A stretch of 64,000 bases of DNA. It comes from Armigeres subalbatus (lineage: Eukaryota; Arthropoda; Insecta; Diptera; Culicidae). The translations under genes and the position numbers were made by a program. Below, in pieces: positions 1 to 64,000 of this stretch. Below the pieces are notes generated by a model. It was given only the letters and a program-made list of their open reading frames with translations. It made no database searches and was not told the origin of the DNA. Position 1 is the stretch's first letter, and every line of letters begins with the position of its first letter. The stretch lies in contig NC_085140.1 of assembly GCF_024139115.2 (NCBI RefSeq), forward strand, positions 333,619,953-333,683,952, read 5' to 3'.

Positions 1-11
1 AAGATGTTAGA

Positions 12-2060
12 TTGAAAATAATAGAGCCGTTTTCAGAGGCAATTAACATGATGGGTTTTCACGGCATGATAACGGATGAAGGGAAACAAATTTTAAGCCA
101 AATGCTCTCGGCAGCAAATTTCGTAGAAACAGAATATAAGTATCTCAACAGATTGAAAGAGCTTGATCTGTATGTTGACCCGAAAGAATTTGTTATAAGC
201 GACGAGCTTCTTCCTGGTGTCGTACACAATGAGCAGATGATGGATAACGACCCAGTGACAGGTAGAGTAATAATTAATAATTAATTGTCCAGTTTATTCA
301 TTATATGTACACTTTTACAGGTATTCTTCTGCCTTTGTCATTCACTTTGAGAAAGTACTTGGAATCCGAAGGAGTCATGGACACTTTAATTAATAGTATC
401 ATTCCATCTGATGATAACTATATTCGGAGTCTAATAGACGGGAGTGTTTGGAAAACCAGAACAGCAGGTCTCGATTCGATTCGATTCACTACTACCGATA
501 CAGTGTCACCTCATGCAGCACGTACCTCTATATGTGGAATTTATTGTTACATACCATGTCTACCTGCAAATGTTTTAACAAAATTAGAGAACATACTTGT
601 TGTCGGTTATGTATTATCAGAAGATAGGAAAGAATATGACAATGAACGACTATTCATCAATCTCGTAAACACACTCATCGAACTAGAAACAGATGGCCTC
701 GAAATCAATGTCAGAGGGGAAAAAGTCACAGTGTATTTCATGTTGGGGAATATTACTGGAGACAATTTGGGACTTTCTGGTATACTTGACTTAGTAGAAT
801 CTGCACGAGCGAATTTTTACTGTCGGATGTGTAAACGAAATAGAGAACAGAGAGAAAATGATACAATTGAACACCAGAGCTCTTTTAGGACTATACAAAA
901 TTATCAGGAGGATTTAATTTTAGATAACGTATCGATAACTGGTATTAAAAATAATAGTGTATTTAATCGCATACCATCTTTTCATATAGTTCTCAATGTT
1001 TACTTTGATTTAATGCATGACCTATGGGAGGGCATATGCATCTATGGATTAGGGCATTATTTGAATTACTTTATCAAAAGTAAAAAACTATTCACATTAG
1101 AGGATTTAAATTACCGAAAGAACTTATTTGTTTTTGGAAACCATAACTCATCTAATATTCCCAATGACATTAAAGATATAAATGTTGCGAAAAGTAAAGT
1201 AAAAATGACTGCGAGTGAAATCAAAACTCTAGTTATATTTCTTCCACTTATCATCGGTAGTCTAGTGCCTGCTTAAGATCCAGTTTGGAATCATTTCTGC
1301 GTATTACTAAAAATATGCCATATTCTGATGCTGCGGGAAATTTCACATGATCATTTGAATACCTTAAGAGAACTCGTACAAACTCATCATACTCAATATA
1401 TAACGCTTTTTAATGACAATCTTAAGCCAAAGCATCACAACTTAATTCATTACGCATCATTTATTAAGTGTTCTGGTACACCTCGCCACCAATTGACGAT
1501 GAGAGGGGAGGCAAAACAGAGAAGCCAAGCAGTATAGTAGAGTGAATAATAATAAAATCAACATTTGTAAATCACTCGGTATAAAGGCTAGTTTAAAATT
1601 TGCTTTCAATATTTTCAATAAACAGTTTATTCCTGCAACTGTTGACTTCAGCAAATCTAAATTTATGGTCAGCCAACTCAAAAATGATTTCATTTCACTT
1701 TTTAATGATAATTACAAAATTGACAGAACTGCAGTGAAATATGTTAATAAGTTTTTCAAACACGGATTCGAATTCACAAAGAATACCATTGTTTTAATAC
1801 CACAGAAAGATCTGGCGAGTATTTATGAAATAGAAGACATAATACTGGATCAAGATGATAACGTAATTATGACATGTTATAACGTTCACTCCCGTTGCTT
1901 TGATGAACATTTTCAATCTTTTGAGATGTATAAAACAACGATCAAGACTGTAATTTCAGGTATAAACGATATAGAAATATGTGCCATTAATTTGCATAGG
2001 GTAGACGATAAGTTATATTTTAGATGTTGTAATTTAATGATAATAATAAATAATGTATAA
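12..2060 (+). pseudogene. CACTA tnp2-like transposase, broken, with one intron
   Basis: This is a transposase remnant of the animal EnSpm/tnp2-like family. Family signatures are GDNLGLSGILDLVESARANF, a CRMC cysteine pair, the FDLMHDLWEGIC block and LKPKHHNLIHY followed by NICKSLGIK. The first two reading frames (12-261 and 321-1276) join across a probable 59-nt intron (262-320, GTAGAG...TTTACAG) that keeps frame. The same frame continues past an in-frame TAA at 1274-1276 into residues typical of the family, so that stop is a mutation. Further stops at 1535-1540 and a frame change lead into 1542-2060. The frame is open to the window start, so the N-terminus is missing. The gene is inactive. 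Confidence 0.75.
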
Positions 2061-2149
2061 ATACATATATTTTACATTACTTTGAAAATTGAAAAATGGA
2101 ATATATCTCAATTATGAAATCAACAAAACCTTTTTTTCTCCAATGCAAG

Positions 2150-2484
2150 AATATTATTTAAACCAAAGGATTTTTTTTCTAAACTAAAATATATTATTGT
2201 TGAAACAACAATATGGTTTTGTTGTTACGAAACGGCAGATTTTTTTACAATAATGATTTTTATTTATTGAACTACTATGTAATATTTTTGAATCAACAAT
2301 GCGGATTGTTGTTATTTGACAGCTGAATATTTCATGGCATGTTTAGAAACAATATTTTGTTTTGTTGAAATAGACGATCGAATTTTTTGAATCAAAAATT
2401 ATAGCCGGTAGGCCGTGAGTCTACAATAAATTTTGTTGAATCAATAACGAATTCTTTTGGAAATACAACTTATTTTTCTGCGTG
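2150..2484. repeat. Subterminal repeats and right terminus of CACTA element
   Basis: Four or more diverged AACAATATTTTGTTG-type motifs occur in direct and inverted orientation between the transposase remnant and the CACGCAGAAAAA-type end. The stretch has no coding potential. Confidence 0.45.
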
Positions 2485-2820
2485 AAGGTGGTGATATCTG
2501 ATAACGATACCAGCAGAGAAATTCGGAGACGCATCATGGCAGGAAATCGTACGTACTTTGGTGTTTATAACTTAATTACGATACAGTCCTTATTGATGGC
2601 ATATTATAGATGCTTGTTCCAATTAATTTTCACCCACTTGCTGGCTTACCCAGCAGTGTACCATTCATGTTTTTTTTAAATTGTCAAACATAATTATGTT
2701 GCTGCCAAGAAAGGCGCCGTAATTGCAAATAAGATTGATCCGTTGAAATGACTCATTCATACACCAAAACAATTGACCAAAAAGCAGCCGACTTGCTCCT
2801 GATTTTTAGGCTTTTGTAAT

Positions 2821-3157
2821 TAGAGATGTCGCAAATTAATCGATTACTTCGATTAATCGATTCATCGTTGTGATAATCGATTAATTTTGAATCGATTATT
2901 ACCCAACGATTAATCGATTCAATAATCGAGATGAATCGTGAGTAATCGATTAGTTACTGATCGATTAATCAGAATTTTACGACATCATAAAGATGACGAA
3001 AATTAATTGATTATTTCGATTAATCGATTCATCGTTGTGATAATCGATTAATTTTGAATCGATTACTATACAATGATTAATCGATTCAATAATCGACTAG
3101 AATCAAGAGTAATCGATTAGTAACTAATCGATTAATCGGGATTTTACGACATCTCTA
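2821..3157. mobile_element. MITE with two tandem ATCGATTAAT-rich units
   Basis: The ends are inverted: TAGAGATGTCG at 2821 and CGACATCTCTA ending at 3157. Inside are two tandem units of about 166 bp (from about 2834 and 3000), each made of repeated palindromic TCGATTAATCGA words. The units share the CGATTAATCGATTCATCG block. It is non-coding and non-autonomous; the superfamily is not determined. Confidence 0.65.
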
Positions 3158-3615
3158 TTTGTAATATCAAGGGACCAAATATCATCGTTCGTTTCGTATT
3201 GTTTCCACCCAGACCACGCCTCAAGCAACCTACCTGAATGTCTGCAAATTCTCTCCAATTCCAGATGCAACGGTTTCTGGCGACTCGAGATTGCTTAGCT
3301 ACCCAGCATTAAGGACCAAAGTGAGATTCCACTATCGAGACTAACGAGACACCATGCAAGCAGCACACGAAGCAGTGATGTAATGTGTTGCAGGTAACAC
3401 TCTATGACCTACACTGAAATTTATTACTTACTTTAAATCAAGAAGAGACAGCACTCGACGACTTTCACAATACAATCGCGTAAGTATTTTGTTTTTTAAT
3501 ATATGGAATACGTGTGTAGTTTCATAGGATATATGTAAATATTTAATAAAACTGTATTATACTTGATGCCCGGTATATTCTAGTTCAGTGCGTAAAGAAC
3601 CAACGATGACAGTCC
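3158..3615. other. Intergenic, 3' flank of alpha-COP
   Basis: No gene was found. A TTTATT at 3419-3424 (AATAAA on the minus strand, about 190 bp past the alpha-COP stop) is a possible polyadenylation signal. The rest is unremarkable. Confidence 0.35.
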
Positions 3616-13080
<9,465 letters not shown>

Positions 13081-13304
13081 TCTGTCTCATTTGGAGAATT
13101 AAACTTAAAAGTGACAGTTCGAAAATTAGCAAATAACCCAGTCATAAGAATGGCTGGTGCTACCCAGCAATTCCAATAAGACATCGATGCTAAATGATTC
13201 GATATCTGTCAAATGTAATCTTGCTCTGCGAGCAGGGTTATTTGATAATTATTGAAATGTCACTTTTAAGTTTAATTTCAGTTTGATTCTCCAAATGAGA
13301 CAGA
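13081..13304. mobile_element. MITE, TCTGTCTCATTTGG ends
   Basis: TCTGTCTCATTTGGAGAAT at 13081 is repeated in inverted form ending at 13304. The arms continue through a shared TTAAACTTAAAAGTGACA block (about 35-45 bp in all). The 224-bp element is non-coding. Confidence 0.7.
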
Positions 13305-13320
13305 CCTTAATATACTATTA

Positions 13321-13679
13321 GCAGACCCCACACGAGGCATATATTGACAATACTTTTTTCGTCAAACTTTTCATCAAACTTTTCTTCAATATTTTCACTG
13401 ATTAGCCGGCATGGTCGTAGCTGAAGAAAAACTCAATTTTTTCGTGAACTAATACGAATCAAATAGCGGTATAACGCACAAAACACGCACACACTCAACC
13501 GTCATCGACTCCTGTGGGCAAACTGCGGGGAGAGATGAGGGGAAATATTGAAAAGAATATCAAACTTTTCTGATTTCCCTCAATATTTACTTCAATATTT
13601 TGGGTTCGCACTCACACTATCAATCTTTTTCTTCAATAATCAAGAGTTTGTCAAACTTTTTCCGTCGTGTGGGGTCTGC
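13321..13679. mobile_element. TA-flanked MITE, GCAGACCCCACACGA ends
   Basis: The inverted ends are GCAGACCCCACACGA at 13321 and TCGTGTGGGGTCTGC ending at 13679, each bordered by TA. The interior is rich in CAAACTTTT and TTCAATATTTT words. The element is non-autonomous. Confidence 0.75.
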
Positions 13680-14078
13680 TATTGAGATTCTCACGTCCGA
13701 ATGTGTGAGTGGCGTTAAAAGGAAAACAAACACTCCTAGATGGTGCTACTCAGCAAAGTTTGGGTGAAAATTAGTATATTTCCATATATTTTTTAACTCC
13801 TTCGCAACCATCGTGATGACTCGATCAACTTTGAGGTTATGAGCAGAAGGAAAACAAACATGTATTTACACATGCCGAATTGCACATCAGTGTGCGAGCG
13901 TTAAACGTCACTCATCTCTATAAGGACACACCTGAGACGAGACCGGCAAAGACAGCTTCTTTTTCCTTGTTTTGACGCTTGTTCTTCTTTTTATCACAGT
14001 TGATTATCGAGCTTCAACTGTTTCCTTGACTGTTTCACCTAAGCCCCGGGTGGACTTTTGTGTGCACAATATACATAA
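13680..14078. other. Intergenic
   Basis: No gene or recognisable repeat was found. Confidence 0.4.
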
Positions 14079-14315
14079 AAATGAATTTCTGTCTGTCTGA
14101 ACCTTATAGACTCGGAAAGTACTGAACCGATCGGCGTGAAAATTTGTATGCAGGGGTTTTTGGGACCGGGGAAGGTTCTTAAGATGGTTTGAGACCCCTC
14201 CCCACTCTAGAAGGGAGGGCTCCCATACAAATGAAACACAAATTACTGCATAACTTAAGAACTAATAAGAGAATAAACCAATTTTAGGCGAAACAAAGTT
14301 CGTCGGGTCTGCTAG
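14079..14315 (+). mobile_element. Helitron-like 3' end, copy 1
   Basis: This segment shares its body with 30107-30281: CTGTCTGAACCTTATAGACT, then GGGCTCCCATACAAATGAAA. Both copies stop at GGGTCTGCTAG followed by T. A short ACGAA/TTCGT-type hairpin lies about 10 nt before CTAG. Absence of terminal inverted repeats plus a hairpin and a CTAG end fits Helitrons. The 5' boundary is uncertain. Confidence 0.4.
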
Positions 14316-15253
14316 TACATAATAAACCGAGGCTAGAAGTGCTCGGCGAAACTTAACAGCAAATATTAAAAGAGCTGAGGCAAATTCATCGACCAGCTGG
14401 GCAAAGCATTCTTTAATCAATGAAGTTGGCGCTCGAGGTCAGTCATGTCAAAGGAGAAGGGCACAAGTTTTTTTTTCCTGCTGAAAAGTTCAGAAAATGA
14501 CGGAATATCCCGCGAAATTCGGCATATATGGGGTTGCTTTTATCCTTCTTTTATGCGGCATGTGCCGGCTCTCTCGGCTCTCTCGGTGGTTTCCATTTAC
14601 GGAACTGGAATTTCTAATACTAATTCAAAGTTTATTGCACGAGTCGAATAAGGCAAGCAAGCTTCAGTTAAATGATTTCAGCTAGACAATAATAGCTCTT
14701 CTGAACGCATGCTTGAATTTATTTGGATGCTTTACATTCTCCACATCCTTGGCGTCACAAGAAGAATCCGACAAAACGACAGACGTTGAGGGTGGTTATG
14801 AGTCCATTCGATCTGACTGGTTATTAATGCTTCTTTATGATTCATCGCAAGATATTGTCAGTTTCGCTGGTAACAAAACGCGCCGATCACTTTTTAAGCA
14901 CCTTTAAAATCGTCGCCAATATCATTATTTTCAATCTGTGGTAGTTCAAAGCCAAATTATGAAAATATGCATGAAAAATAGTACTAAATTTCGGGAAATA
15001 ATGTGATTATTGAAATCAAACAATTTTGGTCACAGTTGATTTGACAGATCTTATGGCCATTTTTGCTGGCGACGATTTCGGCGACGATTTGCTTTGCGAC
15101 GATTTCAAATCGTCGCGGCCGATAAGGTGGGAAATTGATAATAATTATCGAGGATCCATGAAGGGCAAAAATGGAGTGAGATGAACTGGTCCCAAAGGCT
15201 TGAGATATGGACACACTAATTTGCTTATTGGACCAGTATTCACCAGTGAAATA
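14316..15253. other. Intergenic with CGACGATTT repeats
   Basis: No gene was found. Around 15060-15115, GCGACGATTT-type words recur three times, with the inverse (AAATCGTCGC) at about 14908 and 15104. This is probably a decayed MITE. Confidence 0.35.
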
Positions 15254-15530
15254 CAGTAGACGTGTAGACGTTCGATAACAGCAAATCATTTAACTGCAAT
15301 GCTTTTTAACTGCAATTCGATAGTTGCAACAGTTTTGCAGTTATCGGACCGCTAAACTTCAAACTGATGTCAGACTCAATGACAGCTGCATTGCGCTGCA
15401 CATTTAGATGCACTTTTATTGCATCTGACGTCGATATTGACAACCGTTTGACGTCTAGAATGCATTGCAGTTATCGAACGGCATTCGTTAACTGAAAAGT
15501 AAACATTTTGCAGTTATCGAACGGCTACTG
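15254..15530. mobile_element. TA-flanked MITE, CAGTAG ends, copy 1
   Basis: CAGTAG...TTCGATAAC at the left and TTGCAGTTATCGAACGG...CTACTG at the right are bordered by TA. A shorter relative lies at 59425-59653 and shares CTTCAAACTGATGTCA and ACAACCGTTTGACGTCTAGA. These are Tc1/mariner-type hallmarks. Confidence 0.75.
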
Positions 15531-15674
15531 TACATCGCAGTTCTTCTCTGTTGAACACCTACGTCGATGCGATTGAGGAACCATACGCGTAGTTCTTTCG
15601 TTGTTGTTCATCTATATAACATTCCTACAACAGACGTTTTAAAATAAAATGATGCGACTATTTCCAATTATCTA

Positions 15675-15936
15675 CAGTCGCGATTCGCTGGTTGGGCCAC
15701 GACCTCGGCCCAACTAACGAATTCGGTTTTTTAGTTGGGTCAACTGACAGCCTTTTGAACACGTGTATTTCGACTTGAACATCACAAATGATGTCCAGTG
15801 ACGCTCAATCCCGTTTTCCGTATTTACATTGAATTTTGACGTTCGGTTGCTTTTTAGTTGGGCCATGGCCCAACCAGCGGAGGCCCAACTAAAAAGTGAC
15901 CCAAGTATTAAGATCCCAACCAGCGAATTCCGACTG
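15675..15936. mobile_element. TA-flanked MITE, CAGTCG ends
   Basis: CAGTCGCGATTCGCTGGTTG at 15675 is matched by CCAACCAGCGAATTCCGACTG ending at 15936, with TA on both sides. GTTGGGCC words repeat inside. Confidence 0.8.
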
Positions 15937-16392
15937 TACCTTCCTGCTTGATGACAGCACAAATATTTTTTTCGCCTACTTTCTGGATTGCATTTACCAG
16001 TCAAAATTACTTTGGTAATTTGATCAAATTTTCCTTGAGCATTTTCCTTGAGAACTGCATACTAAGCTTAAAAGTGGATCCAATTCACGAATTAGTAAAT
16101 TCATTTTCATAAGGATTTTTATACCGGGAACAAAACACAAGTTTCTAACTGATTATTGCTGTTCCAGAGAAAGCTTTCCCTTTTTCGGCTCAATTTATAA
16201 ACTACCGCAGTTGTCATTTCATGCTTTTTCTTTGTCGTTTTGCATGGCATACTATAATGACAACACCGAATATCTGATTTTTGTTTCAGTGTTTCAAAGA
16301 TTTTCAAGCCTGCGGAAGAACTTTGACAGCTGCGGAAGAACTTTACGGAATCCGTAAAATGGAAAAATTTCAAAAGATCCGCAATATTAATT
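15937..16392. other. Intergenic
   Basis: No gene was found. A short direct repeat, GCGGAAGAACTTT(G/A)C, lies near 16313-16345. Confidence 0.4.
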
Positions 16393-16537
16393 GGGATTAT
16401 TCTACGAGTCGAGTGACGTGAGGTGAGTCGATTTTAGCAATTCTCACGTGAGGTGACCATGTTATTCAAATGGGGCTATACGACTCTTCTCACGTCATTC
16501 GAGCAATCTCACGTCACTCCACTCGTAGAATAAGCCC
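16393..16537. mobile_element. 145-bp MITE, TTATTCTACGAG ends, copy 1
   Basis: The ends are GGGATTATTCTACGAG and CTCGTAGAATAAGCCC. An almost identical 145-bp copy lies in reverse orientation at 29102-29246. It contains several TCACGTGA/TGACGTGAG words. Confidence 0.85.
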
Positions 16538-17093
16538 AAATAAGCTAAGCGGATGATTTGGAATACTCGTTTAAGTGAAAAAGTCTTCGTAAAACAAAAT
16601 TCTTGCGGAATATTTTATTTGGGATACCAATACTTTCACACAAAAAGCTGCTGGCTGCACCCAGGGACACATCTGTGCTAGTCCTGAGTTCCTCCTCGCC
16701 GAATAATTCCTCCTGGCCCAATCCGTTGCGTAAAAATGGCCTTTTTCTGACGTTTGCACAGCACCCTCTGTTTACCAGCTCCTGAATATTTCGACACTTC
16801 TCCTGGACTCTTGCTGACTAGCCAGCATCCTACCGAACGTTCCGACCTCCTGATAAATTCCGTCTGGCGCTACCCACGACTTACGTGGCCGATCCATGAT
16901 CCCACTGCAACACGCGACTTATACGGCCGATCCATGATCCTCTGCTGCAACGTCAACGGTCGATCCATCCCACTAAGATGTAGCTAAAGTGCCTGCATTA
17001 TACAAGTGGCGCAATACTCCTACCTTTAAGAACCTTGTGCTCGATTGGAACAACTGATTTGACAGCAAGCGCGCCGTTCCAAATTTGACACTG
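16538..17093. other. Intergenic
   Basis: No gene was recognised. GGCCGATCCATGATCC occurs twice at about 16889-16940 in a locally less AT-rich stretch of unknown origin. Confidence 0.35.
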
Positions 17094-17555
17094 TTAAGGC
17101 TCCGTCAGACGTTGCAAGCAAATCACTCGTGCGAGCGAATGATTTCTGAGAGTACTCGCAACTGCAGTCACACGTAGCAGTTTTTTACTTTAATCAAATG
17201 ACAGTTTTACTCTCATTCAAATATAAACAAAAACGAAAAATTTGTTTTTCGACCACAAAATCTAATTTCATTCCTATTTTTTCAGTGCAACACTGCCACC
17301 TGAAAACGTTTTCACTTTTGCGAGCGAAAAATTTGCTAATGCTGCACTAGCAAGCGCAATTTCGTTTCTGCGAGTTGAAAATTTTTAACGCTTAGCAGTC
17401 ACACATTGCAACCAAGCGTTTGCTTACGAGTTGTCATTTGTTTGCATGCAATCACTTTCAGTGTAGTCAGACAGGCAAATTTTTGACAGTTGTCACTTTC
17501 TGTGAGCAAAATGCTCGTTGCGAGTGATTTGCTTGCAACGTCTGAGGGCACCTTT
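17094..17555. mobile_element. MITE, TCAGACGTTGCAAGC ends
   Basis: TCAGACGTTGCAAGCAAATC near the left end is inverted as GATTTGCTTGCAACGTCTGA near the right end. Outer bases AAGG and CCTT extend the match. It is non-coding, AT-rich, and lies just upstream of RpL23. Confidence 0.75.
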
Positions 17556-17746
17556 ACGAGTGCATGCAGCTTCTTTAGGTGTAGCCTTTTTCGAATGTTA
17601 CGCGAGAAAAAAAACGCGTGATTCGACATTCCCACTGGGCATAAATTCGCTTGAAACCATTCAACTTGAGAGTGATTTTCTGACACTTGCTGTCAATGCG
17701 ATCGCCAGCCGGAAGTCCAATCGCTGTCAAACGCAACTGTCTTTCG

Positions 17747-17756
17747 TTCTTTTTCC
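17747..17756 (+). promoter_or_regulatory. TCT/TOP-like pyrimidine tract of RpL23
   Basis: TTCTTTTTCC lies 52-61 bases before the RpL23 start codon. Ribosomal-protein genes of insects typically start transcription at a C inside such a tract (TCT initiator), which also gives the mRNA its 5' TOP. Position and context fit; the transcription start was not measured. Confidence 0.5.
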
Positions 17757-17807
17757 GGCATCTTTACAAGTGTCGTGCACACATCAAATTTTGCTGCGTT
17801 TTAAACA

Positions 17808-18924
<1,117 letters not shown>

Positions 18925-19005
18925 GGAGTTGGTTTGGATATGGTTTGAACTGTTTTGTGGAGAAATTATTCCATGAATTGAACGAGCAGAAAGAACTGGA
19001 AGCGG

Positions 19006-19011
19006 AATAAA
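19006..19011 (+). terminator. RpL23 polyadenylation signal
   Basis: AATAAA lies 82 bp after the RpL23 stop codon. Confidence 0.6.
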
Positions 19012-19783
19012 ACATGGAAACGTTGGTGAGAAAACAATATGTTGAAAAAAGTGGTGTTTTCGGTGTTGATGGTTCAAGATGACAAGATCCTGGCAAGGCA
19101 AGTCCAGTTGTATGTACTGCAAAGCAAGTGATTACTAAGTCACGTTCAAGTCTCAGGCAAGTGTTTTAACGTAAAGTGGGTCAAGTGAAAATTAAAGAAA
19201 CTAAGTTGAAAACCAGAATGGTTGTCTAATGAAGTTGGATTTTTTTCCAACAACAATAAAATAAACAAATTACAATAAACCGTACGTTCAATTTATCTAA
19301 AAGAAAAAATAGCTTCGTTAGACGATCATTGCGGTTTTCAAGTTTATCAAACAGGGGGCAAGAAGCCTTTAGGCAAGTTCCGGTTTTTAATGTATTTGTT
19401 CTTATTCTACGTCTGGGGTGATTTGAGAATTGTACATTTCGAATATTTTTGCGTGAGACGACCGTGCAATTCGAATGGAAGTTATCGGTAATTCTCACTT
19501 CGTTCGTGAAATATGTACCTAGCACAATTTCTTAGAAATCTGCTGATACTAAGAATTTTGTAACAGTTGTTTGTCTAATGTTCATTAATTTATTCAGGCG
19601 TGCGTTGTACTAGTTTTATCCATTCTTCTTCTTCAATGGCTCTGCATTCCAACTGGAACTTGGCCTGCTTTCCAAGTTAGTATTCTATTAGCGTTTCCTC
19701 AGTTATTAATTGAAAACTTTTCTATGCCCGCCATTGCATGAGTTTGTACCGTCCGAATACTAGTGATTAGACATATTCACCCC
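19012..19783. other. Intergenic, 3' of RpL23
   Basis: No gene was found. At 19206-19250 a GTTGAAAACCAGAATGG segment matches the repeat at 56897-57107. Confidence 0.4.
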
Positions 19784-19920
19784 TATTCTTGTTTACGGAC
19801 GAACGAAACTTTCGAACGAATGCAGTTCGTTCGAATTGTTTCCTCATTTGATTTTGCTGGCGTAAACGAGAATGCACATCAGCTTTCGTTCGAAAGTGCG
19901 TTCGTACGTAAACAAGAATA
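19784..19920. mobile_element. MITE, TATTCTTGTTTACG ends
   Basis: TATTCTTGTTTACGGACGAA at 19784 and the inverse CGTACGTAAACAAGAATA ending at 19920 define a 137-bp element with GTTCGTTCGAA words. A half copy lies at 33880-33927. Confidence 0.7.
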
Positions 19921-19935
19921 ATAGCCATTATCAGA

Positions 19936-20129
19936 TAGGGGGAATGACGGCTTTGGCAGGTTTTGTTCTATTATTGGCAGGGTTTTTTTTATGACTGGCT
20001 AGGCTCAAATTTAGCCTAAACAATCTTTGCATATCAAAGAATATTGTGGCCAAATTTCATAAAATTTGGTCGACAAAAACCCCCCTGCCAATAATAGAAC
20101 AAAACCTGCCAAAGCCGTCTTTCTCCCTA
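19936..20129. mobile_element. MITE with ~45-bp inverted ends, TAGGGGGAATGACGG
   Basis: The left arm (19936-19982) and right arm (20083-20129) are near-perfect inverse copies that include GGCAGGTTTTGTTCTATTAT. The element is 194 bp and non-coding. Confidence 0.8.
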
Positions 20130-20156
20130 TACAACAATAATAAAAATATGAAAATA

Positions 20157-20542
20157 CAGTCGCCTCTCCACATCTCGATATTGAAGGGACCATCGAGATA
20201 GGGAGAGATCGAGGAATGGGAGGGAAATTGAAATGGATACTAGATCCAAAAAAGCTCGTTGCTATGAAATACGACAACAAAACAAATGCCATTTCTTGTT
20301 ATTGATATGTTTGTTATTGTCCAAAGATGGTCTAGTAGCCTAAAAATTTGAACATATCGACATAAGGAGAGTGATTCCAGAACAAAATATAATCAGAACA
20401 CATCGAGATAGAGAGATATCGAGATAGGGAGGTTATCGAGATGTAGAATACCCAAATGTATGTAGATTGAAGGGACCAAGGAAACCATCGACATAGGGAA
20501 AGATATCGAGATGTAGAACATCGAGATGTAGAGAGTCGACTG
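20157..20542. mobile_element. TA-flanked MITE with ATCGAGAT repeats
   Basis: The ends are CAGTCGCCTCTCCACATCTC and GATGTAGAGAGTCGACTG, flanked by TA. The interior is filled with ATCGAGATAGGGAGA-type direct repeats. Confidence 0.75.
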
Positions 20543-21568
20543 TAATATCAAAATGATGGGTGTTGCAAACCACCCCTACTGCGGGGTGACTTGCAAAACT
20601 TCATCGAATTCAATTCAATTCAATTCAATTTCAATTTATTTATCTATTTTGATCATTCATTTACAATTTGTTGCAATAAATTTTTGACCGAGATGGCGAT
20701 GCCTGACATCAGTGATAATTTAACAGTAATACTTCTAAGAAGAATAGTTTTAACATTTTTAACATGAAGCTCGAGAAGGAAAAATGTTACTAGAAAAAAA
20801 AAACCTTCGTAATTACAATAGAAAATGGATAGTCTAAGGAAATGGGTGTTTAAAAAAAAATCTAATTATATATCACAGGTTCTAGTGCACCAAATGTTGG
20901 AGCAAGGGGTTTTCAGATGTTTCGCATCGAAGATGGAATTTGGGTAGAAGCCGTTGAAACCAGTCGTCGATTTTTTCAATACCTGCAAGTTCATGGAGGT
21001 CATCAGTCGGATGTAGGAAGTCCAGATTCATCATCGTTTTGAGGAGACGGTTCTGCTTTTTTCAACCGATAGCTACGAGCGCAAGTACACCACGCTTGAA
21101 AAGCGTAAGTCAAAGTTGGTCGGAAAACTGATTTGTACAAAAGCAATTTCGAACGTACATCTAATTTTGATCGACGATTGACCAGTGGATTGGTTAGCTT
21201 GTCGCATTTCTTTATATTCGTGGATATATGTTTCGAAAAGTTCAGCTTCCGATCCAGGATAGCACCGAGGTACTGAACGTCATCTGACCAAGGAATTAGT
21301 TGACCATTGGCTCTGATCTCACCTTGTGACAGGTTACGAGGACTTCTTCTTCTGGTGAAAAAGATGGCTTGTGTTTTATTGGCGTTGATCTTGATCTTCC
21401 ATTTCTGGTGGTACGATTCGAGTGATTGCTGAGCTTGTTGTAGTTTCTCCAGCACAACCGCGGCATTACGATGCGATGCTAGGTAGCCCGTGTCATCAGC
21501 GAACAGGTAGTATTCAACGTCATCGATCATTATCATATCTGCAGTGAATATGTTGTAGAGGATTGGAC

Positions 21569-22566
21569 GGGATCAGTACACAAGGCCGAACCACAGAAGG
21601 CCGAATCACAAAAGGCCGAAAATGTTCTAGCATACCGAAAGGCCGAATGATACAAAAGGCCGAATCATTACAAATGTTTCAATCTTCCAACCAAGATAAC
21701 TTGGAATACTCAAAAATTAACGTTTACTTTTATTATGCTGCCCCATAAAGAAAAACTTGTCCACGTGTTTTGCAACTACTAGCAGCGATGTAATTAATTG
21801 TATTCAGTTAAGGTATTTAACGTCAGTTCAACGTCGAAGTTCAATCTTTCAACTGAAATAAGTGGCGGTGTTTATAGAGTCAATTTGAATCCTTATATAT
21901 TGCATAATAAATCAATCTTTATTGCAGTAATAAAAGGATGAACATAACTGAACACTGTATACATATAAATATTAGCACTTTAAAGTGCTGATGCAGTAAA
22001 CTTATCATCATCAGTAGTATTGGGAAAAGTCAAATTCCCAAATCTAATGCAAGAGCCCGAGTTAAAATCCACCGGATTCATGGCTCACAGAACCACATAA
22101 TCGAATCTCCGATTCGCATAAATGTAGGAGTTGTGCGCTTCATGATGCACACTACTCACGATCTAATTGCAACATCAGAAGCTAAACAAAATCAATTTCA
22201 TTTTCCAAATATTACGTTTTTAACTAAAAGCTGTATTTCATTTTTTCCTAATTTAAGAGAAACTGACTTTTGGCAAGAAATCACAAAATAATCCGAATAA
22301 TCTATATTAAGTAATTAAGTAATTAATATTAAGAAATTAGCCGTTCAACATTTGGAAAATTACTCTATTTGAATAAAAAAAGTCCGAATAAACTCGGCAG
22401 ACCAACAAAGTGGACCGGAGCGAGCGCGCGCTTGCTCCGGTCCACTTTGTTGGTCTGCCGAGTTTATTCGGCCTTTTGTGGTTTCGGCCTTTTGTGCATT
22501 CGGCCTTTTTTGCTTTCGGCCTTTTGTAATTCGGCCATTCGTGATTCGGCCTTTCGTAGTAGACCC
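21569..22566. mobile_element. hAT-type MITE with AAGGCCGAA repeats
   Basis: It is flanked by the 8-bp duplication GATTGGAC (21561-21568 and 22567-22574), as expected for hAT transposons. The ends are built from repeated AAGGCCGAA words in inverted orientation (left 21590-21665, right 22470-22560). The 998-bp element has no transposase. It carries an 88-bp palindrome at 22384-22471. Confidence 0.8.
22384..22471. repeat. 88-bp near-perfect palindrome
   Basis: The arm beginning CCGAATAAACTCGGCAGACC is repeated in inverse form to 22471 (ending GGTCTGCCGAGTTTATTCGG). Pairing continues through a GCGCGC centre with a single mismatch pair. Confidence 0.9.
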
Positions 22567-23913
22567 GATTGGACTAAGTACTGCTCCTTGAGGTACGCCG
22601 TATGGAATGAGTTTCTTCTCTGATTTTTCGCCGTCGACGGCTACATGGTAGGATCGATCGTTAAGAAAACTCCGGATAATCTTTATTGTGGCAATTGGGA
22701 AGTTACCCAAGTTCATTTTATGAAGAATAGCTTCTTGCCAGACTGAGTCGTAAGCTTTTTCTACGTCAAGGAGTATCATTCCAGACGATCTTCCTTGAGT
22801 GAAGTTACTACGAACGTGTTTTACTAGTCGCAATAATTGGTGAGCGGTTGAGTGGCCTCTCTTGAACCCAAATTGTTGATCAGGAATGATTCGTATAGTT
22901 TCTAGGTGAGCTTCGATCCGAGTTAGAATCAATCGTTCCAGTAGCTTACTGATTGTTGGAAGAGGGCTAATCGGGCGATGGTTTGAAGGGAGCGTGGCAT
23001 CTTTCTTTGGTTTTGGGATTGAAATTATAACGGCGTGCTTCCATTGAGTAGGGAAGTAGCTGGTTTTTAAACATGCCGAAAAAACGTTAGCAAGAAAAAC
23101 TATACCCTTTCGAGGAAGATTTTTTAGCAAGACGTTCCGTATCTGGTCGTTACCTGGAGACTTTTTAGTTTTCAAAGAATGAATAAGTTTTTTTACTTCT
23201 TTTGGACGAACAAGCCATGAGTTGTCTGGTCTGGACAGGCATTGTCCAGATAATCCAGGGTACGATTGACACTTTCAGTGGTTGCAAAGTCACTTACCAT
23301 TGAGTTAGTGTGTGATTTTGCGAAGTTTTCCGCTAATATTTGAGCCTTTGTCGCAGGAGAAGAAATCAGCATATTGTTACTGCGGAGAGGAGGGCTGTAC
23401 TTACAATTTTTTGCAACGCCTTGAATATTTTCCAGAACTGATTGCTCCGGTAGTCTATCGATTGTAGTGTTTCACTAAATTTGCGGAAGTGTGCCTGATT
23501 GCATTCATCCACAATTCTACGGTTCAGCGACAGAACGATGTTCTTGTACGTTGGATCCCTTGTCCTAATCCACTGACGCCGACGTCGGTTACGTAGCGCG
23601 ATAAGCAATCGAGTATTTTCAGGAACTGTCGTTGGTTCATATGGCCGACTGGTTACTAGGGGAACAGCAGCATTTTCAGCCTCTAGCAGCATCTTTGTGA
23701 AGGACTCAACTGCTCTGTTAATATCTGCTACATTTTCTAGAGCAACGAAAGTAGGGTCCAACAGGTTTAGGCTCGTATCTATTTTTTGTTGAAACATTCT
23801 CCAGTTAGCTCGGCTGTAGCAGCGAAAGGAGCGCATTTGCATCGTAGGTTCAGCGTCAAGGTGCACAGTGAAAGTTACAGGTAGGTAATCGGATGATAGT
23901 TCGTTGTGAGTTA

Positions 23914-24850
23914 GGGGTGATCGGGGCAATATGGGCCACCTAAGGAAATCGTTCCGAAAAGCGCTGAAAAGCTCAAAAAAACATCGTTCAAATGTAGTTG
24001 ACTTATACTAGAGAATGTTACCTTTCATATAACGTCGATGATTGACGAAAAATGCGTTTGGAAATTGTTGGAATGCACTTTTGAAAATGTATTGATTTCA
24101 ATGTGTGTTCCCGACTATACGGGGCAATATGAGCCACCATTTGGGGCAGTATGGGCCACCCATCCAAAACGTTTTTTTAGGCGAAAAAAGTGTCGTAATA
24201 TGGAAGAATATGATATTCTTACAACAGTTGTGAGTATTCCATACCAAATAAAATTAAAAAACCGCACAACAGCGGACTGAAGCGATTTGCCACTCTTCAC
24301 CGTTTGAACAGCCACATTTCAATTAGTCAATGGTCATTTTTTCTGTTTCAATCGCAGTAATGCGCTGTTGTAATTTTTCCGTAATGAATCTTACACATAT
24401 GATAATATTCTTGTATTTAACTACTGAAATTTGAACTTGTTCGCACTTTAAGGCCTGATATCTGGCTCTGTGCAGGTATGCCCATATTGCCCCATAGAGA
24501 CTGGTTTTGGGAAAAAAAAGTTTTATGATAAATTCAGATTTGTATCAATCCAAACATGTGTGCACAATATTCAATTTTAATATATCTTTGGATTGTGGGG
24601 TATTTTTGACCTGTATTTTAATCAGTTTTGTGTCAAAACTTTTTTTATAAACTTCAAATCTTATAATAATTTTGCCTATGCAGCGAAAATTTACATTTTC
24701 AAGTGTATTTTCATGTCTGAATTGAATTTTAATGCTGTTTTCACGTTGATGCATGTGTGGAGCATCCTCTTAAAGATCGTAAAACTTTTACATGATAGAA
24801 CTTGTCAATAAGCTCAAAATGAGGGTGGCTCATATTGCCCCTACTGCCCC
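23914..24850. mobile_element. TA-flanked MITE, GGGGCAATATGGGCCACC ends
   Basis: It is flanked by TA (23912-23913 and 24851-24852). The inverted ends share GGGGCAATATGNGCCACC, preceded by another GGGG block. Further copies of GGGGCA(A/G)TATG..CCACC lie inside (24121-24162, inverse at 24478-24495). The 937-bp element has no transposase and interrupts the retrotransposon ORF2. Confidence 0.8.
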
Positions 24851-25472
24851 TATTGGTTTCGTCATGTCAATAACATTGTTGGACAAAACTAAGTCTAGTG
24901 TCGACGGTCTTCCACGGCCTACGGGGTGGAAGGTGAAAGAGTCTGGGTGGTGTACGTGGAAATTGTACTGTGAAACAATATTTTGGAGAGTTGTTCCTGC
25001 TTTGTTTGCTTTCATACAGTTCCATTGGCGATGCCTTGCGTTCAAATCACCGATAACAAACGCCGGTCCGTTATAACGCATTAAACTTTTGAGATCGTCC
25101 TTGTACTTATTCCAACATAGTGATGATTTGACTCCCGGAAAGTAAGCCGCAATGAAGTGAACGTTGACTCCGCGTCTTGTTGGGATCGAGATGCCAACAG
25201 TTTCCATTGATGTAGTTGAGGTATTTAGTGTGACGTATTTGATTCCTTTTCGGACAGCGATTAACACTCCTCCCCCTCGTTCGTTTTCGCCAGTGGGACG
25301 ATCGAATCGAATACAGTTGTACGTGGGGTGAACGAAAGAAGATGCAGGGCGCAACCAGGTTTCGGTGACGATTCCCACGTCGATTTTAAAACGAAGCAGG
25401 AAGTCGAAGAATTCGATTTTTTTGTTCGATACAGATCTGCTGTTCCAGTTAACCACATTTAAAGTTTGTGGG

Positions 25473-26663
25473 TTAGACATTGTAGACATATTTTATCATA
25501 AGCTCGGATAGAGCCATGAACTGTTTCTCTTTATTGCGGCATCCTTTCAAGCGTGCGAATAGGTCCCTAGCCAGACACATAAATTCCGATAAAGTGAAAA
25601 GACCAGTTGTACTGCTCTCTTCAGTAGGGTTGATCAGTACTTCGGAATATAAGCGCGGAATATCTAGCTGCTTTTGGAGCTGAAGCTTTTGGGGTGCATA
25701 TTTGATCACCACCCAGTGAAGGCCAGTTCGCTGTCTGTTGTTCTGTTCGAGAAGTTTTTGGATTTTCGCTGTTGCTGCTGGTGATCTCTGGCAAGAGCTC
25801 GGCTTTGTAGATAGTTTTTCCTGGCAACACATCCTTGGTAGTTAGCGGTATGATTACCACTACAGTTTGCACATCGCACTTTTGAACGGGTAATAGCTGG
25901 ATCTAACGTTTCAAGATCCGCTTTCGCTGGGAGGCTGCATGCCGCCGAGAGATGTTTTTCCCCACACTTGACGCAGAGTGGAGTGATTTTGCAGTTTTCC
26001 ATACCATGTCCAAAGCGTTGACAACGAAAACATTGTACCGCATCGGAGGACTTCCGAGTAAAATAGCGCCATTTGACCACGATACTGAACAGTGCTTTAA
26101 TTTTCTGTAGTTCAAGTAGTTTCACTTTACCTTTCTCAAAAAAAAAGAAGATAAAGGATGCTTTCTTCAGCACCTGATCTTTTCCGTGAGAAGATTTTTA
26201 TTTCCTTCGGTACAACGTTGTGCAACGCGAGTTCCTCTGCTAGCTCCTGCACGGTGTAGTCCGGGAGGCCAGAGAGAATCATCTTCAATGGTTGGTTTTC
26301 GGCTGGAGTGTACGAGAAGTACTCGATGTTTGCTGTATTCAGTGCTGCGATAATGTTTTGGTGCTGAAGTTGTCCATCTTGGTGGCCATGGACCATAAGT
26401 TGCACGCCAGCTTTCACTGCCTTCAGGTGATATGCTTGCTGGGGTATATTAGTAACATTGAGCAACTCACGAACTTGCTTCGTGCCTTTATTTACAATGT
26501 TGATTGGGGGTAGTCGGACTTTTTTTTCCTGCACAAGTGTGCCGCTTTGTTGTGGCACTTGGAAATCAAATCCATCGGAATCCGCGAGGAGGCCGAAACC
26601 ATAGTGAGTAGTAACATTACCTGGCGTGGTTACGGGAATCTTCCGTTTTTTTACGCTTAGCAT
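25473..26663 (-). pseudogene. Jockey ORF1 (gag-like, C2HC zinc knuckles)
   Basis: The start at 26663 reads MLSVKKRKIPVTT. An LKMILSGLPDYTVQELAEEL region is typical of the domain before the knuckles. CCHC-type knuckles follow: CFRCQRFGHGMENC, CVKCGEKHLSAAC and CANCSGNHTANYQGC. The reading frame shifts at an A/T homopolymer (plus strand near 26138-26147), then again between about 25700 and 25830. The last frame ends at 25473, inside the start of ORF2. It is probably an RNA-binding nucleocapsid-like protein in intact elements; this copy is broken. Confidence 0.8.
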
Positions 26664-26919
26664 CTTGGCTGTGAGAGGTTATGTCGCGCACGGAACCTTT
26701 GTAATCGCGGCGAATCATTGCGAAGGAAGCACTTTGTGGACAAACTTTAAGTGCCCTGGCATTTTCCAGCTGGATGCCGCTTTCGCGAAAATTGACGTTA
26801 AGAGATGGGTGGAAAAAGAGTTTTTTGCATAAAAAGTACGCGAGACTTTCGTTAGCTTGTAAACACGATTAGTTTGACAGCTCGAATTCCACTTCATCGA
26901 ATTGAATCATAACATGTTT

Positions 26920-27016
26920 TAGGGACGGTTTCTTCACCTCCGCTTAGTGCTTAAGCCAAGTTTAAGCGTATGGGTAAGCACCGCTTAAGAGTTAAGCGGA
27001 GGTGAAGAAATTTACT
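26920..27016. mobile_element. ~97-bp MITE, copy 3 of the RpL23-intron family
   Basis: It shares TTCTTCACCTCCGCTTA, GTATGGGTAAGCACCGCTTA and GGAGGTGAAGAAA with 18209-18304 and 18345-18443. It lies 17 bp beyond the target duplication of the Jockey element. Confidence 0.7.
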
Positions 27017-28196
27017 TATAGAATAACTTAATTATAGTGATTTTTCATCCTGGGTCATTCTTCATCACTGTCAATGCAGGGGCCTTACTTGAGGGATCTC
27101 CCTCTCCTCATTCCGCTTTTTTACGATTTAAACGAATCGATTGATATTTTTAAGTCATCGGTTTGAAAGTGCTTTATGTCGGTTTAAGAATGGTATGCAC
27201 CATCAGTCATTTCCTGGATAGTTGTCTTTAAAGCGGTTTTGCTTTCTTTCCCCACCATCCATATTGCCACAATTTTGTTAAGATCATTATTTTAAAAAGG
27301 CATTTCCACAGCAAGCAGCAAACCTTCCACAAGTGTTGGATCTTCTTGGGGATTCAACACTGTTTGACCACCGTAAGTTTTAATTTTACTGTTTTCTGTA
27401 TTAAGATAAATATTGCTGGGGACAAATCGTACCGCCAAGCGGCTTCCCGGATAAACAAGTTTTCTTTGAAAAAAATAGACTACATGCAACTTCCTGCAGG
27501 TTTCAAGTTGTTTCGCGGCAAGGTAAAGGAATTCTGTAATATAAATGGTCGGGGTTCAACTAAACCGCACCAAGCGGCTTTTAGACTGACTTGTGATATT
27601 TTGTTCGCAAAAGGAATGGGAATTATTTTATGTCACTACATGCGTACATTTGTTGTAAAATATCCTCAGCTATGGCGTCGAACGATGTCTGATGCGATTT
27701 GTGATTAATTGAATCTGTTACACGAAAACTTTATCAAAAAAATGGAAATTTTCCATTGGCGCTTGATGTGATTTGGCTAAACCCCGACCAAATGCTAGTT
27801 TGAAAAAAAAATGTTAAAAAATCAGCAGTTGTTGATAAATTAAACTATCGTGTATCAGCTGTTGCAAATCACCCGCAGGGGACTAATTTCGAAAAAAGTT
27901 GATTTTTCAAAAACAAATAATTTTATTATTTTATAGTTTTCACGGAATTACATACCTAATTAGGTACTGTAACTGGAGAGGGGGTCGATTTTGGTGAAAT
28001 TATTTTCAATTTGCTACACGAACTTGTGATTAACGACGTTCGACTTTCAATTATAACGAAACAGTTTCACCAAATTGTTTGACGACTTTGGCATCCCTAC
28101 AGCTCATCATAACTATAAAGCTTTGGTACACCCTATGCCACCCTGAAACGAGATATGTATGTTTCTTTCTTATTTCATTATTGTCTTGTTTTTGCA
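27017..28196. other. Intergenic; repeat relic at 27755-27795
   Basis: No recognisable gene was found. Short open frames on both strands at 27292-27708 have no family resemblance I can name. The segment around 27760-27795 (TGATTTGGCTAAACCCCGAC) is related to 5645-5668 next to the nested elements in alpha-COP intron 2. Confidence 0.4.
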
Positions 28197-28219
28197 AATA
28201 AAGTTCAGTTGAGTTCCAT

Positions 28220-28605
28220 GACCCGTAATGCTGGGTAGATACCTTTACGTGGTGTGTTACGGGGTAAGATCTACCACGGTTACATTGCCAGCTACAGGCA
28301 AATCCTGACCCAACGAATACCTTCCTAAATATCCAACGCTGTGGTACTTATAAGGGCGTCGCTAAGTCGATAGCCTCTCGTTAAGTAAGAACTACATTAA
28401 CAATTCCTTCCTCTCCTAGTTACGGTGAAGATGGGCGTGGCCAGGAGTAGTAATCCTCATGCTTTTGTTATTTTTGTTTAAGACTGGAATCAAGGACCAC
28501 TCCCCTTCTTGATTTCTGATAGCATTCTAGATAAGGATCTCAAAAGTAGAACATGAGTATCACTAGTGTCCAATCTACGAATTACACCGTAACAATGCTA
28601 ATGCT
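28220..28605 (+). mobile_element. Short non-LTR retroelement or SINE-like insertion
   Basis: A 23-bp direct repeat (28197-28219 and 28606-28628, core AAAGTTCAGTTGAGTTCC) brackets 386 bp. The insert ends in GCTAAT repeats (AATGCTAATGCTAAT). A long target duplication plus a simple-repeat tail indicates target-primed retrotransposition. No protein was seen. It may be a 5'-truncated LINE tail or a SINE. Confidence 0.6.
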
Positions 28606-28628
28606 AATAAAGTTCAGTTGAGTTCCAT

Positions 28629-29101
28629 AGTCAAGAGAAACAAGACGTGTTTTTTTACTGACTTGACTACGGAGAGAATATTGCGTTTACAGTCCGCTTA
28701 CTTCCGAAGGAAACAAAATAATAAACAAAAAAACAGCAGTAAGTAATATTTTCACCTAAATACAAACTAGGCACACCAAATACAATGTAACCTAGGGATG
28801 CGTGATGATCGATGTTTGGGTTTATTTTTATTGTAAAAAAAAAAAAAACTTGTGGAAACCCCAAGTGTTGCAAGTCACCCCGTTTGACGGTGACAATCCT
28901 GTGAGTTGTATCAACTGTTGGGAGCACCATCCATCGTTTACACCGCGAATAACAGATGACTGCGGTAGACCGGGCACGTAGCCAGAATGTCGGACAGTAA
29001 TCCGGTGAAGGAGATACACATGCGAGCATAGTGGATCGATCAGGTGGAAGACGATTTGCGGACCCTCCATCGACTGCTTGGTTGGCGACTTGTAGCCATT
29101 T
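28629..29101. other. Intergenic
   Basis: No gene was found. A 15-base A run lies at about 28836-28850. TTGCAAGTCACCCC at 28868 recalls similar words at 20575 and 27862. Confidence 0.35.
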
Positions 29102-29246
29102 GGGCTTATTCTACGAGTGGAGTGACGTGAGATTGCTCGAATGACGTGAGAAGAGTCGTATAGCCCCATTTGAATAACATGGTCACCTCACGTGAGAATT
29201 GCCAAAATCGACTCACCTCACGTCACTCGACTCGTAGAATAAGCCC
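29102..29246. mobile_element. 145-bp MITE, TTATTCTACGAG ends, copy 2
   Basis: Inverse copy of 16393-16537 with the same length and only a few differences. It begins GGGCTTATTCTACGAG and ends CTCGTAGAATAAGCCC. Confidence 0.85.
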
Positions 29247-29395
29247 AATTGACCGAGCTGACTGGATAAGACTTTTATGCTTCGCACAGGGCACTCCGGC
29301 CTTAGTCTGAAAATAAATAAATAAAAAACACTCCCGAAGACAGCTTCTCTTCCCTTCATGGGCTCAACAGGTTTATTATTTCAATCGAATCTCCT

Positions 29396-31085
29396 CTACC
29401 CCAATCCAATATCCTTCTTCATGAGAACCTCCTTCAATGCGCGTAATCTATCCACTTGCATCAGCGGTTCATCGGGGTGGCACTTCTTCATGTGCATCAC
29501 ATAGATTCGCCGATGGACGAAAGCCTCCTCACAGACATGGCACTTGTATGGCGTTTCGCCGGAGTGTGTCCGCAGATGAATATTGAGCACGTGCTTTCGG
29601 TAGAACGATTTTCCACACTGCGGGCAAACAAAGTCCCGTCTTTGGTTGTGAATGTCCATGTGCCTGTCCAATGCGTGTCTGAAATTAAAAAGGAAACAAG
29701 CCATCATACTCGTTTACTTGGAATATCGAAGAAATCGGTAGGTATTAATCTCACTGGGTAATGGTTTTCACATGGCAAAGAGAGCACTGAAACTTTTTCT
29801 CCGAATGTGCAGCTCGGAGGTGCTGTTTGTAAGCGATTCTGCTGATGCTAACCCGACTACAAATTTCGCAGGTAATGTTTTGACCGCTGGCGTGACTTCG
29901 GTTGATGTGCTTCCGCAGATTTGCGATACAGTGAAACCGCAGTCCGCATTCCTCGCAGCTGTATGGCTCCACACCTTTGTGACGGTTCATGTGGCTTTCC
30001 ATTCGCTGGGGATTGATCGATTTGCCGCATATGTCACACACCTGGTCGTAAAATGAGAAGTATAGTAAATAAATAAGATCGAAAGATTAAGACTTATGTT
30101 TGCCGAGTCTGTCTGAACCTTATAGACTCGGAAACTACTGATTCTTAAGATGGTTTGAGACTCCTCCCCGCTTTGGAAAGGGGGGCTCCCATACAAATGA
30201 AACACCAATTTCTTCATAACTCGAAATCTAATCAGAGAATAAATCAATTTTAGGCGAAACGAAGTTGGTCGGGTCTGCTAGTATTTAATAAACATAACAC
30301 CTTACCTTTTTCATATCGCTCATCAGCATTTTCTTATAATACCGCTGATATTCTTCTTGCGACATAGCCTTTTCCTCGTCAGTTTGTCGAAATTTTCGCC
30401 TATAGGGGCGTATTTTTTTAGCAGTTTTGTCCATTTGACATTCATCAGCATTATCTTCTGGTTGTATTTCTTCCGTAGTCAATATTTCAACAATTGTTGA
30501 TTCAGCATCTGGTTCCTGTAGGAATTCAATATCTTCAGTGTCTGATGGTGGTGGTTGCACAGGTAAAGATTCTGAATTTTTCGAAGCTGTTTGACGGCTG
30601 TTGTCCTTCTTTGAAGAATCATTCACCAATGAAGTAGTCCCTTCAGTAGTATTCAGTGGAAGAGTAACTTCTTCTGAACAGTTTTGCAGAAGGGAATTAA
30701 GCAACAGCTCGGACTGGTAATCATCATCTATCTCTATCTTAGTTGATGCTACATCTCCTTGCAGAAACTGTCGGGTACGTTTTTTGAAAGCATGATACAC
30801 TTCAACCTCTCTCTGGCAAGAACTGCACACATGGTATTTTTCCTTACCGGGAGTAATCTTCACCTAAAATAAACCATCCATATAAATAGACTCTTTATAT
30901 TATTTAAGATGTTGCCAACGATGTGGCTGATTCTTCTTTATACTAACCCACATACAGGCGATATCTTGCAGCTTTTCGCGAAAATCTCGATTCCATAACA
31001 GTTTATTCGGTTCACAGTCTACTTGACAAATCCGGCAGCGAATTCGTCTGGAACGCGGTCGTTTTTTGGGTTTATTTATGTCCAT
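29396..31085 (-). CDS. ZAD-C2H2 zinc-finger protein
   Basis: This is a probable DNA-binding transcription factor of the insect ZAD family. The exons are 31085-30948, 30863-30306, 30041-29755 and 29678-29396. Splices are GT-AG and keep frame, giving 421 aa. The ZAD zinc-binding domain (CRICQVDC, then CSSC) spans exons 1-2, residues about 17-75, and mediates dimerisation in known members. An acidic, Ser/Glu-rich linker follows. Six C2H2 fingers fill residues 233 to about 400: CDICGK, CEECGL, CEICSR, CSLCHV, CPQCGK and CHVCEE. The fourth finger is split by intron 3 and is only complete after splicing. TTTATT at 29371 gives a minus-strand polyadenylation signal about 20 bp past the stop. Intron 2 holds a Helitron-like end. 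The target is unknown. Confidence 0.88.
30107..30281 (+). mobile_element. Helitron-like 3' end, copy 2
   Basis: It matches 14079-14315 from CTGTCTGAACCTTATAGACT to GGGTCTGCTAG|T, but lacks about 50 bp internally (junction near 30140). It lies in intron 2 of the ZAD-C2H2 gene, antisense to it. Confidence 0.4.
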
Positions 31086-31190
31086 TATCTTTGCCGGTCA
31101 ATGCTGAATAATTTATTTGTCTGTTCCTTATTCTTAGGCTGTCAGAGGATGAAAACAACACATGCTAAGCGCGCGGTACATAAAAAGTGG

Positions 31191-31458
31191 ATAATTCAAG
31201 CTCTATCTGGAATAAGGGCGAATGTCGCAAGAGAGAATTCTCTTCGCCAACTTCCCCTCTTTTAAATTAAAGTGACAAGCAGATGATTTCGTTGCGGTTT
31301 TACCCCTCAGAACGAAAGAAAACAATGAAAACTTGCATTCTGAGGTGATAAACCGCGATGAAATTCACTGCTTGTCACTTTTATTTAAAAGAGGGGAAGT
31401 CGACGAAGAGAATCCTCTCTTGCGACATTCGCCCTTTTACCAGATAGAGCTTGAATTA
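31191..31458. mobile_element. MITE with ~115-bp inverted arms
   Basis: Arms starting ATAATTCAAGCTCTATCTGG are inverted at 31340-31458. They include AAGGGCGAATGTCGCAAGAG and CTTCCCCTCTTTTAAAT. It lies about 100 bp upstream of the ZAD-C2H2 start, so it may lie in that gene's promoter region. Confidence 0.8.
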
Positions 31459-31470
31459 TATAAGAAATAT

Positions 31471-31735
31471 ATATCTCGCGGTTAGTTTCATAGGGGCGTA
31501 ACTGAATAGATCGATTTCTCTTCATCGATGTTTTCTTTTTATTATTGTACCGAATTGCGCTAGTTTGTCGATTATATAATGGTTTGGTTTGATAAGGGAT
31601 GATTGTATCTTGCACCAGAATCAATAATCACGGTTGTAGCATTTGAAACAATTGAGTTATTAACACAATATAAAATCGATTAAGAGAAATCGATCAATAC
31701 AGTTACGCCCCTATGAAACTAAGCGCGAGAAATAT
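31471..31735. mobile_element. MITE, TCTCGCGGTTAGTTTCATAG ends
   Basis: The left arm (31471-31535) and right arm (31675-31735) are inverse, sharing AGTTTCATAGGGGCGTAACTG and AGATCGATTTCTCTT. AAATATA borders both sides. Confidence 0.75.
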
Positions 31736-31768
31736 AAGATTTTTTTTTGTCCCAATTGATAATGAAAT

Positions 31769-32320
31769 CAAGCATAATTTTTCATAACGACGTATGTAAC
31801 AAATATGAGGATTCGAGAAATCCTTTGCAGAAAGTTGGCAAAACTTTTTCTAAAACTGTTTTAAAACTAAATCTTTTTTCAATACTTTTTTCCGCTGGCA
31901 TGCATCATTACAAGACACGCAATAAGCGTGCTTCACAGTAAAACTCAGTTCATTCAAATTCATTGTGAAAAACGATAAAATTATACATACACCGGTATGC
32001 TACACGTACGTCAGTGTACATTGGTCGGTTTTCCATAGTGCACGATTGACACAACTGCAGTTTTGTTTTGTTTTGATTTTTTTTTGTTACATAGGTCGCT
32101 CTCAGTTCCCATATGTTAAAGCGACGTATGTAACAGTGAGACTTCAAAAATAGATTTTTTACATACGTCGATTCGCAAAAGATTGAATTAAAGAATTTTA
32201 AGATCTGAAATCAGTAAAATCGATGCGTATTATATAAAGCCGCGTGTGATTGTCACGTTGTATTAAAAACCCCGTTTTGTTTACTTTTGTTACATACGTC
32301 GTTATGAAAATTATGCTTGA
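31769..32320. mobile_element. MITE with repeated GACGTATGTAAC motif
   Basis: CAAGCATAATTTT(T)CATAACGACGTATGTAACAAA-type ends are inverted at 31769-31802 and 32287-32320. The same (C)GACGTATGTAAC word recurs inside, at about 32119 and inverted at about 32160. It is non-coding. Confidence 0.65.
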
Positions 32321-32526
32321 AATGTTTAAATTGATTGATTCGCAAAATTAATTCATCTTCAAATGTTTCTAACATGTTGAGAACATTTTTTTTGCGATGC
32401 TAGATTTTCAATAATGTGAGTTTAAATATGTAACTCGGCAATACGCAGCTTTGAAAATAAAATTAAATGTCTTTGCTTTAACCATGTCGTTAGGTTTGTC
32501 TATTTTGAAATCTGCATCTCATGGCC

Positions 32527-32812
32527 TTCCTTCTTCTTCTTATTGGCATTACATCCATACACTGGGACAGAGCCGCCTCGCAGCTTAGTGTTCATAAAGC
32601 ACTTCCACAATTATTAACTGCGAGGTTGCTAAGCCATGTTACCATTTTTGCATTCGTATCATGAGGCTAACATAAACCAGGGAAGTCGAGACTTCCAATC
32701 CAAAAATTGCCTAAACCGGCATCGGGAATCGAACCCAGTCACCCTCAGCATGGTCTTGCTTTGTAGCCGCGCATCTTACCGCACGGCTAAGGAGGCCCCC
32801 GAGTGGCCTTTA
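32527..32812 (-). mobile_element. tRNA-derived SINE (Feilai-like)
   Basis: The minus-strand head GGCCTCCTTAGCCGTGCGGT resembles a tRNA A box. The B box GGTTCGATTCCC lies at about 32725-32737. A tRNA-unrelated body follows, and the 3' end is a GAA-type simple repeat (plus strand CTTCTTCTTCTTATT). TGGCCTT at 32524 and 32814 may be the target duplication. This is the architecture of mosquito tRNA SINEs, which are transcribed by RNA polymerase III. The family name is inferred. Confidence 0.75.
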
Positions 32813-32999
32813 CCGAGTGCGTATTGTATGGGCTTTGACCGCTTTGACAGTGCGAATCCCCCTATTGATAAATAAGCTTTAAATGATGATGAAAAGAAAA
32901 CAGATAATGTATTTAGCATAATCAAATGTAAAAACTTCGTAATACTTTCAACGAAACGTTAAGATTAATACATTTAAGAAATTTTACACTAACGTCTTC

Positions 33000-34740
33000 T
33001 CACGTTTTTTTCACCAACTTCCTGTCGACGATTCGCTGCAGCTTAATCGGCTTGGTGGCACCCCGCCTGCGAACCATTATCGTTTCAGCGTGGTTGTGTT
33101 GAAAAACTTTCGAGACCGTCCGATAATCGCCCACAATGCGCAGCAAAGCTTTGCAGCCCCCTTGCTGGGCCTCGCAGGCCCAAACCGTCTGACCGTTGGG
33201 CAGCTTCTGCGAAAAGCGGTAACGAAAAGCATCGTCGCAGATCACCTTCCGCCTGCGGTTGTTATCGGTCACTATGAGTGGAACCCATTTGCGGCTTTTC
33301 CGATCGATTACCAACGAATCGCGAATCACTTGTGCCGGGTGTTGTTTATGTTTGGCCATCAATTTTAGAGTTCCGCCCGCTTTCTGCTCCAGAGTTGCAG
33401 GACAGGAAACTTTACAGCACGCCCATTCGGTGGTTCCGTCGTGACATGTCCGCGGTTTTCGGTACTCAAACCCATCGTAGTACAATACGGCCTTTTGACG
33501 GAGTAGCCTAGGAGTTTCCTTGACATGGATAGCGGCTCTGCTTTGCTTCCTACTATTAATCTTGGGAGCAATGGGTGTCTTTACTCTGTTAACGGGTGGA
33601 GGCTTAACAGAAGTGGTGGGTTGAAGATCAAGCTTTTCCAGAGGAACGTGGCATTCCTGCGTTTCTTCCATGGTTGTCGACGGAGCGCTAATCATCTCAT
33701 ACGCTTCTGTGATGGAGTTTTTAATGAAAATTCTTGGCGAGCGCCTGGCATAAAACTCATCCTGTAATAAATTACGTAACACTATTAAGATTTTTTCTGA
33801 CAACCAAGTGAATGTTTTAAGTTCACCTTACAAAAAATAACTTAAATACAATAGTCCAGGTTTTAGAGCAGTTTGTGTGGACGAACTGCATTCGTACGAA
33901 AGTTTCGTTCGTCCGTAAACAAGAATAGGGGTAAATAATAAAGTAATTAATTGCATTCTCATTTAAAAGCATGCTCTGATAGATAAAGTTTTTGGATTAT
34001 CAAAGCGTTAATATGTTCATTAAAAATACTGAATTAAATTGATTTCCTAGACAAAGTTATCAGCAAATTAATAACATATTTCATCTCTGTACCAGAGACC
34101 ACTTACCGCAAATCCGCAAAACGACTCACTGGAACTGGCCCCGCACATCTGTACACCCACGTCAACTTTGTCAACGCATTTCACGACTGGTTCCAAGACT
34201 TCTTCAGTGGGATTTTCCTTAGGAAAGAAAATTTTATCCGCTTGGTCTAGCAGTTCCTCTTGCTGCGGTTCCTTCACTTTGCCCTGATTGGCTTCCAAAT
34301 CGGGATCCATCTCTTTGGGGCTTTCCGGTGCCGTCGTTCTTTCCCGTTCCATCCCTTTTATTTCTTTTAGGCGTTTTTCGCGCAGATAGCCATCATTGGA
34401 TTGGCACTGTTTCTTAAATATGTAAAAAGAGTTGATATGTTCGCGACAATTGGAGCATATCACCGAACAGAAATCTTCCAAGAACGATACCTGTGTTATG
34501 GGAGAACCGGATTTAAAAAAATATCGCAGTAGAAGGTGAAAGATCAAAGATGCGGTTATAATTACTCACGTGGATGGCCAAACAATCATAGATTTGACTG
34601 AGAAGATCGTTCAAGAAACAGTCCTCGCCAGGAGGAAATAGGGGTTGTAAATCAAGGTCCGATGTTTTTAAGCATAGCCTGCACCGGAAACCATCCATCA
34701 AACACGTGGTAACACAGGGAGATTGGCGATTTTGCTCCAT
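33000..34740 (-). CDS. ZAD protein with two FLYWCH-type zinc fingers
   Basis: This is a probable chromatin or transcription regulator. The exons are 34740-34570, 34490-34107 and 33761-33000. All splices are phase 0 and GT-AG, giving 438 aa. The ZAD zinc-binding domain has its cysteines in CRLC (residues 20-23) and CSNC (start of exon 2). A charged linker rich in Glu, Pro and Lys follows. Two FLYWCH-type modules come next. One, about 277-327, has YYDGFEYRK, WACCKVSC and HKQHP. The other, about 359-410, has FRYRF, VWACEAQQGGC and FQHNHAE. The C-terminus is basic. ZAD is usually joined to C2H2 fingers, so the pairing with FLYWCH is less common. It is a same-strand neighbour of the ZAD-C2H2 gene, which hints at an old tandem duplication with divergence. 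The target is unknown. Confidence 0.85.
33880..33927. repeat. Half copy of the TATTCTTGTTTACG MITE
   Basis: ATTCGTACGAAAGTTTCGTT to GTAAACAAGAATA matches one arm of 19784-19920. The other arm is missing. Confidence 0.55.
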
Positions 34741-35066
34741 GGCTGCATAAGTGGCAAATATATGTTAAGGGTTTTTGATTCAAATGAAAAGAATTATCTA
34801 CACCTTAAATTCTTCTCTTTCGCCGTTAGTGTTGCTTTATCGTTTTGAATGAAGCGCTTATTATTTACCAATTTAGTAAAAACTTTGTTGTACGAGAAAA
34901 GCAAAAATGGGAAAATCACGACAAAATTTCAGATGATCAAAACACACTGAACACTGAACGAAAAGATCCTCCATTCTTGAGGATTTTGGTGTTCTGATGG
35001 GGTTTGGAACTTCGATAATTTTGCAGTTACACACTGACAAAAATCCACTCATATTCAATTTTGTCT

Positions 35067-35223
35067 ATGGTCCAATGCACCGAGTTCATCATTGACGTTT
35101 GAGCGGTGCGCTGTTTACTTAGAATGAATACTTTTTCATTCATCGAGTTCATGCAAGTGTTCATTTTTAGTAAACAGCGCCCGTCTCAAACGTCATCGTG
35201 TTTATTCGGTGCATTGGACCATG
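35067..35223. mobile_element. MITE, ATGGTCCAATGCACCGA ends
   Basis: ATGGTCCAATGCACCGA at 35067 and TCGGTGCATTGGACCAT ending at 35223 are inverse. The inner arms share ATGACGTTTGAG and GCGCTGTTTACT, so the 157 bp are nearly one hairpin. Confidence 0.8.
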
Positions 35224-37102
35224 GACTAAACCAAGATGAATACAACACTAAACTATAAACTACTAAACCGCGATGACGTCACGCAAAAGATATTTTAGTT
35301 ACTAGATAAAGTTTGTCGCTTCGGTTCCCTTTGTTCTGCTGTCCGAAACATGTGTGGTATCAAACTGTCATGCGCGGTCAGCCTGTCAAGCCTCAAGCCT
35401 GTCAGTTCCGTTCAACTGCATACACACTTTGTTTTGATTTTGATTGTCAGTCCCATCGCTGAATGTCCTCATGGAAAGCCTAATTTGCAAATCGCAATAT
35501 TTTTTAAAGTTTGGAAATTGATAGCTGGATAAAAGAATTTATATCAAATTTTGGGAAGTTGCCTTTAACCGTGTAGCGTCAAAAATTTAAGCGTTTTCAT
35601 CCCATATCAGACCCCGAGAACGCCGAAAACGCTCAGCTGATTGCCGCTTCCTTGTGCTTCACACTTTGCTTCATATATGCGGGAGAGGAAGAAGCGAATT
35701 CGAGAAGAGACGATTGTTTGTTGACATTCCTTCAGTGGTATTCGTTTCGTTCGTTTGCATCGCAAAGTACGGTACTTCTCGGTCTTTTTGCACTGGGAAA
35801 CCTCCCACATCCGAAAAAAAGTGCCCACTTCGGTCGTCACGAGCGAGTATCATCGTTTGAGGCAGTCGTCATCGAACGTTTTTGGGCAAATTCTGATCGA
35901 TATTCCATATGCAGCTTAAGTGATTTTGGAGTTTTGTTTTCTGCGCTGTGCGAACCAATCGAAACGCAATGCGAAACATGAAATTGGAGCAATTCGAATG
36001 AACATGGTTGACGGATAATAAATCGATGTGCAATCTTCAACCGAACGTAGTCAAAAAATCAACAAAGAGGTGGCGTAACGCTAGAGGTATGTTACTGAAT
36101 AATGCAGTTTTGTATCACATTTTGTTTGTTAAATCGATTAGGGCTGATAAGAGTGTTGTTTAAAATTCATTCCTTTCGTTACGATTATTGTATAAAGAAA
36201 ACTGATTCTAGGTGATGTAGGTCCAATAATAAAAATCAAAAAAATACTTCAATGTAGGGTTAGTAGGGGATTACTAAATTGTTGCTCTATTTTCATGTTT
36301 CCATTGAACAAATTTGCTTAAATAAACTTACACCTCAATGTGCCCAATAGGGTACAAACCCCTTTGCAGGTTTTAAAATTAAATATTAAGCATTATTGAT
36401 GGTTTTTCTTAAAATTTGAGCTGCCAGCCCTGTGATATTATCATGCTTTCAATGGTCTTACTACTTCTTCAAAACAGCTGGTCATTTTAAAATAATTGTA
36501 TCTACATATTTGTGGTGGGATGTGTACAGTATTATCGCGGAGATGAACCAGTCTCCGGCTGAAATAATAATAATAATAAGTATTATCGTGGATAGTTTGT
36601 TTTAAATTGTTGAGACTTTGCTCGAAATAAGTTTTAAGGAAAAGGCAAATAAAGAGTGATTTTTAATTCATTTTTCTGTCTCACATTGGTTTCTCAATTA
36701 GTGCTTCGATGCGTGTGAATTGCGCGTGTGTGTGCTAGTGCTGGAATCATAATTTTCATCCTCACTCTAACCGACGGTGGGGTTCTGTTTTCATAAAAGC
36801 AACAGTGATCTCACATATCAAAACGGTCGGGCTGTTTCAGCGTCTGCACGGGCTATAGCTTCACACTTGAGTGATGAATCATTAGTTCGCTCATTGGTTT
36901 ACCGTTTAGGTTCGTCACTTGATTATCGTCATTTTCGTATTGTTTTTAACTTCTGAGTGTTGTCTTTGATGATTAGCAAGTAGTTGTCCTATTTAGAGCG
37001 CATATAGTACATAAGAAAATCTGTATTTAGTATTTTTAAGCCATCAGCTGTCTGATCACGAAGCGTCTAATGAGGTAATAACATCACTCAATCTTCTTAC
37101 AG
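35224..37102 (+). promoter_or_regulatory. 5' region and 5'-UTR intron of the SLC12A9 gene
   Basis: No coding region was found. A likely non-coding first exon ends at 36086 (CTAGAG|GTATGT) and its intron ends at 37102 (TTCTTACAG), placing the coding exon at 37103. A short AAT microsatellite lies near 36566. This is inferred from splice motifs only. Confidence 0.4.
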
Positions 37103-37170
37103 ACCCTAATTCGATCGCATCCACGTCATCGTCAGGCGGAAAACGAGGCGCCGCCGCTGTTGTGTGAAGA

Positions 37171-40100
37171 ATGATAGCGGCCAACAATGCTCGCAGCACC
37201 AATAATGATCCGGTGGGATCGTCGGAATCCTCCCCAATTACGGGAGCTCCCAATGGGGGATCCTCCCGGTTGATGAGACAGTTTGGTAGTTTGTTCCAGC
37301 CGGCAGCGCAGCGCAGTGATCCCGCCGGATACGTAGAGTTTGGTAGCATTTCCGAGGCGGATGCCCAATCCGGACGAACATTGGGAACTTTTGCCGGTGT
37401 GTTTTGTCCTGTGGCGTTGTCGATGTTTAGTGCGTTGGTGTTTATTCGAGTTGGTAAGTGTCTGTAGAGGAATTGAATCATTGCTGTCTTTGGGGGGATT
37501 GAATAATTTTGCTGTTGCTTTTCTTCCATAGGATTCATCGTTGGAAATGCCGGTCTGTATGTTACGCTATTGCAGTTCGTGATAGCTTATGTAATTTTGT
37601 TGTTTACCGTATCATCCGTCTGTGCTATATCTACGAATGGGGCCGTGGAAGGCGGTGGAGTTTATTGTGAGTATAACATAATTCCGTTTTATCGTATATA
37701 TTACACCCATTTTATTATATTATGTTTACCAAAAATATACATTAAATCGTACTTTGTCTCACTTTATTTATTTATTTTTTCATTTCTTTGCAGTTATGAT
37801 CAGTCGCACATTGGGCCCAGAATTTGGTGGTTCAATTGGAACGTTATTCTTCCTGGCCAATATAGTTGGATGTGGATTGGCGATTACCGGATGTGCTGAA
37901 GGTTTAATCGAAGTTTTTGGCCGAACCGATGGCGGTGATGTTGGCTCAATGCCGGATGGTCATTGGTGGCGTTTCCTGTACTGCAGCTCAATCAACACAG
38001 TTATGTTGATAGTTGTGCTGATTGGCGCCCAAATGTTCGCCAAAACGTCGATGATGATTCTGGGCGTAGTTGTCGTTTGCCTGCTGTCAACATATGTGAG
38101 CTTTTTATCGAAGGGGCCGATGGAAGTGGCCATTCCGCTGCAGAACAGTTTGGTACAGAATACGACCCATAGGGCGAATGGAAGTTACACCGGACTGAAC
38201 TTGACAACATTGGCGGATAATCTCTACAGCCACTATGGACAGGATTATACGTCCGACGGGAAAGGAGTTAACTTTGCAGTTGTTTTCGGTGTGCTGTTTT
38301 CTGGTGTGACTGGGATTATGGCTGGTGCTAATATGTCCGGCGAACTCAAAAATCCATCTCGCAGCATTCCTAGTGGGACACTTTCTGCTGTGCTTTTCAC
38401 GTTCCTCTGTTACATCGCCCTATCCGTTTTAATGGCCGCCACTACATCTACATTCCTATTGCAAAACAACTTTATATTTTTGACACCGATCAATCTTTGG
38501 CCAACATTTGTTTCGATAGGGATTCTTACGGCAACATTCTCAACTGGTTTGAGTAATTTAATTGGGTCCAGTAGAGTACTTGAAGCACTAGCCAAAGATA
38601 AAGTGTTTGGGTCTCTGTTGAATTTCGTCGTTAGAGGAACATTCAAAAACAATCCGATCGCAGCCGTCATTGCCAGTTGGGTATTGGTGGAGGCAATCCT
38701 CTTAATCGGATCGTTGAATACAATTGCACAAATCAATTCCGTTCTCTTCATGCTTTCCTACTTAGCCACAAACTTAGCTTGCCTAGGGATTGAAATAACT
38801 GGAGCGCCCAACTTCCGACCCACATACAAATATTTTACTTGGCACACGGCCTTTATCGGCATGTTAGGAACCGGGGTCATGATGTTTGTAATCAACCCCA
38901 TCTACGCATCGTGCAGCGTTACACTTTGTTTGCTGCTCGTGTTTGCATTGCATTTCTTCTCCCCGGCATCCCAAGGTGCACAGTGGGGATCAATTTCGCA
39001 AGCTCTCATGTTTCATCAGGTGCGGAAATATCTGCTGATGTTGGATTCCCGCAAAGATCACGTTAAATTCTGGCGTCCGCAAATGCTTCTTCTTGTATCC
39101 AGCCCACGATCCTGTTGCCCACTGATTCACTTCGTCAACGACATGAAGAAAGGAGGATTATACGTGATTGGTCACGTCAAAGTGGGAGAATTCTCGGAAA
39201 GTGACTCCTCCAATGATCCAACCATCGATGAATATACTCAGTGGTTATCGCTTATCGATCACATGAAGGTTAAAGCATTTGTGGAATTAACTCTGTCGAA
39301 AAGAGTTCGCGAGGGCATCCAACATCTTATTCGGATTTCCGGCATGGGTGCCATGAAACCGAACACCATCATCCTTGGATTCTACGATGAGGAACAGTCG
39401 AAGGACTTCTTCGAACAGTAAGTAGCTTCGTATTAAAATCAATTCCTTGAATAACCGAACTCTCCCTATTTCAGCGAAAACTCCCCTTACAAAACGGACG
39501 AATTCGACGACAATGGAGTCAAACTGTTCCCGTTCCGTCGCAGTGGAGAACAGAAGTCCCTGCTACCGACCGATTACGTCCAAATAATCGACGATGTGCT
39601 GCGGATGAAGAAGAATATCTGCTTATGCCGACACTTCCACCGGTTGGACAAGCAGATGATCGCCCGCAGTAACCACATCCGCTACATTGACGTTTGGCCG
39701 GTGAACATGTTCGAGCCGAAAAACGAGGACCCCTTCGACGTTGTGTCGCAGTTTATGATGCAGCTGGCTTGTATCATCAACATGCTGCCGGTGTGGAAGC
39801 GACTGGAATTGCGTGTCTTTCTGTGCGAGTCGGAAACCCAACCGGAACCCAGGTAACAATTTGTTGTGATCATTCTGTGCCACATTGTACCGCCGATACA
39901 TTTATTTTCTTGTTCTGCTGTGTCTTCTAATTTTCCATTGCCATCGAAAACGTTCTGTCAAATCATCATTGTTCGCTATTGTGTATTCATTAAATATCCA
40001 TTTTTCCTGCTTATTCTGAATGTATGTGAATGCGTCGCACGATCTGCTGCACCGTGATCTATTTACACAATCATTCTGAATGGGATCGTCCACGAATGTG

Positions 40101-43100
40101 CCAAAACACAATCACTAATAGTAGTTTCCAAATGAACAGTGCACCGTTTGAGCGTTCGGCCGAACATCGGTTGAGCTTACTGCTTAAGTCACTGAGGATC
40201 TCCGCTTCAATACATCAGGTCAGTACGCTGTAGAATCGACCTGACATCAGTAACAAAAACAGAAATTGGGTCAAAATAGCTTAACATGCCTAATTTATAC
40301 AATTTAATCCGTAGATTCCGGAATGGGGTAAGGAAATGGATATACCTCGGCATCGTAGCATTCTGAAGCAGTTCACCAGTAAGAGCGACAGTAACCAAGT
40401 TATGACCGAGGAGAACATTAACCGTTCGAAACTTTATATGCAAAGGTAAGTCAACAGTTGTTACACTCATAATCTCGCAAGTCGTTTAGGGAAAAACTCG
40501 TCATCTCAAAACTCATGGACGAATCAAATCAACCGTGGTTTGTAACACGATGATGAGCTCATGAGCTCAAAAAAATATGATTTGAAACATGGCAGGGTTT
40601 TTTGCATGTTTTTATTTTTTTCTCAGACTAAGACTGGAGTGGCCTGTGCAGAAATCTAGACCAACATTTGAAAAGGGCGGAACAGCCAAAATGTAAACAT
40701 TGCAGTTTTTCGTTTGAATGCATAGAATATGGTGCAAACTAGCCCATAGTAATGAAAAAAATAAAATTTTCTATCAGTAAAAGTTATTTTGAGATACTTG
40801 AAAAATGGCGGATTTCCATCCTGGTTATATTCACCAAACATGGTTCTTACGCTATTCTTTCAAAAGCATAGGAACTTAGCGAAATTTGTGTGAATAAGGT
40901 AGGGTTTACTCTATCCTTCATATTGAGTCAATATTTATTGCATTTTCACTTATATTTGCTGTAATAATGAATATTTTAATGAGAAATACGAAACAAGGAT
41001 TTTCTACCTTTTGCTGGAGCTGTTGCTGTTACGGCGCGTACATCAGCCTGTTGAAAGGTTTATAGTGGAAATACGCCTTTCGAAAATAATCAGATGTAGG
41101 CTCCCGCGAGAGCTCTGTGCCTTTAAATTTTTGTTCAATGTGTACACTGGAATAGCATAGAAGTGATTAGATACCACGTTTGTTTCTATTAAACCCTAAT
41201 AATGCATAAAAATCATAATTAAATAGATTTTATTAATTTCTTTTTTGGTTCCTTACTGGAAACCTAACAAAAGCGCATTTTCGTTATGAAACCTAAAAAA
41301 TGTATATTAATAGCAGTTTTGCGCATATGTAACATGAAACTATTTGGAAGCAAATCTACTTCAGTCAGGTCATGTAAAATGAAACATTAGCATCAATACT
41401 AATGCCTTTCAGTGAGTGGATCAGTACCTATACCGAGTTGAGGCAAGCTTTAAGACAAATTATTTGAGAGACGTTCTTTAAGAATCAGTCACCCCCAGAA
41501 GTGATTCACCATATGCTGTTTATATTAGTTTAATTTGAATTAGTAAAATCGATTGTAAAACGATATAAAAACTTAAAGGTGCAGCCCAATGGGGTTGTAC
41601 GCAAAGGTGATGCAGAACCATGTATGTAATGAGTATTATTTGTTTGTGTGTCTTTAGTACAATGATATTTTACTCTTCTCAAAGTCTCAGCATTAACCCT
41701 CGGTATCGTTGCGTTTGAATTTTCTACAGCAACCACTTCCAACAACCGTAATTAATGCTGAAGGTTTACGGCTGCAGACTGATGATTAGAACTAAACTTA
41801 TTGTTGCATTAATTTGACTTCAAGGCGATGCACTTATAGGTTTGGTTGATTCACCGAAACCCATTGCGAAACTGTTAGAAAATTATCAATAGTAAATAAT
41901 TATCAATATATTTTATTCGAACACTGCACACTGTTCAAGAGCACTGACCTAAATTAGTATCCTAGGAAAACAAATTCAAGCGACGGCATGCTACACATTT
42001 TTCGGCTAGTAATGGAACACGTGGCCATCTAACACCAAGGCACGCTCTTAACTCATGTTCTGCATCTCTGCAGTCAACCTCAGCCATGTACCTGGATTAC
42101 CAAACGTTCCCTTGCCAATTTCGAAGGAGCGTATGAAAAAGTGGTTCCGATTGGTTAAGGTACGGAATTCATGTTTCAATAGTCTGAAACGTGGGCATTG
42201 AGTTGATCAATGTGAATCTCGAGCCTGCACAGTCAGCGGTTGTGGAAAAACGCACCATACCCATTTTGAGGAGTTATCTTCGATGCAACCAGTGAGTGAG
42301 TAACGAATCAAACACTGTTGCTTCGGATTCTCCGCGGATATGATCAAAATGTTTCGGTTGATTCCTGTAGATGACAAGGACACATGCTATCTTAGGATGC
42401 TTTACAGGGAAGACCCACAAGCGAATTGAAGACAGTGGCATACGGAACGTTGTGTGCCCCATTTTGTCCAACCGCTTGTTTGTAACAGCTTGGTATAGAG
42501 GAAGACCGAGTAGCGAAGAATGATTTTTATATGGACGACGCAATAACGGGAGCAAATACCATCGAGGAGGTGTTGGAATGCCAGTCGCAGCTCATTAAAC
42601 TACTGAAGCGAGGAGGTATTGAACTACACAAATGGTGTGAGAATGCACCTGAGCTTCTACAAGGGTTTCCGGAGCCAGACAGGGAACAACAGGTAAAAAT
42701 TGAAGATAGGTTATTCAACGACGTGATTAAAACCGTAGCACTCCTGTGTGAATCGTCAACCGACGTGTTCCTTTTTAAAATTCAAAACCCTAGTGAGCCT
42801 CCTGTCAACTACACGAAGCGAATAGTTTTGTCGGAAATGGCTAAAATGTTTGATCCCCTTGGTCTATTGGAGCCAGTGACTATTTTAGCAAAGCTATTCA
42901 CTCAACAGTTGTAGTCGTTGAAGTTGCCTTGGAACGATGCTGTTCCGAATGAGCTTGAGGATGAATGGCGGCGAGATTAAGGTACGTTGTGTTGTGGCAG
43001 AGGATGCCGAAACTTTCGAAGTACACAGGTTTTTGGATGCGAGCAAGAAAGCCTACGGAGCTTGTGTATAACTAAGAAGTTTGAGAAGTGATGGTACGTC

Positions 43101-44873
43101 TGTCATACATCTGCATAGCAGCAAAACTTGAGTTTCGCCATTACCCACGAAACCAGGGAGCAAGAAGTAAAAAAGGCTTGCTCCCTGGTTTCGAGAGCTA
43201 AGCTTTGCATTGATCTACTGTTGTAACGAATGTGTTGAAGGCTATGGATTCATTCATTTCATTTATTTAGTTAACATCTAAACAGATAACACTGAATCAA
43301 CAATTTGACGCCACAATGCACGGTTCGAGGCCGCATCTCTCCATCCTCGGATACGCCCCACGCTCGCTAAGTCGTTTTGCACCTGGTCTGCCCATCTCGC
43401 TCGCTGCGCTCCACGCCGTCTCGTACCTGCCGGATCGGAAGCGAACACCATCTTTGCAGGGTTGCTGTCCGGCATTCTTGCAACATGTCCTGCCCATCGT
43501 ACCCTTCCGGCTTTAGCTACCTTCTGGATACTGGGTTCGCCGTAGAGTTGGGCGAGCTCATGGTTCATTCTTCGCCGCCACACACCGCCAAAGATGGTCC
43601 TAAGCACCCGTCTCTCGAATACTCCGAGTGCTTGCAAGTCCTCCTCGAGCATTGTCCATGTTTCATGTCCGTAGAGGACAACCGTAATCGTTCCCCATAG
43701 TTAAATAAAATTGCACTTTGTCACTGCTTTTGAACGCGGGGCACTTTTTAAAAACTTATACCTTGTCACGGTCAGCCATGAGGCATCTCGGACTTCGGAT
43801 ATTAACGATTAACAAAGCGACTACGCGATGTAGAGTTGAGAAATGGAATGACTTTATTTTCATTTGGAACTTAAGAAGTAAGTTTGGACATATCAGAAAA
43901 TAGGAAGAAGGCTGATGGTTTAAAACAATAATGAAAGAACGACGCGCTAGCATTGTTTGGTAAACTGTTTGGGTCTTGCATATGCGTGTTATTTATTGCG
44001 CGCATATGGAAGCACTTTGAGAAGGTTATGGAAATAAGGAAAAGGTTTCGTTACTGACTGCATGTTTGATAAGTAAGGGATTTGGTTGTAGGTTTCTGTG
44101 TCACGCTGAGTAAGTGTTTAATTTATGACGGTAAAATGGATTGTATCATTATGCGGGTCAAGAAATATTGAAACTAAGTTTTTGGGAGAACTTTACTACG
44201 ACATCTAAGATTATTAAAAAAACCGCGTTAAATTCAAAACCACGTAAAAACGACTTTTTCAAAAATCGACCAAAAATCATTTTTTTACGCTTCACGTGTT
44301 TCCCGACCAATTAAAAAAATCGCGTGAAAAAAAAAACTTTGGAAAATCCGCGTAAAAAGCGACCTATGCGAGTCATCGCTGGAACGTTGCTGGACCGTCA
44401 CGTCAACTAGCGAGCGTTTTCGTGTTTGGTGCTGCAGTAACGCACTTACTGGAAAGAGGGTCGTCAGCGACCAGCGACGTTTCAGTCGAGCGACGTTGTT
44501 GAGACAAGTTCGTATGTTCTTGATTTTAGTTGGATCGACTATACTAAATGGATGGTATGTCAATTCTGTGTGTGGAATGAGTAATAATTAAGATTAATTA
44601 TTAATGAATGGACTCGACGCTAATCAGAAAGATGGCACTGGATAATCACTGCTAATGACTAACTATTCTCGCAGGGTCAACCAAATCATTCGGGACAAAT
44701 CGAATGCCACGGCCGTAACGTTCATGTACCTGCCGGTGCCTCCCAAGCTGTCGACCATCGACTACAAGGAAAAATGTCACCACTATCTGGATCTCCTCAC
44801 CGAGCTGACGTACGACCTACCACCGACGATACTGGTCCACGGTATCAACTCTGTGATGTCCACCACGCTGTAA
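37171..44873 (+). CDS. SLC12A9: Solute carrier family 12 member 9-like (CCC-interacting protein)
   Basis: This is a membrane protein of the cation-chloride cotransporter family, SLC12A9/CIP1 branch. Its transport substrate is less well settled than for its KCC and NKCC relatives. The exons are 37171-37453, 37532-37666, 37794-39417, 39475-39852, 40140-40218, 40315-40445 and 44675-44873. All junctions are GT-AG and in phase, giving 942 aa. A Ser/Gly-rich cytosolic N-terminus precedes the first membrane segment ([15 protein letters not shown]). Landmarks are [27 protein letters not shown] and [21 protein letters not shown] large loop carries N-glycosylation sites (NTTH, NGSY, NLTT). About 12 membrane segments precede a soluble C-terminal domain ([20 protein letters not shown]), and the protein ends [13 protein letters not shown]. 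The last intron is 4.2 kb and holds retrotransposon relics. The start at 37171 is the first in-frame ATG; an earlier start is not seen. Confidence 0.93.
40446..42319. other. SLC12A9 intron 6, proximal part
   Basis: AT-rich intron; no gene or clear mobile element was recognised. Confidence 0.4.
42320..42975 (+). pseudogene. BEL/Pao-type LTR retrotransposon pol fragment
   Basis: An internal piece of a Pao/BEL polymerase lies in SLC12A9 intron 6, on the gene's own strand. The RT part ([20 protein letters not shown]) is followed by frame breaks and then the catalytic YMDD in FYMDDAITG. The longest open piece, 42531-42911, shows the connection region ([20 protein letters not shown]) and ends in a TAG at 42912. 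No LTRs were seen. It is a dead fragment. Confidence 0.75.
43148..43193. repeat. 17-bp perfect hairpin with 12-nt loop
   Basis: CGAAACCAGGGAGCAAG at 43148-43164 is exactly inverted at 43177-43193. It lies between the two retrotransposon relics. Confidence 0.85.
43259..43699 (-). pseudogene. 5'-truncated non-LTR retrotransposon, ORF2 C-terminus
   Basis: The frame from about 43693 to 43278 reads the C-terminal tail of a LINE ORF2 ([20 protein letters not shown], then [19 protein letters not shown]). It lacks the endonuclease and RT core. After the stop come ATGA-like repeats (to 43259) as tail. A 5' truncation is typical of incomplete reverse transcription. It is antisense to SLC12A9. Confidence 0.7.
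43700..44674. other. SLC12A9 intron 6, distal part
   Basis: No gene was found. Around 44217-44365 there are A-rich blocks with repeated CGCGT(G/T)AAA words, a probable decayed repeat. The intron ends with TTCTCGCAG at 44674. Confidence 0.4.
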
Positions 44874-45676
44874 AGAAAGTAACAGCCTGGCACTAATAAT
44901 ATGTAAAAGGGGTGCTCGATGCGAGTGTTGAAGCAACTGCTAGTAACAGCTAAGTACATATAGTTTTCTTTTCCGTTCTGTTTTAGATTGCACCTCCGAT
45001 ATAGTTTGGTTTAGATCAAGTTCATTTTGTTGGGCACTCACGCACAGCACAAATATCTAAACATAAAGCATATTTGTTTGTGATTCATATACGTGATTGT
45101 TCTTAATCGTGTTGTTTCTCCAGTGCAAATGATTAGACGAGACGCGATCGATGCACACATCACGCCTAACGAGCTGTGTAATTATCTTCTTCCACTTTTA
45201 GAAACGAGATTCCCCATGAATTGGGAGTCATATTGTAGGATTAATATACTCTCTCCCCATTAGCTAATTAGAGGCGTAAGACTCATCACGTATTAGTGCA
45301 TTTTTAGTATTTATTACATTTATGGTTTAAAACTAATAAGTGTCTGATTGGTATTAATTCTGATGTGCGCAAGAGTGGCGATAATCAAAAATGCATGTAA
45401 TAGACATAATATCAGTAAACCGCAGTGTTTGGCACATATTAATAGATACATATTTATGTATATCATGAACTAGTTGTGATGACTCGAAGGACTACTTTAT
45501 GTGGAACCTAACAACTAAACGTACTGGATTAGAAAATGAAACACTCCGAACGCAAGCGTATATATAATATATTTGAGATGGTATACTGAAGAAATGAATA
45601 TAATAAAACTATATTACAAATAGATGGATAATATATTTTAACAGAAATCGAACTCAGTTACTTATTCCATATCACC
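44874..45676. other. 3' UTR of SLC12A9, convergent with ZMAT5
   Basis: AT-rich and non-coding. AATAAA at 45602-45607 is the probable SLC12A9 polyadenylation signal, 729 bp after the stop and only 70 bp from the ZMAT5 stop on the other strand. The two transcripts may overlap at their 3' ends. Confidence 0.5.
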
Positions 45677-48600
45677 TTAACCCCATTCCGCAAAACTGTT
45701 AGGGTCTATTAGTGTTGGATTAATTTCCTGCAACGATGGGGGCAGATGGGCCCGCCCGCGTTGCTCTTCCGAATAAGTCCAGAACTGGGCATTGCAATCG
45801 GACGATTTCGCGGCTAACTTCTGTGTTCGTTTTTCCAGAAAATCCTTAGTGATTTCTTCAGCGGCTTCGATGTTGCTCATCACATCCGCTAAGCGTTTAG
45901 CTCGTTGCATGGCAAGTCGTCGCTCTGCAGATATATAGATCAGATTTGTATTTATGTATTTAGGACAGTGCTGTTTTTGCATTACCTTTTTGCTGAAGTC
46001 GCATCAACTGATCTGGACTGTAGTGGCTGTAGCGACAGCTTGCGCCAAAAGTACACTCATCTGATGTGAGTAATGTTCGACAGGGCTTCTTTCTAGCGTT
46101 TTCCTCTAATACTTTGGTAACATCTGTGGGAATGATAAAAATGGGAAGTTATTGGAGCTTATAAGGTTTATTAACGACGCATCTATAATGCAGCTACGGA
46201 AGATCTGTATATATAAAAAAAATGGTCTGTGTTCGTATCCGCATAACTCGAAAAAGGCTAGATGGATTGTAATCATTCCCTCAGTAGATATGTTCGGTAT
46301 AGTTTCCGACGGGCTTATATAATACATTTCCTTATGCAAACATTACACAGCAAAAATTTTTGTTGAATATTACATCGAAATCGCTGCAACCCGTCGATTC
46401 CATCGATTGTTGAATATTACACTGCGCGATGTACTCAAGAGCTTGCTGTGTAATAAACAGAATCGATGTGATTTTTCCCGATGTAAAAATTATTCGATGT
46501 AATCGAGGTGACGTAAAATGAAGGAACGTAAAATAGTGCGACGTACGTAGCATTTGTTTCATGGAGTTTTTTCGTGGTTTCCTTAGTTCAATAATTTCTA
46601 ATCAAGTTTTTCAGGGATTTGCAAATTTAATACTTTTATTAAAATCTATTTATAAATGTCCAATACATCGGTATCTTGACGCAGATCTGCAAAGAGCATT
46701 TTCCCTAAATCCCGTTGCCGTCCGTAGGTTGCGCATGCCACGGTGAAAACAGGTTGTTTATTCACAAACTGCTTTTTTATGAATTATTCGGAATCCAGGT
46801 TCCAGTATCGATCTGCAGATCAATGGTAGCCCATACACTGGATTACCTTCGCCGGAGTGATATTGAACAAAATAGTACGGTAGGCTTCCGCATCCGTAGC
46901 CGCTTCAAAACCGCTGAAAATAATGAGTAAAACATGTTTAGCAGTTCTATGCACATGACCGACAAAGGAATTGGTATAGAAAAATCTGGATCCAGTAGGA
47001 GCCATGTTCCGAGATGATTAGATGTACTTCTTTAGGCGCTAGGCGAATTTTTGGTATTTCGATGTCAAACCTCCTAGCGTAAACTACGTTTGAAATTGTT
47101 AGATTCCGAATGGAACCAACATGGGAATGAAAAAAAAACTTCATGAAATCCGGAAGAAAATCTATAGATATATCAGTAATCTGGTACGGTTCATTATTGC
47201 ATTAGGTTAGTTCCGAAGCGATTTTTTTAGTTTCTGAAGGAAATCCATTGAACACGAAGGAAATCTTACAGGCATTCCGGAACAAATTCTCTTGGATTTC
47301 GGAATGGAATCCTTTCTAAACCTAATGAATCCTTGTACTGAAGGTATTTTTTGAATTTTGAAACTTTTAAGGATTTTGAAGGGAATCTTCATAAGAATCC
47401 GAAGGATTAAAGGCAATTTTCTTTCTAGGATTCCTGAGGAAATCCTTCTGGGGTTCCTTTGATAATGTTTTCAAGATTTCTGAGGAAATCCTTGTGGGAT
47501 TCCTGAGGGAATCCAGAGAGAATACTTCTAACATTCCAACGTGATTCCTTCTGAGATTCCTGAAAAATTCTTCTGGGATGCCTTAGATTTCTTTTTAGAT
47601 TTCTTCCTGAGGAAATCCTTCTGGGATCATGAAAACATCCTTCTATGATTCCTGAGGAAATCTTTCTGGGAATGCTGAAAGTATACTTCTACGCGATTCC
47701 TTCTGAGATTCATGAGAGAATCCTTAGAGAATCCTTCAGGAATTTGTGAGGGGATCCTTCTGGGATTCCTGAAAGAATTCTTCTGAGATTCCTTTGATAA
47801 TCTTTTCGAGATTTCTGAGAAAACTCTTCTGAGATTCCTGGGAAAATCTTTCTGGAATTCGTGAGGGAATCCTTCCGATATTTCTGACAGTATCCTTTTG
47901 GGGTTCCTTGGATCATCTTTCTTAGAATTCGTGAGGATCCTTCTGGAATTCGTGAGGATCCTTCTAGGATTCAAAAAAACTTTTGGGATCCCTTAGATAA
48001 TCTTTTCAAGATTCCTGAGGAAATCCTTCTATGATTCCTGAGAAAATCGTTAGTATCCTTATGGGATTCCTGAAAGAAATCCTTTAGGGGTTCCTTAGGT
48101 AATCTTTTCGAGATTCCTGAGAAAATCCATCTGGGATTCCTGAGAGTATACTTCTAGGATTCCTACGCGATTCCTTTACAAGATTCCTGAGGAAATCCTT
48201 CTGAGATTCCTGAGAAAATCGATCTGGGATTCCTGAGGAAATTCTTCTGGGAATCTTGAGAGAATTCTTTTGGAATTCATTAGGGAATCCTTTTGGGATT
48301 TCTGATAGAATCGTTCTGGAATTCGTTAGAGGATCCTTCTGGGATTCATGAAAGAATCCTTTTGGAGTTCCTTAGATAATCTTTCCGAGATTCCTGAGGA
48401 AATCCTTCTGAGATTCCTGAAGGAATCCTGAGAGTATACTTTTATGATGCTTACGCGATTCCTTTTGAGATTCATGAGAGAATCCTTCTGGAATTCGTGA
48501 GGAGATCCTTTTAGAATTCATGAAAAAATCCTTTTGGGATTCCTTAGAAAATCTTTTCTTTCTGAGCAAATTCTTCTGGGATTCCTGAGAAAACCGTTCT

Positions 48601-51600
48601 GGGCTTCCTGAGAAAATCCTTCTGGGAATCTTGAGATAATTCTTCTGGTATTCGCGAGGGAATCCTTCTGGGATTCCTGAATGAATCCTCTTGGGGTTCC
48701 TTAGATAATCTTTCCGAGATTCCTGAGGAAATCCTTCTGAGATTCCTGAGGGAATCCACAGGGTATACTTCTAATATTCCTACGCGATTCCTGAGAAATT
48801 CCTTTGAAAATTCTTGAGAATCCTTCTAGGGTTCATGAAAAACCCATTTGGGATTCCTTAGTCAATCTTTTCAAGATGCAAATCCTTATGGAATTCCTGA
48901 GAAAATCGTTCTGGGATTCCTGCGGAAATTCTTCTGGGAATCTTGAGAGAAATTTTCTGGAATTCGTGAGGGGATTCAAGAAAAAATCCTTTTGGGGTTC
49001 CTTAGATAATCTTTTCAAGGTTCCTGAGCAAATCCTTGGGGGATTCCTGAGAAAATCATTCTAGTATTTCTGAGGAAATCCTTCTGGGAATCTTGAGAGA
49101 AATCTTCTGGAATTCGTGGGGGATATTTCTGGGATTCATGAGGAAATCCTTTTGGGTTTCCTAAGATAATCTTTTTAAGATTCCTGAGAAAATACTTCTG
49201 GGAATCCTGAAAGTATACTTCTGGTATTCCTGAGGAAATCTTTCTGGGATTCCTTAGATAATCGAGATTCCTGAAGAAATCCTTCTTGGAATCCTGAGAG
49301 AATTATTCTGGAATTCGTGAGGGGATCCTTCTGGGATTCTTGAAAGAATCCTTCTGGGATTCCTTTGATAATCTTTTCGTGAGGAAATCGTTCTGGGATT
49401 CCTGAGAAAATCCTTCTGGAAATCGTGAGGGAATCCTTCTGAAATTCATGAAAAAATCGTTTCGTTTCCCGAGATTTCTGAAAAAATCCTTCTGGGAATC
49501 CTGAGAGAATCCATCTGGAATTCGTGAGTGGATCTTTCTGGGATTCATGAAAGAATCCATTTGGAGTTCCTTAGATAATCTTTCCGAAATTCCTGAGGAA
49601 ATCCTTCTGGGATTCGTGAGAAAATCGTTCTGGGATTCCTGAGGAAATCCTTCTGGGAATCTTGAGAGAAATCTTCTGGAATTCGTGAGGGGATCCTTCT
49701 GGGATTTATGAATAAAACCTTTTGGGGTTCCTTAGATGACCTTTTCGAGATTCCTGAGAAAATCCTTCTGGCATTCCTGAGGAAATCCTTATGGGATTCC
49801 TTAGATAATCTTTTCGAGATTCCTGAAGAAAATCCTTCTAGGAATCCTGAGAGAATTCTTCTGGAATTCGTGAGGGGATCCTTCTGGGATTCTTGAAAGA
49901 ATCCTTCTGGGATTCCTTTGATAATCTTTTCGTGAGGAAATCGTTCTGAGATTCCTGAGGGGATCCTTCTGGGATTCTTGAAAGAATCCTTCTGGGTTTT
50001 CTAAGATAATCTTTTCGAGATTCCTGAGAAAATACTTCTGGGATTACTGAAACAATCTTTCTGGGAATCCTGAAAGTATACTTCTGGTATTCCTGAGGAA
50101 ATCCTTCTGGGAATCCTAAGAGAAACCTTCTGGAATTCGTGAGGATCCTTCTGGGATTTCTGAAAGAATCCTTCTGGGATTCCTTTGATAATATTTTCGT
50201 AAGGAAATCGTTCTGGGATTCCTGAGAAAATCCTTCTGAATTCATGAGGGAATCCTGCTAGGATTCATGAAAATCTTTTGGGATTACTTAGAAAATCATT
50301 TCAAGATTCCTGAGCAAATCCTTCTGGAATTTCTGAGAAAATCGTTCTGGGATTCTTGAGAGAAATCTTCCGGAATTCGTGAGGAGATCCTTCTGGGATT
50401 CATGAAAGAATCCTTTTGGGATTCTTCAAATAATCTTTTCGAGATTCCTGAGAAAATCCTTCTAGGATTCTTGAGGGAGTGCAGAGAGCTCGGCAGAGAG
50501 TATACTTCTAAGATTCCTTCGCGATTACTTCTGTGATTCCTGAGAGAATCCATCTGGAATTCGTGAGGGATCCTTCTCGGATTCCTTCTGAGATATTTTT
50601 TCAAGATACCTGAGGACATACTTCTGTGATTCCTAAGAAAATCCTTCTGGGATTCCTGAGAAAATCCTTCTGGGATCATGAAAACATCCTTCTATGATTC
50701 CTGAGGAAATCTTTCTGGGAATGCTGAAAGTATACCTTTAAGATTGCTACGCGATTCCTTCTGAGATTCATGAGAGAATCCTTAGAGAATCCTTCAGGAA
50801 TTTGTGAGGGTATCCTTCTGGGATTCCTGAAAGAATTCTTCTGAGATTCCTTTGATAATCTTTTCGAGAAATCTGAGAAAACTCTTCTGGGATTCCTGGG
50901 AAAATCTTTCTGGAATTCGTGAGGGAATCCTTCCGATATTTCTGACAGTATCCTTTTGGGGTTCCTTGGATCATCTTTCTTAGAATTCGTGAGGGGATCC
51001 TTCTGGAATTCGTGAGGGGATCCTTCTAGGATTCATAAAAAAAACTTTTGGGATTCCTTAGATAATCTTTTCAAGATTCCTGAGGAAATCCTTCTATGAT
51101 TCCTGAGAAAATCGTTAGTATCCTTATAGGATTCCTGAAAGAAATCCTTTAGGGGTTCCTTAGGTAATCTTTTCGAGATTCCTGAGAAAATCCATCTGGG
51201 ATTCCTGAGAGTATACTTCTAGGATTCCTACGCGATTCCTTTACAAGATTCCTGAGGAAATCCTTCTGAGATTCCTGAGAAAATCGATCTGGGATTCCTG
51301 AGGAAATTCTTCTGGGAATCTTGAGAGAATTCTTTTGGAATTCGTTAGGGAATCCTTTTGGGATTTCTGATAGAATCGTTCTGGAATTCGTTAGGGGATC
51401 CTTCTGGGATTCATGAAAGAATCCTTTTGGAGTTCTTTAGATAATACTTCCGAGATTCCTGAGGAAATCCTTCTGAGATTCCTGAAGGAATCCTGAGAGT
51501 ATACTTTTATGATGCTTACGCGATTCCTTTTGAGATTCATGAGAGAATCCTTCTGGAATTCGTGAAGAGATCCTTCTAGAATTCATGGAAAAATCCTTTT

Positions 51601-54600
51601 GGGATTCCTTAGAAAATCTTTTCTTTCTGAGCAAATTCTTCTGGGATTCCTGAGAAACCCGTTCTGGGATTCCTGAGAAAATCCTTCTGAGAATCTTGAG
51701 ATAATTCTTCTGGTATTCGCGAGGGAATCCTTCTGGGATTCCTGAATGAATCCTTTTGGGGTTCCTTAGATAATCTTTCCGAGATTCCTGAGGAAATCCT
51801 TCTGAGATTCCTGAGGGAATCCACAGGGTATACTTCTAATATTTCTACGCGATTCCTGAGAAATTCCTTTAAAAATTCTTGAGAATCCTTCTAGGGTTCA
51901 TGAAAAAACCCATTTGGGATTCCTTAGTTAATCTTTTCAAGATTCCTGAGCAAATCCTTATGGAATTCCTGCGGAAATTCTTCTGGGAATCTTGAGAGAA
52001 ATTTTCTGGAATTCGTGAGGGGATTCTTCTGGGATTCATGAAAGAATCCTTTTGGGGTTCCTTAGATAATCTTTTCAAGGTTCCTGAGCAAATCCTTGGG
52101 GGATTCCTGAGAAAATCATTCTAGTATTTCTGAGGAAATCCTTCTGGGAATCTTGAGAGAAATCTTCTGGAATTCGTGGGGGATATTTCTGGGATTCATG
52201 AGGAAATCCTTTTGGGTTTCCTAAGATAATCTTTTTAAGATTCCTGAGAAAATACTTCTGGGAATCCTGAAAGATACTTCTGGTATTCCTGAGGAAATCT
52301 TTCTGGGATTCCTTAGATAATCGAGATTCCTGAAGAAATCCTTCTTGGAATCCTGAGAGAATCCTTCTGGAATTCGTGAGGGGATCCTTCTGGGATTCTT
52401 GAAAGAATCCTTCTGGGATTCCTTTGATAATCTTTTCGTGAGGAAATCGTTCTGGGATTCCTGAGAAAATCCTTCTGGAAATCGTGAGGGAATCCTTCTG
52501 AAATTCATGAAAAATCGTTTCGTTTCCCGAGATTTCTGAAAAATCCTTCTGGGAATCCTGAGAGAATCCATCTGGAATTCGTGAGTGGATCTTTCTGGGA
52601 TTCATGAAAGAATCCATTTGGAGTTCCTTAGATAATCTTTCCGAAATTCCTGAGGAAATCCTTCTGGGATTCGTGAGAAAATCGTTCTGGGATTCCTGAG
52701 GAAATCCTTCTGGGAATCTTGAGAGAAATCTTTTGGAATTCGTGAGGGATCCTTCTGGGATTTATGAATAAAACCTTTTGGGGTTCCTTAGATGACCTTT
52801 TCGAGATTCCTGAGAAAATCCTCCTGGCATTCCTGAGGAAATCCTTATGGGATTCCTTAGATAATCTTTTCGAGATTCCTGAAGAAAATCCTTCTAGGAA
52901 TCCTGAGAGAATTCTTCTGGAATTCGTGAGGATCCTTCTGGGATTCTTGAAAGAATCCTTCTGGGATTCCTTTGATAATCTTTTCGTGAGGAAATCGTTC
53001 TGAGATTCCTGAAGGGATCCTTCTGGGATTCTTGAAAGAATCCTTCTGGGTTTTCTAAGATAATCTTTTCGAGATTCCTGAGAAAATACTTCTGGGATTA
53101 CTGAAACAATCTTTTTGGGAATCCTGAAAGTATACTTCTGGTATTCCTGAGGAAATCCTTCTGGGAATCCTAAGAGAAACCTTCTGGAATTCGTGAGGGG
53201 ATCCTTCTGGGATTTCTGAAAGAATCCTTCTGGGATTCCTTTGATAATATTTTCGTAAGGAAATCGTTCTGGGATTCCTGAGAAAATCCTTCTGGAATTC
53301 ATGAGGGAATCCTGCTAGGATTCATGAAAAAATCTTTTTGGGATTACTTAGAAAATCATTTCAAGATTCCTGAGCAAATCCTTCTGGGATTTCTGAGAAA
53401 ATCGTTCTGGGATTCTTGAGAGAAATCTTCCGGAATTCGTGAGGAGATCCTTCTGGGATTCATGAAAGAATCCTTTTGGGATTCTTCAGATAATCTTTTC
53501 GAGATTCCTGAGAAAATCCTTCTAGGATTCTTGAAGGAGTGCAGAGAGTATACTTCTAAGATTCCTTCGCGATTACTTCTGTGATTCCTGAGAGAATCCT
53601 CCTGGAATTCGTGAGGGATCCTTCTCGAACTCCTTCTGAGATATTTTTTTCAAGATACCTGAGGACATACTTCTGTGATTCCTAAGAAAATCCTTCTGGG
53701 ATTCCTGAGAGAATCCTTCTGGGAGTCCTGAGAGTATACTTTTAGGATTCCTACGAGATTCCTTTTGGTATTTTTTTGGGATTCCTGAGATATTGATTTT
53801 TTGGGATTCCTGAGAGAATCTTTCTGGAACTTCTGAGTAAATACTTATAGGATTCCGAAACGATTCCATCTTAGGTTCCTTAGATTTTTTTTTAGATTCC
53901 TGAGGGAATCCCCCTGGGATTCCTGAGATAATCCTTCTGGATACCCGAAGAAATGCTGCTGGTAATACGAAAGCAATCTTTTTGAGATTCCTGAGATAAT
54001 TTTTCTTGGACTCCTGAGCAAAAACATCAGGAATTTTGAAGGAAATCCTTCTGGGATTCCTCTGGATTTTTTTTGGGATTTCTGAAGGTTTTTCTTCGGA
54101 AAAAATAGGTTTTCCTTTGTGGTTTTTTTTTTTCGGGAATCCCAAAAGTTTCCCGTCGGAATCCCGAAAGGGTTCCCGTCCGAATCCTGAAAGGGTTCCC
54201 GTCGGAATCCCGGAAGAATTCCAACAGAATCTCGAAACGATTCCCGTCGGAATATTGGAAGGATTCCGAAAGGATTCCCGTCAGAATCTCGAAAGGATTC
54301 CCGTCAGAATCTCGCAAGGTTTCCCGTCAAATTCCGAAAAGGTCGGAATCCCAAAAGGATTCCCGTCGGAATCCCGAAAGGATTCCCGTCGGAATCCCGA
54401 AAGGATTCCCGTCGGAATCCCCAAAGGATTCCCGTCGGAATCGCGAAAGGATTCCCGTCGGAATCGCGAAAGGATTCCCGTCGGAATCCCGAAAGGATTC
54501 CCGTCGGAATCCCGAAAGGATTCCTGTCGGAATCCCGAAAGGATTCCCGTCGGAATCCCGAAAGGATTCCCGTCGGAATCCCGAAAGGATTCCCGTCGGA

Positions 54601-57600
54601 ATCCCGAAAGGATTCCCGTCGGAATCCCGAAAGGATTCCCGTCGGAATCCCGAAAGGAATCCCGAAAGGATTCCCGTCGGAATCCCGAAAGGATTCCCGT
54701 CGGAATCCCGAAAGGATTCCCGTCGGAATCCCGAAAGGATTCCCGTCGGAATCCCGAAAGGATTCCCGTCGGAATCCCGAAAGGATTCCCGTCGGAATCC
54801 CGAAAGGATTCCCGTCGGAATCCCGAAAGGACTCCCGTCGGAATCCCGAAAGGATTCCCGTCGGAATCCCGAAAGGATTCCCGTCGGAATCCCGAAAGGA
54901 TTCCCGTCGGAATCCCGAAAGGATTCCCGTCGGAATCCCGAAAGGATTCCCGTCGGAATCCCGAAAGGATTCCCGTCGGAATCCCGAAAGGATTCCCGTC
55001 GGAATCCCGAAAGGATTCCCGTCGGAATCCCGAAAGGATTCCCTTCGGAATCCCGAAAGGATTCCCGTCGGAATCCCGAAAGGATTACCGTCGGAATCCC
55101 GAAAGGATTCCCGTCGGAATCCCGAAAGGATTCCCGTCGGAATCCCGAAAGGATTCCCGTCGGAATCCCGAAAGGATTCCCGTCGGAATCCCGAAAGGAT
55201 TCCCGTCGGAATCCCGAAAGGATTCCCGTCGGAATCCCAAAAGGATTCCCGTCGGAATCCCAAAAGGATTCCCGTCGGAATCCCAAAAGGATTCCCGTCG
55301 GAATCCCAAAAGGATTCCCGTCAGAATTCCGTAAGGATTCCCGTCAGAATTCCGTAAGAATTCTCATCGAAATCCCAAAAGGATTTTAGTCGGAATGCCA
55401 AAAGGATTCCCGTCAGAATCCCGAAAGAATTCTTTCGAGAATCCCAAAGGTATTTCTCCGGGAACCCCAAATAGAATTCTTTTAAGATGTGATGATGAAC
55501 TTTTAAGATGTGGTGATGAACTTATTTATAAAATAAAATAAAAAATCACAAAAATAAAGACCAAAAAAAATCCTTCTAGAATCACAAAAGTATTTCTACA
55601 GGAATCCAGAAAGCATTCCTTTAGGAATCCAAAAAGGTTTGTTTTTTAATCCCAGATCCCTTTCGCAAAAAAAAAATTCAAATAGATTCTTTTCGAAATC
55701 GTAAATATATTCCTTTTGGAATCCTTAAATGATTCATTTCAGAAGCCCAAAATGATTACAAAATGATTAAATGGGAATCTTAAAACGATGCCTTTCAGAA
55801 TCCAAAAAGAATTCTTTTAGAGATCTCAAAGCTTCTTTTCGGAATATCATACCGATTCATTTCAGAATCCCAGAGTTCTTAACGGAATTCCAAAAGATTC
55901 CTTTCAGGTCTCTCCTTATACTCTCGGAATCCTTAAAGTTAAAAGTGAATACAAAGTGAATTCACTAACCGGCTAGTGTCAAAAAATACAAATTGCAATA
56001 AGTCAGTTCACATTGCTAGCTTATAACCTAATTATTATAATTTAAAATATTTCTTACTTTACACACCTTTGCCATTCAGTTTCACAAGCAAAGTGATCAA
56101 AGGATAACCACCAGTTCAGAGTGCGGTACCGGTAGCAGGAATAGCTTGTCCTTCTTGCATCACCCAAAAAGAACCTGATCGATTTCGTTCACCGATGAGA
56201 AACTATTCAAGTAACGCCAGCACACAGTGGCTGAATATTGAAGCATCCGGAAGATAATGTTTCAACAACCTGATCCCGTGCTGAAATTAAAGAAATTTAT
56301 GTATTTATTTATTCTTTTACCTATATTATAAATTCATTAAACAGCAATTACTTTTAAAGCGATAGATCGAGCTGAAAACAAAATTATGATGTCTAAATCT
56401 AAAAAAGCAGACTGTGAAACCTAGAAGACTCCCCAAACCTAAGGGGTCGTACACATATTACGTAAGCAATTTTTCTGGGTTTTCTGGGTTTTCGGCGTGC
56501 ACGGAGCTTGAAAGAACTCTAAGTGAGCATCGGCTCCAAAAGTCGCCCAAAACAGCCGCACAAAAATCGTTATCTAACCTGACATGAGTTCCCAGTCTTT
56601 TCAATCATAATCAAGAAAAATAATTTAAAAAACATTCCGAAATATAAGGCAACGTGCGAATTATCCATCACATCATTCTTTATTATTGAATAATATCTTC
56701 CGAGGTGTCTGCTTACGTAATAAAACCAAGTTCCGGTTCTGGAGAAAAAAGATATGAATAAATTTTATGAAAAGACCCGTATATAAGCATATTTATTTTA
56801 TAAATATATGTACACTCGATCCAGTGCATGGAGACCAAGATCCGGCGGAAAAATTTTCCGAGATTTGAGCTACCTTAAATCCTTGTATAATAAATCTAGT
56901 TGAAAACCAGAATGGGCGTCTAGCGAAATTGGATTTTTTTCAGAATCCGAATCCGAATCCGAATGAAACTAACTTCGGAAGTGGTGCGCTGTATAGCGCT
57001 TTGCAAAACGAAAGCAGCGCACCACTTCCGAAGTTAAGTTTAGCGTATAAATACGGATTAAAAGGAAAAACCAACTTTGCTAGTCACTCATTCCGGTTTT
57101 CAACTGGGTTGAGTAAATAAGGATTTTAGGTAGTCTCATACCTCTGTAAAATTTTTCACCGGATGTTGGTCCCCGAGCATTTTGAATGGGGCGGGGATTT
57201 CGATTTTCCTTGCCCAAATCCCGAAAACATCGCCTATGTAGCAAAAAACATGAGAAAAATTCCGCGGAAAATATTCCCGAGGCGTGAGGCTACCTTTATA
57301 AACAAGAACTATCAAAAACTATAAGAATAATCCCATTTTTTAGTATACTTAAACTTTCTCTAAAACTGTACTTACCAGATCCACATTCAACTGATTTGGT
57401 TAATGACGATTTTGTACGGATAATCATTAATAATCGCACCATTTCTGCAAAACTAGTGCTAATGAATGCCATTGCTTGGGTTTCATCAATCAAACTGAAC
57501 CCCAGAAAAACGAAATTCATCTGACAGGCTATCAACGGGTTGTAGCTGCTTGGTCTAATCCGGACAGGTGCAGGTTGAAGAATTGCCTCATTTTCTCCTG

Positions 57601-59878
57601 GGTGGAACGACACACAACCGAATACAATCGAGCCAATTGGTCTCAGGATAGTCACGCCACCGATACGGCCGTCGGAAATGTATCCCCACTACAACACTCC
57701 GGCCAGTGTGACGGTTGGCGGCCGTTTCCATAGCCAAATGATAGATGCTCTGTCACGGAGTGATGCTTTCGGAACCCGGCGGCGCGGATACATACATCCG
57801 TGAACATGACGAGTTTCTAGCGGCGAGAGCTCGCTTTGCGATTTTGATCTACGGAAGAAACTTGATGTATTGCTGAAAACAGTGTCAAATACAAAATTCT
57901 CAATTACTTACCAATTTTCAGAAAAAAAACCGCAAAAGCTTTATACGAAAATGAAGCACTACAATAAACAAACTAATTTTTCAGTGTTTCGTTAGATATT
58001 TTAATTAAAGACACTATTTAAATAGTGTTTTTTATTTCGATGATTAAATCGTAACAATTTTTACTTTGAGACAAAACAAATATGGTGGCCCGTCCTCATC
58101 GATGACACGGCAAACGAAAAGTGAGAAGTGTTGCTAGATTGAAAATTATAGCAACATCAAATACAATATTACACTAAATTTGTGTAATATCACACAAACT
58201 ATTTAGAACCAACTGGTTGCATCAGATTCTGTGTAATATTTACCCTTTCAACATTCGAACATTACACAGCTGCAACGTAATACAACTTGGTGAATCTCAT
58301 TCCTGTGTAATTTGTAGCTGATGTAATATTACATAAAAATGTATGTTAATGTGCATTCAAATTTTGACATTACATCGATTTTTTAGCACATAGCTTCGAT
58401 TACGTCGATGGATATTACATTAATTTTTGCTGTGTACGAGTAAAGTTGAGGAAATTGTGAAACACTGAAATTACGATTCGTATAGATACCTCGTTTGGGC
58501 AGTTCACACCGCGCATTTTTGCCTACTATGCAGGACAACGTCTGCTGGGTCAACTATATTGCCGCTAACCGCAAGTCAGACTTATCTGTATATGGACGCC
58601 ATATCCAGATAAGTCTGACTTGCGGTTAGCGGCAGTATAGTCTAGTACTAGACTGAGGAAACTTGAACTTTATTTTTCTCGGTTTAGTGTTGTTGGCTTT
58701 TCGGCCCTAATCATATGTTGCTTGAGAATTGTTTTCAAGACAGGAACAACGTCTTCGACCAGAGGTCGTACAGATTGAACACTTAGGCAGCTGGCAGACG
58801 AATCTAAACAATAAATTAACAAAAACAATAGGACACAATGTTGACAATTTGACATGGTATTAAACTCAAATGTATGTTTGTTATACATTAAACAGTTCAG
58901 AAACATTCAAAAATTGGTGGCAATATAGTTCCCACTGCCCGTAAAGCGGGTGGCAACATACTTGCCACTGCCCAGCAAGTAGAAAAATAGGCAACAACAA
59001 CAATAAATAAAAGATTTTTTAAAATTAGGTTTTACGTAAAGACAATCAAATCAAGGCACGTTACATTTTTTGGTAAAGAGTCCTCGTCGCAAAACGCATT
59101 ATAAGTGAAAAAAAATTGTTTTTGCGCTTTTGTTCCCAAAAGGGGACCCTTTGGGAAAAAACACAATTTCGTAAAAAATCCAAAAACCAAATATTCAGAA
59201 AGGCAAAGCTTTTTTCACGCTAATCACGTAATAATCTAACACAGGAGATTCAAAATAGTTAATACCAACAGGAAAAAATATCTTTGTCGTTTTTTTTAAC
59301 GAATTAGGATAGTGGTGCAAGCAATATTTGGTAGTTGTTGATGTAAAGAGACATCAATCTCATTTTTGTAAGCAAATTAATTGGTTTATCTATTGGCTAA
59401 TATATTAAAGCTGTCCCATATATACAGTAGACCTTCGATAACTGCAATGCTTTTTAACTGCAATTCGATTGCAACAGTTTAGCAGATCGGACTGCTAAAC
59501 TTCAAACTGATGTCAAACTCAATGACAGCTGCACATTTATTGCATCTGTCGTCGATTGACAACCGTTTGACGTCTAGAATGCGTTGCAGTTATCAAACGG
59601 CATTCGTTAACTGAAAAGTAAACATTTCGCAGTTATCGAACGGCTAGTAACTGTAATCAATAAAAAAAATCTTTTGTGGATCTACTAATACCTCCACTAT
59701 TGATACCGTTACCCTAATAGAACTTCTCTATCCAACGCTCTTTACGTATACCTTTGCAAGACTCGTAATGGGCCGATTTATTCCGGAGATGTGGAATACC
59801 TTCATTATGTTTACGGACAATATCGGAGTCCCGTTGAATGTGGGTTTTACAATAATCACAATAGTATTTTTTACCCAT
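45677..59878 (-). CDS. ZMAT5: ZMAT5, U11/U12 snRNP 20-kDa protein
   Basis: This is a component of the U11/U12 di-snRNP of the minor (U12-type) spliceosome. The exons are 59878-59752, 46123-45986 and 45924-45677. The splices join in phase (1, 1) to give 170 aa, the length of human ZMAT5. Exon 1 encodes the U1-type C2H2 finger: MGKKYYCDYC, with His24 and His30 (C-x2-C-x13-H-x5-H), the spacing of the human protein. Exon 2 gives the CCCH finger (C-x8-C-x5-C-x3-H; PCRTLLTSDECTFGASCRYS). Exon 3 carries a coiled, charged stretch and the conserved end LPPSLQEINPT...AEWG. Intron 1 is 13,628 bp and holds MITEs, an 8.7-kb satellite and a possible small gene. Its donor (GTATACGT) is not the U12 consensus. 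Confidence 0.93.
46344..46452. mobile_element. Short MITE, TACACAGCAAAAATT end
   Basis: TACACAGCAAAAATTTTTGT at 46344 and GCTGTGTA ending near 46451 mark a possible 109-bp element in ZMAT5 intron 1. The same end occurs inverted at 58436. Confidence 0.45.
46453..47207. other. ZMAT5 intron 1, left flank of satellite
   Basis: No gene was found. Further GATGTAA words follow the MITE to about 46530. The rest is unremarkable until the satellite begins. Confidence 0.4.
47615..50665. repeat. 3.05-kb higher-order block, copy 1
   Basis: It begins around GGGATCATGAAAACATCCTT (about 47622). It matches the next block point by point at an offset of 3044-3065 bp. The boundaries are approximate. Confidence 0.85.
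50666..53720. repeat. 3.05-kb higher-order block, copy 2
   Basis: It begins around GGGATCATGAAAACATCCTT (about 50672) and runs to about 53720, where the copies end together. Differences from copy 1 are scattered substitutions and short indels: for example, GCTCGGCAGAGA at about 50490 is missing at about 53545, and about 24 bp at 48880-48930 differ from 51940-51980. Confidence 0.85.
54120..55480. repeat. Satellite family B, homogeneous 23-bp units
   Basis: The unit is GGATTCCCGTCGGAATCCC plus GAAA (23 bp). About 41 near-identical copies lie between 54357 and 55319, with diverged copies on both edges. One 12-bp partial unit is inserted near 54650. Edge variants cluster: CCCCAAAGG and CGCGAAAGG on the left, four CCCAAAAGG units on the right. 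GGATTCC and GGAATCC in each unit are mutual inverses around CGTC. Frames on both strands lack stops for more than 900 nt. Confidence 0.97.
55481..55940. repeat. Diverged tail of the satellite
   Basis: Scattered GGAATCCnnAAAG words at 15-35 bp spacing fade out by about 55940. A direct repeat, CTTTTAAGATGTGRTGATGA, lies at 55482-55520. Confidence 0.6.
55941..56896. other. ZMAT5 intron 1, right of satellite
   Basis: No gene was found. GGGGTCGTACACATATTACG near 56450 resembles a common insect repeat word, but no ends could be defined. Confidence 0.35.
56897..57107. mobile_element. MITE or foldback, GTTGAAAACCAGAATG ends
   Basis: AGTTGAAAACCAGAATGGG on the left and CATTCCGGTTTTCAACTGGG on the right are inverse. 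An inner hairpin pairs AACTTCGGAAGTGGTGCGCT with AGCGCACCACTTCCGAAGTT. Related sequence lies at 19206-19250. Confidence 0.65.
57108..58264. other. ZMAT5 intron 1; open frame of unknown origin
   Basis: A 119-codon minus-strand frame at 57296-57655 ends beside a GTAAGT donor-like motif (57380 region), but I recognise no family. It may be a decayed gene fragment. The rest is AT-rich. Confidence 0.25.
58265..58436. mobile_element. TACACAG-ended MITE relic
   Basis: Several TGTAATATT/AATATTACA words end in TAATTTTTGCTGTGTA at 58436, the inverse of the end at 46344. The left limit (TACACAGCTGCAACG at about 58265) is uncertain. Confidence 0.4.
58553..58641. repeat. 89-bp palindrome with 28-bp perfect arms
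   Basis: The arm 58561-58588 (GCCGCTAACCGCAAGTCAGA...) is perfectly inverted at 58606-58633. Outer ACTATA/TATAGT and inner TATGG/CCATA extend the symmetry. Transcribed from either strand it would fold into a miRNA-precursor-sized hairpin. Confidence 0.9.
58670..58855 (-). CDS. Possible small secreted peptide
   Basis: This is a 61-codon frame with a strong signal-peptide pattern: MSNCQHCVLLFLLIYCLDSS has a hydrophobic core followed by SAS/C, a plausible cleavage site. A short charged mature part has PLVEDVVPVLKTILKQHM and a KPTTLNREK tail. The TAA stop overlaps an AATAAA signal (plus strand TTTATT near 58668). It lies in ZMAT5 intron 1 on the same strand. No family is recognised and no promoter was identified. 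It could be a chance frame; the signal-like N-terminus and the adjacent poly(A) signal are the only support. Confidence 0.3.
   Translation of the reverse strand: MSNCQHCVLLFLLIYCLDSSASCLSVQSVRPLVEDVVPVLKTILKQHMIRAEKPTTLNREK
58856..59424. other. ZMAT5 intron 1, AT-rich
   Basis: No gene was found. A GGTGGCAA(T/C)AT(A/T) motif repeats at about 58916 and 58950 (GTTCCCACTGCCC and CTTGCCACTGCCC follow). Confidence 0.35.
59425..59653. mobile_element. TA-flanked MITE, CAGTAG ends, copy 2
   Basis: A shortened relative of 15254-15530 with shared CTTCAAACTGATGTCA, ACAACCGTTTGACGTCTAGA and CAGTTATCGAACGGCTA. The borders are TA. It lies 99 bp from ZMAT5 exon 1. Confidence 0.75.
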
Positions 59879-60149
59879 TGTTGTACATAAATATCTAATT
59901 CTACCTAAATGTAATTCTCAGTTCAAAACTTTTTAAAGGAAATTTCTAAAATTGAAAACAATATCTTTTATGTTTTGCTAATTATTTAAACGCTTTTAAA
60001 CCCTCTGAGCACTGTTTCGCCAACAGCTGTTTGAAGTTTGAAGCGTTTAGAGAATCATAACCGCAGGATAACGGATGTTGATGACTGTTTCAATGATTAT
60101 AAATATACGGATGATGATCATTATATGTCATTCAAATGTCAATTCGGTC
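59879..60149. promoter_or_regulatory. Divergent upstream region of ZMAT5 and Rrp40
   Basis: A 646-bp gap separates the ZMAT5 start (59878, minus) from the Rrp40 start (60525, plus). It probably holds both promoters. No TATA box is evident. Confidence 0.35.
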
Positions 60150-60394
60150 AATTTGGCATCAACATTTCAAAAGAGCGAAACTGCTTTTGTAAACAAGAGC
60201 TTCTCACGTCGCTGGTGGGCTAATTTGAGCCAACCCACGCAATTCAACACCACTGATGATGGAAGCAGCGATTCCTCTTCTTTCATTCAATGGCGCTGGA
60301 TTGCATGGGTGGGCACAAATAAGCCCGCCAGCAACGTGAGAAGCTCTTGTTTACAAAAGCAGTTTTGCCCTTTTGAAATGTTGGTGTCGAATTA
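60150..60394. mobile_element. MITE next to the Rrp40 start
   Basis: CAACATTTCAAAAGAGCGAA at 60160 and its inverse ending at about 60385 extend through GCTTTTGTAAACAAGAGCTT and CTCACGT(C/T)GCTGG into the centre. The arms are about 75 bp. It ends 130 bp before the Rrp40 ATG and so lies in its promoter or 5' UTR region. Confidence 0.8.
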
Positions 60395-60524
60395 AGTAGT
60401 GCGGTACTGTGCGGTATATAAACATTGAACACGCGAAAGGTCGGACCTGACCGCGGCAAACATCGGAATAAACCAAGAATAAACAGTTTCGAATAAAAGT
60501 TTCATACCTAAAAAGCACAGAAAT

Positions 60525-61238
60525 ATGACCGCTCTAGTTGACGCACCGGTTCTGCCGGGCTTCCGCGTGGAGGAAGCCATCGAGATGGCCAAAGCAAACA
60601 AAAAGGTCATTCTAGGGCCGGGTCTCCGCCAGGACAGGGACGATCTCGTGCTGGTGTGCAAAAGTGGTGTCCTGAGGAAGAAGACCCCCAACACATTTTG
60701 GGTTGATTGCTATCAAAAACGGTACGTCCCGAATCGCGGTGAGATTGTGGTAGGAGTCGTCAGCCAGAAAGCGGGAGACATTTTTCGAATAGACATTGGC
60801 GGTAGTGAGCCGGCGTCCCTGTCCTACCTAGCGTTCGAGGGTGCCACCAAAAAGAACCGGCCCGATGTTAACGTGGGCGATGCAATTTGTGCCCGATTGC
60901 TCATAGCTAACAGGGATCTGGAACCGGAATTGATTTGTGTGGATTCGTATGGAAAGAAGGGCAAGCTGGGCGTTCTACATGATGGTTTTGTGTTCAACTG
61001 TAGCATAAATTTGGTGAGGAAAATATTGAACCCAAAATGTACCTTCCTGGATCTGCTGGCGAAGGAGATGGCATTCGAGTTAGCCGCTGGAATGAACGGC
61101 AGGATATGGATAAAGGGAAAAACGGTGAAGGAAACCATCGCCGTTGGGAACGCCATTTTAGCTGTCGAGTTCAAATCCAACGAGGAACTGAAGGAGCTCT
61201 GTGACGACATTGGCAGCTATGTTGCCGGATTTTCGTAG
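60525..61238 (+). CDS. Rrp40: Exosome complex component RRP40
   Basis: This is an RNA-binding cap subunit of the RNA exosome (EXOSC3), acting in nucleus and cytoplasm in 3'-5' RNA processing and decay. It is a single exon of 237 aa, close to the family length. An N-terminal domain (residues 1 to about 68) is followed by an S1-type domain (about 69-150: RGEIVVGVVSQKAGDIFRID). The KH-type domain (about 155-230) has NGRIWIKG at 191-198 and an ENGXI-like loop as in other Rrp40 proteins. The ATG has a good context (AGAAATATGACC). The start is conserved, with PGFRVEEAI following. It is divergent from ZMAT5 and convergent with the tantalus-like gene, 163 bp from that gene's stop. ATTAAA near 61263 may serve as poly(A) signal. 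Confidence 0.96.
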   Translation: MTALVDAPVLPGFRVEEAIEMAKANKKVILGPGLRQDRDDLVLVCKSGVLRKKTPNTFWVDCYQKRYVPNRGEIVVGVVSQKAGDIFRIDIGGSEPASLSYLAFEGATKKNRPDVNVGDAICARLLIANRDLEPELICVDSYGKKGKLGVLHDGFVFNCSINLVRKILNPKCTFLDLLAKEMAFELAAGMNGRIWIKGKTVKETIAVGNAILAVEFKSNEELKELCDDIGSYVAGFS

Positions 61239-61401
61239 ACTATTTGTTATAAATATATTATAATTAAAAATAACAAAATTTTGTTTGATTTAAAAACGTT
61301 TCTATTGAATGTGTTAAAATACACATGAATACAAGATAAATGTAATCCTAAATTAATGCTTGGAATATCTGTCGACAGTTCATCCGGTTATATCGAACCA
61401 G

Positions 61402-62685
61402 TCACACCGTGTGATTCAGTTTTGGATCCACGAGCGGTTCTTCATCTTCACCGCTTCCGTTCTGCATGGATTTCAATCGCTCCAAAAATGTATCCATTGT
61501 CATCCGTTCGAGCTTGGGAGCGCCTCCTAGTAGCCGCCGGACTCGATTTTTGCGCGCTTTTGTGGTTGTTTTGGTTACGTTGAACCCATCGGAACAGTTC
61601 AAACTGCGACGGAGTTTGCGCTCGCCAAAGAATTTCGATTTGGCAACTGCTGGAGATCCTTCCTCGAATATTGTTTCCAGGTTAGTTGGTTTGAGATTCG
61701 CTGATTTGTTACCTCTGTCCATGTAATAGCTGCGGATTTCGTTTTCCGATGCGTTGATATTTATTTGAAACTTCACTGGCTTAGCTATTGTTCGCCGCTT
61801 TATTTTGTGCAGTTTGCTGTCGATTGATTTGGCTCGTGGTGATCGTCTTCGATGAACGCGATTTGTTGGTGTTGAACTACACCCTGGCAACTCGTCGTCT
61901 TCATCATCCGAATCATCGTTCTCTGTTTCAGATCGCTGTATTATCTGGTCCTCTTCGAGATTTAAATTATGCTCTAGTGCGGACATTATGAATGGTAGAT
62001 CGTTTTCGATGTCGTAACTGAAAAAAAAGAGGTCGACACATCCAACATAAGTTTTTCTACACTTAATCTGATTAACCCCAAGTGGCAAACTATTTTATTA
62101 ATAACATTTATAGTGCAGCTTAAGCTGGCTATGGATAAATGCCTACTGGGCAAGAACTCAGAGTACAAACATATGGAACGGTTCGCCACTTCATCTCATA
62201 GCTCCTATTTCCATCCCATCAAAAACAAAGCAATGGAACGGAATTTGGTTTGTTTATTATTTTTGTGATTTTTTTCAGCAATGAGCACGCATGTTGACAA
62301 AAGGAAGTGACGAATTTGGTACCGTATTTCTTTGTTTAGCAATCAGATGGATATATACAGTGTGATGGAGATCGGAACATTTCCCTTAATATTATTTTGG
62401 CTTAAAATTTCACACACAGTATCTCAAACAAATGTTTTTTTTTAATTGAAATTGTTCAAAGGTATCCCATATGAAATCGTTACATTTTAATACTACTAAC
62501 AGGATATCGTACTCTATAAAATTACAATTATGTACTTGTAGTTATTATAGCAGGCCAATTGTTAGTACATCTACCCTAGAACAAACATTTAAAAAAATAA
62601 TATTCCAGTATCCTCACCTGAAAGCAGTCGTAGCCTGTTGGTTGTTTTCGATGCTGGCAAGAAACTGAAGAGGGTTTTTGTCCAT
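61402..62685 (-). CDS. Tantalus-like domain protein
   Basis: The exons are 62685-62618 and 62017-61402, GT-AG, with the splice splitting a serine codon. The protein is 227 aa. It begins MDKNPLQFLASIENNQQ. An acidic low-complexity stretch (residues 52-66, DDSDDEDDE) and a basic run (78-99) suggest a nuclear protein. The conserved part (about 131-162) reads LKPTNLETIFEE...FFGERKLRRSL, which resembles the Tantalus-like domain of Drosophila tantalus and vertebrate PRR14. Drosophila Tantalus binds the Polycomb-group protein Asx, and PRR14 tethers heterochromatin; the same role here is inference. A basic motif and an amphipathic segment follow. The first coding exon of 68 nt is supported only by phase and splice signals. 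Confidence 0.6.
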
Positions 62686-63941
62686 TGATACTACAACGGA
62701 AATATGAAATGTGATTAAATTAAATCCAGAAACACTAACAGCATTTCTTTATAGATAAATCGGTTCTCTCTGCTTTTTGAGCAAAACCGTGAAAACGTAT
62801 TTTTTTTAACTTTTGTTGCTTTGATGCAAAAACAATCACGAAAATCTAACAAAATGAACAGAACCGCCTTGTAAACGTCACTTTACGGCCTTTGGTGATG
62901 AATTTTTCTCGTTGATATTTAATGACCGAAACAATCAGCATGAATGATGATCATCATCAGGAAATGATAAACAAACGCTTACACTCATAAAAATATACAC
63001 GTTCGATTAATGTTTTTCGGAATTGGGTTGTTTAGGCCCGCATAATTAAAACAATATGCCGTATTATTGATACCATTTACATGAAATAAGCCATATTGTT
63101 ATTATTCACCTCATAGTCGCTTTAAAATACGATTATATAATCTTCGTAAACCAAAATTATACACAATTTTTAATTTACGATACCATATGTAATGATTCCT
63201 ATGTTTGTTATGTCTTTACAATTTTTATCATTCATTGTTTCAGAGAAAATGATAAACAACTGTGAATGACTTATAACCGAGATCCTAACAATATGTCATA
63301 TAACTCTGATGTAATTACATATAGTCAAAAACTATTTTCATTCCGTTGCAATTCTACACTCATTGAGAATCATATCCTGCAATGATAAAAATACGGTAAA
63401 CATTCATGTTCTGCGATCAGTATGTCCGCAAAATTTTTATTTCCGTGTGACTGTTTGTTTTCATTTCAGTGGGTTGAGTGCTGATTTGGTCAAGCCAGAC
63501 AGCCCAAGTAACCATGAAGCTATATATGCATGTAAAAACACAGCACTAAAAGTTGACTTAAAGTGGAAAAGGGCAATTATAAGATCGAATTAATGGTTCA
63601 TTACTTTGGCATGTTGAAATAAAGCACCAGTAATGCATCGCTGCATTCGTACTGCTGATTTAGAGTATCGTTGTCTGACAGTTGATAAATAAATGCAACA
63701 ACACATCGTTAAAACAGATCTAATGCAATTAGCATTTAGCATGCCGATTTGTGATTGATATATGTGCAATATTGTAATGCTTGGTGTTACTTGGGAGCTT
63801 TTATTGAGTTGTTTTATTTATTTTTTTATTAGGTTTAGTTATTTTATTGAGTTAAAAAAATGACAAATAAAACATGGTAAGTAAAGGAAATAAGTTATGT
63901 AAAATATATGCTATTAAAATAATGTTCTCATCTTTTCATAG
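62686..63941. other. Intergenic or intronic, AT-rich right edge
   Basis: No gene was recognised. A 76-codon plus-strand frame at 63363-63593 has no family resemblance. Several ATGATAAA and TTCATT words occur but no defined repeat. Confidence 0.35.
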
Positions 63942-64000
63942 TTCCCGTGAAAGTGGTTTTACGAAGAACAAAGTTCCAACGCCAACTATGTTTCTGGTTC
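63942..64000 (+). other. Possible exon start at window edge
   Basis: TTCTCATCTTTTCATAG ending at 63941 looks like a 3' splice site. The 59 nt after it are open in two frames and less AT-rich than the preceding 1.2 kb. A downstream gene may have an exon here. Speculative. Confidence 0.2.

What the first reader, a model, noticed from the sequence alone, without database searches (positions are those of the whole stretch)
47208..55940. Two satellite families with the same 23-bp register abut inside one intron
Family A (ATTCCTGAGGAAATCCTTCTGGG) and family B (ATTCCCGTCGGAATCCCGAAAGG) both measure 23 bp. They align as ATTCC-n5-GAATCC-n5-GG with matching fixed positions. A is old and diverged, while B is nearly uniform in its centre with variants gathered at its edges. 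This suggests that B is a recent re-amplification of one A-like unit by unequal exchange. The edge-to-centre gradient is visible directly.
Basis: partly seen in the sequence, partly recalled or inferred. Interest (0 to 1): 0.75.

Follow-up and report, generated by a model that had tools for sequence, protein, structure and literature searches.

The report
Mosquito transposon with inverted satellite arms
Two neighbouring arrays of 23-base repeats turn out to be mirror-image arms inside a 12-kilobase jumping element that has landed at several places in this mosquito genome, so the repeats travelled with the element instead of arising side by side in an intron.

Summary
The arrays are real: A at about 47.4-54.1 kb, B at 54.14-55.44 kb, period 23. 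B's centre is uniform and its edges varied. The reading changes in four ways.
(1) A and B are related in opposite orientation: profile score 20.0 bits reverse-complement, 2.4 same-strand; permuted maximum 8.5 in 5000.
(2) No intron is supported: SLC12A9's last coding exon ends at 44,870; the next gene recognised, RRP40, starts near 60.5 kb.
(3) Both arrays lie inside a dispersed element, window 46,344-58,436. Two further copies on contig C3 share its sharp ends, short terminal inverted repeats (TACACAGCAAAAATT...) and matched flanking dinucleotides, TA, TA and TG. Diverged relatives also hold A-type then B-type arms.
(4) B did not arise here: both C3 copies carry it with largely the same edge variants, and its 36-mer has 1,021 exact places genome-wide. 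Its centre was homogenised in this copy. A, called old, holds a 3.05-kb tandem duplication (98.6% ungapped) not seen in those copies.
Best reading: a non-autonomous DNA transposon with internal inverted satellite arms.

The parts
46344..58436 (+). whole dispersed element with its target dinucleotide on both sides (element proper 46346-58434)
   Evidence: both C3 copies match with ends at 46344/46346 and 58435/58436 and then stop; ends and flanks shown
46344..46345 (+). left copy of target-site dinucleotide TA
   Evidence: TA/TA here and in C3:189.84, TG/TG in C3:35.47
46346..46378 (+). left terminal inverted repeat CACAGCAAAAATT...
   Evidence: inverted match to 58436-58405, 82.9% over 35 bp, E 0.011; alignment; 18-base pattern exact at both ends
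46379..47219 (+). left non-array part of element
   Evidence: first 350 bp of the element 98.0% to C3:189.84 and 96.9% to C3:35.47, ungapped; matches run on to 47.4 kb
47420..54061 (+). A satellite array, left arm, unit GGATTCCTGAGGAAATCCTTCTG
   Evidence: TRF; 295 units
47620..50669 (+). first copy of 3.05-kb tandem duplication within A
   Evidence: 98.6% ungapped identity to the next block, 21 gap runs; sharp edges
50670..53719 (+). second copy of the 3.05-kb block
   Evidence: about 2.9 kb of block in C3:189.84 and about 3.7 kb in C3:35.47, lengths taken by hand
54062..54135 (+). T-rich junction between the inverted arms
   Evidence: sequence; stretch 53720-54130 is 97.6% to C3:189.84 and 97.5% to C3:35.47, ungapped
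54136..55440 (-). B satellite array, right arm, in inverted orientation relative to A; unit written on + strand GGATTCCCGTCGGAATCCCGAAA
   Evidence: TRF, units, orientation
55441..55945 (-). degenerate outer part of right arm
   Evidence: shared with the C3 copies
55948..56000 (+). conserved tail just outside right arm (GTGAATTCACTAACCGGCTA at 55956-55975)
   Evidence: pattern at 7 places genome-wide, reversed control 0; alignment to L011 scores 45 against a maximum of 28 in 19,967 control pieces
56001..58404 (+). right non-array part of element, no recognisable transposase
   Evidence: 96.7-98.8% ungapped to C3:189.84 in three stretches; longest open frame 130 aa, no Pfam match
58405..58434 (-). 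right terminal inverted repeat
58435..58436 (+). right copy of target-site dinucleotide TA

Best explanation
Window 46,344-58,436 is one insertion of a large (about 12.1 kb) non-autonomous DNA transposon. Its interior is dominated by two arms of one 23-bp satellite family in inverted orientation, A on the left and B plus its degenerate fringe on the right. Shown: shared sharp ends in three insertions at different sites, terminal inverted repeats, matched flanking dinucleotides, opposite orientation of the arms, the same left-right order in diverged relatives, arrays that differ more between copies than the rest of the element, and an A-block duplication seen only in this copy of the three. Inferred: a transposase supplied by another element recognises the TACACAGC ends and inserts the element at TA-like dinucleotides, so the satellites are carried along. 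The arms arose by inversion or fold-back of one satellite array in an ancestral element and then diverged. Inside each insertion, unequal exchange resizes and homogenises the arrays, keeping old variants at the edges and cleaner repeats in the centre.
For: Ends: window matches to the copies at C3:189.84 Mb and C3:35.47 Mb stop at 46344/46346 on the left and 58435/58436 on the right, in 2 of 2 copies. TIRs and dinucleotides TA/TA, TA/TA, TG/TG. TIR 35-mer: 3 places with 0-1 mismatch, which are these three copies, and 86+76 places with up to 3 mismatches; reversed control 0 (only the first places are listed). Orientation: 20.0 against 2.4 bits, 0 of 5000 permutations reaching 20. Of 8 loci with B arrays (window and 7 on C1), 4 have an A-type arm beside the B-type arm, in the order A-type then B-type: window, L011, L017 (A-type arm split by an insertion) and L019 (567 bp between). 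The labels for the window and L011 are by construction, since their own arms were in the reference set; independent support is the inverted match of the arms in the window, in L011 (756 bp, E 4e-78) and in L017 (434 bp, E 7e-26). The same 4 carry the element's left end and 3 a clear right end; L011's right end is damaged, L019's left end is split by about 1.4 kb. L017 (10,321 bp) and L019 (11,942 bp) end in TACACAG...CTGTGTA. The first 44 kb of the window show neither arms nor ends.
Against: No transposase or autonomous partner was found and the superfamily is not assigned. TIRs are short (15 bp clear, 35 bp imperfect; BLAST E 0.011 on its own). The flanking repeat is only 2 bp, so TA could be read as part of the terminus; TG/TG in C3:35.47 is the main evidence otherwise. 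Only three copies exist at 0-1 mismatch of the terminus. Of the 8 B-array loci, L009, L013 and L015 show a B-type array alone and no terminus, and L021 carries a left-type end right of its B array and an A-type piece only about 5 kb away, so B arrays also occur outside complete elements. L017 has an A-type piece 7.4 kb to the right of its B array, and L011 a second B-orientation piece. With four informative loci, constant arm order alone is weak (two-sided chance 1/8). The same-strand score of 2.4 bits also exceeds the permutation null (p 0.0036), and a stricter null that keeps the heptamers and shuffles only spacers gives p 0.036 for the reverse score and 0.013 for the difference. Three further places were asked for and not answered; the B loci hold the first 100 of 1,021 places only.
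Confidence: 0.9

Rival explanations
1. One reading: B is a local, recent re-amplification of one A-like unit in the same register by unequal exchange.
For: A and B are related, B's centre is homogeneous with variants at the edges, and the centre is more uniform here than in the C3 copies.
Against: B is inverted relative to A. B with largely the same edge variants is in both C3 copies. The B 36-mer has 1,021 places.
Confidence: 0.05
2. Segmental duplication: a 12-kb block containing an inverted satellite pair was copied to three places by recombination, not by transposition.
For: Only three close copies; no transposase recognised in the element.
Against: Both ends coincide to within 1-2 bp in the three copies, are inverted repeats and are flanked by matched dinucleotides; the ends recur in diverged relatives and the terminus at 162 places.
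Confidence: 0.05
3. The 3.05-kb duplication in A is an assembly artefact (two haplotypes placed in tandem), while the transposon itself is real.
For: 98.6% ungapped identity with 21 gap runs could be allelic difference, and C3:189.84 has only about one block.
Against: Breaks lie inside the array with continuous neighbours; tandem duplication is ordinary in satellite arrays, and the A block of C3:35.47 is also longer than that of C3:189.84.
Confidence: 0.3
4. Two unrelated minisatellites sharing a palindromic GGATTCC/GGAATCC core by chance.
For: The unit is nearly self-complementary (A with its own reverse complement 14/23, B 16/23), so part of the match is architecture; the spacer-shuffling null is exceeded only at p 0.036.
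Against: 20.0 bits against a permuted maximum of 8.5; BLAST A to B minus strand over 1,360 bp, E 7e-42; in L011 the two arms match inverted over 756 bp, E 4e-78.
Confidence: 0.08

Closest known systems
Tetris foldback transposon of Drosophila virilis (PMC4079207; abstract and the section 'Characterization of Tetris' read)
   Same: Apparently non-autonomous DNA element with inverted arms that contain tandem repeats; repeat number varies; the repeats also form longer satellite-like arrays.
   Different: Tetris repeats are about 220 bp and lie in its long TIRs, with 8-10 bp target duplications. Here the unit is 23 bp, the arms are internal and away from short TIRs, the two arms have diverged (64% in BLAST), and the target duplication is 2 bp.
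Galileo / Foldback elements of Drosophila (starts of abstracts in a search listing only)
   Different: No sequence comparison made; here the outer TIRs are short and of unknown superfamily.
Dinucleotide-target MITE-like elements of Aedes, e.g. the ATon families (PMC3422177; abstract and passages read)
   Same: TIR-bearing non-autonomous elements of Aedes with a dinucleotide target (AT; TA confirmed there for one other family).
   Different: ATons are under 500 bp; this element is 12.1 kb and carries satellite arms. Their termini were not compared by sequence.
CACTA-related TRC elements, including one of 9.2 kb in Aedes aegypti (PMC1636069; passages read)
   Same: Size range, short TIRs and 2-bp direct repeats.
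   Different: The Aedes TRC terminus is reported as CCCAGTCAAC; here it is CACAGCAAAAATT, and no transposase was recognised.

Membership tests
Class II (TIR) DNA transposon, non-autonomous | same termini at unrelated genomic sites | tested here: met
   3 close copies with coincident ends; L017 and L019 likewise, more diverged
Class II (TIR) DNA transposon, non-autonomous | terminal inverted repeats | tested here: met
   46344-46378 against 58436-58405, E 0.011; alignment; same form in the C3 copies, L017 and L019
Class II (TIR) DNA transposon, non-autonomous | target-site duplication | tested here: met
   2-bp repeat in 5 of 6 insertions whose two ends were looked at: TA in four, TG in one; L011's right end is damaged
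Class II (TIR) DNA transposon, non-autonomous | transposase acting on these ends | not testable with these tools
   none recognised: Pfam run on 4 of 9 window frames of at least 70 aa and on 7 of 28 frames of at least 80 aa in L011, L017 and L019, no match above a cut-off; autonomous partner not found
Foldback element (Tetris/FB type) | inverted arms made of tandem repeats | tested here: met
   A and B arms inverted; L011 and L017 arms inverted
Foldback element (Tetris/FB type) | the repeat-bearing arms are the long terminal inverted repeats themselves | tested here: not met
   arms start about 0.9-1.1 kb and end about 2.5 kb inside the termini; between the flanks no inverted match longer than 59 bp at E up to 1
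CACTA/TRC superfamily | CACTA- or CCC-type terminus and Transposase_21 | tested here: inconclusive
   terminus begins CACAG after the dinucleotide; no transposase recognised
Intronic satellite of SLC12A9 | coding exons on both sides | tested here: not met
   last coding exon ends at 44,870

The most novel reading that the evidence does not exclude
The TACACAGC transposons are carriers and nurseries of the GGATTCC-type minisatellites: inverted arms of the 23-bp family are a lasting, heritable part of a diverged family of 8-12 kb elements, and much of the genome's dispersed 23-bp satellite was seeded by their insertion. If the arms are kept because their fold (dyad units, hairpin-forming B strand) serves transposition or small-RNA production, this would be a distinct transposon design.
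Probability: 0.3. Interest if true: 0.7.

Novelty: new variant of a known kind. Interest (0 to 1): 0.55.

Why it matters
Tandem repeats are reported to cover about 4.5-6.7% of Aedes aegypti chromosomes, with minisatellites the main cause of the excess on chromosome 1 (PMC4021624, passages), and how such repeats spread is rarely visible. Here several insertions of one element give matched arrays, so array turnover can be measured against the element's own non-array sequence. In this set BLAST identity to the C3 copies is 80-90% inside the arrays and 91-98% outside; part of the difference may be misaligned register. It also warns that adjacent satellites with the same period may be two arms of a mobile element.

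Tried and rejected
Intron of SLC12A9: tested and rejected by exon mapping. Same-strand register between A and B: rejected. Viral-contig scan for the B unit: 0 matches. Inverted copy of the tail at the left end: none. Coding function of B: its long open frames appear in all six frames, as expected of a 23-bp unit without stops. RNA folding of single 115-nt pieces: B strands fold better than shuffles (z -3.5 and -4.9), A strands do not (z -1.3 and -0.1), the outer right arm moderately (z -2.4); a hairpin role was left as speculation. By eye I first thought L015 and L021 also had an A-type arm next to B; the BLAST classification did not show this, and I did not count them. Chance match of the tail: a first control reached the observed score in 12 of 20,000 pieces; with L011's own site left out, the maximum was 28 in 19,967. 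Transposase: none by Pfam in the frames tested. Published sequence: four repeat strings gave 0 papers; three terminus strings gave one unrelated Salmonella paper; keyword searches showed no such element in the listings seen. Only open-licence PMC text is held. Random genome sampling for background density was not possible.
Full report
Observation. The two arrays exist as described in size and period. TRF reports A-type rows between 47,423 and 54,061 and B at 54,136-55,432. Decomposition gives 295 A units and 59 B units, with mean pairwise identity 0.708 (A), 0.914 (B) and 0.977 (B core). B's variants sit at its edges: 4.6 and 3.4 differences per unit (first 12, last 10) against 0.49 in the 37 between; 0 of 20,000 permutations reach the observed correlation.

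Orientation. The B unit is GGATTCC-CGTC-GGAATCC-CGAAA, two complementary heptamers; A has the same 7-4-7-5 plan. The unit is half-symmetric, so such satellites align in register on either strand. The full profiles decide: A against B scores 2.4 bits on the same strand and 20.0 bits reversed, with a permuted maximum of 8.5 in 5000. The same-strand score is itself above the null (p 0.0036), as the symmetry predicts. When only spacer columns are shuffled, the reverse score exceeds the null modestly (p 0.036; difference p 0.013). BLAST joins A and B on the minus strand (1,360 bp, 64%, E 7e-42). In a scan of 230-bp pieces, inverted B is second best from 47,290 to 53,959 and inverted A from 54,190 to the end of B; the piece across the junction is undecided. 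AT skew changes sign at the junction.

Place. tblastn of three SLC12A9 proteins maps coding exons from 37,171 to 44,870, first to last residue. RRP40 lies at 60,483-61,238. On the exons found the arrays are intergenic.

Dispersal. The B 36-mer has 491+530 exact places in the 1.336-Gb genome, reversed control 0. I read the 7 loci that hold the first 100 listed places (20 kb each). With the window, 4 of 8 show an A-type arm followed by a B-type arm (window, L011, L017, L019), 3 of 8 a B-type array alone (L009, L013, L015), and L021 an A-type piece about 5 kb away. The window's and L011's arms were part of that call's reference set, so their labels are by construction; the inverted match of their own arms is independent, as is that of L017. 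L019 rests alone. In L017 the A-type arm is interrupted by another insertion. The first 44 kb of the window have none.

The element. A 20-bp pattern just right of the window's B arm (GTGAAYTCACTAACYGGCTA) occurs at 7 places genome-wide, reversed control 0: the window, L011, two close relatives on C3 and three diverged relatives (L024-L026; 83-84% over 121 bp). Reading the C3 relatives showed that the match runs from 46,344/46,346 to 58,435/58,436 in both and stops. The ends are TACACAGCAAAAATT... and its inverted form; flanking dinucleotides are TA/TA (window), TA/TA (C3:189.84 Mb) and TG/TG (C3:35.47 Mb). By BLAST alone the window's two ends match weakly (35 bp, E 0.011); their recurrence in the copies is the stronger evidence. 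L017 (10,321 bp) and L019 (11,942 bp) have the same kind of ends with TA/TA; L011 has the left end and a damaged right end; L021 has a left-type end on the wrong side of its B array; L009, L013 and L015 have neither. The 35-bp terminus has 3 places at 0-1 mismatch and 162 at up to 3, reversed control 0. This is a transposon by structure. It looks non-autonomous: in the window's non-array parts the longest open frame is 130 aa, in the relatives 164 aa, and Pfam found nothing above a cut-off in the 4 of 9 and 7 of 28 frames tested.

Array dynamics. Outside the arrays the window copy differs from the C3:189.84 copy by 1.2-3.3%, ungapped, in four stretches. By BLAST with gaps, matches are 91-98% outside the arrays, 89-90% in B and 80-85% over the A block (best matches), so the arrays change faster, though misaligned register adds to this. 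Edge units of B are largely shared by the three copies while the centres differ, and the window's centre is the most uniform: the edges are inherited and the uniform centre is probably the work of this copy. B spans 1,305 bp here and about 1,256 and 1,961 bp in C3:189.84 and C3:35.47. The A array of the window holds a 3.05-kb tandem duplication (47,620-50,669 and 50,670-53,719; 2,973 matches, 41 mismatches, 21 gap runs) with sharp edges. The C3:189.84 copy has about 2.9 kb and C3:35.47 about 3.7 kb in this part (taken by hand). The duplication is therefore younger than the split of the copies, or an assembly artefact, which these data cannot exclude.

Mechanism. Shown: marks of mobility, inverted arms, fast array turnover. 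Inferred: transposition in trans by a transposase of the wider TACACAGC family, an ancient inversion or fold-back that made the two arms, and unequal exchange within arms. Not shown: any function of the arms.

Comparison. Tetris of Drosophila virilis is the nearest precedent read: a non-autonomous foldback element whose repeat-bearing inverted arms supplied longer satellite arrays. The present element works like it in carrying inverted tandem-repeat arms, but its arms are internal, strongly diverged and made of 23-bp units, and its target duplication is 2 bp, so it is not filed as a foldback member. Superfamily is left open; the Aedes CACTA-related element in PMC1636069 has a different terminus.

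Limits. The seven further B loci lie in the first 119 Mb of C1 and were chosen by B content. Four informative loci make the constant arm order suggestive only. The TIR places beyond the copies described could not be read because the service was busy.

Noticed in passing
L017/L018 joined coordinates about 4078-8276: A nested structure inside the L017 element: repeats of about 150 bp in inverted arms (491 bp at 91%) outside a 24-bp GGAATTCC-type satellite that is itself inverted about its centre; a foldback-like element inserted in the A-type arm.
   Followed up: partly
L024, L025, L026: Three diverged relatives with a degenerate B-orientation arm and the same tail (83-84% over 121 bp); they share a 55-72 bp piece with window 2489-2560.
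   Followed up: partly
window 281-2060: Two open frames (331 and 185 aa); the first looks to me, by eye, like a transposase. Pfam gives no match for it and only matches below cut-off for the second.
   Followed up: partly
window 46344-46453: The left end holds a second, inverted copy of the terminus (GCTGTGTAA) about 100 bp in, like a small element at the tip of the large one.
   Followed up: no
window 6138-9028: A frame that looks by eye like a LINE endonuclease/reverse transcriptase lies between the COPA C-terminal frame (3616-5256, Pfam COPI_C) and a WD-repeat frame at 10687-12681 that I take by eye for COPA's N-terminus, both on the minus strand.
   Followed up: no
window 54018-55389: Long open frames in all six frames across B, an effect of the stop-free 23-bp unit.
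   Followed up: yes
right flanks of L009, L017, L019: A shared module of about 170-310 bp at 73-74% identity with an exon-like piece, perhaps captured gene sequence.
   Followed up: partly
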